A stretch of DNA of 64,000 nucleotides from Capsulimonadaceae bacterium (GTDB lineage: Bacteria; Armatimonadota; Armatimonadia; Armatimonadales; Capsulimonadaceae): assembly GCA_031292625.1 (NCBI GenBank), contig JARLGU010000011.1, forward strand, positions 62,001 to 126,000. Reading direction: 5' to 3'. Shown here piece after piece: positions 1 through 64,000 of this stretch (the first letter of the stretch is position 1; each line of letters begins with the position of its first letter). The notes below the pieces were generated by a model. It made no database searches. It worked only from the letters and a program-made list of their open reading frames with translations, and was not told the origin of the DNA. The translations under genes and the position numbers were made by a program.

Positions 1-1310
1 GTCGCGAGAAGACGCTGTTGCAGAGCGCCGATCCGATTCGCATGCGAGAGATCGGCAGGAAGGCTGCTTGTCTCATGACACAAAACGGCCGCGACGGCAA
101 CCGCCTGGGCTGAGTTTGAGCAAGTCCCAATCACGCGTGTCGTACCGAACGCCACATGCGAGACGCTAATAATGCGACCGGCGAGAAACAGATTCTTGAT
201 GTTGCGGCTATAGAGGCACCGGTACGGGATCTGATAGATAGACTTGTTCTGCCAATGCGTACATCCGGGAAACTCGCTGTAGACGCCATCCGCCGGATGA
301 AGATCGATCATCCAGCCGCCAAACGAAACGGCGTCGTAATGCGCCCCGCCGCTAACGACATCCTGCTGACGCAGTATGTAGTCGCCCTCAAACCGGCGGC
401 TCTCACGCTTGCCGGGGATCGTACTCACCCACTCCAGGGTCATGTTCGCGGCTTCGGGGAACTTGCCGGAGTTTTTGATGTAATCCCATACGCCGTAAAC
501 CACGCGCCACAGCTCCCACTTAATCTTCTCGGTGTCGTGGACGGTATCGAGGCGGCCGCCGTACTCGATCCACCAGAGGCGGCAACCGTCTTCGCTCGAA
601 TTGAAGTCACGATAGCGCGGGATAATCCCCTCGATATTTTCGTGCGCAAAACTGGGAGCGACAAAACGAACTGGCTTGCCGGTATCCCTGGAATAGAAGT
701 ACATCGAATGCCCAAGCAACTCTCCAAATGCCTCAGATGGCGCGAACGGTTCGTCAAACTCGTCCCGGCTCTCCGCACCCATCCTGAACGCAGCGCCCGC
801 AAGAAATCCGAGAGCGCCGTCGCCGGTCGCATCGCAGAACAGAGGCGCGTGCAACTCATACATCGTCGAGTTCTGGCTACAGAAAGCGCGGACGCTTCGG
901 ATTGTGCGGTCGTCGCTTTTCTCGACATCGAAGACGGCCGTATTCAGCAACAGAGTGATGCGGGGTTCCTCGACAACCTTCTCCAATACGATCGTGTCGA
1001 ACACAGGCGCGTTGCCTTCCGGATTGCGATACATGTTCTCGACGAGGATCTCGTTAATCACCCCACCCTCGCGCGCCCAACGGTTGTTGTTGCCGGCATG
1101 GGCAGTCGCACCGAGTATCCAGAGGCGCACCTCGGACGACGCATTGCCGCCGAGAACCGGACGATCCTGTACGAGCACGACCTTAAGTCCCTCGCGCGCA
1201 GCGGTAATCGCGGCAACAACGCCGGCCATACCGCCGCCGGCAACAATAAAATCGGCGCTGAGGCGAGTCACGGGAAAGGTTCTTTTGTTATCTGCAGGAC
1301 AAATTAGCAT
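1..1310 (-). CDS. FAD-dependent oxidoreductase, C-terminus cut by window edge
   Basis: Reading the minus strand from an ATG at 1310 gives an uninterrupted frame that leaves the window at position 1. The N-terminus has a Rossmann dinucleotide motif (VAGGGMAGVVAA, about residues 23-34) followed by LGGNASSEVR, as in FAD-dependent oxidoreductases of the PF12831 type. CDATGDGALGF near residue 155 is the usual second FAD-contacting segment, and LFLAGR near the visible end is also typical. AGGAAAC lies just before the ATG as a ribosome site. The AraC regulator gene ends 73 bp upstream on the same strand, so the two are probably co-transcribed. The substrate is unknown. In saccharolytic planctomycetes and Armatimonadota such enzymes are common beside glycosidases, so a sugar-derived substrate is an inference only. 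A complete relative lies at 62608-63873. Confidence 0.85.
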   Translation of the reverse strand, partial: MLICPADNKRTFPVTRLSADFIVAGGGMAGVVAAITAAREGLKVVLVQDRPVLGGNASSEVRLWILGATAHAGNNNRWAREGGVINEILVENMYRNPEGNAPVFDTIVLEKVVEEPRITLLLNTAVFDVEKSDDRTIRSVRAFCSQNSTMYELHAPLFCDATGDGALGFLAGAAFRMGAESRDEFDEPFAPSEAFGELLGHSMYFYSRDTGKPVRFVAPSFAHENIEGIIPRYRDFNSSEDGCRLWWIEYGGRLDTVHDTEKIKWELWRVVYGVWDYIKNSGKFPEAANMTLEWVSTIPGKRESRRFEGDYILRQQDVVSGGAHYDAVSFGGWMIDLHPADGVYSEFPGCTHWQNKSIYQIPYRCLYSRNIKNLFLAGRIISVSHVAFGTTRVIGTCSNSAQAVAVAAVLCHETSSLPADLSHANRIGALQQRLLA

Positions 1311-1383
1311 GGTGTTTCCTCAAACACAATGCTATCACGGCGCCGGAATGATTGGTTATCCTGCAACGAGCAAGGTTTTGCGG

Positions 1384-2313
1384 TTATCGCTCAAGCTCGC
1401 CAGTATGCCGCATCTGACGGTAACGCGCGGGAGGAATGCCGTAGGTATCGCGAAATAACCGCGTGAAGTGAGAGAGAGACTCGAACCCGAGGTCGAGGGC
1501 AATCGAGGCAATGAGATCGGTACCGGAAACTAGCCGCTGCTTGGCTTCGGCAAGACGATAGCTGCTGACGAATGCGTGCGGCGCTTGACCAGTCCAGCGA
1601 TGGAACTCGCGGCGAAACTGCGCCGGGCTGTAGCCGGTGGAACGGGCAAGCTCGCTAACCGAAATCCGCGGATCCGCCTGCAGCAGTTGCAACACCTCTG
1701 GCATTGCTCCCGTGGCAAGCAGGCGGCTGCCTTGCTCGCGTTCGAGCAGAGCAAACACACTCCCGAAAACTGCTTGAGCAAGTCCTGTGCGAACAAACGT
1801 CGCTGCCGCCGTCTGATCGTCCCACGCGGCCAGCAAGTCGAGCAACCACCTTTCCAGGCGAGCGCGATCCACGGCATCAGGAAAGACGCAAAGCGGAAGG
1901 CGGTAGTGATCCAGGAAATCGGTCCGGCCGTAGAGAGATAGTCGAAAGCCGAACGACAGCCATTCCGCGTCGGACTCGACAACCAATGAGCGCCCCGCAG
2001 ATAGGGGACCAAAACAGACGCAACCGGAAGAGGCGTCCACGGTTACGTTGTCCTGCGTAAGGACGATGTTCCCTTTGACGACTAGCCAGGCAAACGAAAG
2101 CGAGGACTCGCTGGTTTCCCAGATTCCCCCTGCCGTCATCTGCTGGCGCAGCATCCACGTAGGGTCGACGGTTATCGATCGAGCAACATGCGCATCCACA
2201 AGCAGATAGTTGCGGTGCGACGAGCATTTCTCCTGCCCCACATTGCGCATCGGGTGCGATACACGCTGCAATAGGCTCACATCGCGCGCCATCGACCGGT
2301 GTAGAACTTGCAC
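1384..2313 (-). CDS. AraC-family transcriptional regulator
   Basis: The protein has 309 residues. The last 100 or so form a double helix-turn-helix of the AraC/XylS type: SVSELARSTGYSPAQF is the first HTH, and the second includes IALDLGFESLSHFTRLF and the family signature ending YGIPPARYR. The N-terminal 200 residues match no named domain by eye but have the size of a cupin-like effector-binding domain. The first codon is GTG at 2313; an ATG at 2292 is an equally reasonable start, and a GGAGG lies about 14 nt before the GTG. The gene precedes the FAD oxidoreductase on the same strand and probably controls it. The inducer is unknown. Confidence 0.88.
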   Translation of the reverse strand: MQVLHRSMARDVSLLQRVSHPMRNVGQEKCSSHRNYLLVDAHVARSITVDPTWMLRQQMTAGGIWETSESSLSFAWLVVKGNIVLTQDNVTVDASSGCVCFGPLSAGRSLVVESDAEWLSFGFRLSLYGRTDFLDHYRLPLCVFPDAVDRARLERWLLDLLAAWDDQTAAATFVRTGLAQAVFGSVFALLEREQGSRLLATGAMPEVLQLLQADPRISVSELARSTGYSPAQFRREFHRWTGQAPHAFVSSYRLAEAKQRLVSGTDLIASIALDLGFESLSHFTRLFRDTYGIPPARYRQMRHTGELER

Positions 2314-2354
2314 GCGGAAGGTCGACGCCTCCAGAGGACAGACGCTGGAATATA

Positions 2355-2595
2355 AGAGCGTGTAAAAGATCGAAAGGTCTTGTAGGACGGCTTCTGCGGC
2401 CGCCGTGGCCGTTTTTGAAAAAGGGCCGCCACGACGCTTTCACTGCTCACGATGTGCGCTGGGATCGGACGCTGACGGCAAAAGGCCGTACGCGCGTTGA
2501 CGCGGCTTCGTAGAGGGAGGCGCGGGCAAAGTAAGGCACGACGGCCCGAGCCGTCCTGAATCTTTCTCGCAATACGCCAGTCTATTACACACTCT
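2355..2595. repeat. MITE-like dispersed repeat, copy A
   Basis: This 241-bp element fills most of the 341-bp gap between the AraC gene and the next gene. It is bounded by imperfect terminal inverted repeats: AGAGCGTGTAA at 2355 and TTACACACTCT ending at 2595. Nested inside is a second inverted pair, GGACGGCT at 2385-2392 and AGCCGTCC at 2549-2556. A hairpin with GGCC arms around GTTTTTGAAAAAG lies at about 2407-2426. Two further copies occur at about 23330-23574 and 62127-62573. No transposase is encoded, and I see no convincing gene in it although short frames exist. The rest of the gap shows nothing else. Confidence 0.75.
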
Positions 2596-2654
2596 AAGAA
2601 AAAGCGGAGCAAACGCCGACCGGACGGGCACTGAAGCTCAGCGGTCGAGCCCGT

Positions 2655-3725
2655 TTACACTCCGATCGGCGCGGCCGAATCGCGAATGACCAGATCCGCG
2701 CCAATAACCACATCGCTGACTTCCTCGTCGTTTGCGAGCTTGACCAAGCATTCAGCGCCCTTTCGGCCTAACGCGAGACGATCCTGGCGAATGGTCGTCA
2801 ACCGGGGGGCGGCGTAGTTGGCGACGGAGAAGTCTCCGAATCCGACCACCGAAAGGTCGCCAGGAACGTTCATGCCCAACTCTCGCGCGGCTTGCAGCAC
2901 GCCGAGCGCGGAGAGGTCGCTCGCGCAAACAATGGCGGTAGGAGGCTGCGCGACGCCGAGAATGTGGCGCGCCGCTGAGTAACCAGCCGATTCCGAAAAA
3001 TCCGCGCCGCTCTCGATTGGCGCGGGCAGTTCCAATCGGGCGACAGCGGCACGAAAACCGCGAAGGCGTTCGCGCGCGTCGATATTGTCCGGCACGGCGC
3101 TGACGAAGCCCAGTTTGCGGTGGCCCAGTTCGACAAGATAGCTGACCGCCTTTTGGACGGCCCGCTTATCGTCCACCCGGACGCACGGTATCGTTCGGCG
3201 GCCTGTGTAGCGGTTGATCGCAAGGACAGGAAATCCGCTGTCCCGAAGGCGCTCCACCAGGCCGAAATGCGCCGTACTGGTAAGCAAACACGCGATCGCC
3301 GAGCCAGGTACAAGGATGCCCGGCGGTTCCGGAGCCGTGCAATTGTAGGGGACGATGTGCATGTCCTGCTGCTCCATCGTCGATTGGAACCCGGACAGCA
3401 ATTCCGGAAAGTAGTATCCGTCCCTGCCGACGCCCGTTGACGGGATTAGCAGAGCCATCGGCCGGTTCGGCCGGCCAAGCGCTAGCGGCGCCGCAAGGTC
3501 CGCGACAAAGGTCCCCTTGCCATTGACGCGCCGGAGAAGTCCCTCGTCGATCAAACCGGCGATCGCTTGGCGCAACGTCATATACGCCACATCGAAGCGT
3601 TTTGCGAGCTCATATTCCCCGGGTAGACGCTCACCGGGCAGCCAAAGGCCGGAGTTGATCTCGCGGCGCAACTCCTCTTCGACAAGCCGGTATTTTGCCG
3701 GCGATTTCGTGATTGTTGTAGTCAT
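2655..3725 (-). CDS. GntR-LacI hybrid transcriptional regulator
   Basis: The 356-residue protein combines a GntR winged helix (about residues 10-75, with PGERLPGEYELAKRF and VAYMTLRQAIAGL) with a LacI/GalR-type periplasmic-binding effector domain (about 85-350, with HRKLGFVSAVPD and the closing DLSVVGFGDF region). This architecture is that of AraR-like regulators, which bind a sugar and release their operators. It is the last gene of the GH78-GH18-DUF1559 block on the same strand, so local control of those genes is likely. The matching motifs at 4591-4606 and 5901-5916 are candidate operators. The ATG start at 3725 lacks a strong Shine-Dalgarno sequence. Confidence 0.9.
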   Translation of the reverse strand: MTTTITKSPAKYRLVEEELRREINSGLWLPGERLPGEYELAKRFDVAYMTLRQAIAGLIDEGLLRRVNGKGTFVADLAAPLALGRPNRPMALLIPSTGVGRDGYYFPELLSGFQSTMEQQDMHIVPYNCTAPEPPGILVPGSAIACLLTSTAHFGLVERLRDSGFPVLAINRYTGRRTIPCVRVDDKRAVQKAVSYLVELGHRKLGFVSAVPDNIDARERLRGFRAAVARLELPAPIESGADFSESAGYSAARHILGVAQPPTAIVCASDLSALGVLQAARELGMNVPGDLSVVGFGDFSVANYAAPRLTTIRQDRLALGRKGAECLVKLANDEEVSDVVIGADLVIRDSAAPIGV

Positions 3726-3798
3726 ACTTTCGTAGTACGGTATCTCCCAGACAACGCATCCTATGATGCCATGCGCCGATGACCGCTGTCAATCGCTT

Positions 3799-4548
3799 TC
3801 AGTTCGCGTACCCCGGATACCAGAGCGACGCATTCGCCGGGTTCTCGTAAACCGTGGCGCTGAGCCATTTGACGTGGCCGTCGCAGTAGACGACATTCAT
3901 GCCGCCCGAATGCAGAGCTCCGATGCGCATGCTGGCCGTCGTTCCGACGCCCGCTTCCCACTCGGTCGTATGCGTGACCGGAAAACTCAGGTCCGCCGCG
4001 CCGCTGGTGTTTTGATAGTTCATTTCGCCAATTGCAATGGCGGTCGACGGCGCCGCAAGGCTGCACGTTTGAACCGGCACGTACGAGACTGGCGTATAAG
4101 CGCTCTTATCCTCGCGGATTATGATAAGGTCGTTGATGCAGTACTCCATCATGTTGTACGGCGTGGTCGTTCCCGGTACGAGCCAGCCAAAGTTGAGGGG
4201 CGACACGACGTGCTCCGGCCAATTTTCCGGAGCCGGCTGCGACGGACAGAGCCAGACGGCCGTCGACTTGATATAGGGATACAAAGCTGTCGGCACGTAA
4301 TTCGCGGTTGGAACCCAGGCATTCGGAGTGGACGTCGAGTTCCAGTAGTTCATGGGAAAAGTTTCGTCGTAGTCTTGCGTATACTGCATCAACGCCAGGC
4401 CCATTTGCTTTTCGTTGCTGGAGCACGATGCTTGCCGGGCCTTCTCGCGCGCAGTCGCGAACACAGGAAATAGAATTGCCGCGAGTATCGCAATGATTGC
4501 GATCACGACGAGGAGCTCAATGAGTGTAAAAGCAGTTCCCTTCTTCAT
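3799..4548 (-). CDS. DUF1559 prepilin-like protein (copy 1)
   Basis: A 249-residue protein with a class III (type IV prepilin) signal. After MKKGTA comes [18 protein letters not shown], with Glu at +5 and Ala rather than Gly at the cleavage position, followed by the [13 protein letters not shown] stretch. Near the C-terminus [13 protein letters not shown] fits the H-x9-DG signature of the DUF1559 (SBP_bac_10) family. Such proteins are expanded in Planctomycetes, Lentisphaerae and Armatimonadota, and their function is unknown. AGGAGAAACGAT precedes the ATG at 4548, which rules out the longer frame beginning at 4593. A promoter with a 17-bp spacer lies directly upstream. Its neighbours are a GH18 enzyme and the GntR-LacI regulator. 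A pilus-like surface structure that binds glycan is speculation. Confidence 0.92.
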
Positions 4549-4564
4549 ATCGTTTCTCCTATCT

Positions 4565-4593
4565 ATCCTACCAGAGTTACGAAACAATTGCAA
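4565..4593 (-). promoter_or_regulatory. Predicted promoter of DUF1559 copy 1
   Basis: On the minus strand, TTGCAA (4593-4588) and TAGGAT (4570-4565) are separated by 17 bp, and the ATG follows at 4548 behind a good ribosome site. The -35 hexamer overlaps the edge of a motif that is also found at the GH18 promoter. Confidence 0.5.
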
Positions 4594-4606
4594 CCTCGCT
4601 AGAGAG
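4591..4606. promoter_or_regulatory. Candidate operator, shared motif copy 2
   Basis: CAACCTCGCTAGAGAG matches 14 of 16 bases of 5901-5916. It has partial dyad symmetry (ACCTC and GAGGT arms) and abuts the predicted -35 of the DUF1559 promoter. The GntR-LacI regulator encoded nearby is the obvious candidate ligand, by inference. Confidence 0.45.
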
Positions 4607-4621
4607 GTAATGAATCGCGAA

Positions 4622-5797
4622 TTACGGGGAAGGCTCGTTGACCGCGTCCTTCACCGCCTTCAACAACAGGTCGCGCTGACCGGATGGTTGGTTTCGACGA
4701 TAGCCGTCGCCAAGCTCCCAAATCATCACGCCTCCAAGTCCGTGTGTCCGTGCGTAGCGCACCTTGTCCCGGATAAGACGCTCGTCGTCGTACGAGATGA
4801 ATAGCCGCTTCGCCGGGTCGGACGCATCGATCGACAGGTAGGGCGCATCCGCCATGCCGTCCCATCGGTAAACGGCTGGCGCATAATACTGATCCATCAG
4901 ACGACTATACGCGATGTCTCGTGGCGCGGCATCGGCAAATGCCTGCAAGGGTCCGTTCGCGCCATTCCAAATGAATCCGTAGAAGGCCGTGCCGATACTG
5001 AGCTTCTTCGGATTAACGCCGGCATCCAGGAACTGCTTTACGCGGCCGCTGACCGAGGGACAGGGAGTTCCGCGAGGCAATAGTCTGTTCCCGGCGTTCT
5101 GCAGGCAAGAGTTGAACCACGTGACGGGACCGATCCAGCGGCCGGACAAATCGTATGTCATGAGGTTGATCTGGTCGAACAAGTCCTGCACGCTGGCATA
5201 TTCCTGAACCTGCTGACTGCCGGCGGCCGCCGTCATCATAAGGCCCGGCTTTGCCGCGTTCAACTGTGCTCGCATGTCGCGGACAAAGGTATCGAAGTCG
5301 GCGACATCCGGCCGATTGAGGGGCTCGAAGTCAATATCGAGACCGTCGTAGCCGCGATCGACGACCAGCTTGACGAGCGTCGCCTCAAGCGCCGAACGCG
5401 CCGGCGGATCGTGGACAGCCGCGTGGAAACCTGCGCCGCCAGCGTCGCCGCCGACGCAAAGCAGCACCGGCCGCCCGGCGGCGTGCGCGGCCGCGATAAC
5501 GTCCGCCGATTGCGCCGGCGTGATAACATCCCTACCCTTCGATGTGTCGATTGACCCATCCGCCGCCGGTTCAACCGCGAAATGAATGAGATGCGTGATC
5601 GCCGAAAAGTCGATCTCGCGGGGGTCGAGAACGTGGCGCTCTTGCGACCACACTGCGTAATAGGCAGTCACCCAAAGCGGAGGAGCGCCAAGCGCCTCAT
5701 GGGAAGCAGCCGCTGACGGCACGCATATCGCGCACAAGGTCGCAATAAGCGCGATAGCATATTGAGCACATATCGTCCCAACCCGTCGATTGAACAT
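4622..5797 (-). CDS. Secreted glycoside hydrolase family 18 protein (chitinase-like)
   Basis: The 391-residue protein begins with a signal peptide (hydrophobic core about residues 11-28, probable cut after SAAA). The GH18 catalytic signature DGLDIDFE lies at 151-158, with E158 the expected proton donor and D156 its helper. Upstream [10 protein letters not shown] is the usual SxGG-type strand 3 motif. [11 protein letters not shown] near the C-terminus is the typical last barrel strand, whose Trp sits in the active site. GH18 enzymes cleave beta-1,4-GlcNAc polymers by substrate-assisted catalysis. No carbohydrate-binding module is visible. AGGAGG lies 9 nt before the ATG, and a perfect TTGACA box lies upstream. 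It is followed by the DUF1559 gene. Chitin or peptidoglycan-like substrates are both possible. Confidence 0.92.
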
Positions 5798-5873
5798 CCC
5801 GGTACTCCTCCTGAAAGGCCCGCAGAACGAATCAATGCATCCCTAACGCCATGACAACGACGTCGATACGCAG

Positions 5874-5903
5874 AGTATATACCTTTCGACCGAATAATGT
5901 CAA
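5874..5903 (-). promoter_or_regulatory. Predicted promoter of the GH18 gene
   Basis: Minus-strand TTGACA (5903-5898), an 18-bp spacer and TATACT (5879-5874) give an 11 of 12 match to the housekeeping consensus. The leader to the ATG at 5797 is about 70 nt. A perfect palindrome, CTCTATAGAG (5905-5914), lies immediately upstream of the -35 box. Confidence 0.65.
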
Positions 5904-5916
5904 CCTCTATAGAGAG
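5901..5916. promoter_or_regulatory. Candidate operator, shared motif copy 1
   Basis: CAACCTCTATAGAGAG includes the 10-bp palindrome CTCTATAGAG and overlaps the edge of the GH18 -35 box. The same motif with two changes stands at the same place in the DUF1559 promoter (4591-4606). Confidence 0.45.
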
Positions 5917-5932
5917 AATTATCAAGGAATCA

Positions 5933-6000
5933 GGGGACTGGCTTTGCGGTTGGTTAAGACGGCAATGCGCGCATTGCCGTCCCGTCGTCAGCCAGTCCCC
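5933..6000. repeat. Nested palindrome, REP-like or terminator
   Basis: Outer arms GGGGACTGGCT (5933-5943) and AGCCAGTCCCC (5990-6000) are perfect complements. They enclose a perfect 22-bp palindrome at 5959-5980 (ACGGCAATGCG and its complement). The structure lies 12 bp beyond the stop codon of the GH78 gene. It could end that transcript, but it lacks a T tract and resembles intergenic REP/REPIN palindromes. Confidence 0.7.
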
Positions 6001-6012
6001 ATGATGCGCCCT

Positions 6013-8934
6013 TTATGGGCACCCTTCGACAACGTAGCAACCGGGAGCAGTCAGCGTGACGAAAGCGCGGCCGTCCGCCGAGCGGCGCGACGGCACGACC
6101 TTGCCGTCGACTCTCACGGTTCGTCCCGGCACGCCGACAGAGGCGGTCGTTCCATCGGGGATCTGGGCCGAAATGGACAGCCATCCAGCAGCGGCGCTTG
6201 CGTGAACGCGGATCGCGCCCCGCGGCGTCGGCACATCGCCCGCGGCCCATGAAAGCCCGGCCAGGTCGGGAGCAATGACCACTGTTCGATAGGCCGGGCC
6301 GGTCGACCGCACGCCCAGGACCCACTCGGTCAGCCAACTGGTTACGCCCGACGACCATGCATGGCAATAGCTCGCGAAGCCGGGCAATTTCATCGGCGCG
6401 TCTGGCTCGCCCCAGTGGGGATTGCAGGTCTCCCAATAGGTTGTGGCGCCGGCATCCAACATCGCGCCCCAACAATCGCGCGCGACCTGCATGGCTTCGT
6501 CCGTATGACCCAACTTACTGAGGACCGGCTCGATGAAGTACAGATAGTATGGAGTAATAACCCTCGCCTTGGCCGATGGCGACGGTTTCACCCAACCGGC
6601 GCTGCCGAGCTTTAGCACCCGCGCATAAATTGCCGCCTGCTGATCGGATGTCGCGACGCCTGCAAGGATCGCTCGCGTATTCTCCTGGATGCGGTCTCCA
6701 TACGTATTGCTCTGCGTATCGAGGAGTTTGCCTCTCGCCGCCGCCGTCATGTCGTCAACAAGCTTGGCGCATGTCGCCGCGTTTTTCAGATCGCCCATTT
6801 GCCCGAACAGGTACCCCGCCTCGCGGAAAGCCTCGATATAGTAAAGATCCGTAATCGCTCTCGATTCAGGATTATCTTCGTTGGGACCCACTCCGGGACA
6901 CCAATCGCAATACATGAAGTCATTTTTGTCGTTATGAGGCTGCAAGTTTTGAAACAGACCGCCAGCATCCAAATCGCCGCGCATATAATCGACGGTCGAC
7001 AAGAGGGTATCGTGGCATGCGAGCAGAAATGCCGAGTCGCCGAGGTTGCGATAATGGTTTGCCAAGATACGGATCCACGATGCCGAGTAGCCAGGAATAC
7101 CGTTGATATGATGTTTGGCGACGGGAACCTGCGGCCCTAGCCGCCAGATCGAGCGCTCCGTAAGAAAGAGATCGCCGAATGCGCACGCGATCGTCTCCCC
7201 GCTCGCCTCGTAATCGCCTGACCAGAGCCCACGATCCCGCTTAACCCCATCCCAGATGTCGTCCTGCATGCAAAGATGAGCTGTATAGGCGCCGGTATAC
7301 CACATGCGGGTAAGCCGTTCGCCGGAGCAGTCGAAACTGCCGTTGTACGTAACGGGGTAGTAGACGTGGTCGAACGAAATGCCGATCCTCTCCGCGGAAC
7401 CGTTACCCGCGGGCGGGAACGTAAGGAGCGCATACCGGGCTCCCGTGATCGTCGTATAAAGGGGCGAAGCCCCCGCCGCCGTGATCTCCTGACGCGGGGT
7501 TGATCCGATCTTGTTTACGACGTTAGCGGGAGGGACAGCCGGATCCGGGTTCAGCGTAAAGGCAGCATGGACCCACGGCCTGGTCTGCGCCTCTTCGACG
7601 CTTTCCCCCGTGCCGACGGATACGACGGCTTGACCGCTTGAGGTGACGCGCACGCGTCCGTTCAATTCCTTGCCGAAGTCGATGAGGACGGTCGGCGGAT
7701 CGGTCGAGCCAGCGGGCGGAGGCGTAACGGTCATCATCTCGCCACGCGCGAGTCCCTCCGCGCCCGAGATTGCGCCTGCGCCGGGATGCACGGTCAGAAC
7801 GGCGGCAACAGGAAGGTCGAGATGCGCAAGACACTGCGACTTATCGGCAACGAGCCCCGGCCAACCATTGATCTGCCCCGCCGATCGATACCGGTCGGAA
7901 CGCAGTCCGCCTGATGTCGCCGGTCCGGACCAGTCGGCATCATTGAAGCCGGCCGCATTCCAATCAACGCCGGGGTTCGGCGCGGTCGAGACGCGCCACG
8001 AAAGATCCGTCGGAGCCAGGATCTTGCCGTCCGCATCGATCTGAGCGACCGCCCCCGCCGCGCCGGCCTCGTTTCGACAGCGCATCGCAAGCACATTACG
8101 CCCCTTGCGCAGCAGGCGGGTAACGTCCTCGTTCTGTACAATGTTCCACGAAGATCCCGTGGCTGCCGCGACGCCGTTAACGTAAGCCGTGTAACCGTCG
8201 TCGGCAGTTGCAGATAAGGTCGCTTTCGTAGGAAGTGTCGCCAGATCAAAAGTTTTACGAAGGTAGATCGTCTGCTTATCGGTGGTTTCCGAAGCCCATA
8301 TCCAGTTTACGCCTTCGCCGACGCTCAGGGCAAGGCGCGCCTTTGGAGGCGCTGGCCAGCCATCCGGAACCTGAGGTGAAGCCGCTGAGGAGCGTCCAAG
8401 AATTTCCTTTGCGGCCGTCCACGACGAATCACTGAAATCCTCCCCCGCCCAATTGCCTGCAATCGAACCGGAATGCGCCCTCCACGAACCATTCGTCGCG
8501 ATTGGCTCTTGTCCAGGGATTTGCAGCCACGCGATGATGGATGGATCGCTGGCGCCGCTTACCCGGATCGCCAGCACATTTCGCCCGGGATGCAGCAAAG
8601 TCGCGACATCATACTGCCTCGCCTGCCGCGATTGCTCGATACGTCCAGCCGAGTGTCCGTTCACAAAGATCTCGCCTGGTCCGGACGCGGCGACGACCAG
8701 GGTCGTCCACGTTGGCGCATCCGTTAAGGCGAAGGCCCTGCGAAACGCCGCCGAACCGCCACCGTTTTGGTCTCTCGCGTCGATCCATGCGGGCGCGGAT
8801 GAGCCCGCGCCTGGTTGTGGACAGGCCGGGACATAGGTCGGGTCGACCGTGGGAGGCGATGCGAATGCGGCTGAGCAAGCTGCGAGGGAAGCCAGGCAAA
8901 CAAAGAAACGACGCACGAAGTTGGAAGCGAACAT
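6013..8934 (-). CDS. Secreted GH78-like alpha-L-rhamnosidase
   Basis: A 973-residue protein with a signal peptide (about residues 1-25, ending AAFA). The N-terminal half contains two jelly-roll domains with lectin-like strands such as GPGEIFVNGH and DDGYTAYVNGVA. A GH78-type linker domain follows, then an (alpha/alpha)6 barrel (about 540-880) with YTGAYTAHLCMQDDIWDG and KRDRGLWSGDYEA. The late YCHAWSSGVTSWLTEWVLG corresponds to the HGWSAGPTYWL-like signature of the family, and a C-terminal beta domain closes the protein. GH78 enzymes release L-rhamnose from plant glycosides or rhamnogalacturonan by inversion. GGAG precedes the ATG. It heads the GH78-GH18-DUF1559-regulator block. Substrate specificity cannot be read from the sequence. 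Confidence 0.88.
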   Translation of the reverse strand: MFASNFVRRFFVCLASLAACSAAFASPPTVDPTYVPACPQPGAGSSAPAWIDARDQNGGGSAAFRRAFALTDAPTWTTLVVAASGPGEIFVNGHSAGRIEQSRQARQYDVATLLHPGRNVLAIRVSGASDPSIIAWLQIPGQEPIATNGSWRAHSGSIAGNWAGEDFSDSSWTAAKEILGRSSAASPQVPDGWPAPPKARLALSVGEGVNWIWASETTDKQTIYLRKTFDLATLPTKATLSATADDGYTAYVNGVAAATGSSWNIVQNEDVTRLLRKGRNVLAMRCRNEAGAAGAVAQIDADGKILAPTDLSWRVSTAPNPGVDWNAAGFNDADWSGPATSGGLRSDRYRSAGQINGWPGLVADKSQCLAHLDLPVAAVLTVHPGAGAISGAEGLARGEMMTVTPPPAGSTDPPTVLIDFGKELNGRVRVTSSGQAVVSVGTGESVEEAQTRPWVHAAFTLNPDPAVPPANVVNKIGSTPRQEITAAGASPLYTTITGARYALLTFPPAGNGSAERIGISFDHVYYPVTYNGSFDCSGERLTRMWYTGAYTAHLCMQDDIWDGVKRDRGLWSGDYEASGETIACAFGDLFLTERSIWRLGPQVPVAKHHINGIPGYSASWIRILANHYRNLGDSAFLLACHDTLLSTVDYMRGDLDAGGLFQNLQPHNDKNDFMYCDWCPGVGPNEDNPESRAITDLYYIEAFREAGYLFGQMGDLKNAATCAKLVDDMTAAARGKLLDTQSNTYGDRIQENTRAILAGVATSDQQAAIYARVLKLGSAGWVKPSPSAKARVITPYYLYFIEPVLSKLGHTDEAMQVARDCWGAMLDAGATTYWETCNPHWGEPDAPMKLPGFASYCHAWSSGVTSWLTEWVLGVRSTGPAYRTVVIAPDLAGLSWAAGDVPTPRGAIRVHASAAAGWLSISAQIPDGTTASVGVPGRTVRVDGKVVPSRRSADGRAFVTLTAPGCYVVEGCP

Positions 8935-9100
8935 TGGAAATATCTCCGGCGATGGTTGGGGTACGCCGGATCAGTTCTCTACGTTGACATTGGAATCCTG
9001 CGGCGCGCGGCGCCGGGGGCGCCAAAGAGAGACAGCCGGGCGAGGAGGCCCGGATGTTCGCAATGACTCCGTCCGACTATTCTCTCATCGCCCCGCCAGC

Positions 9101-9958
9101 CTATCTCGGATACGCAAAGAGCGGGCGCTCCTGCGCGGCGATTCGATGGACCTCGGCGGTTTCGCCCGTGGAGAGCGGCTCGAACGAGTCCGCGATGTCC
9201 AACGCCATGCGAAAGAGGCGGATATCGCCCGGGGAGATCGCGGCGGTTACCGGCAGCGAAAGCGTGTAACGAAGGGCCCGCGCCGCCTCGGTCGGATCGG
9301 CCAGCGGCTCATACCATGCTTTCGGGTACTCGCTGCGCGCCGGATCGCCATCCTTCCACGGGCCTCGCGCCATTGCCTTGAGCGCAAGACGCGCCGCACC
9401 GCGCTTCTGCGCCTCGCGCATGACCTGGGGGCCAAAATCGGCGATCTCATACGTAACATAGTTGAATGGAAACAGAATGCTGTCGAAGGGGTATCGCGAG
9501 AGAGCGGCAAGCGCCGCTTCGACGCTATGGGCGCTGAAGCCCAGATAGCGCACCTTGCCGGAAGCGCGCGCCTCGACAAACGCCTCCATCGCCCCGCCTG
9601 GTCCAAAGACCTGGTCGACATCCTCGTCCGATGTCATCCCGTGAAGCTGGTACAGGTCGACGTGGCCGGTCTGTAAGAGCCGAAGAGACTCCTCAAGCTG
9701 CTCGCGCGCGCCCGTTGCATCGCGACGCCCGGTTTTGCACGCCAGGAAGACATCGTCGCGATAGGGACGCAGCGCTGGGCCGAGCCGCTCCTGCGCATTG
9801 CCGTACGACGGGGCAACGTCGAAGTAGTTAACTCCCCGGCCGATCGCCTCGCCGACGTACTCGTCCGCTTCCGCGGCGGTTACGTCCCTGACTATAATCC
9901 CGCCGAATCCGAGAACGCTGAGTTCAACGCCCGTCTGTCCGTATTGCCGCTTCTCCAT
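9101..9958 (-). CDS. Aldo/keto reductase
   Basis: 285 residues from the ATG at 9958, which is preceded by AGGGAGTGGCG; a longer frame from 10006 has no such site. The catalytic tetrad of the AKR superfamily is complete: D47 (NYFDVAPSYG), Y52, K75 (ACKTG) and H106 (YQLHGM). The enzyme should reduce aldehydes or ketones, probably sugar-derived, with NADPH. It has no signal peptide. The anti-sigma gene ends 84 bp upstream and the GH78 gene starts 166 bp downstream, all on the same strand. The intergenic stretch on the GH78 side is GC-rich with small inverted repeats (for example CCGGG/CCCGG near 9040) and no further gene. Confidence 0.92.
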   Translation of the reverse strand: MEKRQYGQTGVELSVLGFGGIIVRDVTAAEADEYVGEAIGRGVNYFDVAPSYGNAQERLGPALRPYRDDVFLACKTGRRDATGAREQLEESLRLLQTGHVDLYQLHGMTSDEDVDQVFGPGGAMEAFVEARASGKVRYLGFSAHSVEAALAALSRYPFDSILFPFNYVTYEIADFGPQVMREAQKRGAARLALKAMARGPWKDGDPARSEYPKAWYEPLADPTEAARALRYTLSLPVTAAISPGDIRLFRMALDIADSFEPLSTGETAEVHRIAAQERPLFAYPR

Positions 9959-10042
9959 CGCCACTCCCTTTCGTACGCTTACGCCGCCGGATGAGCCATT
10001 CCGCAACCATTATAGCGCGCGGGATCAAGAAAGAAACGCCCT

Positions 10043-10336
10043 TCACGGCCCCGTGGCCTCGCGATCCAAACGTTCCCATTCGGCTGCAACCGCCGTCCAT
10101 CGACGCGCGGGCAATGTAGGGGCGATATCCGGCGTCGTATCGCCCGGCAGCGCGGCAAGCCTCGCTTTGAGCAAGAACAGGAAAGGAAGCGAGGCCGTGC
10201 ATTGCGGACATGTGCGCACATGGTACTCGGTGTACCAGCGCGACAGACCTATCAGCCTCCCGTCGATCCACGCCGATACTAGAGATTCCATATGGCGGCA
10301 CGGCTTCACGTTTGCAGGATCTACGTTACGTTTCAT
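10043..10336 (-). CDS. Putative zinc-finger anti-sigma factor
   Basis: A 97-residue protein starting 23 bp after the ECF sigma gene. It holds H-x3-C-x2-C in YHVRTCPQCTASL (about residues 39-51), the zinc-binding anti-sigma (ZAS) motif that clamps ECF sigma factors, with an upstream Cys/His pair in KPCRHMESLVSAWIDG. There is no clear transmembrane segment (LPFLFLLKARLAAL is short), so it is probably a soluble, redox- or metal-sensing ZAS protein. Known ZAS proteins release the sigma factor on thiol oxidation; the stimulus here is unknown. The ATG has only a weak ribosome site, consistent with translational coupling to the sigma gene. Confidence 0.8.
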   Translation of the reverse strand: MKRNVDPANVKPCRHMESLVSAWIDGRLIGLSRWYTEYHVRTCPQCTASLPFLFLLKARLAALPGDTTPDIAPTLPARRWTAVAAEWERLDREATGP

Positions 10337-10359
10337 GTGTCTTCATCGATGGAACACGC

Positions 10360-10947
10360 TTAGGACGCGTAGCCCATCCTCCTTCCGTATTCTTGTAGCA
10401 AATCGTGCATCTTCATCCGTCCGCGCGCCAGACGAGAGCGTACCGTGCCAATGGGGATGCCGAGAATCTGCGCCGCCTCGTCGTACGAGTGTCCCTGAAC
10501 GTCCACAATAACCACCGTCTCGCGCACATCGGCCGGCAAACTATTGAGAGCGCGTTCGAGGTCCTCGTCGAGGGTCTCCGCCAACAGTTTCGCCCCCGGC
10601 TGCTCGGGAAGCGCCAGATGACGCTGGCTGATTGGATCGAGATGTCCAGCATCGACATCGCCAATGTCCACGCCAGCGTCCCATCGACGACGATGATTGT
10701 AGTCGTTGATGAAAAGGTTCGTTAGGATTCGCTGCAGGAGGGGCCACGCGGTCTTCCCCTCGATGAACCGTTCCGCGACGTACGCCTGGTACGCCCGGAT
10801 CAGCGTCTCCTGAACAACATCCTCGGCACGACTTACATTTCCCTGGTAAAGGCGCACCGCACATCGCATGAGCGCCGTTTCGTGACGTCTGGCAAGTTCA
10901 GCAAATTCGGCACGGCGTTTCTGAGATTGTGTCGCGGCGTCCAGCAT
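10360..10947 (-). CDS. ECF-type RNA polymerase sigma factor
   Basis: 195 residues with region 2 (ALMRCAVRLYQGNVSRAEDVVQETLIRAYQAY, about 25-56) and region 4 (LPADVRETVVIVDVQGHSYDEAAQILGIPIGTVRSRLARGR, about 135-177), joined by a linker and lacking regions 1 and 3. This is the extracytoplasmic-function group. The zinc-finger anti-sigma gene follows at 23 bp, the standard paired arrangement. Autoregulation from the 149-bp gap upstream (10948-11096) is likely, but I could not recognise a sigma-specific promoter there. Its regulon may include the aldo/keto reductase downstream, by position only. Confidence 0.93.
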   Translation of the reverse strand: MLDAATQSQKRRAEFAELARRHETALMRCAVRLYQGNVSRAEDVVQETLIRAYQAYVAERFIEGKTAWPLLQRILTNLFINDYNHRRRWDAGVDIGDVDAGHLDPISQRHLALPEQPGAKLLAETLDEDLERALNSLPADVRETVVIVDVQGHSYDEAAQILGIPIGTVRSRLARGRMKMHDLLQEYGRRMGYAS

Positions 10948-11096
10948 ATACTCTCACACAAGCGAAGACGCCAAGAAGTTCCCACGGACGTCAGGCGGCG
11001 CTCATTTTATTACGAACTCTCTTCACGAGGTCCAAGGCGACGGTTTGACCCCGTGGACATGGCAGAAGAGCGCATTCGCTTCCATTGCCCGCATGA

Positions 11097-12584
11097 CTAC
11101 GCAACGGTCAGCGTCATCGCAAGCAACGACAACGGCGGCAACTCGCAGCTCACCGCGCCATCCTTGATAAGCGCCCCGTCGAACGCCTTCGCGACAATCA
11201 CGTCGGGCTTCTCGTACGAGTTCGCGGCCTTCGCATCCGGGCCGGTCAGAACTTCCGCCGACTCCACCGCCTCTACGCGCAAGTCTGCCGGTTTTACGAT
11301 AAGCTCCATGGTTGCGACGGGATCGCGATTGGTCACGAATACGTTAAGACGCTGATCGTCGAGGATCGCGCTCGCGTCCGCATACGCGACCGTGCCGTGG
11401 CTCTTGCTCTCGTACGACGGCCCGTCGACCGAGACGCTGAGGGATACGCCGCCGCGACGGGCGGAGAACATGGCGAACGGATGGAAGATACTCTGCACAA
11501 GCATCTCATCGCCGCGCGTCAGAATGGGCGCGATGACGTTGACGATCTGTGCAAGGTTGGCAATCTTGACGACGTCGGCGTGGCGGACGAAGCTGTGAAG
11601 GAAACCGGCGACGACCAGGGCGTCTTCGAGGTTGTAGACTTCCTCTAGAAGATGCGGCGCAAATTGCCCGGCGCCGTCCATCTGCATGCTCTTGTACCAG
11701 ACATTCCATTCGTCGAAGCAAAGATAGGCTCGCGTCTTGCTCTTCCGGCGCGCTTGGACGAACCGGCAAGCCGCATCCATCTCTTCGATCTGGCGGTCGA
11801 TTGAATTCGTGACCGCCAGGTAGTCCGGCGTGTCGTCATCGCGGTTGCCGACATACCGATGGAGGCTGACATAATCCGCCGCGTCGCCGAGGTACTCGAG
11901 GACCTGACGATCCCATTCCATATACGTCCCCATGCTGACGCCGCAAGAGCCGCAAGCGACTAGCTCGATGGACTTATCGGTATCCTTCATCATCTTCGCC
12001 GCCTGCTGAGCCCGGATCGCGTACTCGGCGGCCGGGACATGGCCCAACTGCCATTCGCCGTCCATCTCGTTGCCAAGACACCACAGCTTGACGCCATACG
12101 GGTCCGGACTGCCTCCCGCGACGCGCAGATCTGAGTACCGGGTTCCGGCGGGAGAATTGCAGTATTCAACCCAGTTGCGCGCCTCTTCGGGCGTCCCAGT
12201 CCCCAGGTTCACGGTCAGCATGGGCGTCCAATCCATTTTGCGGCACAGGCGGATGTACTCATCCGTGCCGAACTGGTTTGGCTCGATGCTTTGCCATGCA
12301 AGCTCGCGAACAGACGGCCGCTCCGGCTTAGGACCGGCTCCGTCCCTCCAGTGGTATCCAGATGCGAAGTTGCCGCCCGGATAGCGCATCGCGGTCATGC
12401 GCAAATCGCGAAGCGCCGTAAGAACATCGACGCGGCATCCGTCGTTGTCCGCGTGACGACTATCGGGCTGATAGATGCCCTCATAAACAGCGCGGCCAAT
12501 GTGTTCCAGGAATCCGCCAAAAATGCGCGGATCAACCTCGCCCACTTGCAGACGGGAGTGGAGATGGAGTGTAGTCGTGGTCAC
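11097..12584 (-). CDS. abfA: GH51 alpha-L-arabinofuranosidase
   Basis: 495 residues without a signal peptide, so cytoplasmic, as is usual for GH51. The N-terminus carries the family block GEVDPRIFGGFLEHIG and RYPGGNFASGYHWRDG. The acid/base glutamate is E173 in WCLGNEMDG and the nucleophile is E292 in CFDEWNVWY. A C-terminal beta-sandwich completes it. The enzyme removes terminal L-arabinofuranose from arabinan, arabinoxylan or oligosaccharides taken into the cell. The start is GTG at 12584 with GAGG 9 nt upstream. It is transcribed away from the GH95 fucosidase gene; the intervening 290 bp contain a palindrome at 12637-12651. Confidence 0.95.
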   Translation of the reverse strand: MTTTTLHLHSRLQVGEVDPRIFGGFLEHIGRAVYEGIYQPDSRHADNDGCRVDVLTALRDLRMTAMRYPGGNFASGYHWRDGAGPKPERPSVRELAWQSIEPNQFGTDEYIRLCRKMDWTPMLTVNLGTGTPEEARNWVEYCNSPAGTRYSDLRVAGGSPDPYGVKLWCLGNEMDGEWQLGHVPAAEYAIRAQQAAKMMKDTDKSIELVACGSCGVSMGTYMEWDRQVLEYLGDAADYVSLHRYVGNRDDDTPDYLAVTNSIDRQIEEMDAACRFVQARRKSKTRAYLCFDEWNVWYKSMQMDGAGQFAPHLLEEVYNLEDALVVAGFLHSFVRHADVVKIANLAQIVNVIAPILTRGDEMLVQSIFHPFAMFSARRGGVSLSVSVDGPSYESKSHGTVAYADASAILDDQRLNVFVTNRDPVATMELIVKPADLRVEAVESAEVLTGPDAKAANSYEKPDVIVAKAFDGALIKDGAVSCELPPLSLLAMTLTVA

Positions 12585-12636
12585 CTTAGGTTACCTCAAA
12601 AGATCGAATGTTTGGATTTAGCATTGCTCATTGAAT

Positions 12637-12651
12637 TGTAATACGATTACA
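12637..12651. promoter_or_regulatory. Candidate operator between GH51 and GH95 genes
   Basis: TGTAATACGATTACA is a perfect dyad with six-base arms around ACG. The arms resemble LacI/GalR-type half-sites, although the centre has three bases rather than the usual CG. It lies 53 bp upstream of the GH51 start and in an AT-rich stretch suited to promoters. No LacI gene is adjacent, so any binding protein is unassigned. The rest of 12585-12874 shows no gene. Confidence 0.4.
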
Positions 12652-12874
12652 TCAAAATTGATATTGCATGGCGCCATATCGCGGTCACTTGCTAGAATTT
12701 AGCAGGTCGCTCTCGCGATCCACCGAGAGCAGACCGGCACGCGCCCGGTCATCTGCCGCAACCTCAGCCCCTGCCCCAACAAAATCAACAAAGGAATGCG
12801 TTCGACGGCGTCGTACTATGACCGGTAGCGCAGGCAAGCATTCCGCGCACCCATTAAAGGACACACCATTCATC

Positions 12875-15214
12875 ATGGTCAACAACAACGAAATCTGGCT
12901 GGATAAGCCTGCGGGCAACTGGAACGAGGCGTTTCCGATCGGCAACGGCCGCTTAGGCGCGATGATTTTCGGCGGCATTGCAAGCGAGCGCTTACAGCTA
13001 AACGAAGATACGCTGTGGTCCGGCGAGCCCATGAAACCTGGCGACCCCGCTAAGTGCAAAGCCCTCCCCGCCATCCAGCAACTCATTTTTGCAGGCAAGT
13101 ACGCCGAAGCGGCCGAGGAGTGCAAAAAGCTGCAGGGACCGTATACGCAATCCTACCTGCCGCTCGGCGACATCAAACTGACGTTTCGCCACGAGGGCGA
13201 CGTCAGCGGCTACCGGCGCACGCTGAACATCGGCGACGCTACGGCGGAGGTCGCCTACTCCGCCGGAAGCATCCAATTCACGAGGACGCTTGTGGCAAGC
13301 GCGCCGGACAACGCGATCGTTATCCGCATCGCCGCGAGCAAACCAGGATCGATCAGCTTCACCGCGTCCCTGACCAGTCCGCTCCGCTCTCAAACCGCGC
13401 CGCTCTCCGCCTCTCGGGTACGTCTGACCGGCCGTGCGCCAAGACATCTGGAACCCAATTACAGTAAGCGCGAGCCCGCCTCGGTCTACGATGACGCGCC
13501 GGACGGCGAAGGTGTGCGCTTCTGCGCCATCCTCGACGCAATTGTTCGCGGCGGCAGCGTATCGTCCACGGGCGAAGATCTCGCTATTGAGTCAGCCGAT
13601 GAAGTCATCCTCACGCTGACGGCGGCAACGAGCTTTAACGGATTCGACAAGTCGCCCGGCCGTGAAGGCAAGGATGAGTTGGCGCTGGCGACCGGTGCGG
13701 CCGACGCCGTGCGCTCGAGGTCGTTCGATGCCGTCTTGCGCGACCACATCGCCGATTACCGCCGCTATTTCGACCGGGTATCCGTTGAGTTCGGCACTCC
13801 TAGCGATACGCGCGCGCTGCCGACGGACAAACGTCTCGACCGGCTGCGCGATGGCGCTGAGGACATCGACCTCGAAGCGCTTTACTTTCAATTTGGCCGC
13901 TACCTGCTGATCTCGTCTTCGCGCCCGGGCACGGTCGCGGCAAACCTCCAGGGCATCTGGAACGAGGATACTCGCCCCGCGTGGTCCAGCAACTTCACGA
14001 TCAATATCAATACTCAAATGAACTACTGGCACTCGGAGACCACTAACCTTGCCGATCTGACCGGACCGTTGTTCGACCTGATCGACGCCCTCCAGGTTAC
14101 GGGGCACGACGCGGCGCGCGCGTACTACAATGCGGGCGGCTGGTGTGCAGGCCATAACGCGGACATATGGGGGCTCGCCAACCCTGTCGGCGCAGGCGTA
14201 GGCGATCCTTGTTGGGCGAACTGGCAAATGGGCGGGGCTTGGCTCGTTCAGCACCTTTGGGAGCACTATGAGTTTGGCCGCGACGCCGAGTTCCTCAAGA
14301 AACGCGCCTATCCCGCGATCAAGGGCGTAGCCGAGTTCTTGCTCGATGCGCTTGTCGCAGCGCCGACCGGACACCTGGAGATCTGTCCGTCGACGTCGCC
14401 GGAAAACAAGTTCGCTTACACGGCAGCCGACGGATCGCAGGTAATTTGTCCCGTCACGACCACCACGACGATGGATCGCGCGCTCATTCGCGAAGTGTTC
14501 GGCAACACGATCAAAGGAGCGCGTATTCTGGGGGTCGACGACGACCTCGTGGCCCGCATCGAGAGCGTCCTGCCGAAACTACCGCCGTTCGAGATCGGCA
14601 ACGAAGGCCAACTACGCGAATGGCCAGCAAACCTCGACGAGCAGGACCTAGGGCACCGCCACATCAGCCACCTCTACGCACACCATCCCGCGTCGCTCAT
14701 CACGCGCACGAAGACCCCGGAACTGGCGGCGGCGGTAAGGACAAGCCTTGACCGGCGCATCGCAAACGGCGGCGGCTACACCGGCTGGAGCCGGGCGTGG
14801 GTAATCAATCAGTACGCCCGGCTTGGCGAGGCAGAGAAAGCTCACGACAGCATCGTTGCTCTCCTCGCACATTCAACCTACCCCAGCCTGCTCGACGTTC
14901 ATCCGCCGTTTCAGATCGACGGCAACTTTGGCGGCCCGGCTGGAATGGCCGAGATGCTCTTGCAGAGCCACGATGGGTTTATCGAGCTTCTGCCTGCGCT
15001 TCCCTCCGCATGGAAATCCGGCAAGGCGAACGGCCTTCGCGCACGCGGCGGCGTGGAAGTGAGCCAGACGTGGAAGGACGGCAAGCTAAGCGACGCGATC
15101 CTCTCCGCGTCGGTGGATGGCGAGGTCACCGTCAAATACGGTGCGATCACGACGACGCTGCTGCTTAACCGCGGGCAATCGGCGACGCTTGACGGTAAAC
15201 TCGCACGGCGATAA
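12875..15214 (+). CDS. GH95-family alpha-L-fucosidase (or galactosidase)
   Basis: 779 residues from the ATG at 12875. An in-frame extension back to 12668 is low-complexity and unlike the family. The protein opens with the GH95 N-terminal domain: WLDKPAGNWNEAFPIGNGRLGAMIFG, then LQLNEDTLWSGEP. The (alpha/alpha)6 barrel follows, with NLQGIWNEDTRPAWSSNFTININTQMNYW and the late HISHLYAHHPASLI and GGYTGWSRAW segments, ending in DVHPPFQIDGNFGGPAGMAEML. GH95 enzymes hydrolyse alpha-1,2-L-fucose or L-galactose by inversion. There is no signal peptide, so it acts in the cytoplasm. A 12-bp perfect hairpin follows the gene and probably ends transcription from both sides. Confidence 0.93.
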   Translation: MVNNNEIWLDKPAGNWNEAFPIGNGRLGAMIFGGIASERLQLNEDTLWSGEPMKPGDPAKCKALPAIQQLIFAGKYAEAAEECKKLQGPYTQSYLPLGDIKLTFRHEGDVSGYRRTLNIGDATAEVAYSAGSIQFTRTLVASAPDNAIVIRIAASKPGSISFTASLTSPLRSQTAPLSASRVRLTGRAPRHLEPNYSKREPASVYDDAPDGEGVRFCAILDAIVRGGSVSSTGEDLAIESADEVILTLTAATSFNGFDKSPGREGKDELALATGAADAVRSRSFDAVLRDHIADYRRYFDRVSVEFGTPSDTRALPTDKRLDRLRDGAEDIDLEALYFQFGRYLLISSSRPGTVAANLQGIWNEDTRPAWSSNFTININTQMNYWHSETTNLADLTGPLFDLIDALQVTGHDAARAYYNAGGWCAGHNADIWGLANPVGAGVGDPCWANWQMGGAWLVQHLWEHYEFGRDAEFLKKRAYPAIKGVAEFLLDALVAAPTGHLEICPSTSPENKFAYTAADGSQVICPVTTTTTMDRALIREVFGNTIKGARILGVDDDLVARIESVLPKLPPFEIGNEGQLREWPANLDEQDLGHRHISHLYAHHPASLITRTKTPELAAAVRTSLDRRIANGGGYTGWSRAWVINQYARLGEAEKAHDSIVALLAHSTYPSLLDVHPPFQIDGNFGGPAGMAEMLLQSHDGFIELLPALPSAWKSGKANGLRARGGVEVSQTWKDGKLSDAILSASVDGEVTVKYGAITTTLLLNRGQSATLDGKLARR

Positions 15215-15222
15215 ACATAGGT

Positions 15223-15261
15223 CAGCGCCCCGCCAGCCATTATACGGACGGCGGGGCGCTG
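15223..15261. terminator. Hairpin between convergent genes
   Basis: CAGCGCCCCGCC (15223-15234) and GGCGGGGCGCTG (15250-15261) are perfect 12-bp complements around a 15-nt loop. They lie between the stop codons of the GH95 gene and the convergent propeller gene. There is no T tract, so the hairpin may act by slowing polymerase or protecting RNA ends. Confidence 0.7.
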
Positions 15262-15274
15262 ATGCAAATTGCCT

Positions 15275-16972
15275 CTACTTCGCCACGCGCAACCTTACCA
15301 GGCGCGCGTTCTTATCGTCGGCTGCCACGAGCCACGAGCCCTGGGCGGCGATCGCGCCCAGCGTCGCGCCCCCCGGCAGCGTCGCGGCATCGAGCTTAGC
15401 GGCAACGCCTCCAGTCTTGGCATCGAGCAGCGTGACGCCGCTGGAATCGGACACGGCAACGCCAGCGGCGCTTGCCGCGATGCCCGCGATCTTGTCGAAC
15501 GACGCGGTCGATTTCCACAAAAGAGCGTACGATCCGTCGCCTTTCCGTGCATAAGCGCTCACCGACTGCGCATCCGCGACCGCCAGCGCGCTATCTCCCG
15601 CGCTTGCCAGGAACGCAAGGGCCGGAGAGCCCGCGAGACTGACCGTTCGAGCGCCGCTTAGATCCGCGCGGGCCGCCTCGATGACGTTTGAGCCATCGAG
15701 GATCCATACGTAAGCGTCGCCGACGGCAAGCGCGCGCGGCGTCGCGAGGTTAAGCGGCGCCGCGATTTTTAGCCACGGATTCTGGTTCTTATCAGCTTGC
15801 GCGGGATCAAAACGCCAGAGTTGCTTCGCTTTATCGTCGAGCACAAGGAATGTCGCGCCATCTGCCGCGATCGCCGGAGCGTGGCTCGTCCAGTTTGCGC
15901 CGATGTGCCAGGGTTCGTTGCCGTTGCTTGCAAGGGCGCCGTCCGCCTCGTCGTCGAGCGATAGCCGCGCCAGTCGTCCGCCCTTTTCGATGCCGGCGAT
16001 CACGGTTCCATCCGAATTGATCGCGGCGAACGTCACGCCCGGCAGGGCTCCGATGCGTTGATGCAGGGGCTTGCCGTGACCGTCAAAGTGACATAGGCCT
16101 TGCGATGTAGCGTACCAGTATGTGCTTGCGTTATCCTTGACCAAGCCAGCGCCGTAAAATGTCCAATCCCGGTCGATGGTCTCCACGGTCGCCGGGTCGA
16201 GCGGAGTCGGCATCGACTGAGCGCCGCCGCCCATTGCCAGCATCCACGGCGTCCCGTTCACGCTGACGATCATCTGTGCAAATCCGTTGCGGGGCCAGCC
16301 GCCATCCTTAACCTGAGCGCCATCCACCGAGAAACGGTACACATTGACGTCGGGATAGTAGCCGCCGACGAGAAGATCGCCGCTAGACGGTTCAAATCCC
16401 ACCGAATAGTAGTACGGCGCTCCCTGCGCGGGCGGCGGGAGGGTCAGTATGGCGCCGGCGTCTCCCCCGTCGGCAGCGATTCCGTTCACGGTCGCGCCAA
16501 GCAGCACGACGAGCTTGCACTTCGCTGCAAAGCCCTTCGTGAGCTTGGCCGGGGCCATTGCGACGGCGCGCCAATTTGCCGGCAAAGTGCAAAAGCGAAC
16601 GGCCTTGACGTCGGGTTGCGCGGGATCGATCGAATAAACCGCGTTGTCCCATGAAGCGTAATAGAGCCGTTCGCCGTCGCTCATCAAGTGCGCGGACGGA
16701 TTCAGCCCGGTTGGAGCGGATGCGTGATGCACCAATTTCAGCTTGCCGCCCTCGGACCGAAACGCGTAGAGATCCGTGCCGCCGCCCGTCCAGATCTGCC
16801 CCTGGCCGTCAGTTGTTACGCCAGCCATCGATAGGACGGCAAGCGGATCCGAGCCTGCAGGCTGGCTTTGCGCGAGAGCCCCGCTATACTTGAGCGTCAC
16901 CTTCTGCGCCGACGCCGGCAACGTAAGAGTCGCCGCGATCACGCAGCATGCGAGTATCTTCAATTTGTTCAT
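15275..16972 (-). CDS. Secreted beta-propeller-like protein of unknown function
   Basis: 565 residues with a signal peptide (about 1-22, ending PASA). The remainder is a succession of short beta-rich units such as GVTTDGQGQIWTGGGTDLYAF, MSDGERLYYASWDNAVYSID, LVKDNASTYWYATSQGLCHF and ALAVGDAYVWILDGSNVIE, resembling an NHL/WD-type propeller. I cannot assign a family or a catalytic site. The ATG overlaps the stop of the preceding gene by 4 bp (ATGA), so the two are translationally coupled and the product is probably a partner of that secreted TIM-barrel protein. A role in polysaccharide binding or lyase activity is possible but not shown. Confidence 0.8.
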   Translation of the reverse strand: MNKLKILACCVIAATLTLPASAQKVTLKYSGALAQSQPAGSDPLAVLSMAGVTTDGQGQIWTGGGTDLYAFRSEGGKLKLVHHASAPTGLNPSAHLMSDGERLYYASWDNAVYSIDPAQPDVKAVRFCTLPANWRAVAMAPAKLTKGFAAKCKLVVLLGATVNGIAADGGDAGAILTLPPPAQGAPYYYSVGFEPSSGDLLVGGYYPDVNVYRFSVDGAQVKDGGWPRNGFAQMIVSVNGTPWMLAMGGGAQSMPTPLDPATVETIDRDWTFYGAGLVKDNASTYWYATSQGLCHFDGHGKPLHQRIGALPGVTFAAINSDGTVIAGIEKGGRLARLSLDDEADGALASNGNEPWHIGANWTSHAPAIAADGATFLVLDDKAKQLWRFDPAQADKNQNPWLKIAAPLNLATPRALAVGDAYVWILDGSNVIEAARADLSGARTVSLAGSPALAFLASAGDSALAVADAQSVSAYARKGDGSYALLWKSTASFDKIAGIAASAAGVAVSDSSGVTLLDAKTGGVAAKLDAATLPGGATLGAIAAQGSWLVAADDKNARLVRLRVAK

Positions 16973-19920
16973 TCGTGTCCTCCGAGCGTCAATACGCCAT
17001 AATCCGCCATCTGCTTGTGGCCATTCATCCCGCCGAACAGCCCGACAGCCTTGACGTCGGTTTCCTTGGGATCGTCGCGGTCATTGACGCTGAGTGCGAC
17101 GCCAATCCGGTCGCCGAGCTTTGGCGGCTCGGTCTTCCCGAGCATCGGCCACGGAATCGCCGCCTCGTACATCGTGTGGGATCCTCGTCGCACGACCGCC
17201 AGCGGAATGTCGGAAAGCGACGCCTGCGCCACTTTGAATCTATCGATATCGTAGCTGCCGGTCCGGAACACTTCCGGTCCGTTCGTCGTGAGCGCCATCG
17301 TAAACTCAGACCAGCGGTGCTGCGCGGCCTTGTCGGCGACGTCGTTGCCGGTGACGACCTGATTCTTGCCGGAGTCGACATCGATCCCGATCTGCAAGCA
17401 ATCGCCGTTCCACGTATCGAATCCGGTCTTTTGTTGACAAAAGACATCGTCAGTCGCGTCGACCGCGAGGTAGAGCGCCTTCTCATCCCAAGCATACTTG
17501 ACGACGGCGCTCAAGTCGTCGTCGCCCTTCCAGAACTGCGGCGCGCGCACAAGCGCTTCGCGCCCAGCCAATTTTACACCGGGCAAACTCGCCCAGGGTC
17601 CGAGGTCGCCGTTTATCGCGGGAGCAGACGTAAACCTTGGCGCTACGAGGAAGTCTACCGGAAAGCTCTCCTCGAACTCATAGCCCATCGCGGTGCGCAC
17701 ATGCACGACCGCTTTATAGACCTTCGCGGGCGAGATATCGGCATCGAGCGTGGCAACGCCGAGAGCCTTTGCCTCGCGCGAGCTCAGCGAGAACGGCGTC
17801 GACTGCCGCGTGCCCGGAACGCCCTCGAGGCGCGTCGTGATCGTTCCATCCAGTGGTCGCGCTTGCGCATCCCGCAACGTAACGGCTAGGCTGCACTGAC
17901 TACCGGCAACCACCGGAGCAACCCCCAAAACCTCAACCGGCGGAACGATCTCGATCTGTGTCCCGTCGCCCGCGAGGGTCCTACCGGCTTTGTCCTTGAG
18001 GATCAAGGTTGCGGAGTAGCCACCTACTTCGGCATCAGGCGCGAGCGTCGTCCCGAAGGACACATTGAGTTTACCGCCCTTTGCCAGTTTCACGGTTTTG
18101 ACAATCGGCGCGTCGCTCAGCCGCTTATCCAGCGCAAGCGTCAGCGTGCCGTCAATCGCCGCGGCCGCCGCCGATAGCTGTGCATCGATAGCCAGAGGCG
18201 TCCCGGGAAAGCCTTCGAGTCGATGAGAGGCAGCGCGCAGGGGTTTGACTGCCTTTGCGCCCCAGACGGCCGTCGAAACGCCCTTGATGTAGACCGGATC
18301 CGGCGTCAGCGTGATTTTGAGCGCCCCGCCCGGCGAGGGCATTTCGGTCGCGTTGCCCATCCAATCGTATACAGTAACCTTGTCCGTGCCGACGGGAATG
18401 GTCACTTCACGCGGTTTGTCTCCAAAGTCCCACGCCGCAACGACGACATCGCCGTCGTGATCGTACGCATATCCGAGGGTCGTCGGCGCAAGCCAGTCGA
18501 TGCGCTCGGTCGGCCGATGGCCCTCAAGAAGCGATGTCATGGCCGCATACGCGGCGGCGACGGGCTTCGGGCCGATCTTGTCCGTGCCGAAGTCGCAGCC
18601 GGGATGAAGGTTGTAATAGAAGCCGTATCCGGGCTCGCCCGAATAGTCGGCGATGTAGAATGCGTAGTTAACCCGGAAACCCTCGCCCAGCAGGATCAGG
18701 TTCTCGCGGACCAGTCCTTCAGCCTGCGGAAGTTCGTCGGCCGGGTCCTCCTTGGTGGCGTGCCCCTGCTCCGTGCCGTAGATCGGCAACTCGTGTCCGA
18801 GATGCTTGCGCATAACATCCTTCAAATCCTGGATCGCCTTCAGCAGTCCGTTGCGCTCGGGCGGCAGCTTGAAATAGGGATGAATCGAAAGGCCGTCGAG
18901 GTTTTTCCCGAGCCCCGCGGCAAAGAGGCGATCCGTCCAAGCGGGATCGTCGCCGCCGATTCCGCCATCGGTTGGACCGAGCACTTTGGCGGTCGGATCG
19001 GCCTTGTGGATTGCCGGATACGCCAACTCGTAAATGCGGGCCAGCTCCTTATCGGTGCCCTTATAGCCCCACGGATACACGGGCTCCCACGTCACCTGAA
19101 TGGGATGGTCCTTGTATTTCGGATAGTTGATCGCAACGGCCTTCGCGGCCGCCTCACAAAACGCCTGGTAGTCGCGTTCCGCCGATGGCAAGATCGGCGC
19201 CTGATTCGCGCGCATCGCTGGATCGGTCGCCCAATCGGGAGCGCCGTTGAAACCAGGAATGACATAGGTTGCGTAGGGTTTGCCATCATAGGTCAGGTCT
19301 TCGACGGCGCTGCTCTTCGACGGATAAGTCTGCCCCTTCGCCCGGGCCGCTGCGAAATCCCGCGCGAACTGACCGGGGCCCTTCTTTTCCAGGTTTCCCC
19401 AACCGTACCCGCCAAGCACCCAACGGACGCCGAGATACGGGATGATGTTCACGGAGCTGTTGAAACCGCCCTGCATGCCAAAGAACGAATTCGTCTCTCC
19501 GTAATCGACGCGCTTGGCCGGATCGGGTACGACGGCGTACGTTGTATATCCGGCCCTCCGGGTAAACAGCTTCGCGAGCGTGACGCCATCGGCAAGCGAT
19601 GGAAAGACGCGATAGAAGCCAAGCTTTGCACACGGAGCCGCATATTCGCCGGTCCAGTTTCCATCCGCCGACGCAGTCACCGGGATCGCCGATTTCGCGA
19701 CCACAGCGTCGTGCGCATCCTTGACAACGACGCTCAGCATGGTGGTCGACGACGGCGCGAGTCCAGCGGCGTTGAAAGTGACCGAGACCTTCTCTCCGAT
19801 CGCAAACGTGCTCATATTCGGCCGCGACGTTTCGGCGGTCAGAGTCGCCGCGTGAAGCGGTACCAGAGCCGTTACTGCGAGAGCGAAGGCAAAAAGGGGA
19901 ACGAGACAACGGAACTGCAT
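16969..19920 (-). CDS. Secreted TIM-barrel glycosidase-like protein with C-terminal CBM9-like domain
   Basis: 983 residues with a signal peptide (about 1-24). A beta-sandwich (about 25-120) is followed by a TIM barrel (about 130-480) of clan GH-A style: E279 in VTWEPVYPW and E384 in IYGTEQGHA are placed as acid/base and nucleophile. Two further beta-sandwich regions (about 510-760) follow. The last 215 residues (APAINGDLGPWASLPG, AWDEKALYLAVDATDD) match carbohydrate-binding family 9-type domains. The precise GH family is not clear; GH39-like or an unclassified family fit best. It follows the DUF1559 gene after an 89-bp gap that holds a strong hairpin, and overlaps the propeller gene. The ATG is preceded by GGAG at about 12 nt. 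Confidence 0.8.
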   Translation of the reverse strand: MQFRCLVPLFAFALAVTALVPLHAATLTAETSRPNMSTFAIGEKVSVTFNAAGLAPSSTTMLSVVVKDAHDAVVAKSAIPVTASADGNWTGEYAAPCAKLGFYRVFPSLADGVTLAKLFTRRAGYTTYAVVPDPAKRVDYGETNSFFGMQGGFNSSVNIIPYLGVRWVLGGYGWGNLEKKGPGQFARDFAAARAKGQTYPSKSSAVEDLTYDGKPYATYVIPGFNGAPDWATDPAMRANQAPILPSAERDYQAFCEAAAKAVAINYPKYKDHPIQVTWEPVYPWGYKGTDKELARIYELAYPAIHKADPTAKVLGPTDGGIGGDDPAWTDRLFAAGLGKNLDGLSIHPYFKLPPERNGLLKAIQDLKDVMRKHLGHELPIYGTEQGHATKEDPADELPQAEGLVRENLILLGEGFRVNYAFYIADYSGEPGYGFYYNLHPGCDFGTDKIGPKPVAAAYAAMTSLLEGHRPTERIDWLAPTTLGYAYDHDGDVVVAAWDFGDKPREVTIPVGTDKVTVYDWMGNATEMPSPGGALKITLTPDPVYIKGVSTAVWGAKAVKPLRAASHRLEGFPGTPLAIDAQLSAAAAAIDGTLTLALDKRLSDAPIVKTVKLAKGGKLNVSFGTTLAPDAEVGGYSATLILKDKAGRTLAGDGTQIEIVPPVEVLGVAPVVAGSQCSLAVTLRDAQARPLDGTITTRLEGVPGTRQSTPFSLSSREAKALGVATLDADISPAKVYKAVVHVRTAMGYEFEESFPVDFLVAPRFTSAPAINGDLGPWASLPGVKLAGREALVRAPQFWKGDDDLSAVVKYAWDEKALYLAVDATDDVFCQQKTGFDTWNGDCLQIGIDVDSGKNQVVTGNDVADKAAQHRWSEFTMALTTNGPEVFRTGSYDIDRFKVAQASLSDIPLAVVRRGSHTMYEAAIPWPMLGKTEPPKLGDRIGVALSVNDRDDPKETDVKAVGLFGGMNGHKQMADYGVLTLGGHE

Positions 19921-19961
19921 AACGAAAATCTCCTGATCCAGGCAATTCGAGACAGAATACA

Positions 19962-19994
19962 GGCGGGATGCGCCAGAACAAAGCGCTTCCCGCC
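19962..19994 (-). terminator. Intra-operon hairpin after DUF1559 copy 2
   Basis: The arms GGCGGG (19962-19967) and CCCGCC (19989-19994) enclose a second stem, GCGC/GCGC, with a loop of 9 nt. On the minus transcript it lies 16 bp beyond the DUF1559 stop and upstream of the GH gene. It lacks a T run, so partial termination or 3' end stabilisation of the pseudopilin message is likelier than a full stop. Confidence 0.55.
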
Positions 19995-20009
19995 CTGAAA
20001 TCGATCAAA

Positions 20010-20906
20010 CTATATTGGGCTAAATGTCGCAGTGCAATGCCCGTTGGGACACGTGGCATCCGTGTGACACGCCGTGCCAGACGCGAGGATCTCAGCTCCA
20101 TAGAAATTTTGAGCGGCTTGATTCGCGACCTGGGGCCAAGGCAGACCACCGGCCGACACCTGGGTTCCCATCAACCATTTCACGTGACCGTCGCAGAGCA
20201 AGTAATTTGAGCCGCCGCTATGCCTGCCCGTCATGTTATAGAAGCCAGGCGTCCCTGCGGTCGAGGCGTTCTGAAGCTGAATATTTGTGACGAGATCGGT
20301 CTCGGGACCTAGCAGGCCGGAGTCACTGAATACGCCGGTTGCAAAGGCCGAAAAGGTGTAAACCGAACCAACCTTCTGTGTATCGCCATTGCCGGCTCCG
20401 CTCGTAAACGGAAAACTGAGCTTACCAACACTCTCATTCACAATGTTGATGTTCTGATTCTGGTACCCCTGCGTCTCAAAAACCATGACTGTAGCATCGG
20501 GCTCTGTTAGCTTCGTCGAGTTGCAACCTATGCCATCTTGCCAGATGTTTCCGCTTGTCGCTATTGGCGTAACGATGTTGATGTTATAGGCGTACGATAT
20601 ATTGCCGACAGCGCCATTCGGATCGGTAGGACAAAGAAAGACGTTCACCGTCTTCGTGTACGGGTAGATCATCCCTGCCCATCCTCTGCCGTAAACGTCC
20701 CCATTCGCCCCAGATGGGTACATTTCATCGTAATCCTGGACATACTGCAGGAAAGCGATTCCCATTTGCTTTTCATTGCTCGCGCAGCTCGCCTGCCGAG
20801 CCTTCTCCCGCGCGGTTGCAAAAACCGGAAACAAAATAGCCGCCAAAATTGCAATTATTGCAATCACAACGAGAAGCTCAATCAAAGTGAAAGCTTTGCG
20901 ATGCAT
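20010..20906 (-). CDS. DUF1559 prepilin-like protein (copy 2)
   Basis: 298 residues. MHRKA precedes [18 protein letters not shown] (prepilin peptidase site, Ala at -1, Glu at +5), followed by [15 protein letters not shown]. Near the C-terminus [18 protein letters not shown] contains H-x9-DG. GGAGG lies 8 nt before the ATG at 20906. The LacI gene ends 41 bp upstream and a secreted GH-like protein follows, so the operon pairs regulator, pseudopilin and glycosidase. The N-terminal 40 residues are almost identical to copies 1 and 3, while the codons differ at many positions. That indicates protein-level constraint rather than a fresh duplication. DUF1559 function is unknown. Confidence 0.93.
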
Positions 20907-20947
20907 AACGATTGCCTCCTAACGAAATCACGCGCCCAATTGCGCTC

Positions 20948-22015
20948 CTAAGAAACGGGTCGCGGCGGCGCGGTGCTCGACCTGACGACCAACTCTGTCT
21001 CGATCTCCACTTTGCGCAATGGCCGGTCCGGATTCTTCAAACGAGCCAGAACGCACTCGGCGGCAACCCGTCCGATTTCCTCCGGACGTTGGCCGACTGA
21101 CGTTAGCTTGGCAAATCGCGACAGGTAGAGATTGCCGTAGCCAACAAGCGAAACATCTTCCGGAACGCGGAAGCGGGTTCCGGCATAATTCATCAAGAAG
21201 TACTCAAACGTGTAGTCGTTGTATGTGACAAATGCAGTTGGAGGCTCTGGTCCATCGAGCAATCTGGCCATTTCGGCCGATTTTTCGATGTCGTTCATCC
21301 GCCGATCACTGCCCACCTGAACATTGTAGTCAATACCCAGGCGCTCGATCGCCAGATCGTAGCCACTGATGCGGTCAGGCACGAGGTCCGGTTGCCAATT
21401 ATCGGATACGAGAGCAATCCGCCTATGCCCTAAGTCGTATAAATGCTTCATCGCCTTGTACATGCCGTCAATATCGTCGCTGCCCACCGAGTCGATCATT
21501 GACGCGAAGCGCGTGCTGTCGATCATGACGCCGGGTACTCCCTCGTCGCGCATCCCGCTAAGCCACTCGGGCACGATATACGTCGAATATTCGTGGGCGA
21601 AGCAAATCACCGCGTCGACGCGATGTTCTAACAAGAACTGAACCATCAAGGCTTCGCGCGCCGATCCGGACGCCGCCTGAACATAGAGGAGTTGGTAGCC
21701 CTGCTCGTCAAGGCGCTCCTGACACGTGCGCAGTATGACGCCGTGAAAATCGTCGTCGAGGCTCGAGAGCACCATGCCGACGGTCATCGTTTTGCCGTGC
21801 GCCAGACTGCGTGCTAGCGTATTGCGCCGGTAGCCGAGTTGTTCGACCGCAGCTAGCACACGCTTCGTCGTCGCATCCGAAATGCGCGGAGTGGTGCTCC
21901 CGTTAAGCACGAACGACACGGTGGTCTGCGAAACTCCAGCGACACGCGCCACGTCAAACACGTTTGGCTTGCGCTTTTTCCTTTTCTCAACTTCCACGCC
22001 AGTATCGACCGCCAT
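20948..22015 (-). CDS. LacI-family transcriptional regulator
   Basis: 355 residues. The HTH is NVFDVARVAGVSQTTVSFVLNG, with the hinge-helix segment RNTLARSLAHGKT. The effector domain runs from about residue 75, with the family phrases MTVGMVLSSLDDDFHG, HRRIALVSDN and DVSLVGYGN. It should bind a sugar and leave its operator. GAGGAGCGACAG precedes the ATG. Its promoter carries an operator-like sequence over the -10 box, and a second copy stands before the divergent GH29-like gene, so autorepression and control of both transcription units are likely. It is followed by DUF1559, GH-like and propeller genes. Confidence 0.93.
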   Translation of the reverse strand: MAVDTGVEVEKRKKRKPNVFDVARVAGVSQTTVSFVLNGSTTPRISDATTKRVLAAVEQLGYRRNTLARSLAHGKTMTVGMVLSSLDDDFHGVILRTCQERLDEQGYQLLYVQAASGSAREALMVQFLLEHRVDAVICFAHEYSTYIVPEWLSGMRDEGVPGVMIDSTRFASMIDSVGSDDIDGMYKAMKHLYDLGHRRIALVSDNWQPDLVPDRISGYDLAIERLGIDYNVQVGSDRRMNDIEKSAEMARLLDGPEPPTAFVTYNDYTFEYFLMNYAGTRFRVPEDVSLVGYGNLYLSRFAKLTSVGQRPEEIGRVAAECVLARLKNPDRPLRKVEIETELVVRSSTAPPRPVS

Positions 22016-22068
22016 CTCTGTCGCTCCTCTAAACCGGCTGCTACAAGACCACCAGGTTTAACGCATTA

Positions 22069-22085
22069 CTAATACCCATTAATAA
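22069..22085. promoter_or_regulatory. Predicted LacI operator, site 1
   Basis: CTAATACCCATTAATAA agrees at 14 of 17 positions with site 2 at 22171. It is part of a dyad, ATTACTAAT-ACCC-ATTAATAAT (22065-22086). It overlaps the -10 box of the regulator's own promoter, as expected for autorepression. Confidence 0.6.
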
Positions 22086-22110
22086 TATCACCTTGCTTAC
22101 CGGGTGTCAA
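22082..22110 (-). promoter_or_regulatory. Predicted promoter of the LacI-DUF1559-GH operon
   Basis: Minus-strand TTGACA (22110-22105), a 17-bp spacer and TATTAT (22087-22082) match the housekeeping consensus at 11 of 12 positions. The operator at 22069-22085 covers the -10 end and the predicted start of transcription. Confidence 0.7.
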
Positions 22111-22170
22111 TAGTCTCGACATAACATTTTTACGGGCTTTTCCCGCTTGCGAAGGGCGATTGCGCAGCGA

Positions 22171-22187
22171 CTAATAGGCATTACTAA
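22171..22187. promoter_or_regulatory. Predicted LacI operator, site 2
   Basis: CTAATAGGCATTACTAA repeats site 1 with three changes, 102 bp away, about ten helical turns. It precedes the GH29-like gene on the plus strand. The spacing would allow a loop between both sites. Confidence 0.55.
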
Positions 22188-22284
22188 ACTGACATGGTAC
22201 ACTAACAGTGAAGCCGGCGAACAGCCCGGCGAACGATTTTCTACAGCAAGACAGTCTCGAACGAAGACTGCATGGAGGCTTGTT

Positions 22285-23283
22285 ATGACATCCGTTTGGA
22301 AGCGAGCAAACACGGACTGGCTGCACGAAGCCAAGTGGGGCACGATGACGCACTTCCTGGCCGACGCTGCCAGCAGCGCAACGCCAGTAGAATTGTCCGT
22401 CGATGATTGGAACCGCCGAGTCGACTCGGTCGATGTCGATCGGCTCGCCGATCAAATCGCGGGGACCGGCTCTGCCTACCACATCTTCACGACCGGGCAG
22501 AATTCAGGCTTCTTCTGCGCCCCCAACGACGCCTACGACGATATCGTCGGCAAGCCCAGCCGCCTTTCCCAGCGAGACCTGCTTGGCGAACTTGCTGCGG
22601 CGCTGCGCAGACACGGCGTCCGCACGATCGCCTACATGCCGTCGCACGGCCCCGCCCAGCAGCGTCAGGCCATCGAGGCGCTTGGATTCACGCCGAAATG
22701 GGATATGTCCGCTACGGGAATAAAACCCGGGAGCTATCTTGCCGCGCCGGATGTCGATGCGAGATTGACGAAGGCTTTGCGGAATTGGGAGGCCGTGCTA
22801 AGCGAATGGTCGCTCAAGTGGGGAGACGACGTTTCAGGCTGGTGGTTCGACGGCTGCTATTATGCCGACAAGCTTTATCGTCACGAAGACGCCCCGAACT
22901 TCCGGTCGTTTGCCGAAGCGGCCAAGGCCGGCAATCCCGAATCGGTCGTCGCGTTCAATATGGGCGTCAAGCAGCCGATCATTAGCTCGACGGAATTCGA
23001 GGACTACACGCCGGGGGAGCTAAACGATCTGTGGCTTGGCAATAAGTGGGCGCCGCAACAACGGTTCATCGACGGCGCGCAGCTTCACGCGCTCAACTAC
23101 CTGGGTGCTTGGTGGGGCGAAGGCCCCGTACGCATCGAAAGCGATCTGGCGATCGGCTTCACGCGCCACGTCAACCGCTTTGGCGGCGCAATGACGTGGG
23201 ACATTCCGATCACCAAGGACGGCAATATCGATCCTGAGTTCCTGCCCGAGCTCAGCGCAATCGGCCGGGCAATAGCGAGGTAA
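22285..23283 (+). CDS. GH29-like (alpha-L-fucosidase-like) cytoplasmic protein
   Basis: 332 residues from the ATG at 22285, which has GGAGG 6 nt upstream; the frame continues back to 22147 without support. The opening WKRANTDWLHEAKWGTMTHFL, the later HIFTTGQNSGFFCAPND and the segment DDVSGWWFDGCYY follow the order of GH29 alpha-L-fucosidases, where the Asp of WFDG is the nucleophile. The protein is shorter than typical GH29 enzymes (over 400 aa), lacks a signal peptide and has no C-terminal beta-sandwich. It is therefore a compact relative, or a member of a related uncharacterised family. It is divergent from the LacI gene and probably repressed by it. Confidence 0.75.
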   Translation: MTSVWKRANTDWLHEAKWGTMTHFLADAASSATPVELSVDDWNRRVDSVDVDRLADQIAGTGSAYHIFTTGQNSGFFCAPNDAYDDIVGKPSRLSQRDLLGELAAALRRHGVRTIAYMPSHGPAQQRQAIEALGFTPKWDMSATGIKPGSYLAAPDVDARLTKALRNWEAVLSEWSLKWGDDVSGWWFDGCYYADKLYRHEDAPNFRSFAEAAKAGNPESVVAFNMGVKQPIISSTEFEDYTPGELNDLWLGNKWAPQQRFIDGAQLHALNYLGAWWGEGPVRIESDLAIGFTRHVNRFGGAMTWDIPITKDGNIDPEFLPELSAIGRAIAR

Positions 23284-23329
23284 GGCTTTGCAAGGTCGCG
23301 TCCGTGCACAAAGCCCAGATCAAAGGAGG

Positions 23330-23574
23330 CTCGCGCATAAGATCTCAGCTGCCCTTTAAGACGGCTCCCCGGCCGCCGTGGCCGTTTTTGAGAAAGGGCC
23401 GGCAAAGCGCTTTCACCGCTTCACGAGGTGCGCTGGGATCGGACGCTGGCGGCAAACGCTGTACGCGGGTCGACGCGGCATGGCCAGCCGCCGCCGTTAG
23501 CGAGGCGCGGTCGAAAAAATGCCCCGGCGGCACGAGCCGTCCTGAATCTTGTTGCCGCGCCGCCGAGTCGCTCT
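23330..23574. repeat. MITE-like dispersed repeat, copy B (degenerate ends)
   Basis: From about 23355 to 23450 the sequence follows copy A closely (GGCCGCCGTGGCCGTTTTTGA, TGCGCTGGGATCGGACGCTG). It ends with the shared CACGAGCCGTCCTGAATCTT, while the terminal inverted repeats are worn. The inner inverted pair is ACGGCTCC at 23361 and GAGCCGTCC at 23534. Its right end runs into the stop codon of the convergent SDR gene. It occupies nearly all of the 289-bp gap between that gene and the GH29-like gene. Confidence 0.7.
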
Positions 23575-24325
23575 AATACATGACCTTGCCGGCATCGACA
23601 ACCAGAATCTGCCCGGTAATCGCGGCGGCGCCGGATGAGAGCAAGAACATCACGGCGGGGGTAATGTGCTCGGGCTCGAGCAAGAACTTGAGCGCCTGCA
23701 CTTCGATCAATTCGCGCTTATCCGCCTCGGTGACGTGTTTTTCGAGCTGCTTGCCGGTCATCACCCAACCGGGGCACACCATGTTCGCGCGTATTCCCTC
23801 CGGGCCAATTTCATGCGCAAGCGAGCGGGTAAAGCCGACCAGCCCGCTCTTCGTTGCGTTGTACGTCGTGAACGGCGACAAGCCGAGCATGTAGTTGGTC
23901 GTCCCGATGTTCACGATCGCCTTGCCGGCTCCGGCCCGCAGCAGATCCAGAAAGGCCTTCGTCACCAGGATGGCCGGCCGAAGGTTTGTCCGCCACATCA
24001 TATCGCAGTCTTCTTCCGTCAGCGTATCGAACGCAATCCGGTCGTCGTTGGCGACATTGTTCACCAAATAGTCCACGCGCCCCGCGAGACGCCCCACTTC
24101 ACGCGCAAGATCCTGGATTTGCGCCGCATCGCAGACATCCGTTGCGACAAACCTGGCCCGCTCGCCCAGTTTCTCCTCCGCATGACGCCCGCGTTCGACC
24201 GATCGCCCGCAGAAATAGACGGTGCATCCTGCTTCAATCAACCCCCGGCAGAAATCGAAGCCCAGTCCATCGCTGCCGCCGGTAACAACGGCCACGCGCC
24301 CCTTGAAATCATTGTCGTTCCACAT
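23573..24325 (-). CDS. SDR-family oxidoreductase
   Basis: 250 residues of classical short-chain dehydrogenase layout. The cofactor motif is TGGSDGLG (15-22), followed by NNVAN at 89-93 instead of NNAG, N114, and Y155-x3-K159 (YNATK). The catalytic Ser position seems to be Thr (T142/T143 in NIGTTNYMLG). CPGWVMTG near the C-terminus is a usual family segment. It is the last gene of a GH2-alcohol dehydrogenase-SDR operon, starting 9 bp after the dehydrogenase. A sugar or sugar-acid oxidation step is the best inference. The stop codon at 23573-23575 lies inside the edge of repeat copy B. Confidence 0.92.
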   Translation of the reverse strand: MWNDNDFKGRVAVVTGGSDGLGFDFCRGLIEAGCTVYFCGRSVERGRHAEEKLGERARFVATDVCDAAQIQDLAREVGRLAGRVDYLVNNVANDDRIAFDTLTEEDCDMMWRTNLRPAILVTKAFLDLLRAGAGKAIVNIGTTNYMLGLSPFTTYNATKSGLVGFTRSLAHEIGPEGIRANMVCPGWVMTGKQLEKHVTEADKRELIEVQALKFLLEPEHITPAVMFLLSSGAAAITGQILVVDAGKVMY

Positions 24326-24334
24326 ATTCCGCTC

Positions 24335-25369
24335 CTACGGCAAAATGACGACCTTATTGCGATTCGGCGTCCCCATCACTTCAATCGCCTGCATGATATC
24401 TTTTAGCGCAAACCGATGCGAAATGACCGGTTCGACGTTCACCACGCCGCGCTCCATCAGGCGCAACGCGTGTTGCATCGCCGTTGGCGTCGTGCCGAAG
24501 CTCGAATCCATGCGCGCTTCCAGGAAGTGCATCAGGCCGCCATCGAGCGTAAACGTCTCGTGCGTCGTGATCCCGAACACATTCCAGCGAGTGCCGCGCC
24601 GCAGCAAACTTACCATGGACTCCACCGCGCCGATCGGTCCGGCGCTCTCGACCACCAGGTCCGGCCCCTGCGGCAAGATGTCGTAAACGGCATCCTTCAC
24701 GCTGCTTACCTTGCTCGGATTGATCGTATGCGTGGCTCCTAGACGCCGTGCGGTATCGAGAGCATATTCGCTGACATCCACAGCGACCAGCCGGCCGGCG
24801 CCAGCCGCCTTGGCCACCATCAGGCAGTACATGCCGATGCTGCCGGTGCCGATTACGACCACGTCGTCGGCAACGGACATCTGCGAAAACTGCACGATCC
24901 CCTTCCATGCGCCGCTAAGCGGCTCGGTCTGACAGGCCGCCTCAAAGCTCAGTTCCTTCGGCTTCTTGAACAGCGACGTTACCCCCGTGACCGTGTACTC
25001 CGCAAAGCTTCCAGGCCGGATGTCGGCGGGGCCGTCCCCGCCGGTAGTGTACGAATGCTCGCAGTAGTGAGTCATGCCCATGCGGCATTGAGGACAAATG
25101 CCGCAATAGCCGCTCGGCATGAGCACGACCTCGTCGCCTTCGCTAACCGCTGAAACATTGGGACCGACCCCGGCCACGACACCGGCCGGCTCATGCCCCG
25201 GGATCAAAGGGAACGTAACGTTGCGGCGTATGCCGCGAATGGCCTTATAGTCGGTGGCGCAAAAGCCGCACGCCTTAATGCGAACGAGCGCTTCGCCAGG
25301 GCCGGGCTTCGGTACGGGGACGTCGTCGAGTACGAGTTTGTTGAAATCGGTTAAAACTGCGGCAAGCAT
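24335..25369 (-). CDS. Zinc-dependent alcohol dehydrogenase (MDR family)
   Basis: 344 residues. The catalytic zinc ligands are C37 (GFCATD) and H59-E60 (PGHEPAG). The structural zinc ligands are C89, C92, C95 and C103 (CGICPQC followed by HYC). VVIGTGSIGMYCLMVAKAAG is the NAD(P)-binding turn. The protein belongs to the sorbitol/threonine dehydrogenase branch of medium-chain dehydrogenases. It sits between the GH2 and SDR genes in one operon, suggesting successive oxidation or epimerisation of the sugar released by GH2. The gap to GH2 is 52 bp. Confidence 0.93.
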   Translation of the reverse strand: MLAAVLTDFNKLVLDDVPVPKPGPGEALVRIKACGFCATDYKAIRGIRRNVTFPLIPGHEPAGVVAGVGPNVSAVSEGDEVVLMPSGYCGICPQCRMGMTHYCEHSYTTGGDGPADIRPGSFAEYTVTGVTSLFKKPKELSFEAACQTEPLSGAWKGIVQFSQMSVADDVVVIGTGSIGMYCLMVAKAAGAGRLVAVDVSEYALDTARRLGATHTINPSKVSSVKDAVYDILPQGPDLVVESAGPIGAVESMVSLLRRGTRWNVFGITTHETFTLDGGLMHFLEARMDSSFGTTPTAMQHALRLMERGVVNVEPVISHRFALKDIMQAIEVMGTPNRNKVVILP

Positions 25370-25421
25370 GTAATACTCCTTCGTTGTCGATCAGAATAGA
25401 GTTCCTAACGGTCAACTTCGC

Positions 25422-27647
25422 CTACGCCTCCAATACGCTTATCGCAAGCATCGCTTGGATCGAATCCGGATCGTCCAGCGTCCATCGGATTTCCTTCAGT
25501 AATCGCGGCGACGCAAACGCGTGCTCCCATAAGTCGTAACGCAAGACCTCGTACGACGGATGCAGGACGGTCTGGACGGCAGGTTGCGTTTCAGGCGTTC
25601 TTGGAGCCGTCTTCCACCAGCGGCAAATGTTGTTCGCGCGCAAGATATGGATTCCGTGCAAGAGAACGGCCTCTTCCTCGCCATCGTCGAACACGAACGT
25701 GTACCGCGAAGCCGGAGAGCCAAGCTCCGTGGCCTTCTCCTGGTCCGGATGGTACACGGAACTCGTCGTACTGTACGGATATCCGCCGTGCAGAGCGACA
25801 TGGCCGAGAATCGCGACGGAGCGGACGGAGCATCCGACTGCTATGGTCGCTTCGGCTCGCCCCTGCCCGAGCAGTATGGGCGCCTGGCCCTCTTCTTCCC
25901 GGCACTGGAAGGGGACGCCGGCCACAAGCGTCTTCCCGAACGATGGATTTGCGAAGCTGAATCGCGATCGCAGCTTGGCGACGGCCGCCTCCAGCTCCTT
26001 TTGGTCTCCTGGCACGCTCTCCAGCGCAAGCGGCCGCCACGGCTGGTCGCGCTGCGGTTGCTTGACGAGCACATCGACGTCCGGCGCATGGAGCGGCTCG
26101 GGATGATCCATGGCGAAGCACCCGAGCGAGAGCATTTGCCACTCTTCCCGCGGCCGCGCGCGCTGATCCAGCAGCCCTTCGATCGTCCAGCCCTCACACG
26201 CCTCCCTGGGACCGCGCGAATGCTCCTCATAGTCCGCCCATACCCAAAAGCAACATCCTGCGATATGCGGCATCGCATCGGCCTGAACGCGGCGGACGAA
26301 CATGTCGACGATTGGCTGAAGGAAGCTGTGCTGGCAAGTTCCGCCCCACTCCGTAAATACGAGTGGACGATCGGTGAAATGCGTCATCCGATCAACATAA
26401 GCCCGGGCATCGAGCGAATATTGGTTGATCCCGTAATAGGCCAGATCCGCGGCCGCTGTAATCTCCTTGATCTTCTCATTGTTCCCCGTGCTATTGACGG
26501 TCGCGACAAAGTTGAGCCGGTCGAGCTCCCGGCAACGCCTTGCCGCCTCCACCGCGTAAGGAACGTAGGGCTCACACTCGTTGTACAGGTACCACGCGAA
26601 GATGCTCGGCAAATTTCGATCGCGCAAGATGGTGCGACGAAGCGCTTCGCAGGCCTGCTCCGCAACATCCGGGAGGCTCAGGTCGTGCCAACAGGTCCCC
26701 GGCTCTTCGGTGACGAAAAGGCCAAGCTCAGCAGCAATACGAGGGACGCAAGGCGAATGCGGCGAGTGAACCAACCGGACATAGTTAAAGCCCGTGTGCT
26801 TGATCATCGCCATCTCGCGCCGAACCTCGTCGTACGAAGGCGCATATCCGTGAAGGCTCGTGAACTCGTGCCGGCAAACACCCTTCAGTATGAGGCGCTC
26901 GTTGTTCAGGAAGAAATCCTGGCCACGGACCTCAAGACGTCGAAAGCCGACGATCTCCTGCACGGTGTCGCCGACCTCGTCCGCTACATGTACGGTCAGC
27001 GTGTATAAATCCGGTCGATCCGGCGACCATAATCGCGGGCCGTCGACGTGAATCGATATCGGATCGCCCGCTGCCGCAACGCCCGTCGCGACAACGCGGC
27101 CGGTCGAGCGCTCCGCGAGCGACGCCGCGACTCGCGCGCCGGTCTCGCCGTTAATATCCACGAGTATTTGGCACGACGCGGAGGCCAAATCGTTCGCGAG
27201 GTTGGGACGAAAAGCCACGGACTCGATAAATGCCGCTGGGCGTCGCTCCAAATAAATGTCGCGGTTGAGCCCAGAGTCATAGCGCCGGCCCGGCATCGGA
27301 CCAAACGTATCGACAATGTCGCGAATGCGCACCGAGACGACGTTGTGCCGCGAGCGCAGCAACGTGACCGGAACGGGAAACCGGTATGTGGTAAACGGCA
27401 ATGCGCGGCCGAGCACCTCGCCGTTCAGACGGAATTCCGCGTGTCCCAGGACGCCTTCGGTTACCAGGAAGAAGCGATCGCCGTCCGAGCCGCCTTCCAG
27501 CGAAAAAGCATCGAAGGCGTACTCCAGGACACATTCGCCCATTGGGCGGAAGGAGCCCGGCACCGTGACGAAATCGATAACGCGGCCGCCAATCGACCGT
27601 TGCCACTGACCATGGAGCGAAATGCGCGATTGAAATAAGGTTGTCAT
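25422..27647 (-). CDS. GH2 beta-glycosidase (galactosidase/glucuronidase type)
   Basis: 741 residues with no signal peptide. The three N-terminal GH2 domains are a sugar-binding sandwich (LNGEVLGRALPFTTYRFPV, SGLNRDIYLE), an immunoglobulin-like domain (about 170-245) and a TIM barrel. In the barrel NNERLILKGVCRHEF leads to the acid/base E357 in LYNECEP and the nucleophile E433 in VFTEWGG. A C-terminal region of about 200 residues is less typical. The enzyme cleaves beta-linked galactose, mannose or glucuronate from imported oligosaccharides. Presence beside a FadR-type GntR regulator and two dehydrogenases makes a glucuronide slightly likelier, by inference. A palindromic operator covers its promoter. 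Confidence 0.93.
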   Translation of the reverse strand: MTTLFQSRISLHGQWQRSIGGRVIDFVTVPGSFRPMGECVLEYAFDAFSLEGGSDGDRFFLVTEGVLGHAEFRLNGEVLGRALPFTTYRFPVPVTLLRSRHNVVSVRIRDIVDTFGPMPGRRYDSGLNRDIYLERRPAAFIESVAFRPNLANDLASASCQILVDINGETGARVAASLAERSTGRVVATGVAAAGDPISIHVDGPRLWSPDRPDLYTLTVHVADEVGDTVQEIVGFRRLEVRGQDFFLNNERLILKGVCRHEFTSLHGYAPSYDEVRREMAMIKHTGFNYVRLVHSPHSPCVPRIAAELGLFVTEEPGTCWHDLSLPDVAEQACEALRRTILRDRNLPSIFAWYLYNECEPYVPYAVEAARRCRELDRLNFVATVNSTGNNEKIKEITAAADLAYYGINQYSLDARAYVDRMTHFTDRPLVFTEWGGTCQHSFLQPIVDMFVRRVQADAMPHIAGCCFWVWADYEEHSRGPREACEGWTIEGLLDQRARPREEWQMLSLGCFAMDHPEPLHAPDVDVLVKQPQRDQPWRPLALESVPGDQKELEAAVAKLRSRFSFANPSFGKTLVAGVPFQCREEEGQAPILLGQGRAEATIAVGCSVRSVAILGHVALHGGYPYSTTSSVYHPDQEKATELGSPASRYTFVFDDGEEEAVLLHGIHILRANNICRWWKTAPRTPETQPAVQTVLHPSYEVLRYDLWEHAFASPRLLKEIRWTLDDPDSIQAMLAISVLEA

Positions 27648-27665
27648 CGTTTTGTTAGCCCTATG

Positions 27666-27683
27666 TGGTAGGAGGTCCTACCA
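27666..27683. promoter_or_regulatory. FadR/GntR-type operator at the GH2 promoter
   Basis: TGGTAGGAGGTCCTACCA has perfect 8-bp arms (TGGTAGGA and TCCTACCA) around GG, the TGGT-ACCA form typical of FadR-subfamily sites such as UxuR. A perfect minus-strand TATAAT lies at 27692-27687, so the operator covers the predicted transcription start of the GH2 operon. The GntR gene ends 49 bp upstream. Confidence 0.75.
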
Positions 27684-27686
27684 CTC

Positions 27687-27692
27687 ATTATA
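27687..27692 (-). promoter_or_regulatory. -10 box of the GH2 operon promoter
   Basis: A perfect minus-strand TATAAT sits 40 bp before the GH2 ATG. The -35 region is weak (GTGCAA with an 18-bp spacer). A GC-rich inverted repeat (GCGGCCG/CGGCCGC, about 27699-27722) lies just upstream, right after the GntR stop codon. Confidence 0.55.
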
Positions 27693-27731
27693 TCCTTTGC
27701 GGCCGCGACTTTGCACGGCCGCCTAAAAAAA

Positions 27732-28427
27732 TTACAATTTCTCTTCCCTGAGCCGTCCCACATCGCGCTCGGTCGCCTCAAGGTTGACGCGCATTGCCAG
27801 CGCGGCGGCATCCGGGTTCCCAGCCTGAACATGCGCCAGGATCTCCTGGTGCTGCGCGTAGGCGCTTTGGATCCCGAACTTATCCAGCGTCACTTGACGG
27901 CTTTCACGCCCAACCTCCGCCAGCGAATTGAGGAGCAGGAGGAGCGTCCGGTTGTTGGCCGCGACTGCCAGTCGCCGGTGAAACGTCAGATCGAACTCCG
28001 CCGCCTGCGCGGCGTCGGAGCTGCCAGCGAGCCCTTCCTGCGCTGCCGTCAGATCGGCGATCAACTCGGCGCTCGGGTTGCGAGCCGCGAGCCGCGCGAC
28101 CTCGGGCTCGATCATCAGACGGATCTGCGTCAGTTCCAGAAGTCTCTCCGCGAGCGCCGGGACGGCATGGGCGATCGCATCGGCAATCGGCTTATACGGG
28201 ATCTTAACGACACGTACGCCGACGCCGTGACGCGATTCCAGCATGCCCTGCGACTGCAGTTGCCGGATCGCTTCACGCAGGACATTGCGGCTCACGCCGA
28301 GGGCCGCCGCAAGCGATCTTTCCGGCGGAAGCCATCCGTCCGCGCCAATTGCCCCGGAGCCGATTTGATCGATCAGCGCCGCGGCGACTTCTTGGACAAG
28401 GGGAGCCCGGCGAAGGGGGGTAGTCAT
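27732..28427 (-). CDS. GntR-family regulator, FadR subfamily
   Basis: 231 residues from the ATG at 28427. A 58-codon upstream extension to 28601 has no family similarity and overlaps the divergent STAS gene. The winged helix is at about 10-72 (GWLPPERSLAAALGVSRNVLREAIRQLQSQGML). The all-helical FCD effector domain follows (LTQIRLMIEPEVARLAA, FDLTFHRRLAVAANN, QHQEILAHVQAGNPDAAALAM) with metal-binding His residues. The Asp-x3-His pair DLTFH is present. Members bind small organic acids. It precedes the GH2-dehydrogenase-SDR operon and should act on the palindrome at 27666-27683. Confidence 0.92.
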   Translation of the reverse strand: MTTPLRRAPLVQEVAAALIDQIGSGAIGADGWLPPERSLAAALGVSRNVLREAIRQLQSQGMLESRHGVGVRVVKIPYKPIADAIAHAVPALAERLLELTQIRLMIEPEVARLAARNPSAELIADLTAAQEGLAGSSDAAQAAEFDLTFHRRLAVAANNRTLLLLLNSLAEVGRESRQVTLDKFGIQSAYAQHQEILAHVQAGNPDAAALAMRVNLEATERDVGRLREEKL

Positions 28428-28593
28428 AGCGGCGATTTCAACTCCGTTTTCATTGCAACTAAGTTCCCGGCGAGCGATGTCATCTCCTCCGCGCCCAAAA
28501 ATCCGCCGCGTCCGGCCGTGATTAGGCGGAGAGCTGCGTGGGTAAATCGCACATAATTGACGCCTTCGATTACTCGAATCAGAGGATGATACA

Positions 28594-28971
28594 ATGGACA
28601 AAGTTCAGTTGACAAGCTTTGCGGAAATCATCGAATCAGTTCCCGTTCTCCATGTCGCAGGAGAGATCGATATCTTCACCGCGCCGGACTTCAAGGACGC
28701 AATCGCCGACATCGCCGTTCAGGGTTACACTCATATCGTCATCGACATGCAACATGTCGCCTTCATGGACAGCAGCGGCTTTGGGACGCTCTTGTCGGCA
28801 TCCAAACCGCTAAGGCCGGTTGGCGGATCGCTCAGCATGGTCAACTGCAACGACTCCATCACGCGCATGCTGAATATCACGCGTCTCAGCACGATCATCC
28901 CGATCTACGCGACCGTTGCAGAGGCTATCGAGGCGGCTCATTCGCTCTCCGAGCAGCCAGTTCCCGCGTGA
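28594..28971 (+). CDS. STAS-domain protein (anti-sigma factor antagonist type)
   Basis: 125 residues forming a single STAS domain like SpoIIAA. VLHVAGEIDIFTAPDFKDAI is the first half and VAFMDSSGFGTLLSA the second, with S61 of DSSG at the position phosphorylated by an RsbW/SpoIIAB-type kinase. It would bind such a kinase in a partner-switching pathway. No kinase or PP2C phosphatase is encoded nearby, so the partners are elsewhere. GAGG lies 8 nt before the ATG. Its last 47 bp overlap the convergent YfhO-like gene. Confidence 0.92.
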   Translation: MDKVQLTSFAEIIESVPVLHVAGEIDIFTAPDFKDAIADIAVQGYTHIVIDMQHVAFMDSSGFGTLLSASKPLRPVGGSLSMVNCNDSITRMLNITRLSTIIPIYATVAEAIEAAHSLSEQPVPA

Positions 28972-31228
28972 TAAACGCAACGATCAGGCCAAACGTCACG
29001 CACGAAAGATAGAGCCCAAAGCGAAAAGAGACCGGCTCGAAACGAAGTTCCAGCGCGCCGCGGCGAACGTTCTCGACGGTCCGGAAAACGCCGGGCTTTT
29101 CAATAACCGGAAGCGCCCTCCCCTCCTGTTTAGCAGTCCAGCCGGGATACCACTGATCCGCGATCGTAACCGGGCCGGGCGAGAGTGTTGAAATAACCAA
29201 ACGCGTGGGCGACGGCTGCGAAAACAGCACGGCGTGTCCGTTCGACAACGTAACGCGAGGCAAGGCGCCTCCATCAACATAGACCACACCGTCCGCGCCC
29301 GCATACGCCGGTGGGCCGAGTTCGGGAACCTCGCGCGCCAATACGAAATACCGCAGCGCCGCAAGACGGGTAAACGCGTTGGGTTGCCCCCATGTAAACA
29401 CGATATTCCCGTTCGCCGCCGGGCTTGGATCGCTGCCGCCGTCGATCCGCGCGACAAACGACTTGTACTGCCCCGTCTGCAGCGAATCGTATCCCTGCGC
29501 TTCCAGGAAGCCGTATACGGTTGCGGCGTTTGGCGGAAGAATCGCGGAAGGCGCGGCCGCAATACTCCATCCGCGGTTTTCGACCATCACGCGGTCCTGC
29601 CCGCTATGCTGCACCAGCCACGAAACCAGCGGCGTGACCGGGTAGACATCGCTTTGTTTCACCGCCCGGTTGTACCCCATCCCGGCCCCAAGCAGATCCG
29701 CCGCGACAAGACCAACGAGCACCGCGCCCATCGCGAAACGCCCGATCCGCCCGCAGCCGTAGCCTGCGAAAGCGATCGCGATGACGAGCACGAGCGCCGC
29801 CATGATCCGCAGGTCGTTCACGATGCTCGAGAAGACGGCGCTAAAGCTACCGGCCTCACGCGAAAGCGACAGCGTTGCGAAACCAACGAGCATAAAGCCA
29901 AGTCCGGCTGTCAGCGCTGCCGGTATCCCCACCCTTCCTTTTCGATCGAGCACATATTCGCAGCCGAACGCGGCAAGCACCGACGCCGCGAGCGACCAGA
30001 CGACGAGGATACGCGCCGGGGAGCCGGTCTGGCTAAAGCCAGGGATACAAAAATAGAACAACCCCGCAAGCGGCGTCCCTAACGCGACCAAAAGAGCGCA
30101 CAAGGCGGCGAGCGCAAAGAACCGGACAGTCGAATTACCGCGCCATCCCCGCCACGTCCCTATGATCGTCAGCAACAGCGTCGCAAGCCCCACGTAGCAC
30201 GCCGTTTCCGCGAAGTTCAGGCTCCCCGCATACGAACCCTCGCCATGATAGACGATTGTCCCCGGCGGATCGCTGGGGCGCGGGATTGGCGTTCCACGAT
30301 CGCCTGGATAACCGTAGAAGCCCGGCACATACAGCGTGACAAGCTGCTCCAACGGCATGGCAAGCGCGATATAACCCCGGTAGGCGGCCAGCGACGCGTG
30401 CGCGCCGGAGCGATGCGATACGCGCGACAGCTCCAGCGTGGGCAAGAGTTGCGGCGCGTCGATCCCGATCGCGACCGCCAGCGTGAGCGCCGCCAAAGCG
30501 ACGACAATCACAACTTTAATGCGGGATTGGACAAGCTGTACTACGGCATAGGCGCCGGCGAGAAGCATGCCATAAAGTGCGACCTGCAGGTGACCGGCAA
30601 GCAGCATGACGCCCAGGCATGCTCCCAAGGCAACCGCGCCCCCCGCGACGGGGCGCTGTCCGAGCCGATGCGCAAGCAACAACGCCAGCGGAAACCAGCT
30701 GGACGTATCAAGAAACGTCGGCAGCGCGAGCCAACTCACCTGCCACGTACACAACTGCCAGGCGGCCGCGCCGAGCAGCGATGCGAGTCTCCCGAGGCGA
30801 GCGCCGCGCCGGCAGTAAGCGTAGAGAAACAAGCCTGTCGCGGCCAGATGCACGATCGCGCTTACTCCGAACGCAAGCGCAGGCTTCATGATGGCGAACA
30901 GAATATTGGGGGGATAGAGCACCGCGGACTGGCTGTTAGCCAAAAACGGCGTCCCGCAAAATTCATATGGGTTCCAAAGAGGCAGAAAGCCGGATCGCAA
31001 AGTTTCCGCCGCGAACTTGCGCCACGGATAGAACTGTGCGATGCCATCGAACTGCAGCGGGTTCCAGACAGCCATCGCGCGGGAGTCGAGCGGTCGCCAA
31101 GGCAAAACATCGGTCAGCAGATGCGCGGGAAGCAAAACGCGGCCCGCAAACACGGGCCATAGGAGAATACAGGGCAATGCAACCAGAACCAGGATGGGGC
31201 CTAAACGGTGTAGTGTAAACGTTCGCAT
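28925..31228 (-). CDS. YfhO-like polytopic membrane protein
   Basis: 767 residues with about a dozen hydrophobic segments, beginning GPILVLVALPCILLWPVFAG. The extracytoplasmic loop WNPLQFDGIAQFYPWR and GFLPLWNPYEFCGTPFLANSQSAVLYPPN is characteristic of YfhO-type GT-C proteins. The last third is a soluble beta-rich domain ending with a further membrane helix. YfhO members are thought to glycosylate cell-envelope polymers such as lipoteichoic acid; the substrate here is unknown. The tail overlaps the STAS gene on the other strand by 47 bp. The ATG has no clear ribosome site. Confidence 0.85.
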   Translation of the reverse strand: MRTFTLHRLGPILVLVALPCILLWPVFAGRVLLPAHLLTDVLPWRPLDSRAMAVWNPLQFDGIAQFYPWRKFAAETLRSGFLPLWNPYEFCGTPFLANSQSAVLYPPNILFAIMKPALAFGVSAIVHLAATGLFLYAYCRRGARLGRLASLLGAAAWQLCTWQVSWLALPTFLDTSSWFPLALLLAHRLGQRPVAGGAVALGACLGVMLLAGHLQVALYGMLLAGAYAVVQLVQSRIKVVIVVALAALTLAVAIGIDAPQLLPTLELSRVSHRSGAHASLAAYRGYIALAMPLEQLVTLYVPGFYGYPGDRGTPIPRPSDPPGTIVYHGEGSYAGSLNFAETACYVGLATLLLTIIGTWRGWRGNSTVRFFALAALCALLVALGTPLAGLFYFCIPGFSQTGSPARILVVWSLAASVLAAFGCEYVLDRKGRVGIPAALTAGLGFMLVGFATLSLSREAGSFSAVFSSIVNDLRIMAALVLVIAIAFAGYGCGRIGRFAMGAVLVGLVAADLLGAGMGYNRAVKQSDVYPVTPLVSWLVQHSGQDRVMVENRGWSIAAAPSAILPPNAATVYGFLEAQGYDSLQTGQYKSFVARIDGGSDPSPAANGNIVFTWGQPNAFTRLAALRYFVLAREVPELGPPAYAGADGVVYVDGGALPRVTLSNGHAVLFSQPSPTRLVISTLSPGPVTIADQWYPGWTAKQEGRALPVIEKPGVFRTVENVRRGALELRFEPVSFRFGLYLSCVTFGLIVAFITRELAARRANEPPR

Positions 31229-31517
31229 GATTTAGCGGGAGCAGCATAAAGTTTCATTCCGCCAGCGGCGGTTCCGCGAGGAAACGCGCACATAGATAGG
31301 CGGCGTGTATAACATTTACGCGCCATTGGCCATGGGTTCAAACCCGTGACTGAAAATAGCGGAAAGCCCGCAGAAGCCTAATCTTGAGTCCGCTTTAGCG
31401 CACCTCTCATTGTTAACGGACAGGCGCTTCGGTGCATGACGCAAGCGAGACACATTGGTTCCACGCGCTCTAAGCAGCGCTCGCTCGTTATCCGATGTCT
31501 ATTGCCGAGCCGCCAGA

Positions 31518-32000
31518 TCATTCATCGGGCGTCAGCGGCGTGCGCGCAATTGCCGCGGCAAGGTCCCGGGGGCGTGAGCTGGATAGAATATACCCGCCAG
31601 CCATGTTGTTCCCTACCGTAAGGCGAAGGGCCGGTCCGGTACGCGCGACCCACGCCCAATAGCCTCCGGACACTATGTGGATGCCGATTCCGGTCGTTCG
31701 GAAAGACGCTTCCGCGAGGCTGGTCGCGTGAATGTCGTCCAAAGAGATGCGCTTACGAAAGACGCCGAACCCGAACACAATCTCCGTATCGGTCACAAGC
31801 ACGGTAAATCGATTGAATATTCCGGCAACCAGCACGAAAAGCGCCGCGCAAAACAGGTGAATGTACGCAACCTGCCGGATGTGCCATTCGATTACGGACT
31901 GGTAAGAAAGATAGGCTTCCAGCAGGATTGGAATCGCGAACAGCGCGATAACCACCGGCTCCGTCCTCTGTTGTTCCCGGTATCGATAAGTCTGCTTCAT
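31518..32000 (-). CDS. Small membrane protein with PH-like domain
   Basis: 160 residues from the ATG at 32000, 4 bp after the stop of the upstream gene; a longer frame from 32057 would overlap that gene. Two membrane helices (about 15-38 and 48-66) are followed by a beta-rich domain, VLVTDTEIVFGFGVFRKRISLDDI, resembling bacterial PH-like domains. The function is unknown. It is the last gene of the lnt-kinase-SNF2-YqhG-like operon. The 289 bp downstream (31229-31517) carry no gene I can support; short inverted repeats such as GGGTT/AACCC occur there. Confidence 0.75.
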   Translation of the reverse strand: MKQTYRYREQQRTEPVVIALFAIPILLEAYLSYQSVIEWHIRQVAYIHLFCAALFVLVAGIFNRFTVLVTDTEIVFGFGVFRKRISLDDIHATSLAEASFRTTGIGIHIVSGGYWAWVARTGPALRLTVGNNMAGGYILSSSRPRDLAAAIARTPLTPDE

Positions 32001-32004
32001 AATC

Positions 32005-32739
32005 TCAACGCCATAACAAGAGGGCGGATTCGAGCTGGATCTCCACGGCCGGAGCATATCGCGCGCCGAGCATCGTCATCCTGGCGACCAGGTCGTTTCC
32101 GTCCAGTACGTGCGCGGCATCTTCCACTTCCGCCCTGTACGCATCATCGGCCTCCGACGCAAAACGGCGCGCGCGCACCGATACGTCGCGCTCCCAAGCA
32201 TCTACAAGCGTTTGCAAAGCGTCGTACGGATTCAGCGTTTCCGGTCCGCGGCGTGCAATGGCCGGCGGCCCCTCGATAAGGTTAGGCGCCGCAAAAGGGT
32301 TGCCCGCTACGCGCACGAGCGATCCCGTGGCAAGGCTGACGCCCAGCCATTTGCGTTCATCATAAGTGCTTACGCCGCGATAACAAGCGTGGAAACGGGC
32401 CAGAAGATAGGGATAAAAAAGCGGACCAACTTCCTGTCCGGTAATATCCGCGCCATCGATCGTCGCGACCGCCCATACGCCGCGCCCCTCCGCATACTGC
32501 TGCATGCGCCGGACGAGCGGCGCGTTGGCGGAAACGCATTCGATCCGCGCGCCTTCCTCCCAGCGCTCGGCGTCGAACGTCAAAAGCAACTCTCCCGACG
32601 GGCGGCCGAGATACCACGCTGCGAGCCCCGTGCTGCCATCAGGCAATTCGTAGCGGTAGACGCCTGGCGCAAGTTCGGACCCTTGCGCGCCCCAAGCCTC
32701 AAGCGTATCGGTCACGAAATCACGTAATAGTTGGTTCAT
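32005..32739 (-). CDS. YqhG-like protein, partner of the SNF2 helicase
   Basis: 244 residues, soluble. The opening QLLRDFVTDTLEAWGAQGSE, the middle KWLGVSLATGSLVRV and the end LGARYAPAVEIQLESALLL recall, from memory, Bacillus YqhG (PF11079), whose gene adjoins the SNF2 helicase gene yqhH. Here too the gene follows an SNF2 helicase, overlapping it by 4 bp (ATGA). Function is unknown in both cases; a conserved physical partnership with the helicase is the natural inference. No catalytic motif is visible. The alternative is an unrelated hypothetical protein. Confidence 0.72.
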   Translation of the reverse strand: MNQLLRDFVTDTLEAWGAQGSELAPGVYRYELPDGSTGLAAWYLGRPSGELLLTFDAERWEEGARIECVSANAPLVRRMQQYAEGRGVWAVATIDGADITGQEVGPLFYPYLLARFHACYRGVSTYDERKWLGVSLATGSLVRVAGNPFAAPNLIEGPPAIARRGPETLNPYDALQTLVDAWERDVSVRARRFASEADDAYRAEVEDAAHVLDGNDLVARMTMLGARYAPAVEIQLESALLLWR

Positions 32740-35162
32740 GCGCCAAGTCCAAATAGATCGTCGAGGAATTCCGCGTCACGACAGCGGCTCGCATACGATT
32801 TGCGCGCCGCGACAATCGCCTGGCGATACGTATCAAGCGCCAGAACGGCCCCATTGCCGGTATGGAAACCCTGACGAACGCCGGCTGATTGAAACGCTTG
32901 CCGGATCCGCGCTTCGACATCGCGCAGCGCCGGGTCCGGTAAGCAATCCAGCAACGAATCCGCTTCGCCAAGCGCGAGTTCAAAAAGCCCCAACGCATGC
33001 TCATAGAGGGCCAAGACCGCTTCGTCTCGCGAGCCCGCCCGCACAACGTGAACGACATCCACGTGTCCGCCGCGCTGTCCCAAGCGATAGACGCGACCGA
33101 CCCGCTGTTCCCATGTGCTCGGGTTCCAGGGAATATCGCATTGCACGACGACATCCGCCGATTGCCAGTTCATGCCCTCCGCGTCCGCATCGCCAGAGAC
33201 GAGAAGCGAACCCGGCTTATCGCGAAAGAGCAGGGAAATATTCCGGCGATCGGTACGACTGCCGTCGAATTCAAGGACGCACCGTCCAGGGAAAGCGCTG
33301 CGCAACCCCGAGGCGACGCCGCGGCGAATTCCCACGTCCGCAGCAAAAAGAACCGCGCTGCGATTTGCGTCGACGGATCTTAGGTACGCGATCAACGGGT
33401 CTAGCAGACCAGGCACGATACCGGATTGGCGGCTCGCCGCGTATACCAGCGTTACATAGGTCCGCTTGGGAAAAGTGAGTCCCGGCAGATCGCGGCGGCG
33501 ATGGCGCACCATGATGCCGTTGAGGATAGCCCGCAGGGCCCGGCGCTCCGCGTCCCCATGGTCGCTCGCAGCTTCAAAGCGCGCGGCAAACTCGGCATCC
33601 GTTCCTAGGAAGCCAGGGCGAATCAACGAGACCAGCGTGTAGAGCTCGCGCAACCGTCTGCGCACGGGCGTCGCCGTAAGCAGAAGAATTCTGCGACGAG
33701 TGAGCGATGCGATAGTGCGGCCAAGAACGTTGGGCTGCCCGTCCGTGCCCGTTAACATGTGCGCTTCGTCCGCGACGACAAGGTCATAGCTCTGCGCCGC
33801 AAGCGCCTCGCGATGCCCCGGCAGGCGCAACGTCGCCGCCGACACAATCAACAGCGGGTAACCGGCATCGGCAATCCCATCGTACACGCGAAAATGAGGC
33901 TCATATCCGGACGTGCGTATACGGCTGCGAACCTCTTCCTCCCATGTCAATACGCCCTGCGGCTGAACGACGATTAAGACCTTCTCGGCCATCTGACGGC
34001 TCCGAAGCTCCTGTATAATCATCAAAGCCTCAATCGTCTTGCCCAGGCCGACCTCGTCCGCCAGGATCGCTCCGCCCGCCATCGTGGACGTCGTCAACAC
34101 CCGAAGCGCTGTCTCGACCTGATGCGAGTACGGTGCGATGTCCAAGCTGCCAAGGGCGGTCAGTCCATCGCCATGAACGAGGCTCCGCAGTTGCGACGCC
34201 CGGTCCGCAAGCCGCGCCCACAGCAAACAGCCCGGATCGTCGCGCCGTATCGCGTACGCGACCGGGCTTTCGGACAAGGCAATGCGGCGGAAAGTCAGAG
34301 GCGGCAACGCAAGCACGTCGACGGGAAACCGGCGAGCCGGCTGCAAAAGCGACAGCACCTTGAGCGCATCGGCGGCCAGGAGCGCCGACGAAAACCTCTC
34401 GTCGGGATCGGGCGACATGGCGCGGCGCAGGAAGTGCGCCACATCATCCGGGAGCCCCTTCACAAGCGCAAAAATCCTCGTTAAAGCCGCCTCTGCGCCC
34501 TCGGACGGAGGCGTTTCGCCCGTAAGCAAATAGTACAACAAAGCGCCGACGCCCCACACATCGCTTTGGATCGTCGGTCCATTTGCCATTTCTGGCGCGA
34601 CATAGGCAAACCGCGAGAGATACGATGCCGACCACGTTCCGGCGCGCGGCACAAGAAAAGCGGTAGCGCCGCCGCCGACAAACCAGAGCGTGTCGTCATC
34701 CTCCACGATGAAGTTAGGCGCTTGCAAATCGCCAACCGCGAGCGGCGCCGGCTCGTCGCCGTGGAACCGGTGAGCCATCAGCGCGGCCGCGCGCGCCGCA
34801 CGGCAGGCACGATCGTAACGCATCGGTCCGTCCTGCTCGACCACCTTTCGCAACGATCGTCCCGGCACGCTGTCACGCACCAGATAGAGAATCCCCTCTT
34901 CATCCTCGAACGTATCGAGCAACCGGGGAACATACGGCAACCCGCGGGAAAGCGCTTCGCGTTCGGCATCGAAATGCTGCTTGGCGCCGCGTCCAGGGAC
35001 GTTAAGCCCGAACTTCTTGATGATGACTTCACTATCGAGATGCAAATCGAGCGCACGCCAAACCTGCGCGACCGATTGACCGGAATCGAGGCGTTCAATA
35101 TAGCGATATCGTTCATCAAGCTGCGACTTCGGGATTTCCGTCATATTCTGCAGGACTTTCAC
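32736..35162 (-). CDS. Pseudokinase-SNF2 helicase fusion
   Basis: 808 residues. Residues 15-275 are a Ser/Thr kinase fold: EVIIKK (beta-3 Lys, 49/50), an alpha-C Glu near 67-69, GDLQAPN (D145, N150), YVAPE (187-191) and DVWGVGALLYYLLTG. The DFG aspartate is missing (FVGGG at 161-165) and the DLKPxN lysine is Gln, so catalysis is doubtful. Residues 345-700 are an SNF2/RapA-type ATPase: DEVGLGKT (369-376), DEAH (465-468), TATP (496-499), DADAEGMNW and EQRVGRVYRLGQ (685-696). It should translocate on double-stranded DNA or act on RNA polymerase, with the pseudokinase as a regulatory or docking part. The start is uncertain: GTG at 35162 or ATG at 35144, both without a clear ribosome site. Confidence 0.9.
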   Translation of the reverse strand: MKVLQNMTEIPKSQLDERYRYIERLDSGQSVAQVWRALDLHLDSEVIIKKFGLNVPGRGAKQHFDAEREALSRGLPYVPRLLDTFEDEEGILYLVRDSVPGRSLRKVVEQDGPMRYDRACRAARAAALMAHRFHGDEPAPLAVGDLQAPNFIVEDDDTLWFVGGGATAFLVPRAGTWSASYLSRFAYVAPEMANGPTIQSDVWGVGALLYYLLTGETPPSEGAEAALTRIFALVKGLPDDVAHFLRRAMSPDPDERFSSALLAADALKVLSLLQPARRFPVDVLALPPLTFRRIALSESPVAYAIRRDDPGCLLWARLADRASQLRSLVHGDGLTALGSLDIAPYSHQVETALRVLTTSTMAGGAILADEVGLGKTIEALMIIQELRSRQMAEKVLIVVQPQGVLTWEEEVRSRIRTSGYEPHFRVYDGIADAGYPLLIVSAATLRLPGHREALAAQSYDLVVADEAHMLTGTDGQPNVLGRTIASLTRRRILLLTATPVRRRLRELYTLVSLIRPGFLGTDAEFAARFEAASDHGDAERRALRAILNGIMVRHRRRDLPGLTFPKRTYVTLVYAASRQSGIVPGLLDPLIAYLRSVDANRSAVLFAADVGIRRGVASGLRSAFPGRCVLEFDGSRTDRRNISLLFRDKPGSLLVSGDADAEGMNWQSADVVVQCDIPWNPSTWEQRVGRVYRLGQRGGHVDVVHVVRAGSRDEAVLALYEHALGLFELALGEADSLLDCLPDPALRDVEARIRQAFQSAGVRQGFHTGNGAVLALDTYRQAIVAARKSYASRCRDAEFLDDLFGLGA

Positions 35163-35222
35163 AAGGACAGAATTGTCCGCGCCACCATCAATTTGCCGGC
35201 GGGAGGTTCACTAACGTTCCGA

Positions 35223-37175
35223 TCAGATGAGCGCCCACGCGGTGACGGATCCGTCCGCCGCCGCAACCACGAGGTACTCGCCGGTTATCAGCGGCGGCGC
35301 AATCGCACCGCTTGGTTCGAGAACGCATTCCCACGTAATTTCCGCCTGCTCCGCGACGTTCACGACCATCACGCGACCGTCAGGGCCGTATTCGGTGAGC
35401 GCCACTGAGCGACCGCCGCGCAATCTCACGGCTCCCGTCAGCGGCAATGTAAAGCTGACATCGTGCCAGCGCAATGCCCCGGTAACCGCATCCAGCGCAA
35501 TCAATCCTGAGTTCCGGGTAGGCACGACCAACGTCTCTCCGGCCGCCAACGCGGCAGGTCCGATCGTCTCGGCGGCCAAAGATATACGCCACAGTATTTC
35601 GCCGGTCTGGACGTTCAAACCTGCATAAGATGCATCACCGCGTCCGCCGCCCACGAAAAGCCGGTCGCCAACGACGAGCGGAACGGCGGCAAGCGCCCCG
35701 TGTCCGATGCGGCACGACCAGACGACACGCCCTGTGTCGGGACGTAAAGCAGATATGCCGCCGCTTCTATCGGTCATGACAACCATCTCCGGACGCGTGT
35801 CCGCGGCAGGCACAAGGGTTAAGGTCATCGGCGGAGTCGGCAAATCGCGACGCCATTCAGAGAGGGAACCGCTGATTGGAATGCCCATAATCTGGTCGGT
35901 TCCTGACGTAGCAATCACGAGCTGACCGCAGCTTGTGAGAATCGGCATCGAGATGGTTCCGAGCGGCTGGTGCGACCGCCAAACCGCCGCCCCCGTCACG
36001 GCATCGAGCACCGCGATCCCTTGACGCCCCGAGCTCATCGGAAACGAGTACGCAAAATACCGTTCATGGCCGAGGATAAGCAGCGATGAACGAACCAGAC
36101 ATCCGGTCGTCCGGTCTCCCGGCTCCCGATAGATCCACAACGGACGGCCTGTCCCCGAATCGATGCCGCAGATCATCCCGCCGTTATCCGCGTAATAGAC
36201 TGCGGCCCCTGAACCCACTGGCGCGGATGTCACTGCGGCGCCCATGTTCAGGTTCCACACAGGCGCGGATGCGACCGGCAGCTTCCATCCGCCTGGACTA
36301 ACCGCCGGCGCCCACGAGTCAAGCGCTTCGCTCAGGTCGCGCGCCGATTGGTAGCGGCGATCGGGGTCGGGTTGGCAACAGCGATCGAGGATACGCGCTA
36401 GCGCAGGCGAGAGCGAGCTCCGCACTTCGCGCGCATGAGGAAGCGGCTCGAATCCAGCAGCGAGTCTCGGATTGTATCCCGTCGCCAACTCGAATAATAC
36501 AACGCCAAGGGAATACAGGTCCGTCCGAGCGTCAAGGGCTGCCTCCGGATCGTACTGCTCCGGCGCGGCATAGCCTGGTGTTCCAAGAGGTTCAGCGCCA
36601 TCGTTGCCTTGTCCGGGCTGCAAGCAACGCGCGAGACCAAAATCCAGGAGAATAAGCCGCCCGTCCGTCGCACGCTTAATGACGTTGTGCGGCTTGAGAT
36701 CGCCGTATACGATGGGCGGCTCGCTCCGATGCAGCCGGCTGAGAGTATCGCTAAGCATCACGCCGTAGCTGACGACGAGTTCTTCGGGGACGGGGGAGAT
36801 TGCGCATTCGCCAAGCGAACGCGCTGCATCGACAGGATCACGGTGCAGATCAAAGAGGTTGGATCCTGAGACAAAATCCATGACTAGAAAGGCGTATCCC
36901 GCCTCCCGCAAGAAGTCGCGTATACCGACGACGCCGGGATGGTTGAGACGCGCGAGGAGCTTGGCTTCACGCTCGAACCGCGCCAATCGATCGGCGATAT
37001 CGGGTGCATCGGGCAATGGCAGCGCCTTAACCGCGCAGTCCGTGCCGAGCGCATCGTCGCTCGCCCGGTACACGCACGCCATTCCTCCGACAGCGACAAC
37101 CTCAACGATCCGGTAGCGTCCCTGATCGCCGATCGTCATTCCAGGAGACAAAAGGGCTGATCTATTCGTGCTCAC
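35223..37175 (-). CDS. Ser/Thr protein kinase with C-terminal PQQ-type propeller
   Basis: 650 residues. The kinase domain (about 20-285) has all key residues: K50 (CAVKAL), E70, D159 in YGDLKPHN, N164, D178 of DFG, and APE (204-206). The HRD arginine is Gly, as in non-RD kinases. Residues 300-650 are PQQ-like repeats (ALDAVTGALRWHD, GLNVQTGEILWR, GIDSGTGRPLWIYRE) that form a propeller. No transmembrane segment separates the two parts, so the propeller is probably cytoplasmic, unlike PknD-type receptors. The GTG at 37175 lies within the end of lnt (14-bp overlap) with GGAGG 11 nt upstream. It precedes the pseudokinase-SNF2 gene by 60 bp. Confidence 0.92.
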   Translation of the reverse strand: MSTNRSALLSPGMTIGDQGRYRIVEVVAVGGMACVYRASDDALGTDCAVKALPLPDAPDIADRLARFEREAKLLARLNHPGVVGIRDFLREAGYAFLVMDFVSGSNLFDLHRDPVDAARSLGECAISPVPEELVVSYGVMLSDTLSRLHRSEPPIVYGDLKPHNVIKRATDGRLILLDFGLARCLQPGQGNDGAEPLGTPGYAAPEQYDPEAALDARTDLYSLGVVLFELATGYNPRLAAGFEPLPHAREVRSSLSPALARILDRCCQPDPDRRYQSARDLSEALDSWAPAVSPGGWKLPVASAPVWNLNMGAAVTSAPVGSGAAVYYADNGGMICGIDSGTGRPLWIYREPGDRTTGCLVRSSLLILGHERYFAYSFPMSSGRQGIAVLDAVTGAAVWRSHQPLGTISMPILTSCGQLVIATSGTDQIMGIPISGSLSEWRRDLPTPPMTLTLVPAADTRPEMVVMTDRSGGISALRPDTGRVVWSCRIGHGALAAVPLVVGDRLFVGGGRGDASYAGLNVQTGEILWRISLAAETIGPAALAAGETLVVPTRNSGLIALDAVTGALRWHDVSFTLPLTGAVRLRGGRSVALTEYGPDGRVMVVNVAEQAEITWECVLEPSGAIAPPLITGEYLVVAAADGSVTAWALI

Positions 37176-38763
37176 CCGCGGGGCATCCTCCGATCCGGCG
37201 CGCGGTCGTAAAGAGTGTCGCTAAAAAGACGATACAACAGAGTACGACAAACCAGTTCCCGAAGCGCACATACGGCGTAATCCCCGATTCAATGGGAACG
37301 TCCGCGACGAGAACGCCTCTTTTATACCAGGCCAGCTCGCAAATCCGTCGCCCGCGCGAATCGAAAATCGCGGAGATGCCCGATACCGCTGCACGCACGA
37401 GCGAACGGTGCGTCTCGGCGGCCCGCAGAGCCGACATTGCCATATGCTGGCGGGCGGCCGATGTGCGCCCATACCATTCGTCGTCGGTGACCACGCTGAG
37501 GACCGTCGCGCCGCGCAAAACCTGCCGTCTGGCGTACTGCGTGTAGCTCGATTCGAAGCAAATCATCGGCCCCGCGACCACCCGGCGGCCGCTCACCCAA
37601 ATGTCCGTCGGCAAGGGATGCTGCCCGGGCGAACCTGGCGCTTCGTCCACGATGCTGACCTGCAGGTCCTGAAGAAACGAGAACAGCCTGCGATACGGAA
37701 GATACTCGCCAAACGGGACTAGGCGCGTCTTCGCGTAGACGCCCGTCGCGCCGCGAAAGGGGGCGATTAAAAATACAACGTTCTGATTCTGTCCATGCGC
37801 CGGCTCGATATACCGGCCTCCCGCTACAAGATCGAGATGGTTGGCGCTTGCCCAGTTTTCCACGCGCAGCCTGAGTTCCCGGTCAAACTGAATAAAACCC
37901 GGGATTGCGGTCTCGGGCAGTGCCGCGAGACGCGCGCCGCGAGACGCCGCCTGCGCGACGAGCTGATCGAACGCGGCAAGAGTCCCATAAAAGTAAGCGG
38001 GATCGGCAGGACGCCGGTTGTCGACCCAGTAGACGTCCTGATCGATATTTTCCTGGATGGCCGCGACGCGCAATCGTGGCGTTCCCGGATCGATCCGGGC
38101 CTCGAATGCCCCCCACAGCGCGACGCTCCCTACGATGACGGCTGCGATTGCCAGCAGGCGGCGATCCCTCGACGCGATTGCGACATTGCACAAGACGATC
38201 AGATATCCGATTCCAAACACGCCTGCGATCGAAGCAAACTGCAGAATGGGAATGTTGTGCCACTGGGTATATCCGAAGTCGCCCCACCCCATGCCGAACG
38301 TCCCAAGCTCCGCCAGCCATTCGCAAAATGCCCACGCCGCGGGAACCGCTATAAGACGCGCAACCGGCGACGCGCGCCAGACCAGGTTTGCGAGAACCGC
38401 GAAAAGCGCCGTGAACGGCGTATGGATCAGGGCAGCAAGGACGCATGCGACTACGCCCATTTCCGCGCCCAACTTCGAGCCCGCAAAAACCCCCATCCAA
38501 TACACGACTCCGAGCGCTTGGAAAAGGCCGAAGAGCAGACCACAGCCAATCGCCGTCCGCATACGGGCGTGGGGAAAGGTAAGGAGAAACGGCACGAGAG
38601 CCAGCCAGGCGAGGAAACCAAAATCGGCCGCCGGAAAGCATAGAGCATAGAGTACGCTCGACGCAACGGCCGCAAAAGGAGCTGCAAAGGAGCGCGGAGG
38701 AAACGGACTGGCGCTTGCATCGTCTGGCGGACGTTCGGCATGTCTTGCGAAAGCGATATTCAA
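37162..38763 (-). CDS. lnt: Apolipoprotein N-acyltransferase
   Basis: 533 residues. The N-terminal half has about seven membrane helices (FLAWLALVPFLLTF, WAFCEWLAELGTFGMGWGDFGYTQW). The nitrilase-like domain holds the Glu-Lys-Cys triad: Glu in ALPETAIPGF, Lys in AKTRLVPFGEYLPYR and Cys in ICFESSY. Lnt adds the third acyl chain to lipoproteins in the inner membrane of diderms, which supports an outer membrane here. The annotated first codon is TTG at 38763; no better start is obvious. Only 20 bp separate it from the divergent lipoprotein gene. It heads the operon with the kinase genes, an unusual association. Confidence 0.93.
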   Translation of the reverse strand: MNIAFARHAERPPDDASASPFPPRSFAAPFAAVASSVLYALCFPAADFGFLAWLALVPFLLTFPHARMRTAIGCGLLFGLFQALGVVYWMGVFAGSKLGAEMGVVACVLAALIHTPFTALFAVLANLVWRASPVARLIAVPAAWAFCEWLAELGTFGMGWGDFGYTQWHNIPILQFASIAGVFGIGYLIVLCNVAIASRDRRLLAIAAVIVGSVALWGAFEARIDPGTPRLRVAAIQENIDQDVYWVDNRRPADPAYFYGTLAAFDQLVAQAASRGARLAALPETAIPGFIQFDRELRLRVENWASANHLDLVAGGRYIEPAHGQNQNVVFLIAPFRGATGVYAKTRLVPFGEYLPYRRLFSFLQDLQVSIVDEAPGSPGQHPLPTDIWVSGRRVVAGPMICFESSYTQYARRQVLRGATVLSVVTDDEWYGRTSAARQHMAMSALRAAETHRSLVRAAVSGISAIFDSRGRRICELAWYKRGVLVADVPIESGITPYVRFGNWFVVLCCIVFLATLFTTARRIGGCPAGEHE

Positions 38764-38774
38764 ACTGCTATAAT
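38745..38774 (+). promoter_or_regulatory. Predicted promoter giving a leaderless lipoprotein mRNA
   Basis: TTGCGA (38745-38750), an 18-bp spacer and a perfect TATAAT (38769-38774) place the transcription start at about 38781, three bases before the ATG at 38784. No Shine-Dalgarno sequence is present. The -35 region lies inside the start of lnt. Confidence 0.55.
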
Positions 38775-38783
38775 CCCGATTAA

Positions 38784-39515
38784 ATGAACAGAAGAGACTT
38801 TATCGTTGGCGGCGCCGCGACACTCGCGATGGCGGGATGCGCGAAGTATCCCAGTTCGTCATCGACCTCGTCGGCCAGCGCTCTTCTGGTCAGCATGACC
38901 GTCGCCGGCGTGATCGATCCCAACTCATACTATTTCGTGGTCTTCAATACGTCCAATGACAGTGCAGGCGCATCTGGACCTACTCCAGTCGTCGCCCCGC
39001 CTTGGGGAAACGGCTTCGTATCCGGAGCCGCGACGCATTTCGTGGAATATCATGGCAATCTCGCGGCGGATGGCTATGAGATCTATCGGTTTGTCGCTGG
39101 AACGTCGCTGCAACAGTATACCGCAGTCGGAGTGCCGAGCCAGGTCACGACGATCAGTTCGACATCGAACACCATCCAGTTCCGCATTCCGCTTTCCGTG
39201 CTGGCGACATCAACGATCTTGGCCGGGGCAATCACGAACATCCAGATCAACTTCTTGACAACCGACCGCATCCCGGTGAACCCTCAGGACACAAGTCCCA
39301 AGCTTTTCGATGCTCTTGGCAACTCCAATTACGGGTCGGGACAGCTTAACGACTACATTACGATCTCGACGACGACCGGCGCCACTTACAACAATAGCTA
39401 CGAGAACATTGAGCCTGCCGGCGATGTGCAGCAGACCAACGGCAGCGGCGGCTACAGCCAGTACAACGCGCCCAACCTCGACATTACGGGGTGGAGCGTC
39501 CAGGTCCAGACATAG
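38784..39515 (+). CDS. Twin-arginine-type lipoprotein of unknown function
   Basis: 243 residues. The leader MNRRDFIVGGAATLAMAGC has a twin-arginine-like pair and a lipobox (MAGC, Cys at 19). After a Ser-rich spacer (PSSSSTSSAS) comes a Ser/Thr/Asn-rich beta-type domain with VAPPWGNGFVSG and THFVEYHG; I do not recognise the family. Divergent lnt, 20 bp away, would mature such a lipoprotein. It precedes the LptF/G and LptD genes by 84 bp and may be carried on the same transcript. Function unknown. Confidence 0.82.
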   Translation: MNRRDFIVGGAATLAMAGCAKYPSSSSTSSASALLVSMTVAGVIDPNSYYFVVFNTSNDSAGASGPTPVVAPPWGNGFVSGAATHFVEYHGNLAADGYEIYRFVAGTSLQQYTAVGVPSQVTTISSTSNTIQFRIPLSVLATSTILAGAITNIQINFLTTDRIPVNPQDTSPKLFDALGNSNYGSGQLNDYITISTTTGATYNNSYENIEPAGDVQQTNGSGGYSQYNAPNLDITGWSVQVQT

Positions 39516-39599
39516 TCCGGCTCGCGGGCGACGGTATTCGCCGGACGCTCAGGTTCCCGGCCGCCACGCTGGAGAGCCGCACGAGCAGATCACAAATCC

Positions 39600-40706
39600 A
39601 TGCGCATTCTTGACCGCTACGTTCTCGCCGAGATGGCCCTGCCATTCGTCACGGGCATCCTCGCCGTGATCATGATGCTGGTCGGCAACACCTTATACGC
39701 GCTGGTGGATCTGATCCTGCGCAACCACATCCCGCTCGTCGTCATCTTACGCTTGATCGTATTCAACCTGCCCACCCTGCTCGTCCTGACCATGCCCGTC
39801 GGCGTTGCGGTCTCGGCGGCGATGGCGATCAACCGCTTTGCTCACGATTCGGAGCTTACCGTCGTGCGAATGGCGGGCGTATCGTTGCGTCGTATATTTC
39901 TCCCGATCTTTCTCGTCGGTTTCGCCGCCAGTTGCATCTCCTTCGTAATTGACGAACATGTCGTGCCATGGTCGCAAAAGGAGTTTCAGAAAACCCAGGC
40001 GGCCATGTTCGGCTACGCCGTTGCGGCATCGCCGTCGCTCGTCGCCAACCGGGTATTCGTCTACGAAAACTATGCCTTTTATGTCGGCGCCGCAAGCCAA
40101 GATCCAAAGGCTCCGCACTCGTTCAACCTGCGCAAGGTCCTGATTATCGAAAACCCCGTCAGCACGTCGTCCTTTCCGCGATTCTTTACCGCGAATACCG
40201 CGAACTATCACAACGGAGTCTGGACGCTTTACGATGTCGGCGTGCATTCGATGGACAACGCCGGGTTCACCTCCGTCGAAATGCGCGCCGCTCAGATGAA
40301 GCTCGATCTTCGTACGCCACTCCCAGTAATCAACGACAACGCGAACGGCTTTGGCGAACAGCCGGACTCGTTGACCATGAAAGAGTTGGCGGCCAAGATC
40401 CGGGATATGTCCAAAACAGGGCTCGAAGATCGTTCATACGAAGTCGCCTACTTCTTCAAGCTTTCGTTGCCCTTCCTGTGCCTTTCGTTTGGGCTTTGCG
40501 CGCCGCCGCTCGCGATGATGTACTCGCGCAGCGGATCGTTCGTCGGCATATTGCTTGCAATCGTAATGGTTTGGCTGGCCTGGAACACGGTGATCCTCGT
40601 GAAGGCGCTCGGAATCCACGGATACATCCCGCCCGTCCTTTCAGCATGGGCGACTGACATCATCTTCGGAGCAATTGGACTGTATCTGATCTGGAGAATG
40701 GAATGA
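39600..40706 (+). CDS. LptF/LptG-family permease
   Basis: 368 residues. It has three N-terminal membrane helices (LPFVTGILAVIMMLVGNTLYALVDLIL, LPTLLVLTMPVGVAVSAAMAIN, IFLPIFLVGFAASCISFVI), a periplasmic beta-jellyroll (about 130-270) and three C-terminal helices. RMAGVSLRRIFLPI after the second helix is the coupling region for LptB. It belongs to the ABC exporter that drives lipopolysaccharide-like lipids across the periplasm. No LptB or second permease gene is nearby, so this may be a homodimer or have a distant partner. Its stop overlaps the LptD-like start (ATGA). Confidence 0.9.
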   Translation: MRILDRYVLAEMALPFVTGILAVIMMLVGNTLYALVDLILRNHIPLVVILRLIVFNLPTLLVLTMPVGVAVSAAMAINRFAHDSELTVVRMAGVSLRRIFLPIFLVGFAASCISFVIDEHVVPWSQKEFQKTQAAMFGYAVAASPSLVANRVFVYENYAFYVGAASQDPKAPHSFNLRKVLIIENPVSTSSFPRFFTANTANYHNGVWTLYDVGVHSMDNAGFTSVEMRAAQMKLDLRTPLPVINDNANGFGEQPDSLTMKELAAKIRDMSKTGLEDRSYEVAYFFKLSLPFLCLSFGLCAPPLAMMYSRSGSFVGILLAIVMVWLAWNTVILVKALGIHGYIPPVLSAWATDIIFGAIGLYLIWRME

Positions 40707-43075
40707 TCCGACCGTCGGCAAAGGGCTGCGCGCTACTCGCACTGGCTCTGCAGGCTGCGCTTGCGAGCACGGCGTTTGCGCAGACGCCAACGCAAAGTCT
40801 TCCGGCGGGCGCGCCTCCACCCGGCGCCCATAAACCAGATGCCCCGGTCCTTCACGCCGACAACCGCGTCTACCTCGAAAACGCGGACCTGCTCCGGCTG
40901 GATGAGAGCAATACGGCGACGGCGACGGGCAATGTCCGCGTTCGCTACCGCGGGTACAGGATTACCAGCGACAATGCCGTCATCGACCCGACCAGCAACG
41001 TGGCGGTCTTTTCGGGCAATGTGCACATGTGGTCGGAGCAGACAGGGCTGAATATCCGCACAAACGCTCCCGCGACAACGATCGCAATCGACGTCCGACG
41101 CGGCACGTTCGTTCTTCGCGGATCCGAAACCAGCGTCATTCCTCCGGAGGGATCCGCATCCACGGGCTTGTTGCTGCCGCTGTACATGACAAGCGACGAC
41201 ATGAGCAGCGAGCCGGACTACCTGGATGCGCGCGACGCCAATATCACGACGTGCGATTTCACCTCGCCGCACTACACCCTCCTCGCGCGAACTGCGCATA
41301 TACGCCCGGGCAAGAGGTTGGTCGCCCGCCATGTGGACATTTACCGGCGCAAGAAGCGGCTGATCACATTGCCGATTGTGGTGCTTTCGCTGGACGATCG
41401 CTATGCAAACTCGAATTATCTTCCACAGGTCGGCGAATCTTCCACGGAGGGTTATTTCGCCAAGTTTGCCATTCCGTACGCGCTATCGCTCAACAAGACG
41501 GGGTTGGTTCTTGTCGATTACATGCAGAAAAAAGGGACGGGATACGGCGTGGACCAGGAGTACATTCCGCCGTTCGCCACGGCCAATACAAACAACAACA
41601 CTGGCCGTCTCAAGTTATACTATCTCAACGACAAATCCATCCAGAACGTCAGCACCTCGGGAACGCTCACACAGTCCGAGATGATTGCCGGCGACGTCAA
41701 AATGAGCCTGGATGCCGAATACCAGAAAGACTCGTACCTCCTAACATCGACCCATTCGCAGACATCGACGGACAGCCTCGACCTAAATCGCTCAAACTCC
41801 AAGGGCTCGACCGATTACTCCGTAAACTATTCGAGCAGCAACTACGGAAGCGGCCTGACACAAAACTCATCCCAGGCGCTCACGCAACAGTGGAACACGT
41901 TCCACCAGGGCTCCGCCAAGATCCGCCTGAATTTGTCGGACACATCCGCCGCCGCAACCTCGACGGATCTAAAGACGCTAACGAGCCAAACGATCCTCAT
42001 GTCGCGAACCGGCGGCTACCAGTGGCAGTTTCAACTCGACCGCAACTTTCAGCTGGCCAACACCTCAGCCTCCAACCCTTTCACCACCGTGGAGCGCCGG
42101 CCAGAGTTGTCCGTGATGACCGACAGCACGCAGCCAGCCGAGAAGAGCCTGGTCCTGCGCCTCTTGCCCTTTCTGACGACAGCCGGCGTGGTCTACGGCG
42201 AATACAACGATCCTTCGGCGGGCGCATTAACCAAACGAGCGCAGATCGATCTTGATATGGACGGAAAGGTCCAGAAGTTTCGCTCGCTGACAACGTCCTA
42301 TTCCGGCGACTTCGAGCAGGACTTTTACGGCGATAACACGGCTCGCTACATTTTGTCCAGCACGTACGGCGAAACCTACGGACTTGGCCGCGCGTCAAGC
42401 ATCGTAACGAATTACCAGTATGCGCGCCAATACGGCTATTCTCCGTTCGTGTTCGACCAGGTCACCGATGTCAACACGGCGACGGCGACTCTCGCTCTGC
42501 AGCAACACCACTCAATCGGTCTCAACCTCCAAACCGGTTTCGACTTCACAAGAGCCACCGAGCAGAACGGAATACCAGCCGCCCCATGGCAAAACCTATC
42601 CGCCCAGCTTGTACTTCGCCCGTTCAACATATTGAGCGACCGGATCAGCCCCGTTTACGATATTAACTCAGGACAGCTTGTCTCACTCACCGACGACTTC
42701 AAGGTGACGACCCCGTGGGGCTTCAATTATCTCAGTACGACAACGTATGATACGAACGAGAAGATTATCTCGTCGATCACCAACGATCTTACGCTGCCGA
42801 TCGTCACGAACAAGCGGGAAGAGGCAGGATACTCTCTTCACTTCCTGGACGGGTATAACGGCTATACGAAGACGATTACTTATTACGGAGTCAACGTCAC
42901 CAGGTCGTGGCACGACTACGAGTTGAGCGCCATCTTTCAGCAAAACATCAATTCGGCGGGACAAGGGAATGTATTCTATCTGATGATCCACCTGAAGGCG
43001 TTCCCTGCGTACCAACCGTTTGGCGTTTCTAACTTCGGACAAGGCGTCTCGACCGGATCAGGACAGGTATTCTAA
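40703..43075 (+). CDS. LptD/OstA-like outer-membrane protein
   Basis: 790 residues with a signal peptide (about 1-26, ending AFA). Residues 48-150 form an OstA/LptA-like beta-taco (NRVYLENADLLRLDES, ATGNVRVRYRGYRITSDNAVI, NVAVFSGNVHMW). The rest is rich in alternating aromatic and polar strands with many Ser/Thr/Asn, as in an outer-membrane barrel. This is the layout of LptD, the outer-membrane LPS translocon. Sequence resemblance to enterobacterial LptD is slight and no LptE is seen. Translational overlap with the LptF/G gene supports the role. Cys pairs used in E. coli LptD maturation are not evident. Confidence 0.82.
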   Translation: MIRPSAKGCALLALALQAALASTAFAQTPTQSLPAGAPPPGAHKPDAPVLHADNRVYLENADLLRLDESNTATATGNVRVRYRGYRITSDNAVIDPTSNVAVFSGNVHMWSEQTGLNIRTNAPATTIAIDVRRGTFVLRGSETSVIPPEGSASTGLLLPLYMTSDDMSSEPDYLDARDANITTCDFTSPHYTLLARTAHIRPGKRLVARHVDIYRRKKRLITLPIVVLSLDDRYANSNYLPQVGESSTEGYFAKFAIPYALSLNKTGLVLVDYMQKKGTGYGVDQEYIPPFATANTNNNTGRLKLYYLNDKSIQNVSTSGTLTQSEMIAGDVKMSLDAEYQKDSYLLTSTHSQTSTDSLDLNRSNSKGSTDYSVNYSSSNYGSGLTQNSSQALTQQWNTFHQGSAKIRLNLSDTSAAATSTDLKTLTSQTILMSRTGGYQWQFQLDRNFQLANTSASNPFTTVERRPELSVMTDSTQPAEKSLVLRLLPFLTTAGVVYGEYNDPSAGALTKRAQIDLDMDGKVQKFRSLTTSYSGDFEQDFYGDNTARYILSSTYGETYGLGRASSIVTNYQYARQYGYSPFVFDQVTDVNTATATLALQQHHSIGLNLQTGFDFTRATEQNGIPAAPWQNLSAQLVLRPFNILSDRISPVYDINSGQLVSLTDDFKVTTPWGFNYLSTTTYDTNEKIISSITNDLTLPIVTNKREEAGYSLHFLDGYNGYTKTITYYGVNVTRSWHDYELSAIFQQNINSAGQGNVFYLMIHLKAFPAYQPFGVSNFGQGVSTGSGQVF

Positions 43076-43077
43076 AC

Positions 43078-43374
43078 ATGGACGAACTCGATCCCTTCTT
43101 CCCAGATCAAACTCGCGCAGGCGAGTGGCGCGCGTTGCGGATCGCACTGATGCAGCGCCTCGCGGCGCTCGAAACGACAGGTGTGGAACCTTCCTCCGAG
43201 GCCGAGAAAGCGCGCGTCCAACGCGAAATCGCGGCGCTCAAGAAACAGGTGGACGCGCTGCTCATCGAAGAGGTCTCGCAGCAGTTCGCGGAAGACGCGG
43301 TGCGGGTGACGATCGCCGTGAGCAATAACATGACCGAGGACGAAAGCGAAGGCGAGGACGAGGGTAACGAATAG
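43078..43374 (+). CDS. Small acidic coiled-coil-like protein
   Basis: 98 residues, starting 2 bp after the LptD-like stop. The middle (SEAEKARVQREIAALKKQVDALLIEEVSQQF) is a charged helix, probably a coiled coil, and the end (TEDESEGEDEGNE) is strongly acidic. There is no signal peptide or membrane helix. I recognise no family. Its position suggests it is made with the Lpt proteins; a cytoplasmic role is likely from composition. Confidence 0.72.
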   Translation: MDELDPFFPDQTRAGEWRALRIALMQRLAALETTGVEPSSEAEKARVQREIAALKKQVDALLIEEVSQQFAEDAVRVTIAVSNNMTEDESEGEDEGNE

Positions 43375-43531
43375 GGAAAAGACGCGCAATTCGCTCGCAA
43401 CCGGCTCCGGAATGGGATGCCAACACGATTCCAGCGGCTGAAAACCCTTAGCGGGCGGCTTTGTTTCCTGACAAGCAAAGCGAACCCACGAAACAGCCCG
43501 TTTGGATCTCGCCGCCGCCAAGATTACACCA

Positions 43532-45442
43532 ATGCCATTTGTAGTACTTCCCATCCTTTGGATCGCAGTCGCAGCCGGACGGCGAATCAACGCTCTCGCG
43601 CTCGGCGGGATTGCCGCCCAATCGTCCGCACTCGAACGATCCCTTTTCGGCGCGGGCGCCGGACTGACGCTCACGGCGTACGGCATCCTCGCCCTCGGCG
43701 TCGCGGGGCATCTTTCGCCCGTGCCCATGATCGCCTGGCTGGCCCTCCTCGCCATCGTCGGCGGCCCGGAAAACCTGGCGATGGGCCGCGAGATCACCGG
43801 AATAGCACGTTGGAAGCCAAACATCTTTAGCCTGCTCGTCGCCCTGGGGTTTGCGGCCTTTGCGGTCATCGCGCTGTTTGGCTGCTTTACGCCGCCCTAT
43901 CCGATGGAGTGGGACAGCATGTCGTACCATCTGTCCGATCCGGCGATCCACGTCGAGCATCATCGAATCATTCCGCTTCCGTGGGAGTCGCATTCAAACT
44001 TTGCATTTACGATGGAAATGCTCTACTCGATCGGCCTGATGGCGCACTCCATTCCGCTCGCGAAGCTGTTCCACTTTTCGATGGCGGTCATTGCCGCCGC
44101 TGGAGTATGGGCAATTGGCAGGCGAACGCTGGACGCGGAAACCGGCGCACTGGCGGCCCTGCTGCTGGTCTCAATGCCTCTGGTCTTCTGGGAAGCAGGA
44201 ACGGCGTACGTTGATTTGGCCGCCATCGCCTACGCCGTACTCGGGTTCCTTGCGCTCACGATTGCCGTCAAGCAGGACAATCCGCGCTGGCTGGCCTTGA
44301 TGGCGGTAATGCTAGGCTGCATGCTGAGCATCAAGGCGACATCCATCTTCACGATCGTCGCGTATTCGGCGGCTGCCGCGCTGTGGCTCGCGTCGCGCGG
44401 CGTCGGCGACGACTCGCGATGGAACGTCCCGGCCGGCCTGAAAGGCGCCGTCGCGATCGGCGCGGCCGCGCTCGTGATCGGCAGTCCCTGGTATATCAAA
44501 TCCTGGGTGGTAACCGGAAACCCGGTCTATCCGTTCGCGTACGGTCTATTCGGCGGGCGGCACTGGGATGCGGCCAACGCACGGCTGTATACATCGAACC
44601 AGGTCAACTTCGGCGTCGGCCACGCGGATCCGAAAACTAAGATGCCGATCGGCGTCGACCTCCTGATGGCTCCGTGGAACTTGACGATGTTCACGATGCC
44701 CGGGCACATTCCGCCCGCGTCGTCGAAGCCCAACCCGTTTTACGACATTCCCACAACGATGGCATCGCTGTCGCCGATGCTCCTCGCCGCCCTCTTCCTC
44801 CCGGGATTCCGGCGAACGCGCGCGCCCCTCGTGATCCGCGCATCGCTCTGGCTATCGCTTGCGCTGCTGATCCCGTGGGCGTTCAGCAGCCAGCAGGAGC
44901 GGTATTTGATGCCGATCCTCCCGCTGCTCAGCCTGGTCTCGGCGGACTGCCTGCTGACGTTCGGACGCGAGAAAATGATGGCGGCGAGGGCGCTCGAAGC
45001 CCTGTTCGGCCTCTCGCTCGCATTTTCGCTGTTCGCCGGACAGCAGGCCATCTCGTTTGAGGCGCCCGTGGCGCTCGGGCACATCACGCGCGATGCCTTT
45101 CTCGAGCGTAATTTCCCCGCCTACCAGGCCTTTGAGTATCTTAACGCCCAGCCGCACGGTTCCGGCGTCGTGCTTTATGGCGAGCCTCTCGGACTGTATT
45201 GCGAGCAGCCGTACATGTGGGGGGAACCGACCCACGGCAAGGTCATCCCGTACGATACTCTGGCGACTCCCAACGATCTGCGCGCCTATCTGCTCGCACA
45301 TGGCTTCCGGTACATCCTGGTGAACTTCGTCGGCGCTCCCCTGCAAAACGGCGGCCCCGGCTCGTGGTCGCGGAAGGTTTACGCGCTGACGACCTCGCCT
45401 CCGGTCGCGGGCAGCGGCTCGGTGCAGGTATTCCGGCTGTAG
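43532..45442 (+). CDS. GT-C type polytopic membrane glycosyltransferase-like protein
   Basis: 636 residues from the ATG at 43532; a TTG at 43502 in the same frame is an alternative and neither has a ribosome site. About eleven membrane helices are visible. The first large loop has PMEWDSMSYHLSDPAIHVEHH, where the acidic pair fits the ExD/DxE motif of GT-C enzymes such as ArnT and PMT. A C-terminal soluble part of about 140 residues follows (LNAQPHGSGVVLYGEPLGLYCE). It would transfer a sugar from a lipid-phosphate donor to an envelope acceptor. The stop lies 18 bp from the convergent M48 gene. Confidence 0.78.
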   Translation: MPFVVLPILWIAVAAGRRINALALGGIAAQSSALERSLFGAGAGLTLTAYGILALGVAGHLSPVPMIAWLALLAIVGGPENLAMGREITGIARWKPNIFSLLVALGFAAFAVIALFGCFTPPYPMEWDSMSYHLSDPAIHVEHHRIIPLPWESHSNFAFTMEMLYSIGLMAHSIPLAKLFHFSMAVIAAAGVWAIGRRTLDAETGALAALLLVSMPLVFWEAGTAYVDLAAIAYAVLGFLALTIAVKQDNPRWLALMAVMLGCMLSIKATSIFTIVAYSAAAALWLASRGVGDDSRWNVPAGLKGAVAIGAAALVIGSPWYIKSWVVTGNPVYPFAYGLFGGRHWDAANARLYTSNQVNFGVGHADPKTKMPIGVDLLMAPWNLTMFTMPGHIPPASSKPNPFYDIPTTMASLSPMLLAALFLPGFRRTRAPLVIRASLWLSLALLIPWAFSSQQERYLMPILPLLSLVSADCLLTFGREKMMAARALEALFGLSLAFSLFAGQQAISFEAPVALGHITRDAFLERNFPAYQAFEYLNAQPHGSGVVLYGEPLGLYCEQPYMWGEPTHGKVIPYDTLATPNDLRAYLLAHGFRYILVNFVGAPLQNGGPGSWSRKVYALTTSPPVAGSGSVQVFRL

Positions 45443-45460
45443 TGGGGGAGCCGACGAAGG

Positions 45461-47524
45461 TCAAACCCAGCGGTCGATGAGATCGGGAATATCACGGCCG
45501 GCGGCGTCACAGATCATGCGGAGGAGAAGATCGGCGAGCGACTCAGGAAGCTGCGCCCCCTCGACAATGCGCGCCGCGGCGAGTACGACCTTGTCGCGCG
45601 TCGCGGGCGACGCGGCGGAGAGCACCGTCAATGCCGTCTGCACCTCGGCCGGATGGGCTTCCGGCATGGGCGGAAGCGGGCCGAACTCAGCGAACGCATG
45701 CCCCGCATCCTCGTACGCCTTCGGAGCCAGCAAGCCGTGTCCGTACTGGAGGCGGGCAACGGTTCCGAGAAGAGTCGCAACATACTTCGCGCCTTCGTCC
45801 CACGTTGCCGCCTTCGGCCCTGCCGGAGGGGTCGATTCAAGATAGCGGGTGAGACGCCAAAACACCCCCATCGCAATGGTATCGGGCTGGGCCGTAAGCG
45901 AAAGAAGGGCCGACACCGCCTCGGTTAATGCCGTCTGCTCATCCTCTGGGAGAGCTTGTATCGCCGGCACAACGATATCCATCAGCGCCATGCGCGGCTG
46001 CAGCGTAAGCGACCGTATCACTGGCACGGCAGCGTTAACCTTGCCGGTTGTTGCGTCATCGGCATCTGACGCAAGCACCTTCGTCCACGCCTCGGGAGGC
46101 AGATCCGCAGCTGCGAGCGCAAAGCATACGGCCGCGGCGGACTCGGCATCTCCGGCGGCCGCGTGGAGTGAATCCGGGATTTTTGCGGCAACGGCGCTCG
46201 GAGGCGGCGGCGGCGGCGCGAAAGTTGGATGAGTGGGTTGGCTGCTCGCGTCGCCTGCAGCGCGCGCGCTTGCGGCCTGAGTCTCCGTTTGCGCCGCGGA
46301 CTTAGCGTTTACGCTCGCTTTGGCGACATCTTGATCCGCGACGGCAGCGGCGAGCGGTATGACGGAGGCCAGCTCCGCGGCGAGCGGAGAGTGAGGATCG
46401 CGCTGAATGACGGTGGCAACAGCGGCCGTGAGGTCGTCTTCCACCGCAACGGTTGGCGGTACGATAGTGCCAAAGCCCTCGTCATCGTCGGCAAGCTTCT
46501 CGACGGGCGTATCGTGGCTCCCGCTGGGCTCAAATCCCGGGCGGATCGCCTTGATCCTCGCGACGGTCTTCGGGTGAGTCCTCGTCAACCCGAAACGCCC
46601 CCAGGCGCTGCCCGCGCCGGGACCAAAAAGATAATGTTCGGCTTCCTCGCCGGTCGAGTGCCGCAAATGCGAGCCGTATGAGGCCATTTTGTAGAGCGCG
46701 GACGCGACGCTATCGGCGTTGCGCGTGTACTGGACGGCGGACGCATCCGCGAGAAACTCACGCTGGCGAACGATCGCGGCGCGCACCATGCGCCCCGCAA
46801 CACCGCCCAGCCAGCCTGCGGCAAGCAATATCCCTCCGATAACGGCAAAAATTGCAGCGCCCCCGCCCTGCCGGCTAGAGCGATCTTCGGCGTACCACGC
46901 CGCTTCAAACAGATTAGAGCCGATCACCGAGATTGCAAGCAAGCCGAAAATCACGGCGTACGCCCGCACATTGAGCACCGTGTCGTTATGCAGAATGTGG
47001 CTGAACTCGTGACCGACGATTCCTTGCAACTCGTCTCTCGTCAAAAGCGTAAGACACCCCTTCGTCACGCCGATGACGGGATCCTGGTTATTTGTCCCAG
47101 CGGCAAATGCGTTGATGCCGGGTTCTTCATCAAGCACGCAAATACTCGGCGTCTTCACTCCCGCCGCCAGAGCCATCTCCTCGACCACGTTTTTCAGACG
47201 CGCTTCCGCCGCATCCTGAGGAGAATCGCTCAAGAATCGACCGCCCAGCATTGAAGCAAGCACCGTCCCGCCCCCGCGTAGTTCGTTTGCTTTCGACGCG
47301 GTTCCGATCAGAATGATCAGCGTTACGATGACGCTTACATACGGAAACAGGAAAGAAAACTCGGCGTCGAAGGAGGCGGTTGGGCGCGCCGACTCGTAGA
47401 AATACGCCACATACGCAAACGCGGCGTTAATGCTCAGGACGACCGCTGCGATCGCGAGCACGTAAAGACAAACAAGCAGCACGGTAGCGCGTCTGGCGCG
47501 ATCCTCGGCAACAAAGAAATTCAT
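45461..47524 (-). CDS. M48-family (HtpX-like) membrane metalloprotease with long C-terminal extension
   Basis: 687 residues. Two N-terminal membrane helices (about 13-40 and 58-74) precede the zinc site H172-E173-x2-H176 (GHEFSHILHND), with E256 (REFLADASAV) as third ligand. Two more helices lie between them (about 188-204 and 222-245). HPKTVARIKAI closes the protease. Residues 330-687 are an Ala/Pro-rich and helical extension not present in HtpX (about 290 aa), with PPPPPPSAVAAK near 435. HtpX degrades misfolded membrane proteins. The LemA gene is immediately upstream (23 bp), the common HtpX-LemA pairing. Confidence 0.9.
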   Translation of the reverse strand: MNFFVAEDRARRATVLLVCLYVLAIAAVVLSINAAFAYVAYFYESARPTASFDAEFSFLFPYVSVIVTLIILIGTASKANELRGGGTVLASMLGGRFLSDSPQDAAEARLKNVVEEMALAAGVKTPSICVLDEEPGINAFAAGTNNQDPVIGVTKGCLTLLTRDELQGIVGHEFSHILHNDTVLNVRAYAVIFGLLAISVIGSNLFEAAWYAEDRSSRQGGGAAIFAVIGGILLAAGWLGGVAGRMVRAAIVRQREFLADASAVQYTRNADSVASALYKMASYGSHLRHSTGEEAEHYLFGPGAGSAWGRFGLTRTHPKTVARIKAIRPGFEPSGSHDTPVEKLADDDEGFGTIVPPTVAVEDDLTAAVATVIQRDPHSPLAAELASVIPLAAAVADQDVAKASVNAKSAAQTETQAASARAAGDASSQPTHPTFAPPPPPPSAVAAKIPDSLHAAAGDAESAAAVCFALAAADLPPEAWTKVLASDADDATTGKVNAAVPVIRSLTLQPRMALMDIVVPAIQALPEDEQTALTEAVSALLSLTAQPDTIAMGVFWRLTRYLESTPPAGPKAATWDEGAKYVATLLGTVARLQYGHGLLAPKAYEDAGHAFAEFGPLPPMPEAHPAEVQTALTVLSAASPATRDKVVLAAARIVEGAQLPESLADLLLRMICDAAGRDIPDLIDRWV

Positions 47525-47547
47525 CTATCTTTCCAATCAGCCGAGAC

Positions 47548-48132
47548 CTAGAACGCGACTTTCGGCGCCGCGCGCACGCCTGCATCGTCAACCTGGAACG
47601 GCGCAGCCGGTGCAAAGTTGAATGCGCCCGCGACGACATTATTCGGGAATGTTTCACAGCCAGTGTTGTACGCCATTACGGAGTCGTTGTACTCCTGGCG
47701 CGCAAACGCGACCTTGTTTTCCGTGGACGTCAGCTCCTCCATAAGGACCATCATGTTCTGGTTGGCTTTGAGGTCGGGATAGGATTCGACCACGGCGAGA
47801 AGACGGCTGAGCGCGCCGCCGAGAGCTCCTTCCGCAGAGCTGATATTGTGCATCGCGGCCGGATCTCCAGGGCTCGCCGCCGCCGCCTGATTGGCCGCCG
47901 CCGCAATGTTTCTGGCGTGCGTCACTTCCTCAAGCGTGCCCCGCTCGTGAGCCATATACCCCTTCGCTGTTTCGACAAGGTTTGGGATCAAATCGTGACG
48001 CCGTTGCAACTGAACGTCAATTTGCGAGTATCCGTTCTTGTAACGGTTGCGTAGCGTAACAAGGTTGTTGTAGATGACAATCGGTGGAATGACGATCAAA
48101 AGGACGACGACGATCAGAATAGCTGCAGTCAT
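47548..48132 (-). CDS. LemA-family protein
   Basis: 194 residues. One N-terminal membrane helix (about 3-22) is followed by the LemA signature YNNLVTLRNRYKNGYSQIDVQLQRRHDLIPNLV and long helices (LRNxxxxA-type, AFARQEYNDSVMAYNTGCETFPNNVVAGAF). AGGAGGGCATT precedes the ATG. LemA proteins form helical bundles at the membrane and are often encoded beside M48 proteases or TPM-domain proteins; their function is unclear. The 256 bp upstream (48133-48388) hold no gene that I can support. Confidence 0.95.
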   Translation of the reverse strand: MTAAILIVVVLLIVIPPIVIYNNLVTLRNRYKNGYSQIDVQLQRRHDLIPNLVETAKGYMAHERGTLEEVTHARNIAAAANQAAAASPGDPAAMHNISSAEGALGGALSRLLAVVESYPDLKANQNMMVLMEELTSTENKVAFARQEYNDSVMAYNTGCETFPNNVVAGAFNFAPAAPFQVDDAGVRAAPKVAF

Positions 48133-48388
48133 AATGCCCTCCTGTAGTGGGCGCTGGACTTATCGGTTCCAAAGAGTCTCCGCGCGCGGCTGCATTGCAA
48201 TCAATCGAGTATTCCGGCACAAGACATGGATTTCCTGCGGAAGTTCTCTGTCAAAGGGAATTGGGGAACTGGCGGGCGCGAGAAAGTACAACAGCGTCGT
48301 GACAGGTTCGACTGCGACGTTGACGCGCGAACGAAGCATTTCCGAATTTTCCGGCTCTGAGACGGAACCCAATCAACACATTGAAGTT

Positions 48389-49462
48389 CTAAGGGAGGCG
48401 CGGCTGCGTGACTGTAGCGCGCTCAACGAGGCCGGTAAACAGCCTTCTCGACGCGTGCTCGGCGGACTTGCCGGCCAGCATGTCCACGATTGCTTGAACG
48501 GCTCCCTGGCCGACCGCCTCGAAACCGCCGTAGTCCGCAGAGGTTAGACCACACTCTTGGCCTTCCGGAGTATTATCGATGCCGACGATCGATAGGTCGC
48601 GCGGGATAGATACGCCGAGGTGTTGCGCCGACCGGAGTAGAACGACGGCAGCCTCGTCGTTAAAGCAAAGCGCGCCCGTAATTCCGCGTCGCACCAGCAT
48701 CTCTAGCAAAGCGCCCGTTAGCGGCGTGGCGGGATCATTGACATCGATCAAGTGAAAGCCATCGATCGAACCCGTCAGGCGGAGCCAGGCTCGCCTCGCC
48801 GCCTCCTCTCGCTTGAAATCGTCATGCTTGCGAGTCGGACGATAATCCGGCAGACGGTTATGTTCGTATTGCGGAATCGTTATGCCATCGATGTAGCAAA
48901 CGTTGCGGTGGCCACGATCGTAAAGGTGCTCAATCGCCGCGCTGGCCAGACGCTCGTTGTCCGGATCCACGTACGCGATGCCCTCGGGAACATCGTCCAC
49001 AAAACATGCAACCGCCTTGATGTCCGCGTGGTCCAACGCCGCCAACACGGCGTTCCACTCCCCGGCTACGCGATTGGTAAAGATGTATCCGTCGGCGCGC
49101 CGATCCATAAACGCGGCGTGCGGAACATCGGCGTGCCACTCGCGCTCCTTGCGCAAGATCCATAACAAATCGTAGTCGGCCTCATGCGCCGCCCGCGAGA
49201 TCCCGGCGATCGTACGCTCTTCAACGGAGTCGCGGTTCCCGAACTGGTACGGAATGAAGCCAATCACATTCGTCTTTACCTGCCGATTCTGCGCCATATA
49301 CGGAACAGGAATGTATTCCAGTTCCTTGACGGCCTCCAAAACGCGCCGGCGCGTCGCCGGACGCACGGCGGCCTCCCCTTCGCGCAACACGCGAGAAACG
49401 GTCATCGGGGAAACGCCCGCTCGTTCAGCGACCTGCAGGATGGAAGTACGCAGCTTACTCAT
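48389..49462 (-). CDS. LacI-family transcriptional regulator
   Basis: 357 residues from the ATG at 49462; a TTG six codons earlier (49480) is an alternative. The HTH is SILQVAERAGVSPMTVSRVLREG, with the hinge region YIPVPYMAQNRQ. The effector domain has VIGFIPYQFGNRD, HLYDRGHRNVCYID and DLSIVGIDNTPEGQECGLTS. It is divergent from DUF1559 copy 3 and a giant glycosidase, and its promoter shares the -10 region with theirs. It should respond to the sugar released by that enzyme. Confidence 0.93.
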   Translation of the reverse strand: MSKLRTSILQVAERAGVSPMTVSRVLREGEAAVRPATRRRVLEAVKELEYIPVPYMAQNRQVKTNVIGFIPYQFGNRDSVEERTIAGISRAAHEADYDLLWILRKEREWHADVPHAAFMDRRADGYIFTNRVAGEWNAVLAALDHADIKAVACFVDDVPEGIAYVDPDNERLASAAIEHLYDRGHRNVCYIDGITIPQYEHNRLPDYRPTRKHDDFKREEAARRAWLRLTGSIDGFHLIDVNDPATPLTGALLEMLVRRGITGALCFNDEAAVVLLRSAQHLGVSIPRDLSIVGIDNTPEGQECGLTSADYGGFEAVGQGAVQAIVDMLAGKSAEHASRRLFTGLVERATVTQPRLP

Positions 49463-49491
49463 TTGTTTGATATCGGGCAAAGGTTAACCAC

Positions 49492-49520
49492 TTGACAAAG
49501 AAATACCCGAATGTTATTAT
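49492..49520 (+). promoter_or_regulatory. Predicted promoter of DUF1559 copy 3
   Basis: TTGACA (49492-49497), a 17-bp spacer and TATTAT (49515-49520) match 11 of 12 consensus bases. A GGTTAACC palindrome (49482-49489) lies just upstream and could be an operator. Confidence 0.65.
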
Positions 49521-49544
49521 ATCATTATCGAAACGAACCGTCTA
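49516..49544 (-). promoter_or_regulatory. Predicted promoter of the LacI gene
   Basis: On the minus strand TAGACG (49544-49539), a 17-bp spacer and a perfect TATAAT (49521-49516). The -10 box overlaps that of the opposite promoter at five positions, so both cannot be occupied at once. Confidence 0.5.
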
Positions 49545-49596
49545 GAGTCATGTTTTCAGTGCCAGGAAGACGTCGATTATGTCAAGGATTAATGAA

Positions 49597-50484
49597 ATGC
49601 CTAGAAATCGCGAGGGTGCATTCACTCTTATTGAATTGCTCGTTGTCATAGCGATTATTGCAATACTCGCGGCTATTTTATTCCCCGTCTTTGCAACAGC
49701 CCGGGAGAAGGCGCGCCAAACAGCCTGTGCATCGAACCTCAAGCAGATTGGGCTGGGCTATACGCAATACCTGCAGGATTACGATGAAACCGTTCCGGTC
49801 GGCCGCAGCAACTGGGGATGGGGCAAGGGATGGGCCGGGCAAATCTACCCGTACGTCAAGAGCGCCAACGTCTTCATGTGTCCGGACGATTCCGCTCAAG
49901 GCGACGCCATCTCATACGCAATTAACGCAAACCTCGTCGGCTATTCGACGGGAACAACACCGACCCCTATCCCGGTTACTATATCCCAGATGACGTCGCC
50001 GGTAAAATCCGTGATGCTCTTCGAGGTGATCAATTGTCAGTCCGCTGCGACAATGGCATCGGACACGGGCGTTTCGCCGGCTGGCGACGGCGACGATTGG
50101 CTTGGCGGCAACCGTTTGCAAGGCGGGAGCAACTTTGCAAGCGGCGCAACGTGCGCGACGTGCGTCAAGTACGCAACCGGCTTGCTCGCCAACGCATGCG
50201 TCCAAAATGCGACCAGTCCCTGTGATCGAACGTCGGCAAACATGACCGCGGCCGGATCGTACTACGCCAGCCTTACCGGAGCGCATTCCGGCGGAGCGAA
50301 CTACCTCATGGCCGACTGTCACGCCAAATGGCTCATGCCAAATCAGGTGGCCGCGGGCACCGATAGCAACATAGATGGCGTAACCAACTACTTTGCGACA
50401 TGTCCCGCCACCGCGAACCTGACGGCGCCGACCGTCGACTGCTCAAATCCCGTATCGTACGCGGCAAGCTTCGCCTATCACTAA
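49597..50484 (+). CDS. DUF1559 prepilin-like protein (copy 3)
   Basis: 295 residues from the ATG at 49597, with AAGGA 8 nt upstream; the ATG at 49579 in the same frame is also possible. MPRNREGA precedes [18 protein letters not shown] (Glu at +5), followed by [15 protein letters not shown]. The C-terminal signature is altered: [18 protein letters not shown] has DC where copies 1 and 2 have DG. Several extra Cys occur ([21 protein letters not shown]). It is co-directional with the 1483-aa glycosidase 131 bp downstream and divergent from LacI. Confidence 0.92.
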
Positions 50485-50614
50485 CCTTCGCGCATTACGG
50501 CTCGCCTCGCGGATTCGTTCGCGAGCGGCCGCATTTGCGTGCGACCGTGCCACAATATCTCGTGGACCACGTCCCTATTGCCCACCACATTGTCCGTGGA
50601 GGAAACCAGTTCCC

Positions 50615-53600
50615 ATGCGCGACCTTACGACCCGCCCCTATCCCATCGCTCAATCGATCGATCGTCTCGTTTTGGCATTTGCGATCATCGCTATTGTATG
50701 CCTGGCGGTCGCGTGCCCCGCGCACGCGTCCGTGTCGCCGAATCTCTTGTCGCAAAGCGGCTTCGAACCGGTCGGACCAGGCAAGGTCGATCTAACGGCC
50801 TGGTCGATCGTGACATTTCCCGAAAACAGCGATTACGGCTCGGACACAACCGTCAAACACAGCGGGAACACATCCTTCCGCGTAACCCTGCCAGCCGCCG
50901 CGCCGCTGGACTATTACTTTCTCGGCCAACCGTTGTCCGGTCTAAAACGGGGAAGCGCGTACACGCTGAGCGCATACATTAAAACGCGCGGCATGCACGA
51001 TGGCGTGGGTGCATACATTTCCTTAAATTTCTTCAACGGCACGCAACGCATTGGATACCATGATTCGCCAAAGCAAGTGACCGGCGATAACGGCTGGGTT
51101 CTTATTAGCAGCACGGCAATTGTCCCGGAAGGCACGACGGATGTGCGCGCTCTCCTTGTCGTGAACGGACACGGGACGGCGTGGTTCGACGACGTTCAAC
51201 TGGAAGAAGGCGACCAGGTCAGCCCCTATTCGCCGGCATCGACAGACAGCGACGCTGTCGCGCGATACGCATCCGAGCAGACAGCGGCTCAGACCTGGCT
51301 TTCCGCGCTCCATCCTATCGCGACCGGTCAGTCGCGAATCGCCCTGCTGCAGGATGTGTTTTCCACGGGGGGATCTGCTCCGTCGCACGAGGCAGTTTTG
51401 GCGGATGCGCTCAGCGGAGCCGGGTACAAGTGCGTAACGATCACTCCGGATCAGGCATCGAACAGTACGTTTCTCGACCCCGCTAACTTCGATTTGCTCA
51501 TTGTGCCGACTGGAGACGCCTACCCCGCCAAAGCGCAACAAGCGCTCGTCGACTATCTGCGTCGCGGCGGCCTACTGCTCACGACCGGCGGATACGCCTT
51601 CGACAGACCGCTCGTGCAGTTCGATGGCAAATGGCTCCGATCCGAAGACCTGCCCGCCGGGAACCTGCCCACGACGCCCGTGTTCAACGAAAGCGCTTCG
51701 GGCTGGATACAGGCGAGCAATCGGACAGGCTCACCGCTGATCGAAAGCGCGCCCGGTCCCAACGGCGAGCCGGGAGTCAAGATCTCCACCGATCGACTGG
51801 ATCTATGGGACACCGCGATTTCGCCCAGCATCGCCGGCAAACTTCCCGTAGGTTGGAGCATCACGCGCTTTTGGGCAAAGGGCGACGCCGGGACGCCATC
51901 CATGCTGATCGAGTGGCACGAAAAGGACGGTTCGCGGTGGAAGACAAAAGTCTCGCTGAGCCCGTCTTGGCGCGAATACGTTCTGTTCGCGAAGGATTTC
52001 GCGTACTGGCAGGATAGCAGCAGCGTCGGTCGCGGCGGCGGCAACGACAGGTTCCATCCCGAGAATGCCTCGAGTATGCAAGTTGGCGTCGCCGTGGACG
52101 TCGCCGCCAAGGATCAGCCGCACGCCGTCTGGTTCGCGGGCGTGCGGGTTCAAGCCGATGCCGCGGGCGCGCTGCGCGGGCAGTCGCCGCATATAAACAC
52201 CCGCTACGGCATGATTCGCGACGCGATGTGGCCCGGCTCCACGCAAATCCCGGTATTCGACGCCGGTTTCCCGCTTGACCATGTCTCAAGTACCCGTCCG
52301 TCCGCCGGGCAGGACCTTATTACCGGCTTTGAACTCCACGCGCCCCTCACGGGTTACTCGGCGATAACGATGCTCGATGCGGGCGGTCACGGCTTTACGC
52401 CCAACCTCCGGCGATGGACGCCTCTGTTGTCTTGCTACGACGCCTACGGTCACCCGCGCGGCGAGGCGGGCGCAATGATCCAAAATTATGCCGGCGCGTT
52501 CGCGGGGTCGTCCTGGGCGATTTTCGGCGTGACGAACCAGGATCTCTTCAAGACGGGATCACCGGCTCTTCATCAGGTGCTCCTCCCAACCGTCGCGGGT
52601 CTTCTACGCCGCTTTTACCTGCACGACACGGAGAGCGAGTTTGCGTGCTATCGCGATGGCGACGCCGTTCATCTGCATACGAACGTCAGCAACTTCGGCA
52701 AGGCCCCGCGCTCGGCTCTCGTGCGCTTCATGGTGCGCGCCGATGGCGGCGTCTCAGCAGACGCTACGCCGTCGCAAGAGATCACTATCGCACCCGGCAG
52801 TACGCAGCTCGTCGACCTCGTCTGGCAGCCCGCCAAGTTCGCGTCCGACTATTACACGGTAACCGCTGAACTCGTCATGGGCGGCAAGGTGATCGACCAT
52901 GAAGACAATGCGTTCGTTGCCTGGAGCCCGTCCATACTCGCGCGAGGACCGAAATTGGGCAAGGAGGGAACGCACTTCACGATAGACGGCCGCCCCACCC
53001 TGCTTTTCGGATGCGAGTCGTTCTGGGGGCAAACCGGCAACTTGACCGCACGTTCTCCCGCTGCGTTTGAGCGAGACTTCGCGCAGATGCGATCCTATGG
53101 CCTCCGCTGGTCGCGCGCATTTCTGCCCTTCAAAACGGAGCGGGACAAACGGGTATGCGATGCCGTCATTCAGCTCGCACAGAAAAACGGCATCGTTCTC
53201 TACGATGCGATCAACATGTCGAACACGGCCGATACGACGACGCTTCAGCAGGAAACGGCGACGATGCGAGAGGCAATCGAGCGCTACAAAGGCGTACCGG
53301 GGCTCGCGATCGACATCTGCAACGAACCTGAGTTCAAAGCGATCGATCCCGCGTTGAAGAGGCTCGTCCCCGATGCCGTCACGACGGGCGCGTGGACCGC
53401 GCACGCCCCCACGGCCTACTGGCGGGCGATGGCCGACGCACAGAGACGCTGGGCGACCGCAAATGACGAGGCGATTCATGCCGTCGATGCATCGCGAATG
53501 GGCTCCGTTGGATGGAGCCAGGGCTGGGCAGGCGGCGCGAACATGAAGGATCCCCTGCTGGCTTCGCTAGATCTCGATTTCACCGACCGGCATTACTATG

Positions 53601-55066
53601 GCAACCTGGACGGCTTTATCGCGGACTTCAAAGATCTCGATCTGCGAAGCCTTGGCAAGCCGCTGATCCTCGGCGAATGCGGGGCTGTCGATCATCCCAC
53701 TTACAAGGCGATGGATCCATGGGGAAATGGCACTGACGATGCCGGATTTGACCATCGCTTCCTGTATCTCACCCATCATGTCGCGGGGCTCGGCGGCGCG
53801 GTCATGTCGTCATGGCACTGGCGAGACCCGATCGAAGGCATATTTCCCTTCGGAGTAACCCACCAAACCGGCGTCCCGCGACCAACGGCTCTGCTGTACC
53901 GCGCCTGCGCGTTGGCGCTTTCGCAATTCAAGCCCATAACCGTCATCCCCTCCGTCGTACTGCTGTCTCCGGACGAAGGCCGTATGGGCGGACAACGAGA
54001 CCGGGTAATCGCGGCTGTCCATCATGCAGCGAGCCTCCTGGTTGCCGACCATATCGACTACACCGTCTTGCCCGATAGCGAACTCGCCCGGCTTCCGGCC
54101 GCAACGCGCGCCGTAATCTACCCTATCCCGCTGGATCCGAGCGACGATGTCATCGAGCGTCTGGCCGCCTTCGCGAGCAAGGGGGGCGTCGTCTACGTCT
54201 CCGGGGACATCTCGTACGATTCCAACCGGACCGCAAGCGCGCGCGGCCGCCTGAAGCGCCTCTGCGGCCTTGAGTGGAAGGCCGATCGGTGCACGCCGGG
54301 AGCGGACGCATGGCCGCTGAACGTAAACGCGCTAAGCCCGCTGCCGCTCGTTCCCGCCGCGGGTAGCAACCTAACCGCCGGCGACAGCCGTCCCGCCATT
54401 GAAGTGGGCCTTGCTGGAGCCAAAGCTCTGGCGACCGCGAACGGGCTCCCCGTGGTCACGCGCTTCGCTGTCGGACAGGGCGCGGTCTGGTTCTCGGCCG
54501 ATCCGATCGAGATCGCGATCAAATCCTTGCCGGCCCATCGGGCGCTCTACCGGGCAATCGTCGCCGACGCAGGGGTTGAGCCGCTGAAAGTTGAGCCCGA
54601 TTCGCCGCTCGTCGATGCGTTTCACGTGCCGGGAAGCGATGCGGACGCGTGGATCTTCTACAACGGAGGACCGGAAGCGGATATCACGGCAGGCGGATTT
54701 ACGCTCCACCTAAAGGAGCAAGGCGCTGGCCTGGTGATCGTTGGGCACGATGGCTCGGTGCGAGCGGTCGAAGCGCAAGGCGAGGTGCGCCGCGGCGCAA
54801 CGGCGATCGCGCGATTCGCATCGAATGGCTTCCTCGTCGCTCAGGATGACATGGATATCGCGCAGTCGAAAGACCTTCTCGCGCTCCCATTAGCTCCCGG
54901 CGCAATAAGCCTGACGCGCTCAGCGCCTGAGACTCCAGCCTCTGTCGTCGATTGGAGCGCCGGATCGTGGCGGCGGCTCGGTCCCGTCAACACGACGGTT
55001 ACCGGAAAGCGCCTGACGATCGACGTCGGCGTCGAGCAAAGCCGCGAAGTTATTCGCGTGCACTAA
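50615..55066 (+). CDS. Secreted 1483-aa multidomain glycoside hydrolase-like protein
   Basis: A signal peptide (about 1-39, ending AHAS) is followed by a CBM4/9-type sandwich (about 42-205, SPNLLSQSGFEP through AWFDDVQLEEGD). Next come a glutamine-amidotransferase-like alpha/beta domain (about 240-335), a second sandwich (about 355-520), a linker and a beta domain (about 690-785). A TIM barrel (about 790-1110) of GH5/GH-A style has E904 in ICNEP as acid/base and E1021 in LGECGA as nucleophile. A second amidotransferase-like domain (about 1125-1260, as in GH42 enzymes) and a beta end complete it. The substrate is unknown; beta-mannan or beta-galactan would fit the folds. GGAGG lies 12 nt before the ATG. 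It follows DUF1559 copy 3. Confidence 0.82.
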   Translation: MRDLTTRPYPIAQSIDRLVLAFAIIAIVCLAVACPAHASVSPNLLSQSGFEPVGPGKVDLTAWSIVTFPENSDYGSDTTVKHSGNTSFRVTLPAAAPLDYYFLGQPLSGLKRGSAYTLSAYIKTRGMHDGVGAYISLNFFNGTQRIGYHDSPKQVTGDNGWVLISSTAIVPEGTTDVRALLVVNGHGTAWFDDVQLEEGDQVSPYSPASTDSDAVARYASEQTAAQTWLSALHPIATGQSRIALLQDVFSTGGSAPSHEAVLADALSGAGYKCVTITPDQASNSTFLDPANFDLLIVPTGDAYPAKAQQALVDYLRRGGLLLTTGGYAFDRPLVQFDGKWLRSEDLPAGNLPTTPVFNESASGWIQASNRTGSPLIESAPGPNGEPGVKISTDRLDLWDTAISPSIAGKLPVGWSITRFWAKGDAGTPSMLIEWHEKDGSRWKTKVSLSPSWREYVLFAKDFAYWQDSSSVGRGGGNDRFHPENASSMQVGVAVDVAAKDQPHAVWFAGVRVQADAAGALRGQSPHINTRYGMIRDAMWPGSTQIPVFDAGFPLDHVSSTRPSAGQDLITGFELHAPLTGYSAITMLDAGGHGFTPNLRRWTPLLSCYDAYGHPRGEAGAMIQNYAGAFAGSSWAIFGVTNQDLFKTGSPALHQVLLPTVAGLLRRFYLHDTESEFACYRDGDAVHLHTNVSNFGKAPRSALVRFMVRADGGVSADATPSQEITIAPGSTQLVDLVWQPAKFASDYYTVTAELVMGGKVIDHEDNAFVAWSPSILARGPKLGKEGTHFTIDGRPTLLFGCESFWGQTGNLTARSPAAFERDFAQMRSYGLRWSRAFLPFKTERDKRVCDAVIQLAQKNGIVLYDAINMSNTADTTTLQQETATMREAIERYKGVPGLAIDICNEPEFKAIDPALKRLVPDAVTTGAWTAHAPTAYWRAMADAQRRWATANDEAIHAVDASRMGSVGWSQGWAGGANMKDPLLASLDLDFTDRHYYGNLDGFIADFKDLDLRSLGKPLILGECGAVDHPTYKAMDPWGNGTDDAGFDHRFLYLTHHVAGLGGAVMSSWHWRDPIEGIFPFGVTHQTGVPRPTALLYRACALALSQFKPITVIPSVVLLSPDEGRMGGQRDRVIAAVHHAASLLVADHIDYTVLPDSELARLPAATRAVIYPIPLDPSDDVIERLAAFASKGGVVYVSGDISYDSNRTASARGRLKRLCGLEWKADRCTPGADAWPLNVNALSPLPLVPAAGSNLTAGDSRPAIEVGLAGAKALATANGLPVVTRFAVGQGAVWFSADPIEIAIKSLPAHRALYRAIVADAGVEPLKVEPDSPLVDAFHVPGSDADAWIFYNGGPEADITAGGFTLHLKEQGAGLVIVGHDGSVRAVEAQGEVRRGATAIARFASNGFLVAQDDMDIAQSKDLLALPLAPGAISLTRSAPETPASVVDWSAGSWRRLGPVNTTVTGKRLTIDVGVEQSREVIRVH

Positions 55067-55075
55067 CGCCAACAT

Positions 55076-55115
55076 CTGCGCCGCCTGAGACGAAATATGC
55101 GCTCAGGCGGCGCAG
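55076..55115. terminator. Strong hairpin after the 1483-aa gene
   Basis: CTGCGCCGCCTGAG (55076-55089) and CTCAGGCGGCGCAG (55102-55115) are perfect 14-bp complements with a 12-nt loop. They begin 10 bp beyond the stop codon. No T tract follows. Confidence 0.75.
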
Positions 55116-55285
55116 CCCCAAGCAACACGCTCCCATCCTTCGCGCACTGAAACCAGTCCCGCCGCGTTGCATTCTGTCAGCGCGTCTAACCGCTTGCAAG
55201 GGTAGAATAGTCGAGACGCAATGGGTTCACGCGGACCTGCGCTTGCGAAACGACTTATCCTTTGAATGGCCTGGACGAAAACGCT

Positions 55286-55837
55286 ATGGAATGCCCATCA
55301 TGCGGTCAAACGCTCAATCGATTCGACGAAGACTGCCCCCGGTGCGACCCGCCAGCCGAGCACGGCGTGGCGGGCCTGTACGAAGAAGATTTGCTTGACG
55401 GAACGCGCCATGCGCCGCCGCCTGAACCGAAAAAACTCAGTACGGACGCAAAGTTGGCGATTATTGTCGGCACAATTGTTTTCTTCGGACTGCTCGTGAT
55501 CGGATCGCACTTCGCCGTGCTTGTTCACAACCGTTACGAAGCGGTGAACGCCAGGGACAGCGCTGGCAATACGTCGCTGATGAGCGCCGTATCCAGCGGA
55601 AATGCGGATACCGCCAAGATCTTGATATCCGCCGGAGCAAACGTCAATGCGGCCACGAAGGACAATGTGACCGTTTTGATGGATGCGGTGATCAAAGGGA
55701 ATACCGACTGCGTGAAATTGCTCATCGCGGCGGGCGCTGACGTCAACGCCTCAACGACAAACGGCGTGACGGCCCTCATGCTCGCACGCTCCAAAGACGT
55801 ATCCGACCTCCTCCTGCGCGCAGGAGAGTCAAGGTAG
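55286..55837 (+). CDS. Zinc-ribbon, membrane-anchored ankyrin-repeat protein
   Basis: 183 residues from the ATG at 55286; the frame also opens with a TTG at 55262. MECPSCGQTLNRFDEDCPRC is a C-x2-C...C-x2-C zinc ribbon, followed by a linker, one membrane helix (about 60-84) and three ankyrin repeats (GNTSLMSAVSSGNADTAKIL, AKDNVTVLMDAVIKGNTD as variants, NGVTALMLARSKD). The ribbon would face the cytoplasm and the repeats the outside, or the reverse. Protein-protein interaction is the only role that can be claimed. The 219-bp gap upstream contains only the hairpin at 55076. Confidence 0.85.
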   Translation: MECPSCGQTLNRFDEDCPRCDPPAEHGVAGLYEEDLLDGTRHAPPPEPKKLSTDAKLAIIVGTIVFFGLLVIGSHFAVLVHNRYEAVNARDSAGNTSLMSAVSSGNADTAKILISAGANVNAATKDNVTVLMDAVIKGNTDCVKLLIAAGADVNASTTNGVTALMLARSKDVSDLLLRAGESR

Positions 55838-55897
55838 ACGAGAGTCTATTGATGTTGCTGTCTAGGTCAAGGTAAATCCCGAATAGGAGAATGAGAG

Positions 55898-56791
55898 ATG
55901 CAGCCTCTTCTTGAACGCCTTTCCAAGGGCGAGATATTGATCTCCGACGGTGCAATGGGGACCCTCCTGCAAGCCAAAGGCCTTAAGCCTGGCGAATCTC
56001 CGGAGTCCTGGTGCGTAACGCATCCAAGCTTGGTCAAGAGCATTGCGGAAGCGTACGTAGCGGCGGGCGCCGATATCGTCGAAACGGATTCATTCGGCGG
56101 GACAACCTATAAGCAACGCGAATTTGGCCTGGCGGATCAAGTCGACACGCTCAACAAAGCGTCCGCTCATCTCGCGAAAGAGGCGATCGCGGGGAAAGGC
56201 TATGTTGCGGCATCCGTCGGTCCAACGGGACAAATCGTCGAGGATGAAGGCGGCGACGCATTGCCCGAGGATCTTTACGAGGCGTTCAAACAACAGGTGA
56301 TTGCTCTCGCGGAAGGCGGCGCGGACGCCCTTTGCATCGAGACGATGTCCTCGGAAATTGAAGCCGTCCAGGCGATCCGGGCGGCCAAGCAAAACACCAA
56401 CCTGCCAATCATCTGCACATTTACGTTCGAGGCCAAGCAGAGGGGATTTCACACGATGATGGGCGTCTCCCCGGCGCACGCTGCACGCGTTGCGGTGGAT
56501 GCCGGAGCGGATATCGTCGGCGCGAACTGCGGAAACGGCATCGCGAACATGATCGAAATCACGCGTGCGATGCGCGCGGCCGTCCCGAACACGCCGATCC
56601 TCATCCACGCCAACGCCGGAATGCCCTCATATGAGGACGGCAAAACCGTGTTCAAAGAGACGCCGGAAATCATGGCAAGCCGGGTGCGCGAACTCGTCGA
56701 TGCGGGTGCGAATATCATCGGCGGGTGCTGCGGAACGACCCCAGACCACATTGCCGCAATGGCTGCCGTAGTCAGGTCTGCAAGTCATTAA
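55898..56791 (+). CDS. Homocysteine S-methyltransferase family protein
   Basis: 297 residues. The barrel starts ISDGAMGTLLQAKGL and contains ADIVETDSFGGTTYKQREFGL. The three zinc cysteines are C211 (GANCGNG) and C277-C278 (GGCCGTTPDH), the set used to activate homocysteine. This equals the N-terminal domain of cobalamin-dependent methionine synthase or a stand-alone betaine/S-methylmethionine-dependent enzyme; no cobalamin-binding domain follows. It makes methionine from homocysteine with an unknown methyl donor. GGAGAATGAGAG precedes the ATG. It is convergent with the M16 pair, with an 11-bp gap. Confidence 0.92.
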   Translation: MQPLLERLSKGEILISDGAMGTLLQAKGLKPGESPESWCVTHPSLVKSIAEAYVAAGADIVETDSFGGTTYKQREFGLADQVDTLNKASAHLAKEAIAGKGYVAASVGPTGQIVEDEGGDALPEDLYEAFKQQVIALAEGGADALCIETMSSEIEAVQAIRAAKQNTNLPIICTFTFEAKQRGFHTMMGVSPAHAARVAVDAGADIVGANCGNGIANMIEITRAMRAAVPNTPILIHANAGMPSYEDGKTVFKETPEIMASRVRELVDAGANIIGGCCGTTPDHIAAMAAVVRSASH

Positions 56792-56802
56792 ACGCCCGTG
56801 CG

Positions 56803-58194
56803 TTATTCGTGTATGACGCCTGCGTTGGGGTCGCCGGGAAGGATCATCGAGAGAACGACGCCGTCGCCGAGATACTGTTTGGCCGCTCGTTGGACATCAT
56901 CGACGGTGACCCGGTTGATTGCATCGGCATAGTTCGTATCGAACTCATAGCCGCCTAATTCCTTCTGCGCGATCTCCGAGTAACCAAGGAAATAGGCGCG
57001 CCGCTCAATGCGCTCATGGGCGATTAGGTACGAGCCGATCAGAAATCGCTTGGCGCGCTGCAGGTCCGCGTCGGCAGGCTTTGTCTCATGGAATTCCTTG
57101 ATGGCTTCAATGAGCGCGTCCCGTACGATCGGCGTCATCTCGACCGGCTTGCCGTCCGGACCGTCCTTTGTCGGGGCAGCCACGATAAACGCGGAAACAT
57201 CGCTCCATCCCACCTGCGGAGGAAAGATTGAGGAGACCTCATACCCTAATCCCTGCTTTTCGCGCAGGCTGGTGAACAGCTTAGATGTCTTCATGCCGCC
57301 AAGGAGAGTATTCATCACCAGCATTGCCGGGTAATCGCGCGCGCCGGCCCCTGGGGCGAGATAGCCGGCCAGTATGTAACAGGCGTTGATGTCGCCTCGA
57401 AACTTCTTGACGGTGATTGGCTTTGTTATAGGGGTCGGCCCGGAAAGAGCCGGCACATTGCGGCTCGGATTGGCGCGCGGAAAGTTCGCAAGGTTGGTGC
57501 GAAACGATGCGATGACGCGATCGGCGGGAACGTTGCCGACGACGGCGATGACGATGTTTCGCGGAACGAAAGTTCGCTGATAGAACGCGCGCAGATCGCT
57601 GGGCTTTAGCTTCTCGATCACGGACTGGTCTCCGTTCATCGGACGCTCGCGAGAAGTCCCGGCATAGAGAACACGCCGCATATTGTCGTAGACCGGCGTA
57701 TAGAGATCGAGAGAACGCGCTTGAAACCCCGAAAGCAGGCTGGCCCGCGCCGTCTTAACTTCATCGTCGGGGAACGTCGCATTCTTCAAGACATCGCTAA
57801 TCAAGTACGACGCATCGTCGAAGCGCGACGCAAGAGTAAGCGCCTGGATCTGCGTGAAATCCGGGTCCCAAGAGGTGCTGACGTTGTCCCCCAAGGATCC
57901 AATGAGCCTCGAGATGTCCTGTGTATGCTGATTCTTAGTGCCTTTGAGGAGCGTTGCCGCCACGAAGCTGCCGATGCCGCAATTGCTCGCGTCTTCTTCA
58001 TCCGAACCGGCGCGCACGAAAACCTGCACCGCAACGAGCGAAGTCGCCTGTTCCTCTTTGACGATCAAGCGGATTCCGCACGGCAGCCTGACGTCCCGCG
58101 GCGCTGCCGTCTCGGCATGCGACGTAAGGCACATCGAAGCGAGAATGCCCACTGCAAGGACGTATCGAAGATGTATAAAGGTACGAAAGGCCAC
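56803..58194 (-). CDS. M16 peptidase-like protein, non-catalytic subunit
   Basis: 463 residues with a signal peptide (about 1-28). It has the two-domain M16 fold (VQVFVRAGSDEEDASNCGIGSFVAATLLKGT, then FRGDINACYILAGYLAPG and LREKQGLGYEVSSIF), but the zinc motif HxxEH is replaced by FVAAT. It cannot bind the catalytic zinc and should be the alpha-like partner of the active subunit encoded just upstream. RxxY-like substrate-binding elements (GLGYEVSS) are kept. The GTG start at 58194 has GGAG 6-7 nt before it. The gap to the catalytic gene is 47 bp. Confidence 0.9.
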   Translation of the reverse strand: MAFRTFIHLRYVLAVGILASMCLTSHAETAAPRDVRLPCGIRLIVKEEQATSLVAVQVFVRAGSDEEDASNCGIGSFVAATLLKGTKNQHTQDISRLIGSLGDNVSTSWDPDFTQIQALTLASRFDDASYLISDVLKNATFPDDEVKTARASLLSGFQARSLDLYTPVYDNMRRVLYAGTSRERPMNGDQSVIEKLKPSDLRAFYQRTFVPRNIVIAVVGNVPADRVIASFRTNLANFPRANPSRNVPALSGPTPITKPITVKKFRGDINACYILAGYLAPGAGARDYPAMLVMNTLLGGMKTSKLFTSLREKQGLGYEVSSIFPPQVGWSDVSAFIVAAPTKDGPDGKPVEMTPIVRDALIEAIKEFHETKPADADLQRAKRFLIGSYLIAHERIERRAYFLGYSEIAQKELGGYEFDTNYADAINRVTVDDVQRAAKQYLGDGVVLSMILPGDPNAGVIHE

Positions 58195-58241
58195 CGAACT
58201 CTCCCCAAGCGCCTCAGGCGCAGTCCGTAATCACCACCGGA

Positions 58242-59648
58242 TCAGTACGACGCTGTTTTCGACGCCGCGGTTGCGGACGGCGCCTGTGCGCTGGACGGAT
58301 CAGTGAACGGGATGATCGTCACGATGTTATACTTGTCCGGCGTCAGATACTTAACCGCGGCCCGCCGGAGATCTTCGCCGGTTACCGTTTCGAAATGTGC
58401 GATGTAATCGACATCATACTGATACGTGTCGATCATATCGTAGAAACCCAGCGCATCCGCGCGGCCAGAATCCGTTTGAACGTCGAACAAGTAAGACGCC
58501 ATCAGACTCTGTTTCGCGGCATCGAGCTCCCACGCCGAAACGACCTCATCACGCAAGTTCTGGATCTGGTCGACAATCGCCTTTTCCACTGCGTCGGGAT
58601 TGCCGGTCGGGAAACTCGCGGTTACGGTGAGAATGCCCTCGTGCTGCTGCGTAAGGTAGTCAGCCGAAATGCTGTCCACAATCTTTTGCTGATCGCGAAG
58701 CGTCCTCGTAAGCCGATTGTTCGCTCCCTGGCCCAGCAGCGTAAGCAGCACGTCCATTACCCAGGCGTCGGGCTTGTCCGCGACGGACGGCGCGCCGAAG
58801 GCTATCATCATTGACGACGATGACGCGCTGCGTCGAAGTATCGTACGGTGGATTGACGTGAGTTGAGGCAGCGCCGGCGGATCCGGGGGATCCAACGTCA
58901 TCGATTTTGCCCAGCCCCCGAACACGCTCTGCGCTTCCTTCTGCACTTGCTCCGGCGCGATATCTCCGGTGACCACGAGCGTCATGTTGTTCGGAGCGTA
59001 AAACGTCTTATAGAACGCGGCAACCTGGTCGCGAGTGATCGTCTGGACGTCCTGCGGCACGCCGGTAACGGGTACGCCATAGGGGTGTTTGGGACCATAG
59101 ACCATCGCGCGGATCTGCGCATTCATCACTTCGTCGGGATTGTCGATGCCGCGGGCGACCTCACTGAGAATAATGGGGCGCTCACTTTGGACACTCTTAT
59201 CGGTGATCGAAGCATGTTGCAGGACGTCGCCAATCACCGCGAGCGCGGCGGCGAAGTTCTCGGACGGCACGACGACGTAAAAGTGAGCCCAATCGAACGA
59301 AGTCGCCGCGTTGAAGCTCCCGCCGAGGTTCTCGATCGCACCATCGATCTGCTCCTCGTTGGGGCGAGTAGGCGTCCCTTTGAACAGGACGTGTTCAAGA
59401 TAGTGCGCCACGCCGAAGTGACCGATAGGCTGCCTTGTCGCTCCCGCGCGCATCCACGCATCGATTGCAACGAGGCCGACTGCATGGCTCGGAGCAGTGA
59501 CGATTCTCAGGCCGTTGGGGAGCGTTGCGAGGACTGCAGGCGATTGCGCAAACGCGGGGATCTCGCCTCCTGCAATGCCCGTGACGAATAGAGCGACAAT
59601 AACGATGCCAAGGGAGCGAAGACGATTAGTTAGGGGACGTTGACGCAT
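58242..59648 (-). CDS. M16 zinc peptidase, catalytic subunit
   Basis: 468 residues from the ATG at 59648; a frame back to 59705 is unsupported. A signal peptide (about 1-34, ending PAFA) precedes the M16 domain. The inverted zinc motif is H82-Y-L-E85-H86, and the third ligand E163 (ILSEVARG) lies exactly 76 residues on, as in the family rule HxxEH-x76-E. RDQVAAFYKTFYAPNNMTLVVTGDI is another standard segment. It would degrade peptides in the periplasm together with the inactive subunit downstream. The ribosome site is weak. Confidence 0.93.
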   Translation of the reverse strand: MRQRPLTNRLRSLGIVIVALFVTGIAGGEIPAFAQSPAVLATLPNGLRIVTAPSHAVGLVAIDAWMRAGATRQPIGHFGVAHYLEHVLFKGTPTRPNEEQIDGAIENLGGSFNAATSFDWAHFYVVVPSENFAAALAVIGDVLQHASITDKSVQSERPIILSEVARGIDNPDEVMNAQIRAMVYGPKHPYGVPVTGVPQDVQTITRDQVAAFYKTFYAPNNMTLVVTGDIAPEQVQKEAQSVFGGWAKSMTLDPPDPPALPQLTSIHRTILRRSASSSSMMIAFGAPSVADKPDAWVMDVLLTLLGQGANNRLTRTLRDQQKIVDSISADYLTQQHEGILTVTASFPTGNPDAVEKAIVDQIQNLRDEVVSAWELDAAKQSLMASYLFDVQTDSGRADALGFYDMIDTYQYDVDYIAHFETVTGEDLRRAAVKYLTPDKYNIVTIIPFTDPSSAQAPSATAASKTASY

Positions 59649-59811
59649 GTGCCGTGTATTGATCCGATCCCAATAGACGATTTTCCCTTCAATGATACCT
59701 GACATTCCATTGCCGCGCTGCAGGCAATAGCAATGCCCGCAAACTCATACGTCGCGCTTGGACTTAGCCAGCGTCTCGCCTTCACGGCAATTCCATCAGC
59801 GGCGCGGCGTG

Positions 59812-59817
59812 TATAAT
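59812..59817 (+). promoter_or_regulatory. -10 box before the M15 peptidase gene
   Basis: A perfect TATAAT ends 10 bp before the ATG at 59828, placing transcription start within a few bases of it. A convincing -35 was not seen. The pattern repeats that at 38769 and suggests another leaderless message. Confidence 0.4.
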
Positions 59818-59827
59818 GACTCTTGTC

Positions 59828-60571
59828 ATGCCCAAGAAGACAAAACTCGGCGCGCCCGAGCCGTTTCACCTGATTAACCGCATCCCGATACGCGACAACG
59901 GAGAACCGCTCGTCGACCTTCGCGGACGGCGCGAGGCTCGCTTCCTGAATCTCGCACCTGGCTGCCTGCCGTTTGTTCGCGAGTCCGTTCTCGCCCGGCT
60001 CATCCGCGCCCAAGCCCGCCTCCCCTGGTACGTCCACATCCAGATATCCACGGCGCTGCGGACGCTGGACATGCAGAGTCGAATGTATTGGTCGAACTTC
60101 AATCGGATCCAGTCGGAGCACCCGCAATGGCCGCTCAGCGCGGTCCGTCGCGCCTGCAATAAGTTCTTCGCGCCGCCCGACGCCAAAGCGCCTCCTGGGC
60201 ACTGCACGGGAGGCGCCGTGGATGTCGCCCTGGTGGACCTGACCGGCCGGCCGCTGGACGTGACATCGCCCTTCTTGAGATGGGATGCTGCGTATACGTT
60301 CGTCGATGGTCTGACGCCTGAAGCGCACGCCAACCGGAAAATGCTATACGAGGCGATGACCGGCGCGGGTTTTTCCAACTGCCGCGACGAGTGGTGGCAC
60401 TACTCGTACGGAGACAGCGCTTGGGCGGTCCGCACGGGAAATCCGATCGCCTGCTACGGCCTTATTCCGCCTCCAGCCAGCTATAGCCACGTCCCCAAAC
60501 GCCCCGCTCGCCCGCCTCGCAAGCCAGCAGCCTACCTGCGCCCCGGGCGATGGCGGCGTCGAAAGCGGTAG
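59828..60571 (+). CDS. M15 peptidase, VanX-like D-Ala-D-Ala dipeptidase family
   Basis: 247 residues from the ATG at 59828; an ATG at 59816 would lie inside the -10 box. The M15D zinc set is present: H125 in GHCTGGAVD and D132, then E188-x2-H191 in DEWWHYSYG. STALRTLDMQSRMYW and WDAAYTFVDGL are typical core segments. The Pro/Arg/Lys-rich tail (KRPARPPRKPAAY) is extra and could bind nucleic acid or wall polymers. No signal peptide is visible. VanX-type enzymes hydrolyse D-Ala-D-Ala for recycling; a vancomycin-resistance role is not implied, since no VanH, VanA or VanS-like genes are near. Confidence 0.88.
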   Translation: MPKKTKLGAPEPFHLINRIPIRDNGEPLVDLRGRREARFLNLAPGCLPFVRESVLARLIRAQARLPWYVHIQISTALRTLDMQSRMYWSNFNRIQSEHPQWPLSAVRRACNKFFAPPDAKAPPGHCTGGAVDVALVDLTGRPLDVTSPFLRWDAAYTFVDGLTPEAHANRKMLYEAMTGAGFSNCRDEWWHYSYGDSAWAVRTGNPIACYGLIPPPASYSHVPKRPARPPRKPAAYLRPGRWRRRKR

Positions 60572-60747
60572 ACGAAGCGCAATTCGCGCAGATAGGGCCG
60601 GATTCCAGTCGACCGCTTGTCAGGAGGACTTTTGCGCCATGCAACGAAATTTATCGACAAGTCCGGGGGGCACTTCCGGTTTCGTAAACGTCGTTTGAGT
60701 GCCCTCGATGCAAGCACTGACCAGACGGATTCCAGGAGGCAATGCCC

Positions 60748-61968
60748 ATGAAGGCCAGAAATCGACACGCCATTTTAGCGGCAACGATATTGATATGCTT
60801 TTGTGTGATTATCGCTGCTAGTGCGCCCACGTGCGCAAGCTCAACCCGAAAACCTCTTACCCTCAATGCGATTGCCGCCTTAGCGCTTAAGTCCGTTGTC
60901 AGCTTGACGGTGCTTGGAGCGGACGGCAACACACTCAAAACAGGCTCCGGATTCGTAATAGGCAAGAACGTTATCGTCACAAACGTTCACGTCATCAAAG
61001 GCGCGCACGCGGTAACCGCAAATTACACCGACGGCACATCACGAGACGTCCTTGGCCTCCTTGGCTTCGATAAGGACCGCGATCTGGCTATTCTCTACTC
61101 AGATACGTCCGGTGAGCATCCTGTTCACCTAGGCGACAGTTCGCGGGTTCGCGTCGGCGACCGCGTTGTAGCCGTTGGTTCCCCTGAAGGTCTGACGGGG
61201 TCAGTCACAAATGGCATCATTAGCGGAATTAGAGTGGTCGGAGATACCAAGCTCTTTCAAACGACCGCACCGATTTCCCCGGGTTCATCCGGAGGACCGT
61301 TGATTAACGAATACGGGGAAGTCATTGGAGTGACGTCCTTCCAGCTGGTAGAGGGCCAGAATCTTAACTTCGCATACGCATCAGGTCACATTGGCACAAT
61401 TCAGATTTCCGACCCGCACGATCCCTCCAAGGTAAGCCAATGGGCCGATCTAGCGGCACTCGGTCTCGGAGACGACCAATCGCCGGCGCTTCCCACATCT
61501 TCGTCAATCGCTAAATCCGCTGATGCCGACATTCCGTACACGACAAAACCGCTCAAGGGCATAGTTGCGGTATCCGTTTTAATCGAGGATCTCAATGACG
61601 AAGCGAAAGCCGCGGGTCTCGACGAGGACGTATTGAAGACCGATGTAGAGCTCCGTTTGCGAAAGGACGGCATAAAAGTATCCTCAGAGGACTTTTCGCA
61701 GAAGGTATCGCAGAATAGCGGATACGTATACGTGCAGATTACAACGTTGGCGCTGCAAAACGGCGACCTAATATTCAATCATCAAGTCAGTTTCAATGAA
61801 GATGTTCAACTCCGCCGCGCAGCGCCAATCATTTGCACGGCGCATACATGGGACAGAGGCGGCGTAGCTTTTAGCCCGGCGGACGGATTTGCCCACTACG
61901 TTCGAGACGTCTTGGGGGACGACATCGACAAGTTCGCAAACGAGATGCTCGCTCAAAACACGCCGTAG
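60748..61968 (+). CDS. Secreted HtrA-like (S1C) serine protease without PDZ domain
   Basis: 406 residues. AGGAGG lies 8 nt before the ATG at 60748; the ATG at 60742 would be too close. A signal peptide (about 1-31) leads to the trypsin-like domain with H81 (VTNVHVIKG), D112 (DRDLAIL) and S181 (SPGSSGGPL). No PDZ domain follows. Instead residues 235-406 form an unassigned alpha/beta domain (IVAVSVLIEDLNDEAKA, YVYVQITTLALQNGDLIF). Periplasmic protein quality control or signalling by cleavage is the family role. A hairpin after the stop is probably the terminator. Confidence 0.9.
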   Translation: MKARNRHAILAATILICFCVIIAASAPTCASSTRKPLTLNAIAALALKSVVSLTVLGADGNTLKTGSGFVIGKNVIVTNVHVIKGAHAVTANYTDGTSRDVLGLLGFDKDRDLAILYSDTSGEHPVHLGDSSRVRVGDRVVAVGSPEGLTGSVTNGIISGIRVVGDTKLFQTTAPISPGSSGGPLINEYGEVIGVTSFQLVEGQNLNFAYASGHIGTIQISDPHDPSKVSQWADLAALGLGDDQSPALPTSSSIAKSADADIPYTTKPLKGIVAVSVLIEDLNDEAKAAGLDEDVLKTDVELRLRKDGIKVSSEDFSQKVSQNSGYVYVQITTLALQNGDLIFNHQVSFNEDVQLRRAAPIICTAHTWDRGGVAFSPADGFAHYVRDVLGDDIDKFANEMLAQNTP

Positions 61969-61977
61969 CGCCTATGA

Positions 61978-62002
61978 GCGGCAAGCCTTACGATCTTGCC
62001 GC
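61978..62002 (+). terminator. Hairpin after the serine protease gene
   Basis: GCGGCAAG (61978-61985) and CTTGCCGC (61995-62002) pair perfectly with a 9-nt loop, 9 bp after the stop. A second small hairpin, GCTGC-TTTTT-GCAGC, follows near 62010-62025. Confidence 0.6.
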
Positions 62003-62126
62003 CTCCGGGCTGCTTTTTGCAGCACTTAGCGAGCGGCAGCTATGTGACGCAATGTCCCGCAATAAGGCGCGCAATCAAACGGATGCTACATGAGACAATT
62101 TGTGCAGGAGCGCTGCACGAAAGACT

Positions 62127-62573
62127 GAGAGTGTGCGTAACAAACTGGCGTATTGCGAGAAAGATTCAGGACGGCTCGTGCCGCCGGGGCGTTCTTTTGC
62201 CTGCGCCTCGTTCACGGCGGCGATTGACGAAGCCTCGTCAACACGCGTAAAGCGTTTTGCCGCTAACGTCCGCCGGTCACGGACCGGTCTCGCCCGCGCC
62301 TCGTTCACTTCGGCGATCGACGAAGCCTCGTCAACACGCGTAAAGCGTTTTGCCGCTAACGTCCGCCGGTCACGGACCGGTCTCGCCCGCGCCTCGTTGA
62401 CGGCGGAGATCGACGAAGCCACGTCAACACGCGTACATCGTTTTGCCGCTAACGTCCGATTCCAGCGCACGTCGCGAGGTCAATAAAGCGCTACGCAATT
62501 CCTTTTTCAAAAATTGCCCCGGCGGCACTGGAGCCGCCTTACAAACCGTTTCGATCTCTTACACACGCTCTGA
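62127..62573. repeat. MITE-like dispersed repeat, copy C, opposite orientation and expanded
   Basis: This 447-bp element lies in the 639-bp gap before the FAD oxidoreductase gene, inverted relative to copies A and B. Its ends are GAGAGTGTGCGTAA (62127) and TTACACACGCTCTGA (ending 62573). The inner inverted pair is GGACGGCTCG...GGGGC at 62169-62190 and its partner at 62516-62538, including a perfect 12-bp TGCCGCCGGGGC match. Without the two extra 93-bp units it would be about 261 bp, close to copy A. Open frames cross it on both strands but show no protein-like features. The flanks 62026-62126 and 62574-62607 hold no gene. Confidence 0.78.
62203..62460. repeat. 93-bp tandem repeat, about 2.8 units
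   Basis: Units begin at 62203, 62296 and 62389 (each GCGCCTCGTT), exactly 93 bp apart. The first two are nearly identical and the third diverges after about 70 bp. Each full unit holds an inverted repeat, CCGGTC-ACG-GACCGG, and the segment CGTAAAGCGTTTTGCCGC. Because 93 is a multiple of three, reading frames stay open. Confidence 0.9.
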
Positions 62574-62607
62574 GAAACACTGCATCTCTTGCAACGAAGG
62601 ACATATT

Positions 62608-63873
62608 ATGCAAACGGAATACGATGTTATCGTAATCGGAGGCGGCACGGGCGGAAGCATTGCCGCCATCCAAGCCGCTCGTGCCGGAGCGCACACGCTG
62701 CTGGTGGAAAAGAATGGCATGCTTGGCGGCACGATGACCCTTGGCGGCATCAATTACCCTGCTTCATTCTTCGCGTGGGGCCGGCAGATATCTCGAGGAA
62801 TCGGCTGGGAGCTGGTACGCCAAACTCAGGAGGAAACCGGACACCCCGTGATGACGGCGGAAGGCACGGAGGACAATTCTCGAGCGAAGGCGACGAGTAT
62901 GAATATCCCCGTGTTCGCCGCACTCTGCGACCAGGCCGCACTGGACGCCGGAGTCGAGCTTCTTTTTCACGCCATGCCCGCCGCCATTATACAAGACGAT
63001 GCGGGCTGGCTCGCGACCATATGCACGAAGTCGGGCCTTCGGCGAATCCGCGCGACCGTCGTCATCGATGCGACAGGCGACGCGAACGCTGTCGCCTTGG
63101 CCGGCTTCGATGTGGATCGACCTGAGATCGTGCAGCCCGGCACACTGAATATGCGCTGCTCTGGTTACGATCCGCAAACCCTGGATTACGCCGCGATCGG
63201 GGCGGCGGCAAGGAAAGCCATTGCCGACGGGCAGTTAACTACGACCGACGTGTCCTGGTCCGACAATGGCCCCGAGGGATTTCTCCGGAATTACGGAGGC
63301 AATGCCAATCATCTGCGCGCCGCAGGCGCCGAGACCAGCGAGGGCAAGTCGCTCGGCGAAGTGGAAGGACGCCGTGCGATGCTGCGGGCACTTCGCTTCT
63401 TTCGCAAGCAACCCGGTCTGCAAGACTTCCAGGTGGAATGGATCAGCCCTGAGGCAGGAATCCGGGAGACAGTAACCATCAAGGGAAAGGCAACGGTAAC
63501 AACAGCGGACTACGAGGCCGGAGTCGCGTATCCTGATGCAGTCTGCTATGCGTTCTATCCGATCGATGAGCATCTCAACGACGGGCGGGGAATCAACTGG
63601 CGGGCGCTTGGAAGACGCGTATTGCCGACCATTCCCCGAGGCGCATTGCTGCCCGCCGGCAGCAGCAATTTCATCGTTGCGGGCCGCTGCCTGTCCAGTC
63701 AGCGCGAGGCGCAGTCGGCCCTGCGCGTCGAATGCCCGTGTATGGCCATGGGGCAGGCCGCCGGGGCTCTCGCTGCACTAGCAGTACAGTTGCAGGTCGA
63801 TGTGGAAGAGGTTCCAATGGACTCCTTGCGCGCCACGCTCCGCGCCCATCAAGCCATCGTGCCCCCAGACTGA
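62608..63873 (+). CDS. FAD-dependent oxidoreductase
   Basis: 421 residues from the ATG at 62608, with GAAGGA 7 nt upstream; a longer frame from 62443 runs through the repeat and is not credible. VIVIGGGTGGSIAAIQAARAG (8-28) is the FAD-binding turn, EKNGMLGGTMTLGGI follows, VVIDATGDANAVALAGFD is the second FAD contact, and SSNFIVAGRCLSSQREAQSALRVECPCMAMGQAAG is the C-terminal FAD closure of the PF12831 family. It is related in layout to the partial protein at 1-1310. The substrate is unknown. The upstream 93-bp repeat element is its immediate neighbour, so its promoter should lie in or next to the repeat. Confidence 0.92.
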   Translation: MQTEYDVIVIGGGTGGSIAAIQAARAGAHTLLVEKNGMLGGTMTLGGINYPASFFAWGRQISRGIGWELVRQTQEETGHPVMTAEGTEDNSRAKATSMNIPVFAALCDQAALDAGVELLFHAMPAAIIQDDAGWLATICTKSGLRRIRATVVIDATGDANAVALAGFDVDRPEIVQPGTLNMRCSGYDPQTLDYAAIGAAARKAIADGQLTTTDVSWSDNGPEGFLRNYGGNANHLRAAGAETSEGKSLGEVEGRRAMLRALRFFRKQPGLQDFQVEWISPEAGIRETVTIKGKATVTTADYEAGVAYPDAVCYAFYPIDEHLNDGRGINWRALGRRVLPTIPRGALLPAGSSNFIVAGRCLSSQREAQSALRVECPCMAMGQAAGALAALAVQLQVDVEEVPMDSLRATLRAHQAIVPPD

Positions 63874-63880
63874 CGCGAAT

Positions 63881-63942
63881 AAACGCCGGGTTTCGCAAAC
63901 CTACCGCCGCTTCGGAGGAGGCGCTCCTCTCTGTCGGCGTTT
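63881..63942 (+). terminator. Nested hairpin after the FAD oxidoreductase gene
   Basis: Outer arms AAACGCCG (63881-63888) and CGGCGTTT (63935-63942) enclose GAGGAG-GCG-CTCCTC (63915-63929). It starts 8 bp after the stop codon and could end transcription, with the closing arm providing a short T run. The rest of the window to 64000 shows no gene. Confidence 0.4.
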
Positions 63943-64000
63943 CACCGCGACATCTTCGTAGAAACCGCGACTGGCAGGTTCAAAGGCTGATGGAGCCTAC

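Follow-up and report, generated by a model that had tools for sequence, protein, structure and literature searches.

Gene organization at the locus

Five consecutive genes on the minus strand are tightly joined in the window, the 64,000-nt stretch of Capsulimonadaceae DNA analysed here. The first is lnt (37162–38763), encoding apolipoprotein N-acyltransferase with the Pfam domains LNT_N and CN_hydrolase. It is followed by gene 1 (35223–37175), encoding a soluble Ser/Thr kinase with a C-terminal PQQ-type β-propeller; gene 2 (32736–35162; product P0003), encoding a predicted pseudokinase fused to a YqhH-type SNF2 helicase; gene 3 (32005–32739), encoding the 244-aa protein P0004; and a gene for a membrane protein of about 160 aa with two hydrophobic segments (31518–32000, ATG at 32000). 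Neither of the last two products has a Pfam match. Gene 1 overlaps lnt by 14 bp and is separated from gene 2 by 60 bp; gene 2 overlaps gene 3 by 4 bp, and a 4-bp gap precedes the membrane protein gene, confirming the spacing described in an earlier sequence-only reading of this DNA. Downstream on the same strand lies a gene for a 767-aa membrane protein (28925–31228), YfhO-like by eye and without a Pfam match. The four genes between lnt and this neighbour, hereafter the cassette, have frames that are all open across 5.6 kb, with the GC content by codon position of protein-coding DNA. Cassette GC is ordinary (0.615 versus 0.601), and examination of the cassette ends for insertion scars or repeats gave nothing convincing.

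The sequence-only reading proposed a signalling unit spanning all five genes and took the link to lnt as a hint of an envelope role. In a genome of the same family (L091), lnt (8221–9804) directly overlaps the counterpart of the 767-aa membrane protein gene (9797–12103), and the four extra genes are absent between them; lnt therefore belongs to the surrounding operon and not to the system. A copy of genes 1–3 in Chloroflexota (L198, described below) likewise has no lnt beside it. We therefore reject an envelope role through lnt, and envelope stress is without support. The ~160-aa membrane protein gene has no counterpart in the Chloroflexota copy either and is best described as an accessory member of the cassette. 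What stands of the proposed unit is its core of three genes: the kinase-propeller, the pseudokinase–SNF2 fusion and the 244-aa protein.

An intact kinase beside a pseudokinase–helicase fusion

The gene 1 product comprises a kinase domain (aa 22–276; Pkinase) and a propeller (about aa 300–650; PQQ_2), and no transmembrane segment was seen in it. The kinase retains the motifs AVK, YGDLKPHN, DFG and APE and is predicted to be active, in keeping with the complete propeller kinase described earlier.

Gene 2 encodes a kinase-fold domain (about aa 15–270, 34353–35120, minus strand; Pkinase, E 2e-10) followed by a helicase core (about aa 320–745, 32928–34205, minus strand; SNF2-rel_dom and Helicase_C). 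The kinase-fold domain keeps IIK and APE; its catalytic loop reads VGDLQAPN and GGG occupies the DFG position. It is therefore predicted to be a pseudokinase, which bears out the degraded domain noted from the letters. The helicase motifs are intact from I to VI (DEVGLGKT, DEAH, TATP and QRxGRxxRxGQ), and a helical insert of about 80 alignment columns, present in 11 aligned relatives from the phylum, is missing before lobe 2. The nearest helicases are those of the YqhH subgroup; the best matches include Bacillota YqhH, and RapA is among the relatives in the PDB. Scored against NCBIfam, the core gives 139.7 bits with DpdE, 122.3 with DrmD and 99.8 with RapA; the cut-offs of the two defence families (500 for DpdE and 610 for DrmD) are not reached. 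An AF2 model of P0003 covered the helicase, with the kinase part at pLDDT <50 from an alignment without the kinase family, and was not used.

The partner protein and its likeness to RapA

In many phyla, the genes for YqhH-type helicases are followed immediately by a YqhG-like gene; the pair is broad across Bacillota genera, and one locus (L149) probably carries a single-chain helicase–partner form. A profile of 58 such partners, built without P0004, matches P0004 at 48.9 bits, compared with 4.4 for the best of 500 shuffles. On this profile evidence P0004 is a distant member of the YqhG superfamily, in line with the likeness suggested earlier, and not a member of the Pfam YqhG family (PF11079), which it does not match. 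Within 291 genomes of the phylum, PF11079 gave no match above its cut-off and BLAST found no close relatives of P0004; a peptide-pattern search of genome contigs also found none. The family was reached solely by way of the helicase. Two features of the relatives, a coiled-coil extension and zinc ribbons, are lacking in P0004.

The predicted structure of P0004 (pLDDT 86) points to RapA. Its five best PDB matches are all residues 711–965 of Escherichia coli RapA (Foldseek E from 1.4e-7), with a Z score of 11.0 compared with 3.9 for the next unrelated match; because the rmsd is about 11 Å, this predicted match is a topological one, with the subdomains shifted. Profile–profile comparison of the partner family, again without P0004, with the RapA C-terminus gives 43.8, compared with at most 20.4 for 30 block shuffles. 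From this predicted fold and profile match, YqhH plus YqhG looks like RapA cut in two. The Pfam family RapA_C gives no match here, and the Tudor-like domains PF18337 and PF18339, present in E. coli RapA, are absent.

Recurrence in a second phylum

The Chloroflexota genome holds the same trio in identical order and strand. Its P0007 is a full-length relative of the gene 1 product (26% identity, E 2e-43), and its P0006 is a kinase-fused helicase related to the gene 2 product (32% identity) in which the fused kinase retains its catalytic motifs, in contrast to the degraded domain in the window. The fusion and partner genes, whose adjacency in relatives the sequence-only reading had proposed as a check, are thus neighbours in this copy too. 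Because the core recurs in another phylum with the same gene order, chance grouping is dismissed, and the trio appears to be a real but undescribed signalling module that probably controls transcription or genome maintenance.

The two fused helicases also share details of sequence. Both carry ATP-x-R and place DEAH and ATP 26 residues apart (the spacing is 23 in 57 of the 73 relatives compared), characters shown by no other of the 73. Against the free quick search, a tree that keeps the two together gained 16.45 log units, with a p-AU of 0.92. Trees of the kinases do not settle orthology for either window–L198 pair.

These are the only two examples of the kinase–helicase system found. Besides L198, no kinase–helicase fusion was recovered from 291 genomes of the window's phylum, 301 of Chloroflexota or 296 of Actinomycetota, nor from 191 and 131 relatives of genome G380, plasmids or viral contigs. 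The large scans scored only 3–4 candidates per genome in kinase-rich genomes, where copies may have been missed; the scan of the 131 relatives used the helicase alone and avoided this limit. A kinase HMM, applied to the window together with 93 helicase loci, matched in the window only. In other Chloroflexota, kinase pairs separated by 7 kb proved unrelated.

A putative phosphorylation-controlled translocase

Of the readings considered, we favour a phosphorylation-controlled, two-chain RapA-like translocase, a proposal that we regard as about evenly poised between right and wrong. What it builds on is shown by the sequences: the order of the genes, their second occurrence in another phylum, the domains they encode, the state of the motifs and the homology of the partner. 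The YqhH-type motor and its YqhG-type partner, the latter corresponding to a detached C-terminal part of RapA, would form a RapA-like machine whose most likely target on DNA is RNA polymerase or a comparable complex. In RapA, the N-terminal domain (NTD) autoinhibits the ATPase and is wedged open by RNA polymerase, and the Spacer domain (D744) touches the β′ zinc-binding domain (PMC8501970). The motor has a kinase-fold domain at the position of this NTD; in Chloroflexota it is a complete kinase, in the window a predicted pseudokinase. The separate kinase, which probably senses or docks through its propeller, would bind this domain, phosphorylate it or both, turning the ATPase on or off; we infer both autoinhibition by the kinase-fold domain and the direction of phosphorylation. 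It is possible, though we hold it somewhat short of even, that a Hanks-type kinase domain replaced the autoinhibitory NTD of a two-chain RapA-like machine, leaving a transcription-associated SNF2 motor under a sensor kinase that would switch it through phosphorylation or kinase–pseudokinase pairing. Among the roles offered earlier, transcription recycling gains most, as both the fold and the profile of the partner match the RapA C-terminal part; defence is a possible but less likely role. The higher scores of the motor core with DpdE and DrmD than with RapA, the unmatched RapA_C and Tudor domains, the shifted subdomains in the RapA superposition, kinase trees that do not settle orthology, the missing insert and short partner of the window copy and the patchy distribution count against the RapA-like reading.

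Another reading, unlikely but with several points in its favour, is an accessory module against phages or mobile elements, whose kinase would detect invasion and arm the helicase, much as in type-2 BREX. The four cassette genes give the impression of an insertion into a conserved operon and are without homologs in the phylum, the core helicase resembles DpdE, DrmD and BrxH, and YqhH/YqhG-type pairs occur on plasmids and, in haloarchaea, beside DUF499/DUF1156 genes. Against this, neither copy has a methyltransferase, nuclease or other effector (Pfam, NCBIfam and PADLOC found none, nor a PglZ/BrxC-type component, among the cassette genes), the flanks of both look housekeeping, and the pair's breadth across Bacillota speaks the same way.

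We consider it improbable that the motor, controlled by a stress kinase, is a DNA-damage or replication-conflict translocase with no part in RNA polymerase recycling. Loss of yqhH renders Bacillus thuringiensis UV-sensitive, and its YqhH has ATPase and helicase activity, unwinding DNA (PMC10054049), but the predicted partner fold points to an RNA polymerase factor and no repair-related gene lies in either neighbourhood.

The window copy may be altered or decaying, given the missing helicase insert and the short partner; that it is a decaying remnant of a Chloroflexota-type system, as the lost catalytic loop and DFG would also suggest, is very doubtful in view of the open, protein-like frames, the full set of helicase motifs and the intact propeller kinase.

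The predicted fold gives a structural identity to YqhG, whose family annotation states no function: it would be the free-standing counterpart of the RapA C-terminal part, which suggests a plan for the construction of the widespread YqhH/YqhG pair. The system would also couple a bacterial Ser/Thr kinase directly to an SNF2 motor and so connect signalling with transcription or genome maintenance.

Comparison with known systems

The literature searched gave no description of a sensor kinase that controls a RapA-like SNF2 motor encoded in the same operon; several known systems share parts of this arrangement. Type-2 BREX couples a Ser/Thr kinase, PglW, with the SNF2 helicase BrxHI in one system (PMC12839542), but the cassette has no PglX, PglZ, BrxC or BrxD, and its fused kinase is joined to a helicase, not to a nuclease. 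The helicase core obtains its best NCBIfam and PADLOC scores with DISARM DrmD and DpdE; these lie far below the family cut-offs, and no other DISARM or Dpd component is in the cassette. AfsK-type kinases, like the gene 1 product, are soluble Ser/Thr kinases with a C-terminal PQQ propeller (PMC1262709); unlike them, gene 1 has no afsR-like gene at its locus, is linked to a helicase instead and scores 55 bits against an AfsK equivalog cut-off of 1300 (NCBIfam).

E. coli RapA shares the SNF2 core, an auxiliary N-terminal domain before it and, in residues 711–965, the predicted fold of the partner; the window system differs in being split into two chains, in having a kinase fold in place of the Tudor-like NTD and in not matching RapA_C. 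The Bacillus YqhH–YqhG pair consists of an SNF2 helicase, named HepA/RapA in B. subtilis (PMC7385302), and a PF11079 protein. It agrees with the window system in the subgroup of the helicase, the superfamily of the partner, the order of the two genes and their close linkage, whereas the Bacillus pair has no kinase domain and no neighbouring propeller kinase, and Bacillota partners match PF11079 where the window partner does not.

A cassette probably inserted between lnt and a membrane-protein gene

The sequence-only reading had joined five genes by overlaps of 14 and 4 bp and gaps of 60 and 4 bp. All five lie on the minus strand with these spacings: lnt (37162–38763), a kinase with a PQQ propeller (35223–37175), a kinase–SNF2 fusion (32736–35162), a 244-aa protein (32005–32739) and a small membrane protein (31518–32000). 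Pfam and NCBIfam recognize the first three and assign no family to the last two.

In a same-family genome (locus L091), gene order is that of the window: lptD-like, lptF/G, lipoprotein, then divergent lnt (L091:8221–9804) and a 768-aa membrane protein (9797–12103). There, lnt and the membrane gene overlap by 8 bp, and the window's four intervening genes are missing. The phylum is probably Armatimonadota, judging from the sequence-only reading and from prepilin-type proteins in the window. A sample of 61 of its genomes yielded no propeller-kinase ortholog, and BLAST found nothing related to the 244-aa protein across all 291. The simpler reading is that this four-gene cassette was gained in the window lineage, into an older operon, so that adjacency to lnt is uninformative on function and the envelope hint previously drawn from it falls away. 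Also in this region, family members (L091, L093) share with the window a putative lipoprotein gene oriented divergently to lnt (window 38784–39515; no Pfam family). Two relatives have a 407-aa gene adjoining lptF/G (L091:6118–7341, L092:9680–10903); in the window, lptF/G and the lipoprotein gene have no such gene between them.

A second copy in Chloroflexota

Used as a query against 301 Chloroflexota genomes, the fusion protein led to contig 40 of one genome (G380, locus L198), where a kinase with a PQQ propeller (8071–10335), a 919-aa kinase–zinc ribbon–SNF2 fusion (5358–8117) and a YqhG-like protein that bears a long array of zinc fingers (3018–5342) follow one another on one strand. The trio of the window thus recurs in order. 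The locus was picked up by its helicase and not by its neighbours, so selection does not account for the matching kinase upstream. The fusion proteins share 32% identity and the propeller kinases 26% (E 2e-43), both with most of their length aligned; the partners match through the N-terminal domain (E 2e-6).

The DEAH–ATP spacing is 26 residues in both fused helicases and 23 in 57 of the 73 compared; both also carry an ATP-x-R motif that is otherwise absent from the 73. When the two are held together, the tree scores 16.45 log units better than that from a free quick search. Their common origin is supported by these sequence comparisons but not proven, because both are long branches. Trees of the window and L198 kinase pairs gave no resolution of kinase relationships. 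No third copy was found in 291 phylum genomes, 296 Actinomycetota genomes, 191 and 131 relatives of G380, or viral contigs; in kinase-rich genomes the large scans scored only 3–4 candidates each and may have missed copies, a limit that the scan of the 131 relatives avoided by using the helicase alone.

YqhH and YqhG as a probable RapA-like machine

The phylum helicases nearest to the fusion (E 1e-31 or better, about a dozen genomes) lack a kinase and fall in the same subgroup as Bacillus YqhH; many have, directly downstream, a protein that resembles the 244-aa protein in layout. Among the loci examined, this helicase-then-partner order also occurs in Bacillota, Actinomycetota, Chloroflexota, Planctomycetota, Pseudomonadota, Acidobacteriota and one haloarchaeon, and Pfam YqhG matches both of the Bacillota partners that were scanned (E 1e-118 to 1e-127). 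With the window protein excluded, a profile of 58 partners scores the 244-aa protein at 48.9 bits (best of 500 shuffles, 4.4) and has no other scoring match in a six-frame scan of the window. The YqhG likeness read from the sequence is therefore right, despite PF11079 itself not detecting this protein.

In partners outside Bacillota, zinc-finger-like CxxC motifs can form very long arrays (L064:5160–7475, L198:3018–5342), and the partners of Actinomycetota are 650–730 aa long. YqhH-type helicases differ in what they carry at the N-terminus (zinc ribbon, coiled coil or kinase; L025, L027, L064, L198). These additions stand where RapA has its regulatory N-terminal domain, and this suggests a control slot with exchangeable contents.

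An AlphaFold2 model of the 244-aa protein, made with 43 relatives, has a pLDDT of 86. Its five best PDB matches are all Escherichia coli RapA, residues 711–965, covering the whole model (best Foldseek E 1.4e-7; VIA Z 11.0, 10.3, 10.3, 10.1 and 7.9, against 3.9 for the next unrelated chain); the rmsd is large, about 11 Å, which indicates shifted subdomains. In a profile–profile comparison, the YqhG family (window protein excluded) scores 43.8 against RapA C-termini (30 block-shuffled controls, at most 20.4; reversed profile, 13.4), sequence support for the link that is independent of the fold match. A 1144-aa helicase (L149:3756–7190) ends in a weakly YqhG-like stretch and may be the pair in single-chain form. 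On these results, YqhH plus YqhG is best read as a two-chain, RapA-like machine. An Hsp70-like gene follows the helicase at L149.

Mechanism and alternative roles

RapA's N-terminal domain keeps its ATPase in check, RNA polymerase wedges it open, and the Spacer domain contacts the β′ zinc-binding domain (PMC8501970). The part of RapA that YqhG resembles includes Spacer residue D744, and the kinase fold of the window helicase stands in place of the N-terminal domain. In the simplest mechanism, the propeller kinase would act on this kinase-fold domain, by phosphorylation or kinase–pseudokinase pairing, and thereby free the motor or hold it back. Gene order, homology and motif state are shown by the sequence analysis; the target, the direction of signalling and a sensing role for the propeller are what we infer.

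A defence role is possible: YqhH/YqhG-type pairs occur on plasmids and, in haloarchaea, adjoin DUF499/DUF1156 genes, and type-2 BREX combines kinases with SNF2 helicases (PMC12839542), but neither copy of the trio has an effector or a defence neighbourhood. On the haloarchaeal plasmids (L254, L256), a tightly coupled hypothetical protein sits in the YqhG position behind the YqhH-type helicase, and both lie near DUF499 and DUF1156 genes, in what may be a defence context. Elsewhere, the window genome encodes a separate DISARM DrmD-type SNF2 helicase (contig C25, about 111970–114860; L267:971–3859; PADLOC DrmD, 636 bits), followed by an ORF that is methyltransferase-like by eye. The trio may instead serve repair, given the UV phenotype of yqhH in Bacillus thuringiensis (PMC10054049).

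Both propeller kinases are predicted to be active. At L198 the fused kinase is complete (AIK, YADLKPQN, DFG, APEQ), whereas that of the window is degenerate, with VGDLQAPN as its catalytic loop and GGG where DFG would stand. All motifs of the window helicase are kept, but some 80 alignment columns ahead of lobe 2 are missing. These probably correspond to the Snf2-specific 2B region, a domain name that we infer. The window partner has neither coiled-coil extension nor zinc ribbon. With its degenerate kinase, missing columns and shorter partner, the window copy is the more reduced of the two, and it may be decaying.

In the literature searched, which covered few subscription journals, we found neither this combination of parts, nor a kinase in the N-terminal lid position, nor a link between YqhG and RapA. 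The parts themselves are of known kinds: the YqhH/YqhG pair, RapA and an AfsK-like kinase.
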